From NCBI RefSeq assembly GCF_030064895.1, contig NZ_JASJEB010000018.1, positions 1 through 45,571 of the forward strand: 45,571 nt of DNA, given 5' to 3'. The notes beneath the pieces were generated by a model. The model ran no database searches. It was not told the DNA's origin and saw only the letters and a list, made by a program, of their open reading frames with translations. Source of the stretch: Crocosphaera sp. (lineage in GTDB: Bacteria > Cyanobacteriota > Cyanobacteriia > Cyanobacteriales > Microcystaceae). The translations under genes and the position numbers were made by a program. Positions 1 through 45,571 of this stretch are shown here, one piece after another; position 1 is the first letter of the stretch, and the number at the start of each line of letters is the position of its first letter.

Positions 1-70
1 TATAATCTTAAATAGCCAATTATGAGCAATTTAAAAGCTAAATAATCTTATTTTTCAACTTTTTTCTCCC

Positions 71-101
71 CTCCTGCCTCCTGCCCCCTGCCTTCTGCCT
101 C
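71..101. repeat. Degenerate CTCCTGC/CTTCTGC heptamer array
   Basis: About four tandem heptamers of the CTCCTGC type lie in the spacer downstream of the NRPS operon. The same heptamer recurs at about 5804, 20121, 32785, 32910 and 38302. Short tandem repeats of this kind are common in cyanobacterial intergenic DNA. I see no gene in 1-167. A 6-bp inverted repeat at 134-151 has no T-tract on the transcribed strand, so I do not call a terminator. Confidence 0.8.
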
Positions 102-167
102 TACTTATTAAGTATTCTTGTTCTAATGCAAGATGTGAGTTATATCCAACTCAGGTTATAAGAAATT

Positions 168-2678
168 TTAGCCTAATATCAAAAGATAATTTTTAACTTG
201 TTCAGCGAGTAATAATCCAGATTCTTGATTAAACAAATTACCAAAAAAACCAGGAATAGTTGTAATTTCAATTTCTTCCTTAGTAACTTTCTGCCAACCC
301 AGAGGAAAACCAAAGTGCCAGTCTAATGTTTGAACTTCTGCCCGAAAAAGTTTGACTTTCCCTGAATATTGTTGAGGGAAATATGAATTTGCAGCAATTT
401 CATTGGCCGCTTGAGCAAGGGCATATCGATTTTCATAAGGTATCATTGGTTTAGTGGTTTGATCAACATTAGGGGAATTTTGCGGAATTTCAGGAACGAT
501 ATTTTTCTCTGTCTCTTCATTATTAATGATTGGGAAAGATTGTGCTTGTTTTGCTAATTTTTGCCAAACTTTATTGGGTAAAAGTTTAATTTTATCCCAA
601 CCACCATGATAATAATAGTTTTTCCTGAACCAAAAGAGTCCCAGTTGCAGTTTGGTTTGAACTTCACTGAGAACATTGATAGAGAAAGAATTAGGACAAT
701 AAGCATCAATCAAAATCAGACTTGCAATGTCTTCTCCTTGAGATTGAAGTTGTTGAACGATCTCAAATGCAACTGCACCCCCAAAACAATGTCCTCCTAT
801 CAAGTAAGGTCCTTTGGGTTGTATCATTCGTATTTCCTTAACACAAGTTTCTGCCAGGGTTTCAACTGTATCGTTGCAAATCTCTCCACTATTGAGATCA
901 GGACGTTGTAACGCATAAAAAGGTTGATCTGAACCTAACAAATTAGAAAATCTAGCCCATGTTAGAGCATCGGCTGAACCACCATGAAAAAAGAATGGTA
1001 ATTTAGAGCCATTGACTTGAATGGGTACAACACTTGTCCAGGACGAAATCGGTTGCTCCTGATTAAGTAATTGAGCAAATTTGCGAACATTGGGTGCTTG
1101 AAATAAAGTAGCTAGAGGTAGTGTACAGTTAAGTTGTTGCTGCATTTGGTTAAATAACTGTACTGCCATTAGAGAATTTCCACCTAAGTCAAAAAAACTG
1201 GCTTCAACACTTAGGGGACTAACCCCTAAAATAGATTCCCATATTTGAGTGAGTTTAAGTTCTGTGGGATTTTCTGGAGCTAAAAAATTACCTTCTAGTT
1301 GTTCTCTACTAAGGTTTTGGTAAGGGGTGGAAGGGGATGTAATTTTTGAAGATTGGTTTTCTTTAATTACTAATTCAGGTAATGGCAAAATATCTGCGAT
1401 CGCTTTTGACTGATTTTGAAGAATATTGGTTAAAATTTCTGCAAATTGCTTTAACAAAGTTTGAATAATTTGAGGAGTGAAATAGTTTACTTTGTAAGAT
1501 AAAGTAACAGTAAGCTCATTTTTTTGTATCACTATTAAGGTTAAATTATAGGTGCTAATAATACCTGATTTAAAATTATCTACTTGTAAACTTTTGCTTG
1601 AGCCACCTATTTTCATGGGATAATTTTCAATGACTAATAGACTATCAAATAATGAACCCGATAGTTGAGTCCAAGTTTGAATCTGAATTAAAGAGGCATA
1701 GGCATATTTACTAGCTATAGTTTGTTTAGTTTGTAAATTTTCTAACCAAGAAATTATATTTTCTTCTGGCGTAATTTGTAAGCGAACAGGCAGAACATTG
1801 TTCAATAAACCAACAATATTTTCAATTCCCACTAAATCAGCTTGTCTCCCTGATACTGTTGCTCCAAATAACACATCAGTTTTGCCACTATAAAGATAGA
1901 GTAATAAAGCCCAGCTCCCTTGGACTAAAGTATTAACTGTTAGTTGATGCGATCGCAAAAATAGTTCTAGTTCTTGGGTGGTTTTTTCTGAAATAGTGAT
2001 TGAGAGGTTTTCAGTTTCAGAGGGATTATTATTTTCTGTTTGAGAAATGGGTAGAGGGGTAGTATTTGTAAAACCTTCAAGGTTTTTCTGCCAGAAATTA
2101 GCGGCGGCGGTTTCGTCTTGTTCTTTGAGCCAACGAATATAAGTTTGATAAGTTTGTGGTTTTAAGATTGAAGGAGAGTCTCCCTTGAGTAATATTTCAT
2201 AGCTATAAAATACTTGATTTAGTACCACTGCACTAGACCAACCATCTAACATCAAATGGTGACAACTCCAGAGCAATTTATAGTTTAAATCAGTCAGTTG
2301 AATTAGAGAAATACGACTTATAGGAGCTTGGGTAAAATCGAAACTTTTAGGACGATCTTCTAGAAGAAACTCTGCTAGAATCAAATCTTGATTTTCTTTT
2401 CCTTGCCAGTCCAGTTGAACCCAAGGTAATGTTATCTGACGACTAACAACTTGAAGCGGTTGTTTACTTGATTGCCAATGAACGGAAGTGCGTAATGCTG
2501 GATGAAGACTGAAGACAAATTCCCACGCTTGCTTTAACAAAAGTGGGTTTAGTTCTCCATAAATATCACAACTGACGTGCAGTAATCCTTCTTGAGAAGA
2601 AGTTTGCAGACTATGCCATAAAAATGCTTGTTGTAAAGAAGTTAGAGTATATATAGCTTCGATGTTTTGTTTATCCAT
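168..2678 (-). CDS. NRPS termination protein: condensation - carrier - thioesterase, no adenylation domain
   Basis: This 836-residue protein is the last in the NRPS series. Residues about 1-440 are a condensation domain with an intact HHxxxDGWS site near residue 139. A carrier domain follows, with the phosphopantetheine motif LGGNSL near residue 503. Residues about 560-830 are an alpha/beta-hydrolase thioesterase. The nucleophile elbow reads GHCFG with Cys631, so cysteine replaces the usual serine. The acid can be placed in LILIDAY near residue 658. The usual GDHxxx histidine site near the end reads GFFGNLF (about 809-815), so the catalytic His is missing there. There is no A domain, so the carrier must be loaded in trans or merely receive the chain. 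Because it follows a protein ending in an epimerization domain, the C domain should be of the DCL type (D donor, L acceptor). Expected role: last condensation and product release. ATG start; 127-bp spacer from the upstream gene. Confidence 0.9.
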   Translation of the reverse strand: MDKQNIEAIYTLTSLQQAFLWHSLQTSSQEGLLHVSCDIYGELNPLLLKQAWEFVFSLHPALRTSVHWQSSKQPLQVVSRQITLPWVQLDWQGKENQDLILAEFLLEDRPKSFDFTQAPISRISLIQLTDLNYKLLWSCHHLMLDGWSSAVVLNQVFYSYEILLKGDSPSILKPQTYQTYIRWLKEQDETAAANFWQKNLEGFTNTTPLPISQTENNNPSETENLSITISEKTTQELELFLRSHQLTVNTLVQGSWALLLYLYSGKTDVLFGATVSGRQADLVGIENIVGLLNNVLPVRLQITPEENIISWLENLQTKQTIASKYAYASLIQIQTWTQLSGSLFDSLLVIENYPMKIGGSSKSLQVDNFKSGIISTYNLTLIVIQKNELTVTLSYKVNYFTPQIIQTLLKQFAEILTNILQNQSKAIADILPLPELVIKENQSSKITSPSTPYQNLSREQLEGNFLAPENPTELKLTQIWESILGVSPLSVEASFFDLGGNSLMAVQLFNQMQQQLNCTLPLATLFQAPNVRKFAQLLNQEQPISSWTSVVPIQVNGSKLPFFFHGGSADALTWARFSNLLGSDQPFYALQRPDLNSGEICNDTVETLAETCVKEIRMIQPKGPYLIGGHCFGGAVAFEIVQQLQSQGEDIASLILIDAYCPNSFSINVLSEVQTKLQLGLFWFRKNYYYHGGWDKIKLLPNKVWQKLAKQAQSFPIINNEETEKNIVPEIPQNSPNVDQTTKPMIPYENRYALAQAANEIAANSYFPQQYSGKVKLFRAEVQTLDWHFGFPLGWQKVTKEEIEITTIPGFFGNLFNQESGLLLAEQVKNYLLILG

Positions 2679-2703
2679 ATCAAATTTTATGTAATGTTAT
2701 TAG

Positions 2704-2742
2704 ACTGAGTTCGGTGTTAGGTGTTCGGAGTTGGGAGTTGAG
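2704..2742. repeat. Degenerate GGAGTTC-type heptamers
   Basis: Imperfect GAGTTCGG / GAGTTGGG units fill the spacer between two NRPS genes. They match the core of the MITE-like elements at 6747 and 11105, but I see no terminal inverted repeats here. It is probably a remnant. Confidence 0.5.
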
Positions 2743-2805
2743 GATTTTTAAAAGAAAAATAAGTGTTTTATACCTCTTATTTTGACAATTTATCTATAAA
2801 TTTCC

Positions 2806-4800
2806 TTATATAGAACTCAGGTTATCGATAAATTCATCTAGTTCAGTTTGAGTAAGTTCCGCATCAGGAAAATCAGAGGGACTAAAACCAATTTCATCCC
2901 TAGTTAGACAATGTAAAATAATGGCTTTGAGTGTACTGAGATAGTTATTTGCTATTGTACTAATGGTATTTGATTGATATATGTGTTTATCATAGAGCCA
3001 ATCAAGTTGAAGTTGTTTATCAGCAATCCAAGCATTAATTTCTAACAAGTAGCTACAACTATTATTTATATCTCTTAGCTGACCCAGAGAAATATCTTGA
3101 ATGATTGGAATATGTGTGTGTTTATTTGTGGTATTTTGTTGACCTAAATAATTAAATAATACTTCTGATCTCGGTGCTTTAGCTAATCGTTGACTTATGG
3201 TTTTATCACCTAAATAACGTAAAATTCCATAGTCAATAGCACGATCGCCAATTTGTCGAATTTGTTCTTTCACAGATTTGATCATTATTCCATAGTCATC
3301 ACTATGAGTGAATTCTAGCTTCAAGGGATAAACCATCGTAAACCAACCTACGGTTCTCGATAAATCGATGTCAGATACAATCTGTTCACGGCCATGGGTT
3401 TCGAGATCAATACGAATATTTCCTGCTTTTAGCGTACTCCATTGAAGCAATGTTTGTGCTAATGCACTCAACAATATATCGTTAATTTGTGTGTTGTAAA
3501 TAGCTGGTACTGATTGCAGCAAAGCTTGAGTATCCTGGGAATTAAGATGAACATTAACTGTTTCTACAGTCCCCTCAGTTGATAGTGGTGTATCGGAATA
3601 ATCTCGTGGTAAACGAATGAAGGGTGACTCAACTTGCTTAAACCAAAAATCAGCTTGAGACTGTCGCTGAGATGCTTGAGACGTAAGAATTTCAGCCCAA
3701 GTTTTAAAGGAAGTTGTTTTTGTTGGTAGTGATGTTGGGTAATTATTTTGGTTTAATAATTTCTCTAAATCGTTATGTAAAATTTGCCAAGAAACTGTAT
3801 CTACAATTAAATGATGTAAGCTGATGAGAAACCAATTAGATAGATTTCCACCTCGGATAAAATGGGCAACTCCCATCAGTTTACCCTCAGCTAAATTCAT
3901 GGCACTATGGATATCTGTACCGTATTGAGCAACTGCTTTGATTTGGTCTGTTTGACTCATACGGGAAATGTCTATTTCAACTAAGGATGGTGGGTTTCCT
4001 ACATCTGTATTGGTTTGTTGCCAACCCGTTGAATGATAGCTAAAACTGAGTCTTAAAGCGTCATGATGAGTCCACAAGGTTGCGATCGCTTCTTGAATTT
4101 TAGATAAACTCACCCCAAGGGGAATTTCTAGTAACATGGCTTGATGCCAATGATTTGCTGCAATCATCTCCTGTTCAAAAAACCAGTGTTGAATAGGAGT
4201 GAGTGGTAGTGAACCGGTCACTGGTGTTTGAGTAGCAATCACTTCAGGAGTAACATTAACAACAGTCGCTAACTCAGCAATAGTCGGTTGCTCAAGAAGC
4301 TGGTTAGGAGAGAATCTTAGTCCGGCTTCTCTTGCTTTGGAGGTAATCTGAATACTGAGGATAGAATCCCCTCCTAGCTCAAAAAAGTTGTCATGAATAC
4401 CAATTGTATCAAGTGCTAAAACTTCGCTCCAAATCTCAGCTAGTGTCTTTTCTATGGACGTTTCTGGGGGAGTTGATTGATGGGAGTTAAAATTTGCTGA
4501 TTGCAGTTCGGGTAGTGCTTTCGCGTCAATCTTCCCATTAGCAGTACGGGGTAATGCTTCTAAGAATATAATTCCGGCTGGAACCATATAATTAGGTAGT
4601 TTTGTTTTCAGATAGTCCCGTAAGATCGAAGTATCTACATCAGTAACAGAAGGTTGAGGAACAACATAAGCTATTAATCTTTGATGAGATACTGATTGTG
4701 ACTTTTGCGCTTTAAGCTGACGAATTTGCTGTAATAGCTCTAATCGCTGACTTGGGGAGAGAAGTTTAACTCTTTGATATAATTCTTTTTTTGGTAACAT
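2806..4800 (-). CDS. NRPS fragment: A-domain C-terminal subdomain - carrier - epimerization
   Basis: The protein has 664 residues. It opens with an LSPSQRLELL linker and then only the C-terminal subdomain of an adenylation domain: RLIAYVVPQP, the LPNYMVP stretch and the A10 motif NGKID near residue 93, which carries the catalytic lysine. A carrier domain follows (LGGDSI, Ser near 147). The rest is an epimerization domain with HHLIVDTVSW and the family-typical NYLGQ region. The A1-A8 core is absent here and is found as the truncated end of the protein encoded at 8214-11030, on the far side of three tailoring genes. The likely role is to complete that A domain in trans, carry its amino acid and convert it to the D form. 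It lies 19 bp downstream of the sulfotransferase gene. A broken remnant is the alternative, but the intact A10, carrier and E motifs argue against decay. Confidence 0.88.
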   Translation of the reverse strand: MLPKKELYQRVKLLSPSQRLELLQQIRQLKAQKSQSVSHQRLIAYVVPQPSVTDVDTSILRDYLKTKLPNYMVPAGIIFLEALPRTANGKIDAKALPELQSANFNSHQSTPPETSIEKTLAEIWSEVLALDTIGIHDNFFELGGDSILSIQITSKAREAGLRFSPNQLLEQPTIAELATVVNVTPEVIATQTPVTGSLPLTPIQHWFFEQEMIAANHWHQAMLLEIPLGVSLSKIQEAIATLWTHHDALRLSFSYHSTGWQQTNTDVGNPPSLVEIDISRMSQTDQIKAVAQYGTDIHSAMNLAEGKLMGVAHFIRGGNLSNWFLISLHHLIVDTVSWQILHNDLEKLLNQNNYPTSLPTKTTSFKTWAEILTSQASQRQSQADFWFKQVESPFIRLPRDYSDTPLSTEGTVETVNVHLNSQDTQALLQSVPAIYNTQINDILLSALAQTLLQWSTLKAGNIRIDLETHGREQIVSDIDLSRTVGWFTMVYPLKLEFTHSDDYGIMIKSVKEQIRQIGDRAIDYGILRYLGDKTISQRLAKAPRSEVLFNYLGQQNTTNKHTHIPIIQDISLGQLRDINNSCSYLLEINAWIADKQLQLDWLYDKHIYQSNTISTIANNYLSTLKAIILHCLTRDEIGFSPSDFPDAELTQTELDEFIDNLSSI

Positions 4801-4819
4801 TATATAACGTTGTTTATTT

Positions 4820-5758
4820 TTAACTCCTAATAGATTTTAAATTATTTCTTAGTTTTCGTAAATTAACAATTAGAAATAGTCGCCAAGATTGCCATGTACT
4901 GAGTTTCTTAGTAATAGGTTGATATCCTTGTTTGCTCATTTCATTTCTAGTTAAATGTTCTACGACAGCAATTTGATAGGAGGATAATTTTTCCCGCCAC
5001 TTTTCTAAGGCCATTTTATGGACGGGGGCTAAGACTTCTTGAACAGACGGATCGATATTATGGTTTAACCCAAAAATACTCGGAGATTTATGATTCTCTG
5101 AAATAATTAGGGGACTATACTGTTCTTGTAAAAAATAACAAATACGAGACATTTCTTGCTCAGGTTCTCGTACTAAGGATTCATATTTAACTAAGATAAT
5201 ATGCTCATCTTTTGACCATTTTTTTCTAAAATTTTCCACACTTTCACACCATTTACGAGCATGAACATCGATATAAGAACTCGCCCATTTTTTAGTTATT
5301 AAAGAAGAACTTACTGCTCGGGGATCTCGCAACATCCAAATGACCTGTGCATGAGGATACCATCTGAATAAAATATCTAGATATTGATAATGATCTGGTG
5401 TTTTTTCTCCCCATCTTAATTTTTCCATTTTCGTAGCATAAGATTCAAGGAGAACGGTTAAAACAGTTTTATGGTTTATATTTCCATCGACTAAAAGATT
5501 TGTCTGGATTTTTTCAGCATTTAATCCAAAAGATTCAAACATTTTACTACGACAAAGCGTTTGCCAAAAAGTCTCAAATTGTTCTGGTTGATTCAAATCT
5601 AAATGTTGATAGGGTTTGAACCAATTTTTACAAAAGTGAGTTTCTGGTGCGATGGCAATATTAGGATGTGCTGATAATAAAGAACGCATTAAAGTTGTGC
5701 CTGATCTTGGCATTCCTACAATAAAAATGGGATTTTGATTTTTACAACGTTTTTCCAT
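4820..5758 (-). CDS. PAPS-dependent sulfotransferase (tailoring)
   Basis: A 312-residue single-domain protein of the Sulfotransfer family. The 5'-phosphosulfate loop is at the N-terminus (FIVGMPRSGTTLMRSLL, residues about 12-28). The 3'-phosphate motif is WMLRDPRAVSSSL in the middle of the protein. No signal peptide or membrane segment is visible, so it should act in the cytoplasm. It sits inside the NRPS operon, between the two genes that together make one A domain, 19 bp before the downstream NRPS gene. It most likely sulfates the peptide or a sugar attached to it; sulfotransferases have similar tailoring roles in cyanobacterial peptides such as aeruginosins. The acceptor cannot be read from sequence. 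Confidence 0.88.
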   Translation of the reverse strand: MEKRCKNQNPIFIVGMPRSGTTLMRSLLSAHPNIAIAPETHFCKNWFKPYQHLDLNQPEQFETFWQTLCRSKMFESFGLNAEKIQTNLLVDGNINHKTVLTVLLESYATKMEKLRWGEKTPDHYQYLDILFRWYPHAQVIWMLRDPRAVSSSLITKKWASSYIDVHARKWCESVENFRKKWSKDEHIILVKYESLVREPEQEMSRICYFLQEQYSPLIISENHKSPSIFGLNHNIDPSVQEVLAPVHKMALEKWREKLSSYQIAVVEHLTRNEMSKQGYQPITKKLSTWQSWRLFLIVNLRKLRNNLKSIRS

Positions 5759-5803
5759 ATTTATCTGAATTTGATGTTGGCTTTAAAAGAAAGCAGAAGG
5801 TGA

Positions 5804-5874
5804 AAGGCAGGAGGCAGGAGGCAGGAGGCAGGGGGCAGGAGTTAGGTGTACCTCATGAGTCCGAGAAAAGGTAT
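5804..5874. repeat. AGGCAGG heptamer array followed by a MITE right-end remnant
   Basis: Five or so GGCAGGA units (5804-5840) run into a stretch at about 5845-5874 that matches the right terminal repeat of the elements at 6747 and 11105 (TGTACCTCATGAGTCCGAGA). The left end is missing, so this looks like half of a MITE joined to heptamers. It lies in the 198-bp spacer between the methyltransferase and sulfotransferase genes. Confidence 0.65.
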
Positions 5875-5956
5875 AGATGGGGATTTTAAATTAAATGAAT
5901 GACTTTATTGGTCAACATTGAATTTTCATTTTTTTTACTTTTCCTATCTTTTATAA

Positions 5957-6709
5957 TTATTTTTTTCCTATTATATAGATAGATTCTTTTCGATATATTT
6001 CTAAATCACTTTCTCCTAAAATATCTGAACCGAAATCAACTTGTTTTACCTCAGAAAAACCAACTTCTTCTAACAATATTTTCAATAAATCTGGAGCAAA
6101 CATAAAACAATGACCCCATCCATAAATCAACTTATTTTTAGCTAAGATCGGATTGGTTGATTCTTGACATTGAGGTAAATCAAAGGAATTATTGTAAGCT
6201 TCTAGATAAGGAACAACAACCCGTATATACCCTCCTATTTTTAGATAATCAAAACAATTTTTCAAAGTAATTAGAGTATATTGAGGATGGATGTGTTCTA
6301 AAACATGAGAAAGAATAATAAAATCAGCAATTTCTAATAAATCAATATCTCGAACAGTTAAGTCCAAAAACAAATCATACTTAGTCTTATCCCTATTCCC
6401 AAATAAAAACCGTCTAATACTAGCAAAACCCCAATCACCGAAGACACGAAATACATCGGCGTTAATATATTCTTCTTTTTCATTTCCTGCACAGCCAATA
6501 TTTAAAATAAGAGGTGAATTTTGAGAAAAATTTGCTATTTTACGGCGATTAAATCCAGTTTTGATCATTAATTGGGTAAAATGAAAGCTTAACCATAATC
6601 TAAAAATATTTTTGATATTATGCAAGCTGGTAACTGGATATCCCACAGATTTTGCAACTGTGCTAAATTCCTCTAAAAGAATTTCTTTTTCTTTTTGTTG
6701 ATTGTTCAT
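5957..6709 (-). CDS. Class I SAM-dependent methyltransferase (tailoring)
   Basis: A 250-residue protein of the Methyltransf_11-like fold. SAM motif I is LILNIGCAGN near residues 67-76. The acidic post-I strand is YINADVF, and the late motif IILSHVLEHIHP resembles motif II of this family. KNCFDYLKIGGYIRVVVPY is the typical strand after it. No carrier or A-domain sequence is attached, so it is a free-standing enzyme and not an integrated N-methylation domain. The substrate is unknown; O-, N- or sugar methylation are all possible. It belongs to the block of three tailoring genes that separates the two halves of an A domain, and it is flanked on both sides by MITE-type repeats. Confidence 0.82.
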   Translation of the reverse strand: MNNQQKEKEILLEEFSTVAKSVGYPVTSLHNIKNIFRLWLSFHFTQLMIKTGFNRRKIANFSQNSPLILNIGCAGNEKEEYINADVFRVFGDWGFASIRRFLFGNRDKTKYDLFLDLTVRDIDLLEIADFIILSHVLEHIHPQYTLITLKNCFDYLKIGGYIRVVVPYLEAYNNSFDLPQCQESTNPILAKNKLIYGWGHCFMFAPDLLKILLEEVGFSEVKQVDFGSDILGESDLEIYRKESIYIIGKK

Positions 6710-6746
6710 AATTTTGTTTAAAAATCTTCTAGTTTTCTAGACTAAT

Positions 6747-6866
6747 ATATAGCACTTCTCATACTTGTGAGGTACAGAGTTTTCTAGTTTTAGGAGTTCG
6801 GAGTTCGGAGTTCGGAGTTCGGAGTTCGGTATTAGGTGTACCTCATGAGTCCGAGAAAGGCTATAT
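6747..6866. mobile_element. MITE-like element, copy 1 (about 120 bp)
   Basis: Imperfect terminal inverted repeats of about 30 bp bound the element: the left end starts ATATAGCACTTCTC and the right end finishes GAGAAAGGCTATAT. The core holds about five tandem GGAGTTC heptamers. There is no coding capacity. A second full copy is at 11105-11231 and a half copy at about 5845-5874. It lies between the glycosyltransferase and methyltransferase genes. Confidence 0.75.
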
Positions 6867-6873
6867 CTTTTTT

Positions 6874-8211
6874 CTACTTATGTTCATTTAATAAATCTTT
6901 CACGACTTGAACCGCAACACTCTTATGCTTATAGTGATCAAAACAATCACGCATACGATTAACTCGTATCCTATAGGACTGATTATTTAAAATATTATCA
7001 ATATCTTGTCTAATTTTAGTAGGTTTATCTTGTTGAATATCACCAGTAATACCAAGGCCATGATAAGCGATGCGGGCTGCATTTCCATTTTGATCATAAC
7101 GTCGCAGAGAATAAACTAACATAGGCACACCAAAGTAAAGACACTCATTTATACTATTAATCCCAGCATTAATAATCCCACAGTCTGCGTGTTTAAGTAT
7201 TTGAATTTGAGGGGTCCAATTAAAAGCATATACATTAGAAGGAAGAGAACCTAATTGATTCAAGTCTAGCTGATTACCAACTCCTATTACTAAATCCCAT
7301 TGTAAACAATTTGATACTGCTTCTATAAGTTTTTTTAAAAATCTTTGATTCCCTCTATTAAAGCTACTACAACCACAATAAATTAGTGAACTCCCAGTTA
7401 ATTGACGTTTTTCAAAGAGTTGCTCTAGACTTTTATAAGTGCTGGGTTCAACGTTTGATTCATGACGATTTTCGTAAACCATTGGTCCAATATAGTGCAT
7501 TGAAGGATGCGGAACGTGGGGATAATCTAACTCTAAAGCGTTGAAACAGAGAACAGGAATGGCCTTATGGGGATAAGGGACAAGAGACTGCTTAAACCCG
7601 AATCTTTCTCTGAAGGGATAGCCTATTTTCTTAGCATAACAACGCAAGACAGAAATTCGATCAACTCCCATCTTTTGCCAACGTTCGGACTGATATTCTC
7701 GCCATTTTGTCCAACCATAGCGGAACCAAGTCCATTCAATGCCAAACCATTGTCCTCGCAACCCTTTACCTGGAATAATATTAGTGTGAATAGGAGGTAA
7801 ATGAGGTCGCTTCCAAATTGATAAAAACTGACATAAAAGTGCGACTGGTAGCTTGTTAGCAACCGCAGTCATAATATGGGGGTGCATTTCCATATCAATG
7901 AGCAGTAGATCGGGTTTTAATTCCTTAATTGTTTCTACAAAATTCTCGACACCCAATGCTTTTATTCCTTGATTTCTTCGTTCTCTGAGTTGCCGAAATT
8001 TTTGCCAGCGACTCAGAGGGGGTTCTTGCCAATCAAATATCCAAGGATCAAGTTGAACAAAGGGTATATTATATTGATTCGTTAGATCAGACCAGTCTTT
8101 AGGACTAGCGTAGGTAACATGATGACCTGCTTGTTCCAAGTGCTTAACCAATGCAATACTCGCGTTAAATATTCCTGTCAGTCCACCAGTGATGCAAACA
8201 ATATGAGCCAT
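6874..8211 (-). CDS. GT1-family (UGT-like) glycosyltransferase (tailoring)
   Basis: A 445-residue GT-B fold enzyme. The N-terminal half starts with the glycine-rich MAHIVCITGGLTGIFNASIA acceptor-side pattern. The C-terminal half has the nucleotide-sugar signature region IINAGINSINECLYFGVPM followed by DQNGNAAR and GLGI, matching the UGT-type NSxxExxxxGVPxxxxPxxxDQ pattern. The usual HGG of that signature reads NAG here. No signal peptide is visible. The start codon lies two bases after the stop of the upstream NRPS gene, implying translational coupling, so the sugar is probably transferred to the NRPS product. It resembles glycosyltransferases of other cyanobacterial peptide clusters in context; sugar and acceptor are unknown. 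Confidence 0.87.
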   Translation of the reverse strand: MAHIVCITGGLTGIFNASIALVKHLEQAGHHVTYASPKDWSDLTNQYNIPFVQLDPWIFDWQEPPLSRWQKFRQLRERRNQGIKALGVENFVETIKELKPDLLLIDMEMHPHIMTAVANKLPVALLCQFLSIWKRPHLPPIHTNIIPGKGLRGQWFGIEWTWFRYGWTKWREYQSERWQKMGVDRISVLRCYAKKIGYPFRERFGFKQSLVPYPHKAIPVLCFNALELDYPHVPHPSMHYIGPMVYENRHESNVEPSTYKSLEQLFEKRQLTGSSLIYCGCSSFNRGNQRFLKKLIEAVSNCLQWDLVIGVGNQLDLNQLGSLPSNVYAFNWTPQIQILKHADCGIINAGINSINECLYFGVPMLVYSLRRYDQNGNAARIAYHGLGITGDIQQDKPTKIRQDIDNILNNQSYRIRVNRMRDCFDHYKHKSVAVQVVKDLLNEHK

Positions 8212-8213
8212 TT

Positions 8214-11030
8214 TTAATCATTTTCCTCGATATTAATCAGCAATTGCTTTACTTGATCTTCATGCAATGTTAACAATTGTGTGACCAAACTCTCTACACT
8301 ATCAGAGTCAGAAGACGGTTGAATGGACTGAGTTACTAATACTGCTTCTTGAACCGTTTCATGTTCTTTGAGTATATCTTCAATTTCCCCTAACTCAATC
8401 CGATAACCCCTAATTTTTACTTGGCGATCGACTCGTCCCAAAAATTCTATATTTCCGTCTGGAAGATAACGCGCAAGATCACCGGTTCGGTACAAATAAT
8501 CTCCTTCCACTTGACTAAAGGGGTTAGGAATAAATTGCTGATTCGTTTTTTCTGGTTGATTTAAGTATCCTTGAACAACTCCTGAACCACCAATAAAGAT
8601 TTCTCCTGGAACACCTATAGGAACTAACTGTTGAAGATTATTGAGTAAATAAATTTGTGTATTGGCAATGGGTTTACCAATGGGAATAGTTGAACTTTCC
8701 ATAGTTTTTGGTACTTGATAGACACTACTCCAAACTGTTGCTTCTGTGGGACCATATTCGTTATATAAAGAGGTATCTGGAAGTTTTTCATGGTGTAGTG
8801 TAGCAAGCGATTGCCAACTCCCTTCTCCTGCAACAATGACGACTTTTAGAGATTCAAGTTCTGTATTTTTCGTATAGGTTAATAATAAGTTATAAAGAGA
8901 TGGCAAACAGAGGGTATGAGTAATTTGCTCACGGGAAATTAGGGTTGCTAATGCTTGTATATCTTGTTCTAATTTTTGTTTTGGTAAAACGAGAGTTCCT
9001 CCTTGACATACTGTCCAAAAAATTCCGGCAACTGAACTATCAAAAGCAAAGGAAGAGAGTAACAAAAAGTTACCAACGGATTGATTATAATACTGAATTC
9101 GGGCTGTTGTAGAATGAACAAGATTACTGTGCGTTACTAAGACTCCTTTGGGTTTACCTGTAGAACCTGATGTATAAATGATGTAAGCAAGAGAGTCATT
9201 TGATTTTAGGTTAATTAGTGAAGATTTTAAATCCTCATTGTCTTCTATTTTTTGCCAATCTGTATCTAAACAAAAAGTGGGTATATTAAACCCCGTCGTT
9301 AAAGACGGGGTCTTGGGCAACAAATTGAGCAGTTTTTGCTGAGTTAAAATTATAGCAGTTTCAGTATCTTGCAAAATATAAATCAATCTTTCTTGAGGAT
9401 AGTCTGGATCTAAAGGAACATAAGCACCACCAGCAATAAGAATACCAAGAATTGCTATCACCATTTCTAAAGAACGTTCTAAAAAAATGCCGACACAAAC
9501 ATCAGACCCAACACCTAAAGATTGTAAATAATGAGCTAGACAATTAGCTTTTTGGTTTAGTTCTTGATACGTTAGAGATTGATTCTCAAAGGTAACAGCA
9601 ACAGCATGGGGATTTTGCTTGACTTGTTCTTTAAATAAATCATAAATATAAACATCTTTTCCTATTTTTGTTTGAGGTTTATTCCACTCTAAAAGGAGTT
9701 GATTTTTTTCTGCTTCGGTTAATATAGGTAAGTCAATAAGATTACTATTAGGATGTTCAAAAAATCCTTGTAATAAAGTTTCTAGAGAAGCTAACATTCG
9801 AGTTATTATCCCAGAATCAAAACGATTTCCATCATAGATTAAAATTAATTTTAATGATACTTTCGGAACTACCAGTAAAGCGAGAGGATAATTACTTTGT
9901 TCTCGGTAATTAATTTCATCTATTGTTAAGTCAATATCTTCTGTTTGAGGAGGTTCAGGATAGTTTTCAAAGACAACCAAACTATCAAATAAAGACTTTC
10001 CTTGGGGGACTTCACTCCATTGTTGAATATTGACCAAAGGAGTATATTCAAAATCACGAATTTTGAGCAGTTGTAACTGTATTTCTTGCAACCAAGGAAT
10101 CAGTTGTTGTTGAGGAGAAATATTGACTCTGACGGGCAAACTATTGATAAAAATTCCTACCATTTCTTCAACTCCTGAGAAGGTTGTAGGACGACCAGAA
10201 ACTGTTGTTCCATAAACAATTTCTTGTTCACCACTATATCGACTCAAAAGCAAAGACCAAGCACCATTAATAACTGTATTTAGGGTAAGTCTATTCTGTT
10301 TCGCCCAAGTATTTAAAGATTCTGAGAGTTTAGGATTTAATGAAATTTGTTTTTGTTGATAGTTAGAAGTGGATTTAAAAGAGTTGCTAATAGGAAGTGG
10401 AGTTGGTTCTGTAAATCCTTTAAAAACTTGTTGCCAAAAGATTTTAGCTTTGTTTAAATCCTGTTGTTGTAGCCAAGCAATATAATCTTTATAGGGAGGA
10501 GAAGATGGGAGACTAATTTCTTTTTTTTGACAGAGAGAAGCATATAAAGCAAATACTTCTTTTAAGATAATCAGAGTTGACCAACCGTCACTAATTAGAT
10601 GATGAAATGTCCAAATTAACTGATAATTTTTATCTTGAAGATAAATAATTTTTAGACGCATTAATGGTGCTTTTTCTAACTGAAATCCTAAAAAGCGATC
10701 TTGTTCAAGAAGGTCATCTAATTGTTCTTTTTGTTTTGTAGAGTCTAGTTTACACCAGTCTTCAAATGTCCATAAAATTTCTACCTTTTGACGAACAATT
10801 TGTAAAGGTTCATCTAAACCTTCCCAAACAAAAGCAGTTCTTAAAGTTTCATGACGTTCTATAACTTTTTCCCAAGCTAACTTAAAAAATTTTTCTTGTA
10901 ATTCACCTTTAATTTTACAGGTATATTGTTCTATGTAAACACCTGAATTTGGTGCAGTTAAGGTATGAAAAAGCATTCCTTGCTGAACAGGAGAGAGGGG
11001 ATATATATCGGCAACATTTTCTAGCTTCAT
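8214..11030 (-). CDS. NRPS: condensation - adenylation core, truncated after motif A8
   Basis: About 938 residues. Residues 1-440 form a condensation domain with HHLISDGWS near residue 143. An adenylation core follows with A3 (YTSGSTGKPKG), A5 (NEYGPTEATV), A7 (YRTGDLAR) and A8 (KIRGYRIELGEIE). The protein ends about 50 residues later, without the C-terminal subdomain, A10 lysine or a carrier; these are found at the start of the protein encoded at 2806-4800. My alignment to GrsA gives specificity residues D-S-A-L-I-A-E-V-W; I cannot assign a substrate. I chose the ATG at 11030; a TTG three codons upstream is possible, and neither has a good ribosome site. Because the preceding protein ends in an E domain, the C domain should be DCL. 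The stop lies two bases before the glycosyltransferase start. Confidence 0.9.
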   Translation of the reverse strand: MKLENVADIYPLSPVQQGMLFHTLTAPNSGVYIEQYTCKIKGELQEKFFKLAWEKVIERHETLRTAFVWEGLDEPLQIVRQKVEILWTFEDWCKLDSTKQKEQLDDLLEQDRFLGFQLEKAPLMRLKIIYLQDKNYQLIWTFHHLISDGWSTLIILKEVFALYASLCQKKEISLPSSPPYKDYIAWLQQQDLNKAKIFWQQVFKGFTEPTPLPISNSFKSTSNYQQKQISLNPKLSESLNTWAKQNRLTLNTVINGAWSLLLSRYSGEQEIVYGTTVSGRPTTFSGVEEMVGIFINSLPVRVNISPQQQLIPWLQEIQLQLLKIRDFEYTPLVNIQQWSEVPQGKSLFDSLVVFENYPEPPQTEDIDLTIDEINYREQSNYPLALLVVPKVSLKLILIYDGNRFDSGIITRMLASLETLLQGFFEHPNSNLIDLPILTEAEKNQLLLEWNKPQTKIGKDVYIYDLFKEQVKQNPHAVAVTFENQSLTYQELNQKANCLAHYLQSLGVGSDVCVGIFLERSLEMVIAILGILIAGGAYVPLDPDYPQERLIYILQDTETAIILTQQKLLNLLPKTPSLTTGFNIPTFCLDTDWQKIEDNEDLKSSLINLKSNDSLAYIIYTSGSTGKPKGVLVTHSNLVHSTTARIQYYNQSVGNFLLLSSFAFDSSVAGIFWTVCQGGTLVLPKQKLEQDIQALATLISREQITHTLCLPSLYNLLLTYTKNTELESLKVVIVAGEGSWQSLATLHHEKLPDTSLYNEYGPTEATVWSSVYQVPKTMESSTIPIGKPIANTQIYLLNNLQQLVPIGVPGEIFIGGSGVVQGYLNQPEKTNQQFIPNPFSQVEGDYLYRTGDLARYLPDGNIEFLGRVDRQVKIRGYRIELGEIEDILKEHETVQEAVLVTQSIQPSSDSDSVESLVTQLLTLHEDQVKQLLINIEEND
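9290..9311. repeat. Perfect 8-bp-stem hairpin inside the A domain (REP-like)
   Basis: ACCCCGTC and GACGGGGT pair perfectly around a GTTAAA loop. It lies in the low-conservation stretch between A2 and A3, where it encodes a TPSLTTGF-like peptide. GC-rich hairpins of this look occur as REP sequences and at IS200/IS605 ends in cyanobacteria, so it may be a small insertion tolerated in frame. Confidence 0.5.
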
Positions 11031-11104
11031 TGGAAACAATTGTGTATTTTCAGTGAACTAATAAGATTATAGAATACTTGTAACATATTGATGTTTTGTG
11101 ACTT

Positions 11105-11231
11105 ATATAGCATTTCTCATACTTGTGAGGTACAGGGTTTTCTAGTTTTAGGAGTTCGGAGTTCGGAGTTCGGAGTTCGGAGTTCAGAGTGAGATATTAG
11201 ATGTACCTCATGAGTCCGAGAAACGCTATAT
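11105..11231. mobile_element. MITE-like element, copy 2 (about 127 bp)
   Basis: This has the same termini as the element at 6747-6866 (ATATAGC...GCTATAT, about 30-bp imperfect inverted repeats) and the same GGAGTTC heptamer core with about four to five units. It fills most of the 11031-11241 spacer between NRPS 1 and NRPS 2. The inverted repeats could also form a long hairpin in the transcript between the two genes. Confidence 0.75.
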
Positions 11232-11241
11232 CTAACTTAGG

Positions 11242-14200
11242 TTAACCCAGTAACTTAGCTATTTTATTGATTTTGTCTTCAGTTAAATTAGCTAAAGGAA
11301 AGTCATTAGGTGTAGAATCTTCTGCTTGAGACTGACTACAATGAGTAATAAGCGATCGCAATTTTTTCGAGAAATTATCGATCATCTGTTTAACGATTTT
11401 TTCTTGATTAAAATTACCACTATAACGCCAATCAATTGTCAGTTTCTCTTCAATTATAAAAGCATTAATTTCGAGAATATACTGTCTTTTTTCTTGATCA
11501 CTTCGAGATAATGTGAGTTCACGACACAGTTTAAAGGGAGAGTTTTCTGCTAATAGTTGTTCCATAATCCCAAGATAATTAAAAAGAATTTTTGATGGCG
11601 ATATTGCTTCTAATATCTCATCCGAACGGAGATAATGTAATATTCCATAACTAATTCCTCGGTTGGGAATATTACTTAATTCTTCTTTAATAGATGTTAG
11701 AGATAATTCTAAATTCTTATTATTTTCTATCTTGAAGATAACGGGAAAAATAGAGGTAAACCAACCTATTGTACGGACTAAATTTGCCCCTTTTACGATT
11801 TCTTGTTCTCTACCATGACCTTCCAAGTCTATCTGAATTAATGGGTTTTGAGTTATTTCTGTAATTGACAATGTTAGCGCAGTAATTAATATCTCATTGA
11901 TGTGGGTATGATGAATTTTTGGAATGTCTTGTAACAGTAAGTTAGTTTCCTCAGCAGTGAGAGAAACAGTAATATTCTTAGCAGTTGCTTCTGTATTTTC
12001 CGTACTATCATAATCTAACGATAAAGATGGTAATTCAGTCCCAGATAATGATTGCCAATACTCAATTTCTGTTTGCAAATTATTATCTAAGTTAGCTAAT
12101 TCAACTAATTTTTCAGACCACTGTTTAAATGAGGTTGTTTTCAAAGGAAGTTGGCAAGGTTGTCCATTTTTTAGTTGTTGGTAAAGGGTTTGTAAATCTT
12201 TTAATAAAATTGACCAAGATACCCCATCAATGGCTAAATGATGGATAATAATGAGTAAATGATTCTTTTGATTATTGCCTAAATTCAACAAGGCAATTTT
12301 GATAAGTTCTCCCTGAGCAAGATTGATACTTTTTTGTAGATTCTCTTCTATTTTAGCAGTAGAATCATCTTGTTCTGAAACAGTTTTATGGGATAAATCA
12401 ACGGATGTTACTGTTACATTGGGAATCGATTCGGGGATAAATTGCTGCCAAGAAAATGATTCTTTTTTAAACTGTGAGCGAAGGGAATCATGATGAATTA
12501 GTAACTGTTGGAGTGCTTTTTCTAACAAATTATTATCTAATTTTTCATCTATTTCAAGCAAAAGACTTTGATTCCAATGGTTCGGTTCTTGCACATTTTG
12601 AGCAAAGAAACGATGTTGAATAGGAGTAAGGGGAACAGATCCGGTAACCAGTCCTTGTTCAGATAAAATGATTGATAAAGTGTCAATATTATCAGCTAAT
12701 TCCTTGATGGTTGGATGTTGAAATAACTGATTAGGACTCAATTGTAACCCAAATTCATTGGCCTTAATTGCAATTTGAATCGCCATAATTGAATCGCCAC
12801 CAAGATCAAAGAAGTTATCATAAATTCCTATTTGATTGACTTTTAAAACTGTTGTCCAAATTTGACTTAAAGTCTTTTCAAGGGGTTGACTGGGAATAAC
12901 AAAAGTTGTATCTAGTTCAGGTCGAGTATTTTCTGGACTGGGTAAACAAGTGCGATCAAGTTTGCCATTATTTGTTAGGGGAATTTTATCAAGGGGAATA
13001 AAATAAGAAGGAATGGTATTCCGGGGAAGTTTTTGACTAAGATAAGTTCTTAAATCAGCAGAACTTAAATGGGTAGAACTGACATAATAAGCAACCAGTT
13101 TATTGTCTTCATTTTCAACTTCTTCATAACCAATTTCTTGTAAAATTCTTTCAACATCTTCAACATTTATATTATCATTCAGTTCTTCTAATGCTGTATC
13201 TCTTTCTTTGTGACCCAAACGAACATCCCAACTATAAGGTAAAGCATAATTGTGATACCCTTGCTGTTGAGTATGGACATAAATACCAGCATTGTTGATT
13301 AAACAGTTAGTAGAACGTCCTGTATCTGAAGGTCTGATCCAAGGTGCATTTTCTTTGAGAAACCGTAACATTTCCTCTAGTTCTACATCGCAATAGCGGT
13401 AGAAATCAACAATTTTAACTCTGTTAAAAATCTCATCATCACTAAAAGCAGTTACATCTAATTCCCGATAGATTGCATCATCAACTCGATGATATGCTTT
13501 TCTTGCTTCTAACACCATTTTATCAATTTCATTGACATCAAAATTAGGTTGGGTAAATAGTTCCACTGTTAATCGTGTCTCAAAAAATTGTCCCCTAGAT
13601 AACCCCGTGATGATAACAGGAATACCTTTTTCATCAGCAAGTTGCATACTCAAGGTATAAATGGTTTTAAAACAACCATTACACACATTACAATGACGTT
13701 GCAGACTATCAACAAATATCTTATTCATCGCTGGAGTATTACCAAAGATATGATCCACATTCAAAGACTCAACCACTCTTTGAATATTCCCTTTTGCTTG
13801 TTCGGAAATATAACCATTATCTAAGGTGAAAGTTAATACTTTTAAACCCATTCCTACCAGTTGATACAAAACATAAGTGCTGTCTTTTCCACCACTAAGT
13901 AACATTAAACAATCGTATTCTCCTCTCTTGTTTGTTTTTGCTTCATTTAAAATTTTTTTGAGTTCATCAAAGGGTTTAAAATATTGTTGAATTCTGTGCT
14001 GGTAATTTTCATACGCATTACACAGATTACAAACTCCATTTTCATCTAAGGTAATATTAGGATAATTAGAAGGAATTCCACATTGAGAACAGTGAATTAT
14101 GGAAGATTTACTATCTAATGAAGCTTTTTTTTGGACAATATCTACAACACAATCAGTAATTTTAGGGTGAGATAATAAGACTGTTTCTACTTCTCCTAAT

Positions 14201-16830
14201 TCAATTCTGGTTCCTCTTATTTTTACTTGGCGATCGCTACGTCCTAAATATTGTAATTGTCCATTGTTTTTCCACCGTCCTAAATCTCCTGTTTTATATA
14301 ATCTTTCTCCAGGTTTAAAAGGATTAGAAATAAAACGTTCTCTGGACAATTCAGGACGATTAAGATAACCTTTTGCTAACCCTGGACTAGCAATATAAAT
14401 TTCTCCTACGACTCCTTGAGGAACGAGATTAAGATACTTATCTAAGACATAAATTTGTGATCCAGCAGATGGTTTACCGATGGGAACGGATACTCCTTGA
14501 TCTTGTTGATAATCGAACTTATAAATCATACAACCAACGGTTGCTTCACTCGGTCCATATTCATTATAAATGTCAATATTGTTATCAAACGCTTCTGTAA
14601 TTTTTCTCGCTAGGGACGTTTTTAAATCTTCACCACCCAGAATCATTTTTTTGATCTGAGACTGACTCAAATCCAAATCTTTGATAATAGATAGATGAGA
14701 AGGAGTCAACTTAATAATATTGACTGCATTATCTTCAATAATACGAGCAATCGACAAATCGATTTCCTCTGTATTTTCTTCATAAATTATAATTTCTCCA
14801 CCACTAATAAGTGGGACCATAATAGACGTTACAGTTAAGTCAAAAGAAAGGGGAGAGAAGAGAGGAAATTTAGCTTTAAAATTAGGATCATTGTTGTTTA
14901 TATATTCTTGTTTTGCCCAAGATACATAGTTAATTAATCCTCGATGTTCAATCATAACCCCTTTAGGTTGACCCGTCGAACCAGAGGTATAAATAATATA
15001 AGCTAAATCTCCTGGTTGAATCTTCTTATCAAGATTTTCTGACGACTCATCCTTGATTTTTATCCAGTCTTTATCAAGATCAATAATATCTAAATTACTA
15101 TCAACCGATATTTCTTCCCCTAAAGAACCTTCTGTTAATATCAAAGAAACTTGAGTGTCTTTTACAATAAAATTGATTCTCTCAGAAGGATAATTAGGGT
15201 CGAGAGGAACATAAGTCCCACCTGCTTTAATAATAGCCCAAATAGCGATCAACATTTCTAGTGATCGCCTCATAAAAATCCCAACAGTAATTTCTTGCCC
15301 AATCCCCTTTTTCTGTAAATAACGGGCTAATTGATTAACCTTTTTATTAAACTCATCGTAAGTAATCTGTTGTTGATTGTAGCTAATCGCAGGACTGTTA
15401 GGGGTTTGATTAACTTGTTCTTCAAAAATATCAATAACGTTTTTTTCTAATTTTGAATCATCAAAATTTGATTGGATATCAGAAAAATGATTAATTATAT
15501 CTTTCTCTTCTTCTGCTGTTACTAAATTAACCTTGTCTATGGGTTGGTTTCTATCTTCAATAAATCCTTTCAGAAGACTAATAAAATGAGCGATCGCTCT
15601 CTGCTGTAATGCTTCATCAAAGAGGTCATTATTAAAATCAAAATGTAACAAAAAATTACCACTTTTGTCTAAATCATGTACCTGAATTCTTAGATGATGA
15701 CGACTATCACCATAACCAGCATGAACCCAATCAGATTGCATTTCTAAACCATTAAAATCAGGAAAAGAAGCATTAATATAATTTAAGATAACATTAATTT
15801 CTCTGTTCAAAGCAAATCTACTCGTACCTGGTTGAGCATAACGTAAAAAACCATTAGATTCTTGTTGTACTTTTTTCAATAAAGATAAGAAAGTTTCTCC
15901 TTCTTCAATACAAATCTGAAAAGGAAATACCTCAATAAAAACACCAATTGTTTCTTTAAAATTCTTAGTGGGACGATTATGAGCGGGGGTACCAATAGCT
16001 AATGATTCTTGACCACTAATACGGTAAAGATAGGCAAAAATAACAGTAGCAAAAATATTAAAAAGAGACAGATGAACTGTAAGAGAACGAATCTCTTTTT
16101 CTGTGGTTATTGCTCTTAAATTTTGAGATAGTCCATCTTTATCTAAATAATAAGATACCCTTTTAGTCCGAGATTGTGTATTCGTTATATTGTTACCGTA
16201 AAAAATAATTTGTTTAGATAATTTATCTTGTTTTTTCTGCCAATAATCAACGGCTTTTTTATAAATAGAAAAATCACGAGAGTTATTTTCATAATTAATA
16301 TATTCAGCATAACTTGGTAATGCAGACAAATCTATCAAAGTGTCTTCCACTGCTTGTCGATAAAAATCACTCATATAGCGATAAATAAGGCTAACAGACC
16401 AAATATCAGTAATTAAATGATGTTGATTAAGATACCAAATAAATCTTTCTGAATCTATTTTTATTAAAGCAGAATCAAACAATCTTTCCTGTAAATTAAA
16501 AGGCTGTTGACATTTCTCTTGAATCCATTTTTTTGCAGTAATTTCAGGATTATTTTCAGCAGTAAAATCTAATAAAGGTAAAGTATAATTTAATGTAGAT
16601 TGTACTTTTTGCTGTGGAATATTGTTTACTTCTTCAATCACAGTCCGCAAAATATCACTTTTATTGATCAGTATTTGAAAGACTTTTTGAAATAATAAAG
16701 AGTTTATTTCGCCATTAATTGTAAAAGCCAATACCATATTATATATGGGGGCTGTTGGAGCCAACTTTTGTCCCAACCACAACATAAATTGACTCGTCGT
16801 TAAATTCGATTTTTCGGCAATATCACTCAT
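11242..16830 (-). CDS. NRPS: condensation - adenylation (Asn-like) interrupted by PP-loop domain - carrier - epimerization
   Basis: 1862 residues. The N-terminal condensation domain has HHLITDIWS at 137-145, with Ile in place of the conserved Gly. The A domain shows A3 (YTSGSTGQPKG), A5 (NEYGPSEATV), A7 (YKTGDLGR) and A8 (KIRGTRIELGEVE, about 865-880). My alignment to GrsA gives D-L-T-K-I-G-E-V-G-K, matching the known Asn code. After A8 comes an inserted domain of about 330 residues (CSQCG at 914, SGGKDST at 979-985). The A domain then resumes with KLVAYYV and A10 (NGKLD, about 1287). A carrier domain (LGGDSI, Ser1347) and an epimerization domain (HHLAIDGVSW, about 1525) complete it. Role: activates Asn, possibly modifies it, condenses it with the starter held on the free-standing carrier and epimerizes it. 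First multidomain module; 62 bp after the carrier gene. Confidence 0.92.
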   Translation of the reverse strand: MSDIAEKSNLTTSQFMLWLGQKLAPTAPIYNMVLAFTINGEINSLLFQKVFQILINKSDILRTVIEEVNNIPQQKVQSTLNYTLPLLDFTAENNPEITAKKWIQEKCQQPFNLQERLFDSALIKIDSERFIWYLNQHHLITDIWSVSLIYRYMSDFYRQAVEDTLIDLSALPSYAEYINYENNSRDFSIYKKAVDYWQKKQDKLSKQIIFYGNNITNTQSRTKRVSYYLDKDGLSQNLRAITTEKEIRSLTVHLSLFNIFATVIFAYLYRISGQESLAIGTPAHNRPTKNFKETIGVFIEVFPFQICIEEGETFLSLLKKVQQESNGFLRYAQPGTSRFALNREINVILNYINASFPDFNGLEMQSDWVHAGYGDSRHHLRIQVHDLDKSGNFLLHFDFNNDLFDEALQQRAIAHFISLLKGFIEDRNQPIDKVNLVTAEEEKDIINHFSDIQSNFDDSKLEKNVIDIFEEQVNQTPNSPAISYNQQQITYDEFNKKVNQLARYLQKKGIGQEITVGIFMRRSLEMLIAIWAIIKAGGTYVPLDPNYPSERINFIVKDTQVSLILTEGSLGEEISVDSNLDIIDLDKDWIKIKDESSENLDKKIQPGDLAYIIYTSGSTGQPKGVMIEHRGLINYVSWAKQEYINNNDPNFKAKFPLFSPLSFDLTVTSIMVPLISGGEIIIYEENTEEIDLSIARIIEDNAVNIIKLTPSHLSIIKDLDLSQSQIKKMILGGEDLKTSLARKITEAFDNNIDIYNEYGPSEATVGCMIYKFDYQQDQGVSVPIGKPSAGSQIYVLDKYLNLVPQGVVGEIYIASPGLAKGYLNRPELSRERFISNPFKPGERLYKTGDLGRWKNNGQLQYLGRSDRQVKIRGTRIELGEVETVLLSHPKITDCVVDIVQKKASLDSKSSIIHCSQCGIPSNYPNITLDENGVCNLCNAYENYQHRIQQYFKPFDELKKILNEAKTNKRGEYDCLMLLSGGKDSTYVLYQLVGMGLKVLTFTLDNGYISEQAKGNIQRVVESLNVDHIFGNTPAMNKIFVDSLQRHCNVCNGCFKTIYTLSMQLADEKGIPVIITGLSRGQFFETRLTVELFTQPNFDVNEIDKMVLEARKAYHRVDDAIYRELDVTAFSDDEIFNRVKIVDFYRYCDVELEEMLRFLKENAPWIRPSDTGRSTNCLINNAGIYVHTQQQGYHNYALPYSWDVRLGHKERDTALEELNDNINVEDVERILQEIGYEEVENEDNKLVAYYVSSTHLSSADLRTYLSQKLPRNTIPSYFIPLDKIPLTNNGKLDRTCLPSPENTRPELDTTFVIPSQPLEKTLSQIWTTVLKVNQIGIYDNFFDLGGDSIMAIQIAIKANEFGLQLSPNQLFQHPTIKELADNIDTLSIILSEQGLVTGSVPLTPIQHRFFAQNVQEPNHWNQSLLLEIDEKLDNNLLEKALQQLLIHHDSLRSQFKKESFSWQQFIPESIPNVTVTSVDLSHKTVSEQDDSTAKIEENLQKSINLAQGELIKIALLNLGNNQKNHLLIIIHHLAIDGVSWSILLKDLQTLYQQLKNGQPCQLPLKTTSFKQWSEKLVELANLDNNLQTEIEYWQSLSGTELPSLSLDYDSTENTEATAKNITVSLTAEETNLLLQDIPKIHHTHINEILITALTLSITEITQNPLIQIDLEGHGREQEIVKGANLVRTIGWFTSIFPVIFKIENNKNLELSLTSIKEELSNIPNRGISYGILHYLRSDEILEAISPSKILFNYLGIMEQLLAENSPFKLCRELTLSRSDQEKRQYILEINAFIIEEKLTIDWRYSGNFNQEKIVKQMIDNFSKKLRSLITHCSQSQAEDSTPNDFPLANLTEDKINKIAKLLG
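13117..14115 (-). other. PP-loop / N-acetyl-sugar-amidotransferase-like domain inserted between A8 and A9
   Basis: Residues about 905-1238 of the NRPS encoded at 11242-16830. A zinc-ribbon-like CSQCG...CNLC pair opens it, in the same arrangement as the N-terminus of WbpG/PseA-type N-acetyl sugar amidotransferases. The PP-loop SGGKDST follows, and then a second cysteine cluster CNVCNGC. The insert occupies the position where methyltransferase domains sit in known interrupted A domains. WbpG-type enzymes use ATP to turn an acetamido group into an acetamidino group. Family assignment is by motif recognition; boundaries are approximate. Confidence 0.75.
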
Positions 16831-16892
16831 AGTTTCTCCCTCAAGAACTAATGTTCAGTAATTTATGTTTAAACTTTTTGCTCACAGTTTAG

Positions 16893-17126
16893 TTACATTT
16901 TATTTATATAAGCATCAATAGTTTGGACTGTGCGAAAATTGTGGATCGTTACGTCTTCTAAAGGAACTTTAATTCCGAATTTTTCTTCGATGAAAGCAAT
17001 GAGCCACATAATACCCATTGAATCTAGTAAGTTTTCTCCGAGTAAGTCATCTTCTGCTTTAATTACCAAGCGTCCGTTGAGTAGGTCTTCGCTAATATAG
17101 GTTATGAGTGTTTTTTGAGTATCCAT
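16893..17126 (-). CDS. Free-standing acyl/peptidyl carrier protein (starter carrier)
   Basis: A 77-residue carrier. The phosphopantetheine attachment motif is LLDSMG (Ser in the middle), followed by helix III-type sequence and VPLEDVTIHNFRTV. It lies 66 bp downstream of a free-standing adenylating ligase and directly before NRPS 1. This is the arrangement of prolyl-carrier systems such as PltL/PltF/PltE and AnaD/AnaC/AnaB. Expected role: holds the activated starter amino acid while the flavoenzyme oxidizes it, then donates it to the first condensation domain. A carrier for another acyl group is possible. Confidence 0.85.
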   Translation of the reverse strand: MDTQKTLITYISEDLLNGRLVIKAEDDLLGENLLDSMGIMWLIAFIEEKFGIKVPLEDVTIHNFRTVQTIDAYINKM

Positions 17127-17192
17127 TTATTTATTTTTTTATAGGTTATTTTAATTCTAATGATATTTTTTCATAAAGTTAACCATCAAGCA

Positions 17193-18773
17193 TTAATTCA
17201 TGTTTCTGACGGCCTCTTGTTGTAAAGCTCGACGGTCGATTTTACCCGATGTTGTCCTTGGTAATTCCTCCCTAATAGAAATCTTAAGAGGAACTGCATA
17301 TCTGGGTAAAATATTAGAACCATAGCGTATTAACTCAGTGGGGGTAATTTTTTCTTGTCCTTTTAAAGTAACAGCTGCTTCTATATGCTGACTACCTGAG
17401 TCGTTTTCAACACCAAAAACTCCTGCTTCCTCTACTAAAGGATGGGAAACTAGAGCGGTTTCTATTTCATCCAGTTCTACTCGATAACCTCGTGTTTTAA
17501 TTTGTCGGTCTTTGCGTCCCAAAAAACGGTAATTACCATCGGGTTCTAACCGTACTAGATCCCCTGTCCGAAAAAAAACCTCTTGATGATTTCCTATTGT
17601 ATTACGATAAAAAAACGCTTTTTTGTTTAAATCAGGATTCTGCCAATATCCTTGCATCATGGTAGGAGTTCGGACCAATAATTCTCCTATTTCTCCTTCC
17701 GTTACCCTTTTATCTTCTTCATCAACCACCAATTCCTCTGCATTGTCCCAAATTTTACCAAGGGGGACTGGTTCATTTAGAATCGATTCTAAGGGAGGAA
17801 TATGATAGTAGCTACACTGATTAATTTCAGCCGGACCATAAACATTACAAAAACGTGCTTGAGGAAGTAATTTCATTAATTCGTATAAATATTTGGGAGG
17901 GAAAGGCTCTCCTCCAAATAGTATCCAACGTAAAGAACTCAAGTCATGATTAGGCAGAAGTCCACGATGAAGTAATTGAATTAGGGCAAAGGGAACAGAA
18001 TACCAAATAGTGATTTTTTCTGTTTCAATTAGTTGGCCAAGACTAGCAGGAATTTTAGTATAAGCTTCCGGAATAATAACCGTTGTTGCACCCACCAAAG
18101 GACCTGTAAAATAGTCCAGGGTTGACATATCAAAATGTAATGGGGAGTGGTTTCCCAAGCGATCACCCTCATTTAAGTTATAGGTATGAGCCGACATTTT
18201 GGCATAACTTAAACCACTTTTATGGGTGTGCATAATTCCCTTTGGTTCTCCTGTTGAACCAGAGGTGTACATGATATAAGCTAAGTCTTGTTCAATTATT
18301 TTTATTTTGGGTGAGGACTTGGCAGAGATATCTGTTACTATTTTCCAATCAAAAATACGGATAGGTAGTTCGCTATTTCCAGGAAGTCCCACCACATATT
18401 CTAAAGGGGTTGTTTCCTGCAAAATTTCTTTGATATATGGTTGTTTTTGGGGTTGAGTTATGATACCCCGAATCTGACAATTTTTAAGGATAAATCTAAT
18501 TCGGGTTGCTGGTGCAGAGGGATCTAGGGGGACATAAGCCCCTCCTGCTTTCATGATGCCATAGATAGCGATCGCTGATTCTAGGCTTTTATTACAATAA
18601 ACCCCAATGCGATCGCCTTTTTTCAACCCTTGGTCTATAAGAAGATGTGCCAGAGTATTGGCCTGTTCTACCAACTCTTGATATGTCAGACTTTTATTTT
18701 CAAACCGAAAGGCTTCCTGGTGGGGAAATTTCTCAGCAGAATAATCTATACTATGGGGAAGAAGATAAATCAT
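17193..18773 (-). CDS. Free-standing amino acid:carrier ligase, probably L-prolyl-AMP ligase (PltF/AnaC-like)
   Basis: A 526-residue stand-alone adenylation enzyme of the ANL superfamily, with no carrier or condensation domain. Motifs: MYTSGSTGEPKG (A3), HFDMSTLDYF (A4), NVYGPAEINQC (A5), FRTGDLVR (A7), KTRGYRVELDEIE (A8) and SGKIDRR (A10). My alignment gives specificity residues D-M-L-Y-L-G-V-Q-C-K. From memory this resembles the pattern of free-standing prolyl ligases more than the Pro code of modular NRPSs, but I could not check it. The start codon overlaps the stop of the dehydrogenase gene by ATGA, and the carrier gene follows. It should load proline (inferred) onto that carrier. Confidence 0.82.
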   Translation of the reverse strand: MIYLLPHSIDYSAEKFPHQEAFRFENKSLTYQELVEQANTLAHLLIDQGLKKGDRIGVYCNKSLESAIAIYGIMKAGGAYVPLDPSAPATRIRFILKNCQIRGIITQPQKQPYIKEILQETTPLEYVVGLPGNSELPIRIFDWKIVTDISAKSSPKIKIIEQDLAYIMYTSGSTGEPKGIMHTHKSGLSYAKMSAHTYNLNEGDRLGNHSPLHFDMSTLDYFTGPLVGATTVIIPEAYTKIPASLGQLIETEKITIWYSVPFALIQLLHRGLLPNHDLSSLRWILFGGEPFPPKYLYELMKLLPQARFCNVYGPAEINQCSYYHIPPLESILNEPVPLGKIWDNAEELVVDEEDKRVTEGEIGELLVRTPTMMQGYWQNPDLNKKAFFYRNTIGNHQEVFFRTGDLVRLEPDGNYRFLGRKDRQIKTRGYRVELDEIETALVSHPLVEEAGVFGVENDSGSQHIEAAVTLKGQEKITPTELIRYGSNILPRYAVPLKISIREELPRTTSGKIDRRALQQEAVRNMN

Positions 18774-19918
18774 AATCCTAATAAACTAGCAATAATGTTG
18801 CGTTGAATATCCGATGTCCCCGCATAAATAACGCCACCAATGGCATCTCTAAGATTCCTTTCAACTCCATACTCAGTCAAATAACCGTTTCCTCCATGAA
18901 TGCGTATGGCATCCAAACCTGAAGCAACAAAACATTCACTTAAATGGAGCTTAAGTAAAGCCGCTTCTAACATAGCAGGTTTTCCTTGATCTTTGAGCCA
19001 AGCGACTTTATAAAGTAGTAATCTAGCTGTTTCTAGTCGCAACTTCATCTCAGCAACTCGATTAGAAACAGATTGAAACTTGCCGATCGCTTGTCCATAT
19101 TGTTCTCTAGACTTAGCATAAGCAATGGTTTCTTCCAACTGCTTTTCCATGGCACCCAGTTCACTAGCAAGATTAAAACAGCGATCGTATTCTAGGGAGT
19201 TGTGGGAAAAGCTAAAACCTGCACCCTCAGGACCGAGTCTATTTTCTTCGGGAACGAAACAATCTTCAAAGATAATCTCCCCAAAAGGAGCAGTCCGTAA
19301 GCCCATTTTTTCTTTAACCGCACTGGTAGAAAAACCAGGTGATGAACGTTCTACCAGAAACGTAGTTATACCCCACTTCCCTAAACTGGGATCAAGAGTG
19401 GCAAAAACAATCGCTAGGTCACAGATAGGGGCGCAAGTGACAAACTTTTTAAGGCCATTAAGAATATAGCCCCCTTCGCACTTTTTAGCTGTCGTCTTGA
19501 GACTGTAAACATCTGACCCAGAATTGGGTTCAGACAAAGCATGAACCCCTATCCAGTCACCATTACAAAGAAGAGGAAGATAACGTTGTTTTTGTGCTTG
19601 GGTGCCAAACTGCAACAGTAAAATCTGTACTGTCCACATCTGAGCATTGAGAGCTAAGGTGAGTCCATTATCTTCACAACCATAACCTAATCCCTCCATC
19701 CCTAGAACGGCAGTCATAATGTCCAATGCAGGAGAACCACTATAGGCTTCCGGGATACACATTCCTTGAATACCAAATTCAGCGCACTTTCTCCAGTTCT
19801 CCTGAGAAAACATTCCTTGATAGTCCCGTTCAATAATGTCCCCATTTAGGTTCTCTTGGGCAAACTTAATTACCCGTTGCTTAAAAGCTATTTGTTCTTC
19901 TGACCAAGCAAAATCCAT
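18770..19918 (-). CDS. Acyl-CoA dehydrogenase-family flavoenzyme, probably prolyl-carrier dehydrogenase (PltE/AnaB-like)
   Basis: About 382 residues with the full acyl-CoA dehydrogenase fold: N-terminal helical domain, LSEPNSGSD flavin-site motif, KKFVTCA, KMGLRTAPFGEI, and the C-terminal IHGGNGYLTEY and AGTSDIQRNIIA motifs. The Glu of the IYEGTSE motif, which is the base in short/medium-chain enzymes, is Ala here (IYAGTSD). The position used as base in isovaleryl-CoA and prolyl-carrier dehydrogenases appears as Asp in LEYDR. Expected reaction: two- or four-electron oxidation of prolyl-S-carrier to pyrroline- or pyrrole-carboxyl-S-carrier. I prefer the ATG at 19918 over a TTG two codons upstream. 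It overlaps the ligase gene by four bases. Confidence 0.85.
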   Translation of the reverse strand: MDFAWSEEQIAFKQRVIKFAQENLNGDIIERDYQGMFSQENWRKCAEFGIQGMCIPEAYSGSPALDIMTAVLGMEGLGYGCEDNGLTLALNAQMWTVQILLLQFGTQAQKQRYLPLLCNGDWIGVHALSEPNSGSDVYSLKTTAKKCEGGYILNGLKKFVTCAPICDLAIVFATLDPSLGKWGITTFLVERSSPGFSTSAVKEKMGLRTAPFGEIIFEDCFVPEENRLGPEGAGFSFSHNSLEYDRCFNLASELGAMEKQLEETIAYAKSREQYGQAIGKFQSVSNRVAEMKLRLETARLLLYKVAWLKDQGKPAMLEAALLKLHLSECFVASGLDAIRIHGGNGYLTEYGVERNLRDAIGGVIYAGTSDIQRNIIASLLGL

Positions 19919-20249
19919 AATCAATATAAATATCTAAAGTAGATTGAAAGAAAAAAGTTGTTAAAAGAAGGCAGGAGTTGAAAGGCAGGAGGCAGGAGGC
20001 CGGTATAGATGGGGATTTTAACCCGCATCTAACCGGAGACCACCAAATCGCAGATTTTGCTGGGGGACGCGGGACCCAGTTGGGCGAAGCAAAAAGGCTT
20101 GACTTTAACTAAAAATCTTCCCTCCTGCCTCCTGCCCCCTGCCTTCTGCCTCGCCCGAAGGGCTGTTATAGCAGTCGCCAAAGCTATTAGGACATTTTTC
20201 TGTTCCCTGTTCCCTGTTCCCTGTTCCCTTAAAATATAATTTATGTGTC
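19919..20249. other. Gene-free spacer filled with repeats
   Basis: About 330 bp between the dehydrogenase and cyclodeaminase genes. It contains GGCAGGA heptamers (about 19978-20000), a GGTATAGATGGGGATTTTAA stretch also found at 5870-5890, CTCCTGC heptamers (about 20121-20152) and the left part of the MITE at 20166-20274. I see no protein gene or RNA gene. The length of the spacer suggests that the cyclodeaminase was once closer to the rest of the operon. Confidence 0.7.
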
Positions 20250-20274
20250 CTAACTAGCCTGTCTATTGCTATAA
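20166..20274. mobile_element. 109-bp MITE with TTATAGCA/TGCTATAA ends; supplies the 3' end of the cyclodeaminase gene
   Basis: The terminal inverted repeats are TTATAGCA and TGCTATAA, with inner inverted TAGGACA/TGTCCTA blocks and four tandem GGGAACA-type heptamers. An inverse-orientation copy at 37907-38015 differs only at the terminal base by my reading. The right end overlaps the last seven or eight codons and the stop codon of the cyclodeaminase gene. Confidence 0.85.
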
Positions 20275-21368
20275 ATTGAATTTACGGAAAGGTCTATTTT
20301 AGAAACACCTTTGTTAATTGCTGATGGAATCGAAAAATCATAGGGGTTTCTCGTATCAGCAGAGATACTTTCCAATTGGACTAAAGTTCCTGCCCCTAGT
20401 TCTTTAGCGTAATCAAAAAATATATTCATGACAACTTGATCTTCTAAGGCCCATCCTGTTGAATCAAAAACTGTTTTCTCATAGCGAATATATCTATACT
20501 GCTCTTCTTGTTTGATCAATTGGTAGAGTTCCAGTTGAATATCTTGAGGTTCGAGTTGCTGGCATTCCCCTTCTTTCAATGCTTGAGTACGGAAATCAGG
20601 GCAAACAAAACTACTTTGAAGAACGGATTTGGGGATCTCTATTTTTCCAGAGAAGTCAGAGCCAATGGCATTGATATGTATCCAAGGTTTGAGGGATTTA
20701 TCTTGAAAAACAGGGCCTTCTCCAACTTTAACCGAAGTCGCAGTACAAAGCACATCGGCTAAGGCTACCAGTGGAGCCAATGGAGTTACCTGAATTTCTA
20801 CATTTTTAAGATTAAGGCAAGCAACCCTTTGTGCAAAAGAATTGCTGATCATGGGATCAGTGTCATAAATTAGAACCTGCTCGAAATCGAAAATTCGAGT
20901 AAGGGCGTGCAACTGAGTAACTGCCTGTGCGCCACAACCGATAATTCCTAGAATTTTGCTATGGGGTTTAGCCATTAATTGACTGGCGACGGCTGATGCT
21001 GCACCGGTTCTTAGGGCGGTTAAAAAAGTTGCGTCCATCAATCCCATCAAGTGGCCTGAGGTTGCATCATAAGCTGATACGGTGGAAAGAATTGTCGGTA
21101 GTTGACGATTCTGGGGATTATTAGGATGATAGCCAACAACTTTGATAATTACTCGCTCTTGTTGATGAAGCAAGGGCATCCATTCGATCAAACCTGTATG
21201 AGAATTTTCATAGCTAAAACCTTCACGGGGGGGAATAGTGGTTTTGTTGTGATCAAATTGCTGAAATGTTTTGCTCAGGCGAGCTATGGTTTGGTCCATC
21301 AACATATCTAAGCCAACTTTCTGCACAATTTTGCGGATATCATTGACTGAGAGAATTAAGGTTTCCAC
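20250..21368 (-). CDS. Ornithine cyclodeaminase / mu-crystallin family enzyme, 3' end rewritten by a MITE
   Basis: A 372-residue NAD-dependent enzyme family: TALRTGAASAVAS substrate/cofactor region, ILGIIGCGAQAV Rossmann motif (about residues 140-151), and TATSVKVGEG with the HINAIGSD stretch. Ornithine cyclodeaminase makes proline from ornithine with loss of ammonia, which would feed the prolyl-carrier trio encoded downstream. Other family members make cyclic imines or amino acids such as pipecolate or 2,3-diaminopropionate, so the exact substrate is open. The start is GTG, supported by GGAGG six bases upstream. The last residues (YSNRQAS) and the stop codon lie in a MITE, so the original C-terminus was altered. 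The normal family length is about 310-350 residues, so the catalytic domain should be complete. Confidence 0.85.
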   Translation of the reverse strand: METLILSVNDIRKIVQKVGLDMLMDQTIARLSKTFQQFDHNKTTIPPREGFSYENSHTGLIEWMPLLHQQERVIIKVVGYHPNNPQNRQLPTILSTVSAYDATSGHLMGLMDATFLTALRTGAASAVASQLMAKPHSKILGIIGCGAQAVTQLHALTRIFDFEQVLIYDTDPMISNSFAQRVACLNLKNVEIQVTPLAPLVALADVLCTATSVKVGEGPVFQDKSLKPWIHINAIGSDFSGKIEIPKSVLQSSFVCPDFRTQALKEGECQQLEPQDIQLELYQLIKQEEQYRYIRYEKTVFDSTGWALEDQVVMNIFFDYAKELGAGTLVQLESISADTRNPYDFSIPSAINKGVSKIDLSVNSIYSNRQAS

Positions 21369-21374
21369 TATTTT

Positions 21375-21379
21375 CCTCC
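21375..21379 (-). promoter_or_regulatory. Ribosome binding site GGAGG deciding the GTG start of the cyclodeaminase gene
   Basis: On the minus strand GGAGG lies six bases before GTG at 21368. No ATG in this frame is as well placed. The spacer 21369-21460 probably also holds the operon promoter, but I cannot mark clear -10/-35 boxes. Confidence 0.6.
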
Positions 21380-21460
21380 ATATAATCTAGATTTTATTGT
21401 TTTTTCGCTATAGTTTAGCTTCTTTGCCGGCAGATGCTCTTCAAAAATACTCTTCATATC

Positions 21461-22774
21461 TTAGAAAATTTGTTTAACAAAACCGAAAAGATGAAGATCA
21501 ACATCAAAAGCACGTTCTATAAACCAATAAATGCCCACTATAAACATAAAAGCGGCTCCAGATTGAACAAAAAATCTACTATAAATTTTTGGTTGCCGAC
21601 AGAGATAAAGAAGGGGAAAAATGATAGCAATGATAGCAATTTGACCAAGTTCAATCCCTAAATTAAATCCAAATAAGGAGAGAAATGCGTGGTCTCGAGC
21701 TATCCCTAACTCTGCTAGAATATTAGCAAAACCAAATCCATGAAATAATCCAAAACCAAAGATAATTAACCAAATTCTTTTTCCAAAAATAGGATAAACA
21801 ATATCTACAGCAGCTATGGCAATGGACAGAGCAATTATGGATTCAACTATGCGAGAAGGAATTTCAATAATTTGCAGTGTGGCCAAAGCTAAGGTGACGC
21901 TATGGGCAATAGTAAAAGCAGTGGCAATTTTAATTACATGAAAAAAAGCGGGGCGAAAATTTTTCACTGGTTCCCAGCCTAAATTTTCTCGGCGTAAGAC
22001 AGAGGGGAGAATTAAAGCAATTAAGAACAAAATATGATCAGTACCTTCCCAAATATGTAAAAAACCTAGTTTGACCACAGAAGTAAACCCTCTCCATAAG
22101 GAAGAAGAGGATAAATCTAAAGTTTGTGGGGAGCTATTAGGAGTGAAAGTTAAGGAGATAGAAGATTCATTGGCAAATGTGCCTGTCTTCCAATTATGCT
22201 CAATCATAACGAAGTTTTTATGTTTAGGTTTAATATCTAACAGCACTCGGTAATCAACATCAAGAGTTTCAGGAATTTCTTCTAAATTGTCAAGACGGTA
22301 ATCAAAAGTTAAATAGTGAGCAAATCCTGTTTTAAACTGCCCATATCCTTGATATATTAAAGGATATTCTTGTTGGTTATTACTAATAGTCAAATTTTCC
22401 TCTAGATAATCCCTAATTTCTGAAAGGTGAGGCTCTATATCTTGTTTTTGAACCTTCTTATTAGTTGGTAAATTCAAGTTTAAGGCTTTATTGAGGTCTT
22501 TAACTGTAATTTCTGCGCGGGTTTCAATGGCTTGGTCATATACTTGAAAATAAAGATAACTTTGCTCAGGTGCATGGGCGGTTACATTAAGTATAGGCAG
22601 CAAGCAAAATAAAATCGCCATACTTAGCTGCAAAATAATTGATTTTAGTCCCTTATTTTGAGTTATTTTATCCCAAATACTGTGTTTGGTCTTATTATTA
22701 AAATATAAAAGGGGTACAGATAAATTACTTTGGTTCTTCCTGCTCTGTTGTTGAAACAGTTTTTTGACAAACAT
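21461..22774 (-). CDS. HupE/UreJ-family membrane protein
   Basis: About 437 residues. One N-terminal hydrophobic segment ending in VTAHAPEQSY looks like a signal peptide or anchor. It is followed by an extracytoplasmic beta-rich region of about 200 residues and then by several transmembrane helices: GFLHIWEGTDHILFLIALIL, FTIAHSVTLALA, IALSIAIAAVDI and FGFGLFHGFGFANIL. The histidine-bearing GxDHxLF and FHGFGFA motifs are those of the HupE/UreJ_2 family, for which nickel or other metal transport has been proposed. The start is uncertain (ATG at 22774 chosen; TTG at 22786 possible). It lies 92 bp upstream of the cyclodeaminase on the same strand and is divergent from the injection-system genes. 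I see no functional link to either. Confidence 0.78.
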   Translation of the reverse strand: MFVKKLFQQQSRKNQSNLSVPLLYFNNKTKHSIWDKITQNKGLKSIILQLSMAILFCLLPILNVTAHAPEQSYLYFQVYDQAIETRAEITVKDLNKALNLNLPTNKKVQKQDIEPHLSEIRDYLEENLTISNNQQEYPLIYQGYGQFKTGFAHYLTFDYRLDNLEEIPETLDVDYRVLLDIKPKHKNFVMIEHNWKTGTFANESSISLTFTPNSSPQTLDLSSSSLWRGFTSVVKLGFLHIWEGTDHILFLIALILPSVLRRENLGWEPVKNFRPAFFHVIKIATAFTIAHSVTLALATLQIIEIPSRIVESIIALSIAIAAVDIVYPIFGKRIWLIIFGFGLFHGFGFANILAELGIARDHAFLSLFGFNLGIELGQIAIIAIIFPLLYLCRQPKIYSRFFVQSGAAFMFIVGIYWFIERAFDVDLHLFGFVKQIF

Positions 22775-22925
22775 GACTTGGCTCAAAATACTTTACTATG
22801 GATGAATTTTATCATTTTGTCTGCGATTAAGTCTCGTTCTAACGGATTTTGCTATCCCTATACCTTGATTCTGTTTTGTTACAGAATATCACTTTTTTGC
22901 TTTCTCGTAGAGAAAATAACTGACA
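22775..22925. promoter_or_regulatory. Divergent intergenic region, probable promoters for the HupE-like gene and the injection-system operon
   Basis: 151 AT-rich bases separate two divergently oriented genes, so both promoters should lie here. TTGATT near 22866 with an AT-rich stretch near 22885 is a weak candidate for the plus-strand operon. I find no operator or riboswitch. Confidence 0.35.
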
Positions 22926-23771
22926 ATGGATAGTGGATTATGGATGTTGAATAGAATGACACAAAATCAACAAGACCAAGTCTTTGGCAAATATCGAGGC
23001 AAAGTAACCCAAACGGAAGATCCGTTGAACCTGGGTCGTATTCAAGTTAAAGTCGCTGCCATCACCGATAATAAGAGTGTTTGGGCCATGCCCTGTACCC
23101 CTTATGCCGGTAAAGATATCGGCTTTTTTACCATTCCGCCAGTGGATACCAATGTCTGGGTAGAATTTGAAGGAGGAGATGTGCGTTATCCCATCTGGAG
23201 TGGCTGTTTTTGGGGAGAGAACGAACTGCCCCAAAAAGCACAGGTGAGAAAACCAGAGCAAGTGCAAGTCTTTAAAACTGATGGGGCAACCTTGACCATT
23301 AGTAACCAAGATAATAATAAAAATTTAACAATTGAAGTGGAAAACCCGCTTGTAGAGAAACCCCTAAAAATGGTATTCAATTCAGAAGGGATTGAAATAA
23401 ACAACAATAACAAAACCACTGTTAACCTTAAGGCGGAAACCATTGAAATCAAAAATGGGACAAATTCCACCATCATTATTGCCAAGGACAAGATACACCT
23501 CAAAGAAAGCAATATTGCCATTAACCTAACCAATCAAAGTATCGAACTCCAAAGCAGCCCAGCCACCCTAACCCTCAAGACCTCATCTGGGATCGAACTG
23601 AAAAACAATCCCGCCATCGCCAAATTAACAACATCGGGAATTGAACTGAGTAGCACTCCAGCAACGGTGGAAATCGCCGCCACGGGGATCGAACTCAGCA
23701 ATCCCATCGGTAATATTAAACTGTCGCCAGCCGGAGTCAACATCAATAATGGGGCTTTACAAGTCACCTAA
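22926..23771 (+). CDS. Contractile injection system spike protein (gpV/VgrG-like, OB-fold plus beta-helix)
   Basis: 281 residues. The N-terminal part has the gpV/phage_base_V OB-fold pattern: FGKYRGKVTQTEDPLNLGRIQVKV, then IPPVDTNVWVEFEGGDVRYPIWSGCFWG. The C-terminal half (about 120-281) is a run of short beta-strand repeats (GIEL, SPATLTL, SGIEL and similar), as expected of a trimeric triangular needle. Function: central spike that pierces the target membrane and carries the tip. It opens a tightly packed set of baseplate genes and is followed by the PAAR-like tip gene. ATG codons at 22926, 22944 and 22956 are all possible starts; none has a strong ribosome site, and conservation begins near the third. 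Confidence 0.88.
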   Translation: MDSGLWMLNRMTQNQQDQVFGKYRGKVTQTEDPLNLGRIQVKVAAITDNKSVWAMPCTPYAGKDIGFFTIPPVDTNVWVEFEGGDVRYPIWSGCFWGENELPQKAQVRKPEQVQVFKTDGATLTISNQDNNKNLTIEVENPLVEKPLKMVFNSEGIEINNNNKTTVNLKAETIEIKNGTNSTIIIAKDKIHLKESNIAINLTNQSIELQSSPATLTLKTSSGIELKNNPAIAKLTTSGIELSSTPATVEIAATGIELSNPIGNIKLSPAGVNINNGALQVT

Positions 23772-23802
23772 ACATCCCTTTAGAAAGATTTCGAGGTAAA
23801 TT

Positions 23803-24126
23803 ATGCCAGGTTTTTTACTCAATGCCGGTTCTACTGTTATCTGCGCCCACGGAGGACAAGCCAAAGCCACCGTTCCGAATCCTCGCGTCAAAGTTATGGG
23901 ACTACCCGTCACCACTCAAGGCCCTCCCTATGTGATCACGGGTTGTGTTAATCCACCCCCTCCCGCCAACGTCGGACCTTGTCTCATCGGTAACTGGATT
24001 TTCGCTTCTTTAAGAGTGAAAGTGATGGGAATGCCGGTGCTTCTGATGGACAGTAAAGCCATTTGCGTTCCCACCGGAACTCCTCTCAACATCCTAGTGA
24101 CCCAAACGCGGGTTAAGGGGATGTAA
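23803..24126 (+). CDS. PAAR-like spike tip protein
   Basis: 107 residues, Gly/Pro/Val-rich, with two related halves: CAHGGQAKATVPNPRVKVMG and RVKVMGMPVLLMDSKAICVP. This is the pattern of PAAR-like proteins that cap the spike of contractile injection systems. The conserved His and Cys residues would suit metal binding at the tip. A GAGG ribosome site lies five or six bases before the ATG. It is located between the spike and gp25 genes; the stop is two bases before the next start. Confidence 0.82.
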   Translation: MPGFLLNAGSTVICAHGGQAKATVPNPRVKVMGLPVTTQGPPYVITGCVNPPPPANVGPCLIGNWIFASLRVKVMGMPVLLMDSKAICVPTGTPLNILVTQTRVKGM

Positions 24127-24128
24127 TC

Positions 24129-24497
24129 ATGGAAGAGATCAACTATCCCTTTCGCATCGATGGCAGAGGAAGAGTAGCCCGCACTGAAAATCAAGATACC
24201 CATATTCGTCAATTGATTGAGCAATTATTGTTCACCGAATCAGGTGAACGGGTCAACCGTCCCGACTTTGGCAGTGGGTTATACCAACTCATCTTTGCCC
24301 CCAATAGTGGAGAGTTGGCCACCACGACTCAATTTCTAGTCCAAGGGGCGTTAGAACAATGGTTAGGAGAACTGATTCAAGTCGAAGCCGTTGACGTGCA
24401 GAACGTAGAATCGAGGCTAGAAGTGACCATTCGTTACATCGTACGACGGAGCCAAGAAGAAAAAGTGGCAGCATTTGTCAGAGAGGTGTCGTCTTGA
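24129..24497 (+). CDS. Baseplate wedge protein, gp25-like
   Basis: 122 residues of the GPW/gp25 family: an N-terminal PFRIDGRGRVARTEN stretch, helix IRQLIEQLLFTESGERVNRPDFGSGLYQLIF, and a C-terminal strand region EAVDVQNVESRLEVTIRYIV. gp25 initiates sheath assembly at the baseplate in phage T4 and related systems. The length is typical. It is preceded by two bases after the PAAR stop, and its stop overlaps the TTG start of the following baseplate J gene. Confidence 0.92.
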   Translation: MEEINYPFRIDGRGRVARTENQDTHIRQLIEQLLFTESGERVNRPDFGSGLYQLIFAPNSGELATTTQFLVQGALEQWLGELIQVEAVDVQNVESRLEVTIRYIVRRSQEEKVAAFVREVSS

Positions 24498-26965
24498 GAG
24501 ATCAAACCCAACAACGAAAAGTCGCCCTCAAAAACAAGCGAGATGCACAAGGTGTTCCCTTGTTAAATGGGATAGACTATGTAGAAATAGGAGAAGATGG
24601 GCAAACCCTTTTCGTTCACTTTATCCACAATTTAAGCCAACCCAACCCCAAAGAAAAAAGACCCACTACCGCAGACCTTCTGAAGCAACAAAATCTAGTT
24701 ATTACCAACGTTAAGACCTTAGAAACCGTTAGGATCTCATCGATCCACACCTTGGCCAATCTTCTCATTATTCGAGTCAAAAATATTAGCAGTCTAGGGA
24801 CTTATCGCCTTCGGTTAGTCAATAATACCGCCTCAACCTTACCCCCCCAAGGGTTTGATCCCCAACTGTCTCAAATTGAGTTTTCCTTGAGAAGGAAAGC
24901 AACTAGCGAGTTTGACTGTCAAGACGTTCCTCCCATTGCCGAAAAACAACCTCCACCCCCCACCATTGATTACTTAGCCAAAGATTATCAGAGCTTTCGC
25001 ACCTTGATGCTCGATCGCCTGGCCGTAACCATCCCTCAATGGCAAGAACGCAACCCAGCGGATCTAGGGATCATGTTAGTGGAACTCTTCGCCTATATTG
25101 GCGATCGCCTAAGTTATTATCAAGATGCAGTGGCCACAGAAGCCTATCTAGGGACTGCAAGAAAGCGCATCTCTATCCGTCGTCACAGTCGCCTTCTAGA
25201 CTATTTCATACACGAAGGGTGCAACGCGAGAGCTTGGGTGATCATTGAATTAAACGAAAATTCCCAAGACGAGATCAAGTTATTAGGTCCTTCAGTGCAG
25301 GAAAATCGTCCAGGGGTTAAATTTTTAACCCAAACCTCTTTTCCGCAGGGGAACTTAAAAGAGCAAGACTTGCAAACAGCTTTAAATGAAGGGGCGCAGG
25401 TATTTGAAGCCATGCACGATATCACCCTCTATCATTCATTGAACACCATTGAGTTTTATACCTGGGGAAACGAAGATTATTCATTACCCAAAGGTGCAAC
25501 AACCGCCACATTAAAAGATGAACAGAGAACCTTATATAAAGACCTCCGAGAAGGAAGCGTTTTAGTCATAGAAAACCAGTTAAATCCAGTGCTTAATCAA
25601 ACCCATCTGGTACGCTTAACACAAGTAACACACAGTTATGACCCTCTGTTTGACACCGCATTGGTTACCATAGAATGGGATGAACAAGAAGCGTTACCCT
25701 TCGACGTACCTATCTCCCGTCGCAACGATCAAGGAAAATTAGAAGAAAAAATATACATTGCCAGAGGAAACGTCGTTTTAGTCGATGCAGGACGCACCCT
25801 ATCTCAACCAGAACCTCTATGGAAGAATCCAGGTTGGGACTCACAACAACGACCTCGGTTACAAGAAGAACCCCTAACCCATCAAGGCCGCGTGTATTTA
25901 AGCGATCGCCAACGATGGGGATTATTTGATGCCAAAGCACCCGCAAAAAACGCCATGGAGTGGGAATTAAGAGATGCTAGACCCGCCATCTATTTAGTGG
26001 AAACCAAAGACCAAAGAGCGAATAGAGCCAACCTTCCGAAATGGTCTCCTCAACCCGACTTGCTCAACAGCGATCGCTTTGCCAGAGAGTTTGTCGTAGA
26101 AACAGAAGAAGATAGACGAACTTATCTACGCTTTGGAGATGGGATGTTAGGAAAGAAACCCCAACAGAACGATCGTCTAGAAGCAGTGTATCGTATTGGT
26201 AACGGTATTCAAGGCAATGTGGGGGCCGAAGCCATAAAAAACATAATCTTACCCAAAGAATTAGAAAAAATAAAATTAGAAGTGCGTAACCCTCTACCGG
26301 CTCAAGGAGGGCAAGAACCGGAACCCATAGAAGAAGTGAGATTATACGCCCCCCAAGCCTTTCGAGAGCAAAAACGAGCCGTAACCGAAAAAGATTACGA
26401 GAAGATCACCGAAACCTACCCAGGGGTACAAAAAGCTTTGGCAACCCGTCATTGGACTGGTAGCTGGCACACCATTTTTATCAGCGTAGACCGTCAAGGA
26501 GGACGAAGAATTGACGAAGCCTTTGAACAGGGTTTATTGGCCTTCCTCGAACCCTTTCGACTTGCTGGCCAAAATCTCGAAATTGAACAACCTTTATTAG
26601 TATCCCTCGATATTGCCATGACTGTCACTATTGAACCAGACTATTTTCAGGACTCCGTGAAAGAAGCGTTATTAGATACCTTCAGCAATAGCATTTTGGA
26701 AGATGGAGTATTAGGCTTTTTTCATCCCGATCGCTTCACCTTCGGACAACCGGTTTACCTCAGTCAACTCATTGCTAGAGCAATGGAAGTTACCGGCGTT
26801 CGCTCAGTAAAAGTAACCCGTTTTCAACGTCAAGACCAACCCTCAATCCTTCCTCTAGAAACCGGCAACATTCAATTTGAGCGTCTGGAAATAGCGCAAT
26901 TAGACAATAATCCCAATGTTCCTGAAAATGGCACCCTACAGTTTAACCTAGAGGGGGGACTATGA
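24494..26965 (+). CDS. Baseplate J-type assembly protein 1
   Basis: 823 residues, typical of the putative baseplate assembly proteins of eCIS. Visible landmarks are DYLAKDYQSFRTLMLDRLAV, NPADLGIMLVELFAYIGDRLSYYQDAVATEAYL, the LRFGDGMLGKKP motif and the wedge-forming C-terminal part AVTEKDYEKITETYPGVQKALA. The start is TTG, overlapping the gp25 stop (TTGA), with AGAGG about eight bases upstream; no ATG is near. The stop overlaps the ATG of the next gene (ATGA), so translation should be coupled. Function: structural baseplate wedge that links spike and sheath. Confidence 0.9.
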   Translation: MRDQTQQRKVALKNKRDAQGVPLLNGIDYVEIGEDGQTLFVHFIHNLSQPNPKEKRPTTADLLKQQNLVITNVKTLETVRISSIHTLANLLIIRVKNISSLGTYRLRLVNNTASTLPPQGFDPQLSQIEFSLRRKATSEFDCQDVPPIAEKQPPPPTIDYLAKDYQSFRTLMLDRLAVTIPQWQERNPADLGIMLVELFAYIGDRLSYYQDAVATEAYLGTARKRISIRRHSRLLDYFIHEGCNARAWVIIELNENSQDEIKLLGPSVQENRPGVKFLTQTSFPQGNLKEQDLQTALNEGAQVFEAMHDITLYHSLNTIEFYTWGNEDYSLPKGATTATLKDEQRTLYKDLREGSVLVIENQLNPVLNQTHLVRLTQVTHSYDPLFDTALVTIEWDEQEALPFDVPISRRNDQGKLEEKIYIARGNVVLVDAGRTLSQPEPLWKNPGWDSQQRPRLQEEPLTHQGRVYLSDRQRWGLFDAKAPAKNAMEWELRDARPAIYLVETKDQRANRANLPKWSPQPDLLNSDRFAREFVVETEEDRRTYLRFGDGMLGKKPQQNDRLEAVYRIGNGIQGNVGAEAIKNIILPKELEKIKLEVRNPLPAQGGQEPEPIEEVRLYAPQAFREQKRAVTEKDYEKITETYPGVQKALATRHWTGSWHTIFISVDRQGGRRIDEAFEQGLLAFLEPFRLAGQNLEIEQPLLVSLDIAMTVTIEPDYFQDSVKEALLDTFSNSILEDGVLGFFHPDRFTFGQPVYLSQLIARAMEVTGVRSVKVTRFQRQDQPSILPLETGNIQFERLEIAQLDNNPNVPENGTLQFNLEGGL

Positions 26966-29900
26966 AAGACAATAATCCAACTCCCAAACTATCAAGGAAC
27001 CGACCCGGTTTATCCCAAATAAACTATCGCATTAGTGATTATAATCGATTTTTCGAGCGTTTACTCTCTCGATTATCTCAAGGGGAGGATGACGTAACCC
27101 GGCCGTTATTACAGTTCACAACTCGTTCAAGAGATGACGCAGCCATCGCCTTATTAGATGCTTGGGCAATCATGGCTGATGTCTTGACCTTTTATCAAGA
27201 ACGCATCGTCAATGAAGGTTATGTGCGTACCGCAATAGAACGGCGATCGCTGTTAGAATTGGCCAGGGCGATCGGCTATGAACTTAATCCAGGGGTCGTT
27301 GCAAGCACCTATTTATCTTTTACCGTCGAAGAAGCACCTGATTCCCCAACTGTCACTCAGATAGCCAAGGGAACAGCAGTGAGTAGTGTTCCCGAAGGAG
27401 AAGAGTTACCCCAAATCTTTGAAACCACCGAAGATTTTACCGCATATGTGCAATGGAATGTCATCACCCCCAGAGATACTCGGCCCCAAACCATCGCCCC
27501 TGAAACAACGCAACTATACCTAACGGGTATCGATACTCAACTCGAAGCAGGAGATTATTTATTATTACTAGATAAGCAAGAGAAGGAGAGGGTTTATCTG
27601 CTGAAACTGAGCAGTGTGGAAAGCAATAGTGATAAAAACTATACTTTAGTAACCTTTCCGAAACTTGATAACCTGACGCAACCTTTGCGTCAACCTCAAG
27701 TCTTTGCTTTTCGCGGAGAAGCTTCTTTTTTTGGGAGTAATGCACCGCAATGGGATACCCTTAGTACAGAAGATAAACGCAGTGCTATTGAAGCAGATCA
27801 GGATCAAGATGAAATTGAAGTCAATGGAGTCAAGATTGATGGGGGTGTGATAACCATTAATCAGAATAATAATCAGTGGAAATCTAATTTAGTGGGTCAA
27901 GGATTGCCCAATTTAGATATTAGTGATCTGGTGATTAATCAAGAGGGTGATGTCTTTGTTGCTATACCCAGTCGAGGAATTTTTCGTCTCTTTTCCGAAA
28001 GCGATCGCTGGGTAGAAATTAATGATGGTTTGAGCAATATAAATATTCAAACTTTATATGTTAATGAGCGAGGACATCTCTTTGCTGGAGGATCGAATGG
28101 GACTGCCGGTGGAGGTGCATTTCGCTCGAAAGATAATGGCAATAGTTGGACAGAAATTGCCACAGGAACTATCGGAGTTGAACCAGTTCCTAACAGTGGT
28201 GGTGAATTTAGAGCGGTGAATACCAGTATTTTTAATACGGTTGTGCGCTCATTTTTAACTTACGAAGAGAATGGAGTTATTTATATTTTTGTAGGGACAG
28301 ATAATGGAGTTTATCGTTCAATTGATGGAGGAAAAAATTGGTATTCTTTTAATAACAATTTATTATCAAATGAAACTGCTATTCGGTCTCTTGTTTTCTA
28401 CGGCAAGAATTTTGAAAATAGTGAATTTTCAATTTATAACAAACAAGAAGAAACCGTGAGATTTTCTGTAGATGCTCAAGATAAGATAATCATTAACCTA
28501 GAAACCAATGAACAGGATAATATTAAAAAAGCCCATTTTTCCATATTAGCTTTTTTAAAAGGTTCTGAAAACCTTGGTTTGTTATTACTTTGGGTGATGC
28601 TTTTACAACAATGGTATACTCTCCAAAAAGGAGATATTATTGAAGTAGAAAAACAATTTAGAATAGTTGAAGAAGTGATTAACAATAACACGATCAGAAT
28701 AGATTATCCTTTGTTAAAGAATGTCGAAGAGAGTGAATTGATTATTTATAAAAAAGATTTAAAAAGAAGGCCAAAATATGTAGTTTTTCAGTTCAGATTT
28801 TTGCTTTTTTTGATAGAAACTAACCGAATTAATTTATTCTTAGTTTTGGTCATACTTTTATCAACCTTTGATTTTGCAAAAGTTTCTCTAGATAATCAAG
28901 ATAAAAAGAAAGTTAACGGAGATGTTAATACAAAGTTTGAAGAAGAGATAGAATCGGGAGATATTATTGAAGTAGCAGGTCATTTTAGAATTGTTGAAAA
29001 TATTGAGAATGATAATGAATTAAAGGTTTCCAGTCTTTTTGTGTCAATCATTGCCGGAACAGATAATGGTGTGTTTGAGCTTAAAAATATCACCAATAAT
29101 AGTCCTAATTGGAGTGAGAAAAATACAGGAATCGATTCAGATAACTTGGATGACCGAGATATTTCAATTTTAATTGACGATAATAAAAATGAACTTTATT
29201 TGGGAACCAAGAACAGAAAAATATACAGATTTCCTCAAATTGATGACACAGACTCTTGGGAAAAAATTGGACAAATAAATTCTGATAAACCTCAAAAAAT
29301 TACTGCTTTAGCTATCAATTCAGAAACAAAAAAATTAGTAGTAGGAACAGCAAAGCAAGGTCTTTATTATCAAAATAATGAGAATAGGTTCGAGAAAATT
29401 GAATCTGGTGATAATCAGCAAAAATTTCCTACAGCAATTACTGCTTTGCAATTCGATCAAAACCAAAATAAGTTTTTTGTCGGAACTAGATTTAGTGGGT
29501 TTTTCCAAGAAGAATGGCCAAACTTTGAAATTGAACCTGAAAAGATACAATTAGATACCCTATATCCTCAGATTTTAAATGATAGTTTGATTGTTATATT
29601 GAATGATGATTATTTTGAAGAACATAAAGTTAATAAAATTTCTCAACCTTTTGAAAATCGTTTCAATTTAAGTCTAGAAATTACTGAAATAGAAAGCAAT
29701 AAACCTATTGAAAATCCTGAAAAATTTAATCGACGTAATAGCAAAATTTTAATCGAAAGTGAACCATTAGAATTAGCACCCGAAAAATTAACCATTGTTG
29801 CAAGAGGAGAAGACATTTTCCTTGATCCGATTCAACAAGAAACCTTTTTAGAACCAGTTAAACAGGAATTTACTCAAACAAAAAATATATTTTTGAGTGA

Positions 29901-32766
29901 ATTTATAGAAAATTTAAACAGAGATCAAACTATCATTATTAGTGGTCAATATATGACTGCTGAAATTCAAGATATTGGGGGGATATTTTGTTCCCAAAAT
30001 CAGCAAAGAACTGACGAAGAACTCATTTCCTGGGAACCAAGTAATGTTGGGTTAACCAACTCTCAAGTAACGTCCTTAGTCATCAATTCACAAGAAAGTA
30101 AAAAAGAACTATTAGTAGGAACCACTCAAGGAATTTTTCATTCTTTAGATGATGGTAATCGTTGGGAACCTATTGATAGCTGGAAAAAAATTGAGAATAA
30201 ATTAGAAAATAAAGAAATTCAAGCATTATTGGTAAATAATAATAACATAATTTTCGTAGGAACAGCAGAAGGACTATTTAAGTCAGAAGATCAAGGAAAT
30301 AGTTGGCAACAAATAAAAGAAGAGACAGGACTAATCTATAATAATATTCTTGTCCTAAACGAAACTAAAAATGAGAAAGAGAATATACTATTAGTAGGTA
30401 CTCTTGAAGGAGGTTTATTCCAATTCAAAGATAAGGAACAGACATGGACTTCTTTAGGACTATACGACACCGATGTAACAGCTATTGCTATTCAAAAACA
30501 ACAAGCTGACAACTATCATTTATTTGTAGGCACAACTCAACAAGGAATATTTCGTTCCTTAGATCAGGGAAATAGTTGGGAAAAAATAATTGAAACAAGG
30601 GAAGGAAAAGGAAGACTATCAAGTGAAAATAATCAAGTGACTTGGAGGGGAAGTAATTTTAATCAACACATTAAACCAGGAGATACCATAAATGCAGCCG
30701 GACAAACTAGAACCATTACTAATGTTTTTACTATAGATAATAGTGAAGCAACTTTATCAATTGATAATCCCTTTCAACCTGATTTAATTAATCAAAACTT
30801 TACAATTGATACAGGATTAGCCAATAGGAGTATTACAGCAATTGCCCTAGGTTCAAGAGAAATTAAAGCAAAAATATCTATAGATAACAACACAATTACA
30901 GACACAGAGAATCAATTTACCAATCTCTTAAAAGTGCGTGACACCCTTACCCTTCACGTCAATGGGAAAATACAAACTCAAACGATTACTCAAATCTCTG
31001 AAAAAAGCGTAACCGTTGAACAACCTTTTGAGTTAGATGAAAATCAACCTATTAATAACCAAACAAAGACGATTATTATTAATCAAAATCTCATCTTTGC
31101 AGGAACATCAGGGAGTGGAGTATTTCGATCGCAAGATAACGGCGATTATTGGGAAGCCATTAACGTTAACTTAACCGATCTCGAAATACGTTGCTTGACG
31201 GTGGATACTCAAGGCAACATTTGGGTAGGAACAGCTAAAGATGGCGTTTTTCAGTCCAATAATAACGGAGATATCTGGATACCCTTTAACAACAACTTAG
31301 ACAATATAGATGTCCAAACCATCGTAATCGAAAATAACACAATTTTCGTCGGCGGAATCGGTATTTTAATCGCCGCAGATCGCTTACAAACCACCCCCAT
31401 ACAACGTCACGACACAGTGGAAATTCTTACCCCCCCCCTTCCCATGGTCAACCAGGAAGAAAAACGCTCATATCAACGCTGGACAGTCAGAAATAAAGAC
31501 GGGTTTGAAGGCCATTTAACCACAGAATTACCCAGCCAACCCTTAACCCTCAACCAGATAACCCTATTACCCGCCCCCGAAGACAGCGAAAGGGTCAGCG
31601 AAATAGCCACCATTGCCATTCCTCCCCAAGACGAACAACTGCCTATCTTAATCTTAAAAGACCCCCTCAAGAACGCTTATGACCCCCAAACAGTCACCAT
31701 TTATGGTAACGTAGTCCCAGCCACTCATGGGGAAACCGTAGAAGAAATACTAGGGAGTGGAGACGGAAACGCCACCAACCAAACCTTTACGCTGCAAGAA
31801 CCCCCCTTAACCTATATTTCCGCCCCCACGCCCAGTGGCAGAGAAAGTAGCCTAGAAGTGAGAATAAACGGGGTTCTCTGGCAAGAAGTCCCCTCCCTCT
31901 ATCCCCTCAAACCCCATGATCAAAATTACATCATTCGTATCCAAGACGACGGAACCACGAACGTTACCTTTGGAGATGGTAAAAAAGGATCTCGCTTACC
32001 CACCGGCGTTGAAAATATTACCGCAACCTATCGCCAAGGGATCGGGTCAGATGGGAACGTTGGGGCTAACAGTCTCAGTATTCTCAATAATACCCCTCCT
32101 TCGGTTGGCGACGTGATCAACCCCTTAAAAGCAACAGGAGGAACCGATCCCGAAACCCTCTCCCAAATTCGTCAAAATGCCCCATCAACCGTACGTATTT
32201 TAGATCGCATCGTCTCCTTAGAAGACTTTGAAGACTTCGCCCGCAGTTTTACTGGTATTGGTAAAGCGATCGCCACACCCATCTGGCAACAGGGAAGAGA
32301 GATCGTTCACCTGACCATCGCCACCGACACTGGAGAAACCGTACCCGAAACCTCCAGACTGTACAGTAGTTTAGTGACCGCCATTGACCAAGCCAAAGAT
32401 CCCCGTCAACCGGTGATGATTGATAGTTATCAAGCCATCAGATTTAATGTTGAAGCGCAATTAACCCTTGATCCCAAATATGAACCAGAACAAGTTATCT
32501 CAAAAGTCAGAGACGCTTTAATCAAAACCTTTGACTTCCCTGTGAGAAACTTCGGTCAACCTGTCACCACAGCCGAAGCCATTGCATCTATGCAGAAAGT
32601 CGAAGGGGTGATCGCTGTGGATCTCAATGCCCTCTATCAAAGCGATCGCAGTAAAGTCCTAAATCAATCTTTATCTGCTTCCCTCGCTTATTATGACCCC
32701 CGAACCAACCAAACAAAACCAGCCCAACTTTTATTAATTAATCCCTCTGGTATCCGATTAATTTGA
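26962..32766 (+). CDS. Baseplate J-type protein 2 with two large BNR/propeller inserts
   Basis: 1934 residues, about twice the usual size. The N-terminal baseplate J part (1-290) has ALLDAWAIMADVLTFYQERIVNEGY and ends at FFGSNAPQWDTL. Residues about 300-845 and 1020-1475 hold repeated blades of the form GTxxGxFRSxDxGxxW, i.e. sialidase/BNR-like propellers. Between them (about 846-1010) the J-protein core returns (LDTLYPQILNDSLIVI, LAPEKLTIV). The C-terminal part (1490-1934) carries VTFGDGKKGSRLPTG and the IVSLEDFEDFARSF domain. A small module (KPGDTINAAGQTRTITNV and relatives) recurs four times inside the inserts. Residues 534-554 and 613-636 are strongly hydrophobic. Inserts are AT-rich compared with the ends. 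Function: baseplate wedge with a decorated outer surface; a binding role for the propellers is inferred. Confidence 0.88.
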   Translation: MKDNNPTPKLSRNRPGLSQINYRISDYNRFFERLLSRLSQGEDDVTRPLLQFTTRSRDDAAIALLDAWAIMADVLTFYQERIVNEGYVRTAIERRSLLELARAIGYELNPGVVASTYLSFTVEEAPDSPTVTQIAKGTAVSSVPEGEELPQIFETTEDFTAYVQWNVITPRDTRPQTIAPETTQLYLTGIDTQLEAGDYLLLLDKQEKERVYLLKLSSVESNSDKNYTLVTFPKLDNLTQPLRQPQVFAFRGEASFFGSNAPQWDTLSTEDKRSAIEADQDQDEIEVNGVKIDGGVITINQNNNQWKSNLVGQGLPNLDISDLVINQEGDVFVAIPSRGIFRLFSESDRWVEINDGLSNINIQTLYVNERGHLFAGGSNGTAGGGAFRSKDNGNSWTEIATGTIGVEPVPNSGGEFRAVNTSIFNTVVRSFLTYEENGVIYIFVGTDNGVYRSIDGGKNWYSFNNNLLSNETAIRSLVFYGKNFENSEFSIYNKQEETVRFSVDAQDKIIINLETNEQDNIKKAHFSILAFLKGSENLGLLLLWVMLLQQWYTLQKGDIIEVEKQFRIVEEVINNNTIRIDYPLLKNVEESELIIYKKDLKRRPKYVVFQFRFLLFLIETNRINLFLVLVILLSTFDFAKVSLDNQDKKKVNGDVNTKFEEEIESGDIIEVAGHFRIVENIENDNELKVSSLFVSIIAGTDNGVFELKNITNNSPNWSEKNTGIDSDNLDDRDISILIDDNKNELYLGTKNRKIYRFPQIDDTDSWEKIGQINSDKPQKITALAINSETKKLVVGTAKQGLYYQNNENRFEKIESGDNQQKFPTAITALQFDQNQNKFFVGTRFSGFFQEEWPNFEIEPEKIQLDTLYPQILNDSLIVILNDDYFEEHKVNKISQPFENRFNLSLEITEIESNKPIENPEKFNRRNSKILIESEPLELAPEKLTIVARGEDIFLDPIQQETFLEPVKQEFTQTKNIFLSEFIENLNRDQTIIISGQYMTAEIQDIGGIFCSQNQQRTDEELISWEPSNVGLTNSQVTSLVINSQESKKELLVGTTQGIFHSLDDGNRWEPIDSWKKIENKLENKEIQALLVNNNNIIFVGTAEGLFKSEDQGNSWQQIKEETGLIYNNILVLNETKNEKENILLVGTLEGGLFQFKDKEQTWTSLGLYDTDVTAIAIQKQQADNYHLFVGTTQQGIFRSLDQGNSWEKIIETREGKGRLSSENNQVTWRGSNFNQHIKPGDTINAAGQTRTITNVFTIDNSEATLSIDNPFQPDLINQNFTIDTGLANRSITAIALGSREIKAKISIDNNTITDTENQFTNLLKVRDTLTLHVNGKIQTQTITQISEKSVTVEQPFELDENQPINNQTKTIIINQNLIFAGTSGSGVFRSQDNGDYWEAINVNLTDLEIRCLTVDTQGNIWVGTAKDGVFQSNNNGDIWIPFNNNLDNIDVQTIVIENNTIFVGGIGILIAADRLQTTPIQRHDTVEILTPPLPMVNQEEKRSYQRWTVRNKDGFEGHLTTELPSQPLTLNQITLLPAPEDSERVSEIATIAIPPQDEQLPILILKDPLKNAYDPQTVTIYGNVVPATHGETVEEILGSGDGNATNQTFTLQEPPLTYISAPTPSGRESSLEVRINGVLWQEVPSLYPLKPHDQNYIIRIQDDGTTNVTFGDGKKGSRLPTGVENITATYRQGIGSDGNVGANSLSILNNTPPSVGDVINPLKATGGTDPETLSQIRQNAPSTVRILDRIVSLEDFEDFARSFTGIGKAIATPIWQQGREIVHLTIATDTGETVPETSRLYSSLVTAIDQAKDPRQPVMIDSYQAIRFNVEAQLTLDPKYEPEQVISKVRDALIKTFDFPVRNFGQPVTTAEAIASMQKVEGVIAVDLNALYQSDRSKVLNQSLSASLAYYDPRTNQTKPAQLLLINPSGIRLI

Positions 32767-33125
32767 CCGAGGCTTCTGCCTCGAAAGGCAGGGGGCAGGA
32801 GGCAGGAGGCAGGAGAGTTTTTCTTCATCCCTTCCCCCTCTGGGTACAAGCCTCCCCTTTCAAGGGGAAAAGGGTTTGGTGGGAGTACAAGCTTCCTCCA
32901 AACAAGAAATCTCCTGCCTTCTGCCTTTCAACTACTGCCTCCTTTTGACGGCGTTTTAAGCTAATTTTGACTCCTGCTTATGGTTTCTGTGAAAATTTGA
33001 TTTTTACTTAAGTTTTTATTAGAATGAGGGGAACAATAAGTGATAAGTTATAACCAAGAGAAAAAAACAGAATTGTTAATGAAGGCCGCTAGTATCCTTG
33101 TATAGTTTAATAGAGGTATAGGAAA
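32767..33125. repeat. Gene-free spacer with heptamer arrays
   Basis: 359 bp between the baseplate gene and the DUF4157 gene. It carries GGCAGGA heptamers at about 32786-32815, their reverse complement at about 32911-32930, and CCCCTCT/CAAGGGG-type palindromic bits around 32840-32870. The opposed heptamer blocks could pair in RNA. I see no protein or RNA gene. The start of the next gene is set by a stop codon at 33111. Confidence 0.7.
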
Positions 33126-35990
33126 GTGCGTCAAAGATTACATCCTGAACAAAAATCTTCTCGCAGTGAAGACCACCCCAGTAAAGGATGGTTACAGCGA
33201 AAATCAATTTATCAAAAGTCTGAAACTGACAATGAAATGGATAGCCCTGCCGTCTATAAAGGACCCGGGTTAAGTAGGAATTTAGGGGATAAATCAGAGG
33301 GAAGTGCGAAATTACCTTTTACAGATTATTCCCACGTCAAACATGATCCTACAGCCCTGATCAGAGAAAGGATACAGCAACGACTATCAACACAACAGAT
33401 ACAGGGTAAGTCAAACATTGGGGGAACAGATCATAAGGAACCGACGTTAAGTAGAAATTTAGGGGATAAATCAGAGGGGAGTGGGAAATTACCTTTTGCA
33501 GACTATTCCCATATTACACAGGATCTCTCTGCCCACAGACGAGACAGGGTGAAGCAACGACTGTCAATGGCAACGATCCAGGCCAAGTCAAACATTGGGG
33601 GAACAGATAATAAGGAACCAACGTTAAATAGGAATTTAGGGGATAAATCAGAGGGGAGTATGAAATTACCTTTTGCGGATTATTCCCACGTCAAACATGA
33701 TCCTACAGCCCTGATCAGAGAAAGGATACAGCAACGACTCTCAACACCGCCTATACAGGCTAAGAATAGTAATGGGGAAACGAATAATAACTCAGAACGA
33801 GAAACAGGAATTATTCAACAAAAGAGAGAAAATGCAGACAGTATCGAGACACAGAAAGAAATATCTCCCAACCGAACAGGATTACCCGATAATCTCAAAA
33901 CCGGAGTAGAAAATTTATCGGGATATTCTTTGGATGATGTCAAGGTTCATTATAATTCACCGAAACCAGCACAGTTACAAGCTCATGCTTATACTCAAGG
34001 CACAGATATTCATGTGGCATCTGGGCAAGAGAAACATTTACCCCATGAAACTTGGCACGTTGTTCAGCAGATGCAGGGAAGGGTAAAACCGACGATGCAG
34101 GCCAAAGGCGTGGCTATAAATGATAACCCTGCTTTGGAACGGGAGGCGGATATGATGGGGGCAAAAGCAGCCTCAGTGGAGAAGCCGAAAGAAAATAAAA
34201 GTAGAGCGGTTGCTAACTTAGTTGCTCAGAAGAAAATTAAAACAAAACAAGACTTTGGGTTTATTGATAATCGTCTCACAACTGTCATTCAACGGCAGGT
34301 TTCCAAAGAGATAATGGAGCTTTGGAAGAGGGAACATGATCAAACTATCCCTTTAGACAGCGGTGACGAAAACATGAATGTATCCACAGTTGATATTAAA
34401 AATGGTGATATCAAGGTTCATATATCAGAACATGCTAATAACCATTTTGTTAACCGACATACTTATAAAGAATTTTCTTTTAAAGATGAAAACATAAAAA
34501 AAGTCAACTCTTTTTGGCCTAAAGGCACAAAACAATCAGATGTAAATAGTAATGCACAGAAGGTAATATTAGGTCTTGAGGATGACATTAAAAACGTAGT
34601 GACAGAAGAAGGTGGCGGCGCTGTGTTCAGTAAGAATAACACTGTTGCAGGTATGACTGTAGGGTATAATATTACACTTGAAGCAGATGACGATGAAACA
34701 GAATTTGATCCAGAGAACAATACTGTGACTTATGAAAAAGGGAGTGGAAACATGAATATGTTCTATCCCGAGGGTGATGACTATACTTATTACTCCAGTG
34801 AAGAGCTACATGAAATAAAAGAAAATCTGCAAAAAGATCCTGATAAGAAAACCCTACAACTTAGAAAAAAAGGTGAAGATCAAGTTTATCAAGCAAATAG
34901 CTCATTAGAATCAACCGTAGTCCAATGTGTCACAAAAGAAGAGGCAAAATCAAAACTTGAAAGTTTCTTTGGTGAACCTGTATTTAAAAATTTTATAACA
35001 GCACTCGAAAAACTTGAAATAGACCTAAACAATATTCCTGACAGTTTAATCAAAAAACTATCAGTATCTGATATTCCCCATTTTTACTTACCTAGTACCA
35101 CCGAGATTTGGCAAGAATTTATTAAGAAAATTTTAAAATATCAAGAAAAAACACTCTCCTTTGGTGATATGCCTAAAGTAGACAAATCCGAATTAACAAA
35201 AGACGAAAAAGACGAAAAAGACAAAAAAGACGAACAAGTGAATGAAAAACGGAAAGAAATTCTTAAATCCTTCACAGATAAAAGCAAAACTACGACATCT
35301 TCAGATAATCTGAATCACCGGGAAAAGAAGCAGTACGATCAAATAAAACCCTTAGCTGAGAAAATTCTCCAAGCCAAATTAACCAACAACTTTGCTCTTG
35401 ACACCTTATTTAAATACACTTCCCCCCAAATGTTAAATGCTTTTGAAATACTAGAACGATCCAATTATACCTCCCAAAACATAAAAGGAGAACTGAACAA
35501 GCAACGCATATCCAAGGAAAAGGAACTTTTCGGTTTAGCTGAGAATGTTGATTCGAGAGTACGGCCGAGATACGCAGCTCTTAATTTTCATGGATATAAA
35601 TATGGCGCAGCAGCTCGAAATGACTATGGTCTCAGCCATATGATTTTTAAAGATGATGTAAAAAACAACGCTACATTTACATGCGGAGATACCTTTGAGA
35701 CCGATAAGGCATATCCTTTATCTAGCTCAGGAGTAGAGGATTTAATTTGGACTTTAGCCAAAACTGAACAGTATATGTTTCCAGTAAAACTCAAACTACT
35801 TGAAGGTAAAGTGTATACACCTGCTGATACTTATTTTGACGTACAAATACATCAGGACATCGACTTACGAAAAGACGTCAGTAAGATAATTGTCAGTAGG
35901 GCAGAAATGAGATTGTTTAATATAGATATAGAATTGGTGAATAACCTAATATCTCAACTAGCTAAAGGACTGACTGTTGAGTTTATCTGA
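33126..35990 (+). CDS. DUF4157 (HExxH) eCIS-associated protein with probable C-terminal effector domain
   Basis: 954 residues. The N-terminal 47 residues are basic and Ser-rich. Three tandem 59-residue repeats follow (47-105, 106-164, 165 to about 214), each with [14 protein letters not shown] and DYSH. A DUF4157 domain lies at about 255-345 ([13 protein letters not shown] ... [11 protein letters not shown]), with a zinc-protease HExxH motif at 307-311. Residues 350-700 are low-similarity and rich in acidic and Lys residues ([12 protein letters not shown] near 695). The C-terminal segment from RPRYAALNF (813) through FTCGDTF to the end resembles DUF3626-type sequence by memory only. DUF4157 is a marker of eCIS loci and often heads cargo proteins. 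I infer a cargo/toxin, not a structural part. GTG start, AGGA just upstream; no ATG before residue 37. Confidence 0.82.
33264..33770 (+). repeat. Three in-frame 177-bp repeats (59 residues each)
   Basis: The marker TTTAGGGGATAAATCAGAGG begins at 33281, 33458 and 33635, exactly 177 bp apart. Units 1 and 3 also share the [20 protein letters not shown] stretch, while unit 2 has diverged there. This suggests a stepwise duplication or later conversion between the outer units. Confidence 0.9.
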
Positions 35991-36049
35991 GTAGACCATA
36001 ACAAAATCTCAACTGCATTAAAACGCAGTGCGGTCGCTTGTGGGTGAGT

Positions 36050-36097
36050 GTGATCGCCTGTAGGTTGGGTTGAGGAACGAAACCCAACAAATATAAT
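36050..36097. repeat. Hairpin repeat, copy A (partial)
   Basis: GATCGCCTGTAGG followed by a GTTGGGTT/AACCCAAC stem around a nine-base loop and CAAATATAAT. It is a shorter version of the repeats at 36962, 37707 and 38061. It lies upstream of the HigB-like toxin gene. Confidence 0.8.
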
Positions 36098-36153
36098 GTG
36101 AATATAATCCTTTGAACTATTATGATTAATAGATATACTTTGATTTTAAAACC

Positions 36154-36459
36154 ATGCGGGTAATTAGTAGGAGGAGTTTACGAGAATTTTGGGAAAGACA
36201 TTCAAAAGCTAGAAATAGTTTATTATTATGGTATGAGAGAGTTACGAAAACATTCATTAAAAACTTTGCTCAACTGCGTCAGATGTTTTCCTCTGCTGAT
36301 CAAGTCAGTAACTTTACTGTTTTTAATATTAGTGGAAATAATTATCGTTTAATTACTTATATTGATTACCAAGCACAAATAATCTTTATTCGTGCTGTTT
36401 TAACCCATGCAGATTATGATAAGGAGAACTGGAAAAATGACAACTGGTTTAACAATTAA
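36154..36459 (+). CDS. higB: HigB-type mRNA interferase toxin
   Basis: 101 residues, the full length of the HigB_toxin family. Family-typical segments are LREFWERHSKARNSLLLWY, FAQLRQMFSSADQV, FNISGNNYRLITYIDY and the C-terminal VLTHADYDKENW. Such toxins cleave mRNA at the ribosome and are neutralised by a partner with a helix-turn-helix domain. The partner gene overlaps by 23 bases downstream, the usual toxin-first order of higBA. The pair sits between copies A and B of a hairpin repeat, inside the injection-system gene cluster. Confidence 0.88.
   Translation: MRVISRRSLREFWERHSKARNSLLLWYERVTKTFIKNFAQLRQMFSSADQVSNFTVFNISGNNYRLITYIDYQAQIIFIRAVLTHADYDKENWKNDNWFNN
36421..36427 (+). promoter_or_regulatory. 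Ribosome binding site AAGGAGA fixing the antitoxin start
   Basis: AAGGAGA lies nine bases before the ATG at 36437, inside the toxin coding sequence. It favours this start over an in-frame ATG at 36407, which would give a ten-residue extension of unlikely composition. Confidence 0.7.
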
Positions 36460-36817
36460 TAGCCCCTATTATCTTAAGTTAATCACAGAATTTGCACCTC
36501 GTCCTATCACCAATGAAGATGAATTAAATGCAACTCAACAAAGAATAAATAAACTATTAGATAAAAAAGATATTAATCAAGATGATCAAGATTATCTAAG
36601 AGTTCTAGGGCTTTTGGTTTATGATTATGAAGAGAAAAGTGAACAATTTCCTCAATTAACAGATGGAGAATTATTACAATCATTAATGGAAGACTATAAT
36701 CTAACCATACAAGATTTTTTAGGAATATTTGACCAAGAACAAATCATTTTAGATATATTAAGTGGAAAACGTAATTTGACTTCTCAGGAAGCTTTTAAAG
36801 TGCGCTCTCTTTTGTAA
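36437..36817 (+). CDS. higA: HigA-type antitoxin
   Basis: 126 residues from the chosen start. The first part (FAPRPITNEDELNATQQRINKLL) and the helix DQDDQDYLRVLGLLVYDYE match the N-terminal region of HigA-type antitoxins found next to this toxin family. The C-terminal third (LLQSLMEDYNLTIQDFLGIF ... KRNLTSQEAFKVRSL) is a helix-turn-helix of the Xre type. Role: binds the HigB-like toxin and probably represses the pair. It overlaps the toxin gene by 23 bases. Confidence 0.82.
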   Translation: MTTGLTINSPYYLKLITEFAPRPITNEDELNATQQRINKLLDKKDINQDDQDYLRVLGLLVYDYEEKSEQFPQLTDGELLQSLMEDYNLTIQDFLGIFDQEQIILDILSGKRNLTSQEAFKVRSLL

Positions 36818-36879
36818 CGCACCAAATCAATTATTATATCCATAAATATGTAAATTTTCGATTATGATGTTGAATGGTC

Positions 36880-36939
36880 GGTGGGTTACGACAGAGTTAT
36901 ATTCCTGTGATAGCCTGAATTATAGCCGTCTAACCCACC
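36880..36939. repeat. 60-bp palindromic element (GGTGGGTTA/TAACCCACC ends)
   Basis: Perfect 9-bp inverted ends 60 bp apart, in the spacer between the two toxin-antitoxin pairs. It has no coding capacity. It is probably another small non-autonomous repeat and differs in sequence from the GTTGGGTT hairpin repeats beside it. Confidence 0.55.
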
Positions 36940-36961
36940 CTACTGTGATGCTAAGGTAAAC

Positions 36962-37048
36962 AGTGCGATCGCCTGTAGGTTGGGTTGAGGGGACGAAACC
37001 CAACAAATATAATCCTTAGCTCTTGTCGGCTGCGTTAATGAAATGTAA
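36962..37048. repeat. Hairpin repeat, copy B (about 87 bp)
   Basis: Begins AGTGCGATCGCCTGTAGG (containing a HIP1 site), then a GTTGGGTT/AACCCAAC hairpin, then AATCCTTAGCTCTTGTCGGC and GCGTTAATGAAATGTAA. It is nearly identical to copy C at 37707. Copies B and C flank the VapBC pair as direct repeats. Confidence 0.85.
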
Positions 37049-37096
37049 AGCACCAGAGTTATGATACAATAAAGTCAAACATTATCATGATTGATT

Positions 37097-37300
37097 ATGA
37101 TAAAAAATATTAATGTTGAAGGATTAAAACCAGAGCAAATAAAAGAGATACAAGCTATGGTAGAAGCGTTGAAAGTCAAAAACCAAACTAAGAAAAATGA
37201 CCCTGAGATTGATATGATTGAATACTTATTAGAAAATCCGATTCATGTTGATAATTTAGAATTTATGAAACGGGAAGATATTTATGAAAGAAACCCATAA
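37097..37300 (+). CDS. Small VapB-like antitoxin
   Basis: 67 residues from ATG (a TTG two codons earlier is possible). It is a short, charged, helical protein (LKPEQIKEIQAMVEALKVK ... EYLLENPIHVDNLEFMKREDIY) of the type that precedes PIN-domain toxins in cyanobacteria. No clear ribbon-helix-helix or AbrB pattern is visible. Its 3' end overlaps the PIN gene by 17 bases, which supports a toxin-antitoxin pair. The assignment rests mostly on this position. Confidence 0.7.
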   Translation: MIKNINVEGLKPEQIKEIQAMVEALKVKNQTKKNDPEIDMIEYLLENPIHVDNLEFMKREDIYERNP

Positions 37301-37709
37301 TCATCTCTGTTTTGTTGATTCTAACATTTGGCTTTATGGTTTCTCAACAGATAAAAAAGAAGAAACAAAAAGATTATTAGCAAAACAATTAATAAAAGAG
37401 AAACACATCATTATTAGCACACAAGTCATCAATGAGGTTTGTCGTAATTTGCTAAGAAAGCATAAAATTGATGAACAAATGATCTTGAATTTAGTTGCTT
37501 CGTTTTATCGTAAATATCAAGTTATTGCATTCAATTTTAACATTCTGGAAACTGGATCAAATCTTCGCACTCAATATCATGTTTCATTTTGGGATAGTTT
37601 AATTGTCTCTTGTGCATTATCAGCGGGTGTCAATATTCTATATTCAGAAGATATGCAAGATGGCTTAATTGTTGATAAAAAACTTACTATTATTAATCCT
37701 TTTAAATAG
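37284..37709 (+). CDS. PIN-domain ribonuclease toxin (VapC-like)
   Basis: 141 residues with the four PIN acidic positions in order: FVDSNIWLY (Asp11), QVINEVCRN (Glu about 51), FWDSLIVSCAL (Asp about 107) and YSEDMQDG (Asp about 127). These coordinate metal for RNA cleavage. The length is typical of VapC toxins. It overlaps the upstream antitoxin gene by 17 bases. The TAG stop is the first part of hairpin repeat copy C. Confidence 0.88.
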   Translation: MKETHNHLCFVDSNIWLYGFSTDKKEETKRLLAKQLIKEKHIIISTQVINEVCRNLLRKHKIDEQMILNLVASFYRKYQVIAFNFNILETGSNLRTQYHVSFWDSLIVSCALSAGVNILYSEDMQDGLIVDKKLTIINPFK

Positions 37710-37792
37710 TGCGATCGCCTGTAGGTTGGGTTGAGGAACGAAACCCAACAAATATAATCCTTAGCTCTTGTCGGCTGCGTTAATGAAATGTA
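37707..37792. repeat. Hairpin repeat, copy C (about 86 bp)
   Basis: Same sequence as copy B, starting at the stop codon of the PIN toxin gene. It extends through GTTGGGTT/AACCCAAC, CCTTAGCTCTTGTCGGC and TTAATGAAATGTAA. The exact junction with the stop codon suggests either insertion right behind the gene or a cassette boundary. Confidence 0.85.
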
Positions 37793-37906
37793 ACAAACGG
37801 AATTAATGGCTTCTTTTGCTGAAAATTTATCAAATTACCCCATAAAAACCCTTAATTGTATCTACATTACCCTGTTCCTAACACACCCTACTCAGCTAAA
37901 ATTAAG

Positions 37907-38015
37907 GTATAGCAATAGACAGGCTAGTTAGGACACATAAATTATATTTTAAGGGAACAGGGAACAGGGAACAGGGAACAGAAAAATGTCCTAATAGCTT
38001 TGGCGACTGCTATAA
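37907..38015. mobile_element. 109-bp MITE, second copy (opposite orientation)
   Basis: By eye this equals the reverse complement of 20166-20274 except at the first base. It has TATAGCA.../...TGCTATAA ends and four GGGAACA-type heptamers. The near identity of two copies about 17.7 kb apart suggests recent mobilisation by a transposase encoded elsewhere, or gene conversion. Confidence 0.85.
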
Positions 38016-38060
38016 TAGGAATTTGAGCATCTCGCTCACTCGCTGCAAAAATAGCAAGCA

Positions 38061-38144
38061 GTGCGATCGCCTATAGGTTGGGTTGAGGAAAGAAACGCAA
38101 CAAATATAATCCTTAACTATTGCAGAATCAGTTAACGAAATGTA
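38061..38144. repeat. Hairpin repeat, copy D (diverged)
   Basis: GTGCGATCGCCTATAGG with a weakened stem (GTTGGGTT against AACGCAAC) and a shifted 3' part. It is the most diverged full-length copy of the 36962/37707 repeat family. Confidence 0.75.
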
Positions 38145-38301
38145 ATGTCCCAAATTCATTGTTATTGACCGTAACTTTCTGATTTTGGAGATTGATGTCA
38201 ATGGTTTTAAAACCAAATTTTCGCTAAAATCCTCCATTTTAAGTAGTCAGACATAAGTAAACACCATTGCATTAACTTATGTAAACATGACTGTAGCCCT
38301 A

Positions 38302-38332
38302 CTCCTGCCTCCTGCCTCCTGCCTCCTGCCTC
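38302..38332. repeat. CTCCTGC heptamer array
   Basis: Four perfect tandem heptamers, of the same type as at 71, 5804 (reverse), 20121 and 32786, about 40 bp before the gpI-like gene. Confidence 0.85.
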
Positions 38333-38374
38333 TTCTCAACTGTAACCTTTATTTTTGTCGAGGTACTTACATTT

Positions 38375-41300
38375 ATGACTACCCCCCGCGATCGCCTCTA
38401 TAAACTTTTACCCGCTATTTACCGACTGCGAGATGCAGACGAAAAAGAACCCCTACGGGCTTTATTAGGGGTCATCGAAGCTGAATTAGACATTGTTGAG
38501 AACGATATTGGGCATCTTTACCAGAACTGGTTCATTGAAACTTGTGACGACTGGATTGTACCCTATATTGCCGATCTGCTGGATGTCAGAGAAGTCTACA
38601 ACCAAACCCTCAATGATTTGGATCAAACAAGCTACGGACAACGAGAGTGGCGCGCTTTGGTGGCTAATACCCTCGCTTATAGAAGACGCAAAGGAACAAT
38701 AGCGGTTCTCGAACAGTTAGCCAAAGACGTGACCGGATGGCGATCGCACGCTGTGGAGTTTGGTCGCTTAATATTGACCAGTCAAAACCTTAATCACGTC
38801 GTGACTCAGAATACCTTAGTTAATTTACGGGCCGATAACTATGTACAAACTATCGGCACCCCCTTTGAGTCTCAAGCTGCTTATTCCGTCGATATTCGTT
38901 CTCCCAGTAATGGCGGTCGTTATAACATTTCTCAGATTGGTTTATTCGTCTGGCGGTTACAAAGCTATCCCCTCAACAAAATTACCCCCCGAAAAATTAC
39001 CCCAGATCGCTATACATTTAACCCCTTAGGTTACGACGATATTCCTCTGTTTAACCAACCGCAAACAGAAACCAATCTTGCTACCCTAACGCAAGAGATC
39101 AATGTACCTGATCCTTTATCCATTCTTCCTTTAGCCAAGGAACTGAGGCGACGACGACAGTTACTCTGGGAAGGAAAGTATCCCGAAGGAGTTCGTTATT
39201 TTGATAGTGATCCTATTCTAGAGATTTTTATTAACGGCCAAGTTGATCCCATTGCCCCAGAAACCATCTTGATCTGTTCTTTAGATAAGGAGAAAACCTG
39301 GGAAATGCCCAATCTTCAAAGAGATCGTCTTCCAGGAGATCCTCCGATTCCGACACCAGTGGTTGCAGTTGATCCGACTTTGGGCCGTATTAAATTTCTC
39401 GATCCCCCTTATCCCCAACAAGTGGAAGTCAGTTACTCCTATGGGTTTAGTGATGATCTCGGTGGGGGACCCTATCCTCGTCAAATCCCTGATGACGACC
39501 CGATCTTTGAAGTAGATCACGTTAATTCAGTGGACTCTAACCCTCTCGCTATGGCCATTGAAACCTGGAACCAAAAAGCACAGGTTTTGCCGGGAATAGA
39601 AAACAAGACCAATATTCCTATTGTTGATGTGACCATCAGGGGTATTAGTCAGCGTAACCATGAACGGGAAATGTTTTCCTCTGGTGTTATTAGAGGACTT
39701 TCTGTCATTAAGGATGGGGGTAACCAGCAAATCGTCGTAACTTCCGGTCAAGCGATCGATGGTTTGGGACGAATTATTACCCTCAGTGAAAATTTGACAA
39801 TGACCTTAGAAACGCTGAGGGATACCATCGCTGATTATCCTGGAAACACGGGTTTTTTAGTCATTTTTTATCAATCTGAGCAACAAAAAATCTCCATTGA
39901 ATTCGTTCGGGAAACGGCGATCGATGCTTTAAAACGTTATTGCATTCCTCTGGTCCAGTTGACCATTGACTCACGGTTTCAACAACTCCAAGAACTCGAA
40001 ACGGTTGAGCGAGACTTTAACTTTACACCAGGAATTGTTTGGGGTTTAGAGGTCAAGATGATGGCTAATACACTCGAAGCAATGGTGACTCCAGGGTTAG
40101 CGATCGATAAAAAGGGTAGAAAAATGACCCTTAATCAGAGTTTGATTCTGAATTTTAAACCCTATTTAGAGAACAAGGAGAATCTCTCTCTCATCCTCTT
40201 ACAAATCAATACCCTTCTCACCAGTCGATGGCAGATCGAATTAGTGACTCCAGATGAGATTGACGAGATTAAAAAAGATAATCGTCGCGATTATATTGAG
40301 TTAGCTCAATTTAACCCCATTGCTCCACTGGAAATTGAGGTTCACAAGCGGCAAAATTTAGAGCTAGTGACCATTGAAGGATTAGAAGTAACACGGATTC
40401 CATCTCCAGGGGCGATCGTTGAAATTAGTCCAGGAACAGTTACAATAAGTTCAGATAAACTGAGTGACGCTTCAGAAACCGAAGTTGAATCAGAAGTAAG
40501 AGAAATTAAATTAGAAAACCCTTGCCGACTGGACTTAAGTGAGTACCCAGGTCAAACCCTAACCTTATTTATTTCCTCAGAAAAAGAACAAGGTCTTCCC
40601 TTAAACTTTGTGAGTGAAACCTCTCCTAATATCGGTATTGTTCCCCAAATTATTGATAGCAATCACATATATAAAGACATTTATAAAGAGACAATTGTTA
40701 TTAAAGATAGTCACACCTATGAAGGGGACTATGAGATTATTATTCCCAGGAAAAACCGACTGACCATTATTGCTGACAACGGCCAACGTCCTCATTTACA
40801 GGGTAAAATTTATATTCGAGGGACTGCTAAAGGAGAAGACCATCAAGCAGGAGAACTTTGTTTTGAGGGTCTTTTAATTGAAGGGAATATGATTGTGCGC
40901 TCGGGCAATTTAGGACGTTTACAGATTCGTCATTGCACTTTAGTTCCTGCTAATAGTCAGTTAAAGGTGCAATCCAGATTTCAATTATTTCAAGAACCCG
41001 AAGAAAATAAAATCGACCCCTTCAATCTCATCGGTTTAGTGATATCTTTTCTGACTTTTATTTATCAGTGGATTTCTCGTTATTTAGGACAAAATAATTA
41101 TCATTCTCCCTATAGATTTTCAGAAATTTTCCAACTCTATTGTCAACAATTACAGTCCCTATTTACCCTCATAGAACAGACTTTTTTAGGAGAGAGCAGA
41201 ACAAGAGACGATGAGCAACTAGAATTGGATGGGGGTGCATCAATGTTTCTACCGCTCGAACATGATAATATTCATTTGGAAATCATTATAGAACGGAGTA

Positions 41301-43249
41301 TTTGTGGAGCTATTTTCTTAGCAGATACCGTACCAAAATTAACTATTCAAAATAGTATTATTGACTATAAAAATTTCAGGGATAAAAGTGAACCTGAAAC
41401 CGGTGGAATTTGTCTTTTAGCTGAAGGAGTTCATAGTGATATTTATAATAGTACCCTATTAGGAAGCACTACAGTTAAAACCATAGAAGCAAGTAATAGT
41501 ATTTTTAGTCAAACCTTAAGGGTTCTTAGAAAACAAACAGGATGTATTCGTTTTTCTTATGTTAGTGGAACCTCTGATACACCTCTACGTTATCGATGTC
41601 AACCGGATCTTACGTTTAAGGAACAATTAGACTCAGATAATTTAGCTCAAAAGATTACTTGTTTGGCAATTGGCAAAAAAATAGGCATCGGCACTATTTA
41701 TAATGATCCTCAAAATAGTAATAAAATTATTGGCAGTGAGACGAGTTTTCAAAGAGAATTAAAAGAAGAATATGAAATCAATATCGTGAGAAAGAATCAA
41801 ACTAACGAAAAAGAAATGAGAACAATTCGTAATATAGAAAGTGAAACCGGGTTAACCATTAATCAACCTCTTGTTCCTCCGATAGATGAAGAAAATGCAG
41901 CTATATTTGAAATTCCTTTTATCTTCGCTGGAACTTTAGGAAATGGATTGTTTAATTCTTTTAATCAAGGCAAACAATGGAATAATATTAGTGAAAATCT
42001 TCCTGATTTTTATATCACAGCAATAACTTCCTATACTCAAGAAGAAACAACAACGCTATTGATTGGAACCATAGAAGGTAAAATATACCAGTCTCAACTC
42101 AATAATAATATAGACTGGACAGAAAATAATTTAGAAGGAAATAATACCCCTATTTCTGCCCTATTAACTTATCAGAACAATATTTGGGCTGCTACTACTG
42201 GTCAAGGAGTTTGGACATATACTAAAGATCAACAGAATAACCAGACTCTAGGGAAAAAATGGCAATCCATAACAGAAGGATTAGACGATCTCAATGTTAC
42301 CAGTTTAGCCATTAATGCTCAAGGACAACTGTTAGCAGGGACTCAAGAAAAGGGAGTATTTATCTATATTGACGAAGAAAACAACAAAACCTGGAGTCCA
42401 TTTAATACAGGATTACTAGACTTACACATTACCGTTTTAATTGTTAATTCTCAAAAGCAACTATTGGCTGGGACTCAAAAAGGAGGTGTATTTTACTACA
42501 ATGATAATCAAAATAAGTGGGTAGAAATGAATGAAAACTTAACCCATCTAAACATTACAGCAATGGTCTCATCTCAAATAAAAAGTCGAATTTCCATTCA
42601 AGAGAACATTGTGACTGGACAGAATACATTTTTTAAACAAGAAGGACTGAAACCAGGGGCTAAATTCTTTCAAGATGGAGAAGACTTAGGTATTATTACT
42701 CAAATTAAATCTGACACAAAACTTATTCTACAAACAGTAATTCAAGAGGATATAATAAACCAAGAATATAAAAATTATGAGTTAATTTTTGCTGCAACTG
42801 ATGACGGCAAACTCTTTAGATACCTTCAAGGTGGAACTGCTTGGGAAAAACTAAATTTGGATCTCAAAGGAATCGCCATTACTGTTTTAAACAAAGTTGA
42901 TGAAACCGGAGGAAACTTATTTTTAGGAACAGCAGCTGGCGATATTATGTACTCTCAAGAGAATGGCCAAAATTGGTTTTCTATGAATCAGGGACTGACC
43001 AACGTAGAGCAAAAACTGACAATAATGGCCAGTTTACAACCTAATTTCACCTCTTCATTTTATGGTGATCCTGGTTATGCTCAACTTAGTCAAAACTGTG
43101 CGATAGAAATCCGAAACGGTGGAGAAGATGGGGCGGAAATGGGGGCATTTTACTCCCTGAAACAACCCCAAAAAGAACAAAATTTGCAAGCTACTCTTAA
43201 AGAATATTTACCTTTTGGCTTACAAGTAGGAACCTTCTATATTACTTAA
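38375..43249 (+). CDS. gpI-like phage tail/baseplate protein with beta-helix and propeller extensions
   Basis: 1624 residues, several times the usual gpI size. The N-terminal 150 residues are the P2 gpI-like tail domain: DRLYKLLPAIYRLRD, LGVIEAELDIVENDIGHLYQNWFIETCDDWIVPYIADLL and REWRALVANTLAYRRRKGT. A long beta-rich region follows. Residues about 770-1130 look like a right-handed beta-helix (LTIIADNGQRP, IYIRGTAKGE, LTIQNSIIDYKN). Residues about 1180-1545 are BNR-like propeller blades matching those of the protein encoded at 26962-32766. Residues 883-905 are hydrophobic (NLIGLVISFLTFIYQWISRYLG). The C-terminus (SFYGDPGYAQL ... PFGLQVGTFYIT) resembles that of eCIS gpI proteins. Function: baseplate periphery/tail protein; surface decoration or anchoring is inferred. 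Followed after ten bases by the DUF6519 gene. Confidence 0.87.
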   Translation: MTTPRDRLYKLLPAIYRLRDADEKEPLRALLGVIEAELDIVENDIGHLYQNWFIETCDDWIVPYIADLLDVREVYNQTLNDLDQTSYGQREWRALVANTLAYRRRKGTIAVLEQLAKDVTGWRSHAVEFGRLILTSQNLNHVVTQNTLVNLRADNYVQTIGTPFESQAAYSVDIRSPSNGGRYNISQIGLFVWRLQSYPLNKITPRKITPDRYTFNPLGYDDIPLFNQPQTETNLATLTQEINVPDPLSILPLAKELRRRRQLLWEGKYPEGVRYFDSDPILEIFINGQVDPIAPETILICSLDKEKTWEMPNLQRDRLPGDPPIPTPVVAVDPTLGRIKFLDPPYPQQVEVSYSYGFSDDLGGGPYPRQIPDDDPIFEVDHVNSVDSNPLAMAIETWNQKAQVLPGIENKTNIPIVDVTIRGISQRNHEREMFSSGVIRGLSVIKDGGNQQIVVTSGQAIDGLGRIITLSENLTMTLETLRDTIADYPGNTGFLVIFYQSEQQKISIEFVRETAIDALKRYCIPLVQLTIDSRFQQLQELETVERDFNFTPGIVWGLEVKMMANTLEAMVTPGLAIDKKGRKMTLNQSLILNFKPYLENKENLSLILLQINTLLTSRWQIELVTPDEIDEIKKDNRRDYIELAQFNPIAPLEIEVHKRQNLELVTIEGLEVTRIPSPGAIVEISPGTVTISSDKLSDASETEVESEVREIKLENPCRLDLSEYPGQTLTLFISSEKEQGLPLNFVSETSPNIGIVPQIIDSNHIYKDIYKETIVIKDSHTYEGDYEIIIPRKNRLTIIADNGQRPHLQGKIYIRGTAKGEDHQAGELCFEGLLIEGNMIVRSGNLGRLQIRHCTLVPANSQLKVQSRFQLFQEPEENKIDPFNLIGLVISFLTFIYQWISRYLGQNNYHSPYRFSEIFQLYCQQLQSLFTLIEQTFLGESRTRDDEQLELDGGASMFLPLEHDNIHLEIIIERSICGAIFLADTVPKLTIQNSIIDYKNFRDKSEPETGGICLLAEGVHSDIYNSTLLGSTTVKTIEASNSIFSQTLRVLRKQTGCIRFSYVSGTSDTPLRYRCQPDLTFKEQLDSDNLAQKITCLAIGKKIGIGTIYNDPQNSNKIIGSETSFQRELKEEYEINIVRKNQTNEKEMRTIRNIESETGLTINQPLVPPIDEENAAIFEIPFIFAGTLGNGLFNSFNQGKQWNNISENLPDFYITAITSYTQEETTTLLIGTIEGKIYQSQLNNNIDWTENNLEGNNTPISALLTYQNNIWAATTGQGVWTYTKDQQNNQTLGKKWQSITEGLDDLNVTSLAINAQGQLLAGTQEKGVFIYIDEENNKTWSPFNTGLLDLHITVLIVNSQKQLLAGTQKGGVFYYNDNQNKWVEMNENLTHLNITAMVSSQIKSRISIQENIVTGQNTFFKQEGLKPGAKFFQDGEDLGIITQIKSDTKLILQTVIQEDIINQEYKNYELIFAATDDGKLFRYLQGGTAWEKLNLDLKGIAITVLNKVDETGGNLFLGTAAGDIMYSQENGQNWFSMNQGLTNVEQKLTIMASLQPNFTSSFYGDPGYAQLSQNCAIEIRNGGEDGAEMGAFYSLKQPQKEQNLQATLKEYLPFGLQVGTFYIT

Positions 43250-43259
43250 CATACCAGCA

Positions 43260-45571
43260 ATGAAAGGCGACATCACCCGATTAACATTTGACCCCAAAAA
43301 GCACTATACCAGCGTTCGTATGCAGCAGGGACGCTTACAATTGGATGCTGATTGGAATGAACAAGTTGACATTGACAACCATCTACGACGCGCACAAATC
43401 TTAGCATCTTTGGGTTCTGAGAATGGAGTTCCTAGTTATAACCCAGAAACACAAGAACGTAAATCCAATAGCTTTAAATTAACTATTATTGACCAAGGAA
43501 AAGATATACAAATTAGACCCGGTCATCTTTATATTAGAGGAACACTGTGTGAACTGGAATTAGGAACACTTTTCCCCGCGACAATAAAAGAAAGTCAACC
43601 AGAAACAGAAAAACTCCAACTGGAAGTCTCCAGTTTGGTCATTGATGGAAGGGACATTGAGGAAAAACAATGGTTAGAAGATGAGGAAGGAAAACGTTAT
43701 CAAATCGAAACTGTTGACAGAGCAAAACGGACATTAACATTAAAAACTAATGAGGGAATTGCTAAAAAAATAATTAAACTACGTCGTTTATCTACTTATA
43801 AAACCCAACCCGATTATTTCAATCCTCATCCTCCTTCTAACTTATCATCAGGACTTTACTTCGCTTATATTGATGTTTGGGAACGTCATATTACCACCAT
43901 TGAAGATAATTCCCTGCGTGAAATTGCTTTAAGTCTTCCTGATACCACCACTCGCAGCAAAACGGTTTGGCAATTAAAACTGCTAAATATTCATGAAGCA
44001 GCAAAAAAACAGTTATTAAATTTTGTCAATCAAATACAAGTAACAGAAGATAAAAAAGAAGCTAAAAAGAAACTTGTTGATGAGTTAACAGAATTAACAG
44101 AGTCAACAGAGTCACAGGAAAAAATAACAGAAGCAGATTTTAAAAATAAGTTTAATGAGTTGACAAAGACTGATAAACAGAGGGAATTTGAAAAATTATT
44201 GACTCAGTATAACAGTAATGTTAGCCAAGAAGGAGCGAAAAATCTTAGAGATTTTATTGATGAATTAAAATTAACAAAAGATAAAAAAGGAGCTAAAAAT
44301 AAGCTTGTTGATAAGTTAACAGAATTAACGGAGTCACAGAAAAAAGTAACAGAAGAAAAACTTTCATCTTTGAAGAATAAGTTCAATGAGTTAATAAATA
44401 GTGATGAACAGAGAAAATTTGCAGATTTGTTGACTCAGTATAACAGTAATGTTGGCCAGGAAAGAGATGAATTAGAAGAAAATAGTGACAAAATTTGGAA
44501 AGAATTTGTTAGCAATAATCACAGTCGATTTACTGAAGCAAAAATGAATGCTTGTGCCTTACTTTGCGATAATGCTAGAACAGGGTATCAACGGTTAGAA
44601 AATCAATTATATCGCGTCGAAATCCATCAATCTGGAACGATAGGAGATGAGACATCACCAACCTTTAAATGGTCACGAGAAAACGGTAGTATTGCTAGTT
44701 CAATTGTAGGAAAAATTGAAGGAAATACTATTGATATTAAACCATCTAGTGACGATACTTGGAGTTCTTCTCAACCTGGACAACAGTGGATTGAAATGAC
44801 TAACGAAGAACAAGAGTTAAAGGGAATTCCAGGGGTATTAGCCCTGATAAATAGAGTGATTTCAGGGACAAAAATTGAGTTTAGTAATCCAACTCCTACG
44901 ATTAGTAAAAATTTGACGAAGGTGAGACGTTGGGATAGTAATGAGATAGAGATTAAATCTCAAGAATGGATAGATTTAGAAGGAGGAATTAAAGTAAAAT
45001 TTTCTTCAGATTTAGCTTATAAAACGGGAGACTATTGGTTAATTCCAGCCAGAACAGCAACGAATGATATTGAATGGCCGAATGACAACGGAGAACCAGC
45101 TAGACCCATATCTCAGTCACCGCGCGGTATTACACATAATTATGCACTTTTAGGGTTAGTAACAATCAATCAAAAAGGTAGTTTTGAGGGACCTAAACAA
45201 AAAAATAAAATCTTAGATAAACGGATGAAATTTCCTTCTCTACAAAATAGCTTTGATAAGGAAAATGGCGGGAAAATAAATGGGAAGGTTACCATTAACG
45301 CCAAACTAGAAGTAACAGAAAACGTCACCATTGCAGATACCTTAGCAGTAGATAAAAGTACCAACTTAGCCATTAAGGAAGGTAATGTAGCTATTGGAAG
45401 TGACTCCCATGAAGCCGAACTAGGGGTCACAGGAAACGTCACCATTACAGACACCTTAGCAGTAGATAAAAGTACCAACTTAGCCATTAAGGAAGGTAAT
45501 GTAGCTATTGGAAGTGACTCCCATGAAGCCGAACTAGGGGTCACAGGAAACGTCACCATTACAGACACCTT
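43260..45571 (+). CDS. DUF6519 eCIS protein with fibre-like C-terminal repeats, cut by the window edge
   Basis: At least 770 residues; the reading frame is open to the window end. The N-terminus (MKGDITRLTFDPKKHYTSVRMQQGRLQLDADWNEQ) is the hallmark of DUF6519 proteins found at the end of eCIS baseplate operons. Residues about 262-400 are an inserted, internally duplicated, charged helical stretch (LTQYNSNV twice). The DUF6519 fold then resumes (ALLCDNARTGYQRLENQLYRVEIHQSG, FKWSRENGS). From about residue 685 the chain turns into 38-residue repeats (VTIxDTLAVDKSTNLAI..GNVAIGSD), as in trimeric tail fibres. Expected role: a baseplate-attached fibre or sensor. The ATG lies ten bases after the gpI-like stop. 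Confidence 0.88.
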   Translation, partial: MKGDITRLTFDPKKHYTSVRMQQGRLQLDADWNEQVDIDNHLRRAQILASLGSENGVPSYNPETQERKSNSFKLTIIDQGKDIQIRPGHLYIRGTLCELELGTLFPATIKESQPETEKLQLEVSSLVIDGRDIEEKQWLEDEEGKRYQIETVDRAKRTLTLKTNEGIAKKIIKLRRLSTYKTQPDYFNPHPPSNLSSGLYFAYIDVWERHITTIEDNSLREIALSLPDTTTRSKTVWQLKLLNIHEAAKKQLLNFVNQIQVTEDKKEAKKKLVDELTELTESTESQEKITEADFKNKFNELTKTDKQREFEKLLTQYNSNVSQEGAKNLRDFIDELKLTKDKKGAKNKLVDKLTELTESQKKVTEEKLSSLKNKFNELINSDEQRKFADLLTQYNSNVGQERDELEENSDKIWKEFVSNNHSRFTEAKMNACALLCDNARTGYQRLENQLYRVEIHQSGTIGDETSPTFKWSRENGSIASSIVGKIEGNTIDIKPSSDDTWSSSQPGQQWIEMTNEEQELKGIPGVLALINRVISGTKIEFSNPTPTISKNLTKVRRWDSNEIEIKSQEWIDLEGGIKVKFSSDLAYKTGDYWLIPARTATNDIEWPNDNGEPARPISQSPRGITHNYALLGLVTINQKGSFEGPKQKNKILDKRMKFPSLQNSFDKENGGKINGKVTINAKLEVTENVTIADTLAVDKSTNLAIKEGNVAIGSDSHEAELGVTGNVTITDTLAVDKSTNLAIKEGNVAIGSDSHEAELGVTGNVTITDT
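45324..45571 (+). repeat. In-frame 114-bp tandem repeats in the fibre region
   Basis: GTCACCATT(G/A)CAGA begins at 45324, 45438 and 45552, 114 bp (38 codons) apart. The second and third units are identical as far as the window shows. The array continues beyond the edge, so the copy number is unknown. Confidence 0.9.

What the first reader, a model, noticed from the sequence alone, without database searches (positions are those of the whole stretch)
13117..14115. PP-loop amidotransferase-like domain embedded in an Asn-type adenylation domain
Seen: after A8 of the A domain, a CSQCG/CNLC ribbon, a SGGKDST PP-loop and a CNVCNGC cluster are inserted in frame, and A9/A10 then resume. The specificity residues read D-L-T-K-I-G-E-V-G-K, the known Asn code. 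Established: WbpG/PseA-type enzymes with this N-terminus and PP-loop convert an acetamido group to an acetamidino group using ATP and ammonia; interrupted A domains usually carry methyltransferases at this point. Inference: the insert may act on the Asn side-chain amide while it is bound, giving a beta-amidino-alanine residue, or a thioamide/nitrile-type product. I do not know of a described NRPS with this fusion.
Basis: partly seen in the sequence, partly recalled or inferred. Interest (0 to 1): 0.9.

Follow-up and report, generated by a model that had tools for sequence, protein, structure and literature searches.

The report
Nitrile-making domain inside a peptide synthetase
A cyanobacterial peptide-making enzyme carries, inside its asparagine-selecting part, a known but little-studied add-on domain that most likely turns asparagine into a nitrile; relatives in many bacterial phyla often sit beside genes that look like metal-uptake genes, which hints at a widespread family of metal-binding peptides.

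Summary
Residues 906-1238 of the 1862-aa NRPS (11242-16830, minus strand) are an in-frame PP-loop domain between A8 and A9 of an adenylation domain with code DLTKIGEVG; A9/A10, carrier and an epimerase-type domain follow. The chemistry and novelty claims are only partly right. The insert is an AMDH (aminomutase/amide-dehydratase) domain, already described in CysH (cystobactamid) and AlbIV (albicidin). Published in-vitro work on CysH shows -18 Da, i.e. beta-cyanoalanine. The window insert is 51-52% identical to two CysH-like inserts, and no relative of CysJ, the hydroxylase that steers CysH to isoasparagine, was found nearby. I predict a nitrile, not an amidine.

New points: (1) Cys 1050, 1053 and 1176 are in 85 of 85 inserts; the CxxC aligns with that of [4Fe-4S] LarE, which could explain why CysH is brown. 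(2) In 80 of 80 returned loci, from 13 phyla, an A-core match precedes the insert; 81 of 84 codes are readable, all Asn-type. (3) Frequent neighbours are a His-code module, a HupE/UreJ permease, prolyl-starter genes and, in Bacteroidota, a TonB receptor. This suggests a (dehydro)Pro-cyanoAla-His metallophore, by inference only.

The parts
13117..14115 (-). AMDH-type PP-loop insert, residues 906-1238
   Evidence: TIGR03573 E 6.8e-39, below cut-off; 51-52% identical to CysH-like inserts; AF2 pLDDT 94
11242..16830 (-). NRPS gene: C - A[AMDH] - PCP - E
15466..16806 (-). condensation domain (about residues 9-455)
   Evidence: PF00668, two stretches in the protein; domain bounds as used
14131..15441 (-). 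A-domain core with Asn-type code (residues 464-900)
   Evidence: PF00501 469-823; TIGR01733 490-896; code
14020..14091 (-). N-terminal Cys4 ribbon of the insert, C914/C917/C934/C937
   Evidence: 85, 85, 84 and 85 of 85
13876..13896 (-). PP-loop SGGKDST (979-985)
   Evidence: SGGKDS 85 of 85
13672..13683 (-). C1050-x-x-C1053, proposed Fe-S ligands
   Evidence: 85 of 85; aligned with CxxC of 8cnz, mmLarE-[4Fe-4S]
13303..13305 (-). C1176, proposed third Fe-S ligand
   Evidence: 85 of 85
12931..13110 (-). A domain resumes, A9/A10 with K1290
   Evidence: PF13193 1243-1290 at 21.3 bits, under its cut-off of 24.5; K1290 in 77 of 77
12691..12873 (-). carrier protein (1320-1380)
   Evidence: PF00550; Ser 77 of 77
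11260..12642 (-). epimerisation-type C domain
   Evidence: PF00668 1397-1845, TIGR01720 1709-1857; epimerase reading inferred
16893..17126 (-). stand-alone carrier protein for the starter
   Evidence: carrier-protein models, all below cut-off
17193..18773 (-). stand-alone amino-acid ligase, prolyl type (inferred)
   Evidence: PF00501/PF13193; 6o6e L-proline ligase among its PDB matches, not the best
18770..19924 (-). prolyl-carrier dehydrogenase relative
   Evidence: PDB 4irn prolyl-ACP dehydrogenase 453 bits; PigA model 402 bits, cut-off 500 not met
20250..21368 (-). ornithine cyclodeaminase family
   Evidence: PF02423
21461..22786 (-). HupE/UreJ-2 permease with DUF6702
   Evidence: PF13795, PF20420
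8214..11039 (-). C - A core of the His module (A domain ends after A8)
   Evidence: code DSALIAEVW; C-terminus read
6874..8211 (-). glycosyltransferase
5957..6709 (-). methyltransferase
   Evidence: PF13489
4820..5758 (-). sulfotransferase
   Evidence: PF13469
2806..4800 (-). A subdomain - PCP - E completing the His module
168..2678 (-). C - PCP - thioesterase, no A domain

Best explanation
The insert is an AMDH domain. The A domain adenylates L-Asn and loads it on its own carrier. The insert, anchored in the loop between A8 and A9, then takes the carrier-bound Asn, activates the side-chain amide oxygen with ATP at its PP-loop and eliminates it, giving carrier-bound beta-cyanoalanine (-18 Da). 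The downstream C domain extends this residue, after epimerisation in the window's version. Shown here: architecture, Asn-type code, family membership, conserved motifs, and no CysJ-type hydroxylase found in the stretches read. Shown in print for CysH: loading of Asn and loss of 18 Da dependent on the domain. Inferred: the same reaction here; that ATP is used by adenylation of the amide; that Cys 1050/1053/1176 hold a [4Fe-4S] cluster; and that the product is a (dehydro)Pro-cyanoAla-His metallophore.
Confidence: 0.75

Rival explanations
1. The domain mainly isomerises carrier-bound Asn to isoasparagine (aminomutase branch of AMDH), giving a beta-peptide linkage.
For: CysH does this, best after beta-hydroxylation by CysJ and weakly without it (PMC7966384).
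Against: No CysJ-like dioxygenase found in the window or in the ORFs of loci L031-L116; a distant one is not excluded.
Confidence: 0.13
2. One reading: the insert swaps the amide oxygen of Asn for ammonia-derived nitrogen, giving beta-amidinoalanine, which might close onto the preceding peptide carbonyl as a bleomycin-like aminopyrimidine.
Against: CysH gives -18 Da; no HisH/HisF among the 22 window proteins scanned; TIGR03573 cut-off not met.
Confidence: 0.06
3. Sulfur insertion: a TtuA/LarE-like [4Fe-4S] PP-loop enzyme making thioasparagine.
Against: Purified CysH dehydrates Asn in the reported assay; no sulfur-carrier gene recognised among the window proteins scanned.
Confidence: 0.04
4. 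The insert is a catalytically dead passenger.
For: None found.
Against: PP-loop and Cys residues invariant in 85 of 85; high-confidence fold.
Confidence: 0.02

Closest known systems
AMDH domain of CysH (cystobactamid synthesis) and AlbIV (albicidin synthesis)
   Same: A PP-loop insert of about 340 residues in an Asn A domain; SGGKD motif; 51-52% identity to CysH-like inserts
   Different: CysH and AlbIV are stand-alone A-T modules feeding an assembly line in trans; here the module is C-A[AMDH]-PCP-E inside the line, and no CysJ homologue was found nearby
N-acetyl sugar amidotransferase (WbuX/WbpG, TIGR03573)
   Different: Below the family cut-off; no HisH/HisF seen; the VCNGC and STNC cysteines are absent in 6 of 7 annotated members compared
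[4Fe-4S] PP-loop sulfur transferases TtuA, NcsA, LarE
   Different: Other substrates; no cluster has been assigned in an AMDH domain
PP-loop nitrile synthetases (ArtA, 9lei; QueC family)
   Different: Free-standing enzymes on soluble substrates (recalled)
Interrupted A domains with methyltransferase inserts
   Same: Insertion between A8 and A9 (recalled for those)
   Different: Different inserted enzyme

Membership tests
AMDH domain (CysH/AlbIV type) | inserted in frame in an Asn-coding A domain | tested here: met
AMDH domain (CysH/AlbIV type) | SGGKD ATP motif | tested here: met
   85 of 85
AMDH domain (CysH/AlbIV type) | sequence kinship to CysH-like inserts, nested in one clade | tested here: met
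   51-52% identity; clade support 98, CysH-like rows inside (quick tree; that L139/L140 are CysH is inferred from gene content)
AMDH domain (CysH/AlbIV type) | dehydrates or isomerises carrier-bound Asn | not testable with these tools
   literature only for CysH
N-acetyl sugar amidotransferase TIGR03573 | curated score cut-off 203.2 bits | tested here: not met
   134.2 bits
N-acetyl sugar amidotransferase TIGR03573 | HisH/HisF partner genes nearby | tested here: not met
   none among 22 window proteins
N-acetyl sugar amidotransferase TIGR03573 | fold | tested here: met
QueC (PF06508) | gathering score | tested here: met
   23.9 vs 22, profile positions 2-74 of 210 only
[4Fe-4S] PP-loop enzymes (TtuA/LarE) | CxxC after the PP-loop | tested here: met
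   aligned with 8cnz; 85 of 85
[4Fe-4S] PP-loop enzymes (TtuA/LarE) | third Cys at the cluster | tested here: inconclusive
   C1176 invariant but its position in space was not measured; model coordinates not available
[4Fe-4S] PP-loop enzymes (TtuA/LarE) | bound cluster | not testable with these tools
   CysH reported dark brown (PMC7966384)
prolyl-carrier starter pathway | prolyl-carrier dehydrogenase equivalog cut-off | tested here: not met
   PigA model 402 of 500 bits, RedW 345 of 650; best PDB match 4irn 453 bits
metallophore cluster | linked outer-membrane receptor and metal-related transporter | tested here: inconclusive
   HupE in 45 of 56 well-flanked loci; TonB-type receptor match in 39 of 80 loci, all Bacteroidota, 35 starting within 0.8 kb of the NRPS end. 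Window: HupE yes, no receptor among the 22 proteins scanned
metallophore cluster | metal-binding product | not testable with these tools
   none

The most novel reading that the evidence does not exclude
AMDH domains are [4Fe-4S] enzymes of the TtuA/LarE branch of PP-loop proteins, in which the cluster rather than a radical assists dehydration or amino shift of carrier-bound Asn. Their commonest natural job is not making topoisomerase inhibitors but building a small (dehydro)Pro-cyanoalanine-His peptide. That peptide is a Cu/Ni-type X-X-His chelator made in more than ten phyla, handled by HupE permeases and, in Bacteroidota, re-imported by a dedicated TonB receptor with a His-rich partner.
Probability: 0.3. 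Interest if true: 0.8.

Novelty: new member of a known kind. Interest (0 to 1): 0.5.

Why it matters
The fusion itself is known, so the finding is not a first. What it adds is a concrete lead on two open points. The AMDH mechanism was called unknown although CysH is brown: three invariant cysteines now give a testable Fe-S site. And its discoverers noted many AMDH homologues with no known product: the recurring Asn and His modules with prolyl-starter, HupE and TonB genes give a product hypothesis (a metallophore) and named, culturable strains to test it in.

Tried and rejected
Amidine reading: rejected as main product (see rivals). Bleomycin-type pyrimidine idea: considered because of the Asn-His order; two paper searches gave nothing useful, and it was kept only inside a rival. 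Thioamide: kept as minor rival; the search found only a tRNA sulfur review. Fusion as unique to this genome: rejected. It was not seen elsewhere in a cyanobacterial sample (30 of 386 genomes have a match, only the window's own in a long NRPS frame) and is in 2 of 50 genomes of the family, but a scan of 84,980 species gave 149 relatives, 80 returned and examined, 69 not seen. Cys trio as unique to AMDH: rejected. The starter genes as a fixed part of the cluster: weakened. In the nearest relative (L037, Crocosphaera) the ligase, dehydrogenase, cyclodeaminase and HupE genes are not beside the NRPS, where a transposase gene lies; a 95% identical dehydrogenase is on another contig of that genome. 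Code reading of the prolyl ligase by pairwise alignment was noisy and is not relied on. An ORF reading took some minus-strand loci in the wrong direction; redone. Papers: no product paper for this cluster type appeared in the searches, which cover open-licence papers only. Cociancich 2015 was not read; it is cited through others.

Full report
What is there. The minus-strand ORF 11242-16830 encodes 1862 residues with two condensation-type domains, an AMP-binding domain, a carrier, and a QueC-type hit in the middle. The insert lies between A8 (863) and A10 (1288) and holds a Cys4 ribbon, the PP-loop SGGKDST and CNVCNGC. TIGR03573 covers 913-1232 at E 6.8e-39 but under its cut-off. The A code is DLTKIGEVG. 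AlphaFold2 folds the insert alone with pLDDT 94.0, and in the A-insert-PCP model (pTM 0.68) strands lie on both sides of it.

What it is. [quoted passage not shown] Gross et al. 2021 (PMC7966384; outline, abstract, passages and section 7 part 2) name the same insert in CysH the AMDH domain. They show loss of 18 Da from carrier-bound Asn that needs the domain, show isoasparagine formation favoured by the hydroxylase CysJ, report that CysH is dark brown, and state that BLAST homologues all lie in Asn A domains with no known product. A review describes the same (PMC8949500, passage).

Test of membership. A search of 195 Myxococcota genomes with a profile of four inserts gave 3 matches, one of them the genome used as centre. 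The other two are stand-alone A-insert-PCP proteins beside TauD, O-methyltransferase and an A-PCP-C-A-PCP-TE synthetase, and one also beside a type II thioesterase and a chorismate-binding enzyme, i.e. cystobactamid-type loci by gene content. The window insert is 51-52% identical to both, and in a quick tree of 121 rows they lie inside the clade of inserts (support 98), apart from the sugar amidotransferases (several rows have long branches and some joins may be false). I therefore file the insert as an AMDH domain.

Distribution. The species collection (84,980 genomes) gave 149 relatives; the best 80 were returned and read. In 80 of 80 an A-core match lies upstream in the same ORF (in L055 and L089 only part of it is held). 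By the tree labels they come from 13 phyla: Bacteroidota 45, Pseudomonadota 10, Cyanobacteriota 6, Acidobacteriota 5, Chloroflexota 3, Nitrospirota 2, Actinomycetota 2, Gemmatimonadota 2, and one each of Planctomycetota, Myxococcota, Bacillota, Vulcanimicrobiota and Rhodothermota. Of 84 loci with the insert (these 80 plus L031, L033, L034, L035), codes could be read in 81, each at most one residue from DLTKIGEVG; the other three are two truncated ORFs and the Streptomyces case, where the domain is not in an A domain. The closest locus is from a Crocosphaera assembly (L037, 94%). In samples the domain is rare: 3 of 396 Actinomycetota, the centre included, only the window itself in a long frame among 386 cyanobacterial genomes, and 2 of 50 genomes of the family.

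Why the nitrile. CysH goes more to the nitrile when CysJ is absent, with some isoasparagine still made. TauD proteins from L139/L140 gave no hit at E 1e-5 among the 5807 ORFs of at least 70 codons of loci L031-L116, and only a chance hit in the window (E 0.46). Flanks are at most 10 kb for the 80 loci, so a distant hydroxylase is not excluded.

Surroundings. Next to the NRPS are a carrier, a prolyl-type ligase, a prolyl-ACP dehydrogenase relative (4irn, 453 bits), an ornithine cyclodeaminase relative and a HupE/UreJ permease. Downstream lie a module with code DSALIAEVW, which PMC12283262 lists for His, a glycosyltransferase, a methyltransferase, a sulfotransferase and a C-PCP-TE protein. Of 56 loci with at least 6 kb on both sides of the insert, HupE is in 45, the ligase in 39, the dehydrogenase in 31, cyclodeaminase in 23, and another NRPS ORF best matching the window's second-module C or A domain in 47. 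So the starter genes are frequent, not universal. In the nearest relative L037 they are not beside the NRPS; a transposase gene is there and a 95% identical dehydrogenase is on another contig. Of 46 A domains at least 38% identical to the window's second one, 44 have a His-type code. A TonB-type receptor match is in 39 of 80 loci, all Bacteroidota, 35 starting within 0.8 kb of the NRPS end; a match to the His-rich small protein is in 28 of 80 (two receptors checked by Pfam). TonB receptors are common in Bacteroidota (recalled), and I ran no background count. Loci L114, L059 and L088 keep Asn plus insert while their other codes differ, so the insert goes with Asn and not with its neighbours. 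A (dehydro)Pro-X-His peptide has the X-X-His layout of Cu/Ni-binding peptides (recalled). The metallophore reading rests on gene company only.

Verdict. Real, correctly seen, chemistry mis-guessed in its first choice, and the fusion already described. New to my knowledge are the cysteine site and the cluster family.

Noticed in passing
window 8214-11039 and 2806-4800 (-): The His-coding A domain is split over two genes at the same A8-A9 loop that holds the insert in the Asn module, with glycosyltransferase, methyltransferase and sulfotransferase genes in between; both cut ends carry helix-like tails (read by eye). In 22 of 46 related A domains the ORF also ends within 60 residues of the core match (contig ends not excluded for each).
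   Followed up: partly
L035:19932-22112 (Streptomyces sp. NBC_01216 plasmid): An AMDH-like domain (41% identical) stands at the N-terminus of a condensation-type protein, outside any A domain, beside an intact A-PCP gene, asnB and an amino-acid racemase.
   Followed up: partly
L033 and L034: Starter genes and neighbours of this cluster type are on plasmids of two marine alphaproteobacterial genera with shared protein accessions, which points to recent transfer.
   Followed up: no
L037:5439-6761: In the nearest Crocosphaera relative an IS605-type transposase gene lies where the starter genes lie in the window.
   Followed up: partly
L002 (G325): A stand-alone 348-residue relative with the PP-loop and all three cysteines, not in an NRPS; possible outgroup for the origin of AMDH domains.
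   Followed up: no
window 22926-45569 (+): A contractile-injection-type gene set (baseplate J, gp25, Phage_base_V, eCIS_core, DUF6519) lies divergent from the NRPS cluster.
   Followed up: no
window 36154-36459 and 37284-37709 (+): HigB-type and PIN-domain proteins inside that set, probably toxin-antitoxin genes.
   Followed up: no
window 168-2678 (-): The last synthetase is C-PCP-TE with no A domain, so its residue, if any, must be loaded in trans.
   Followed up: no
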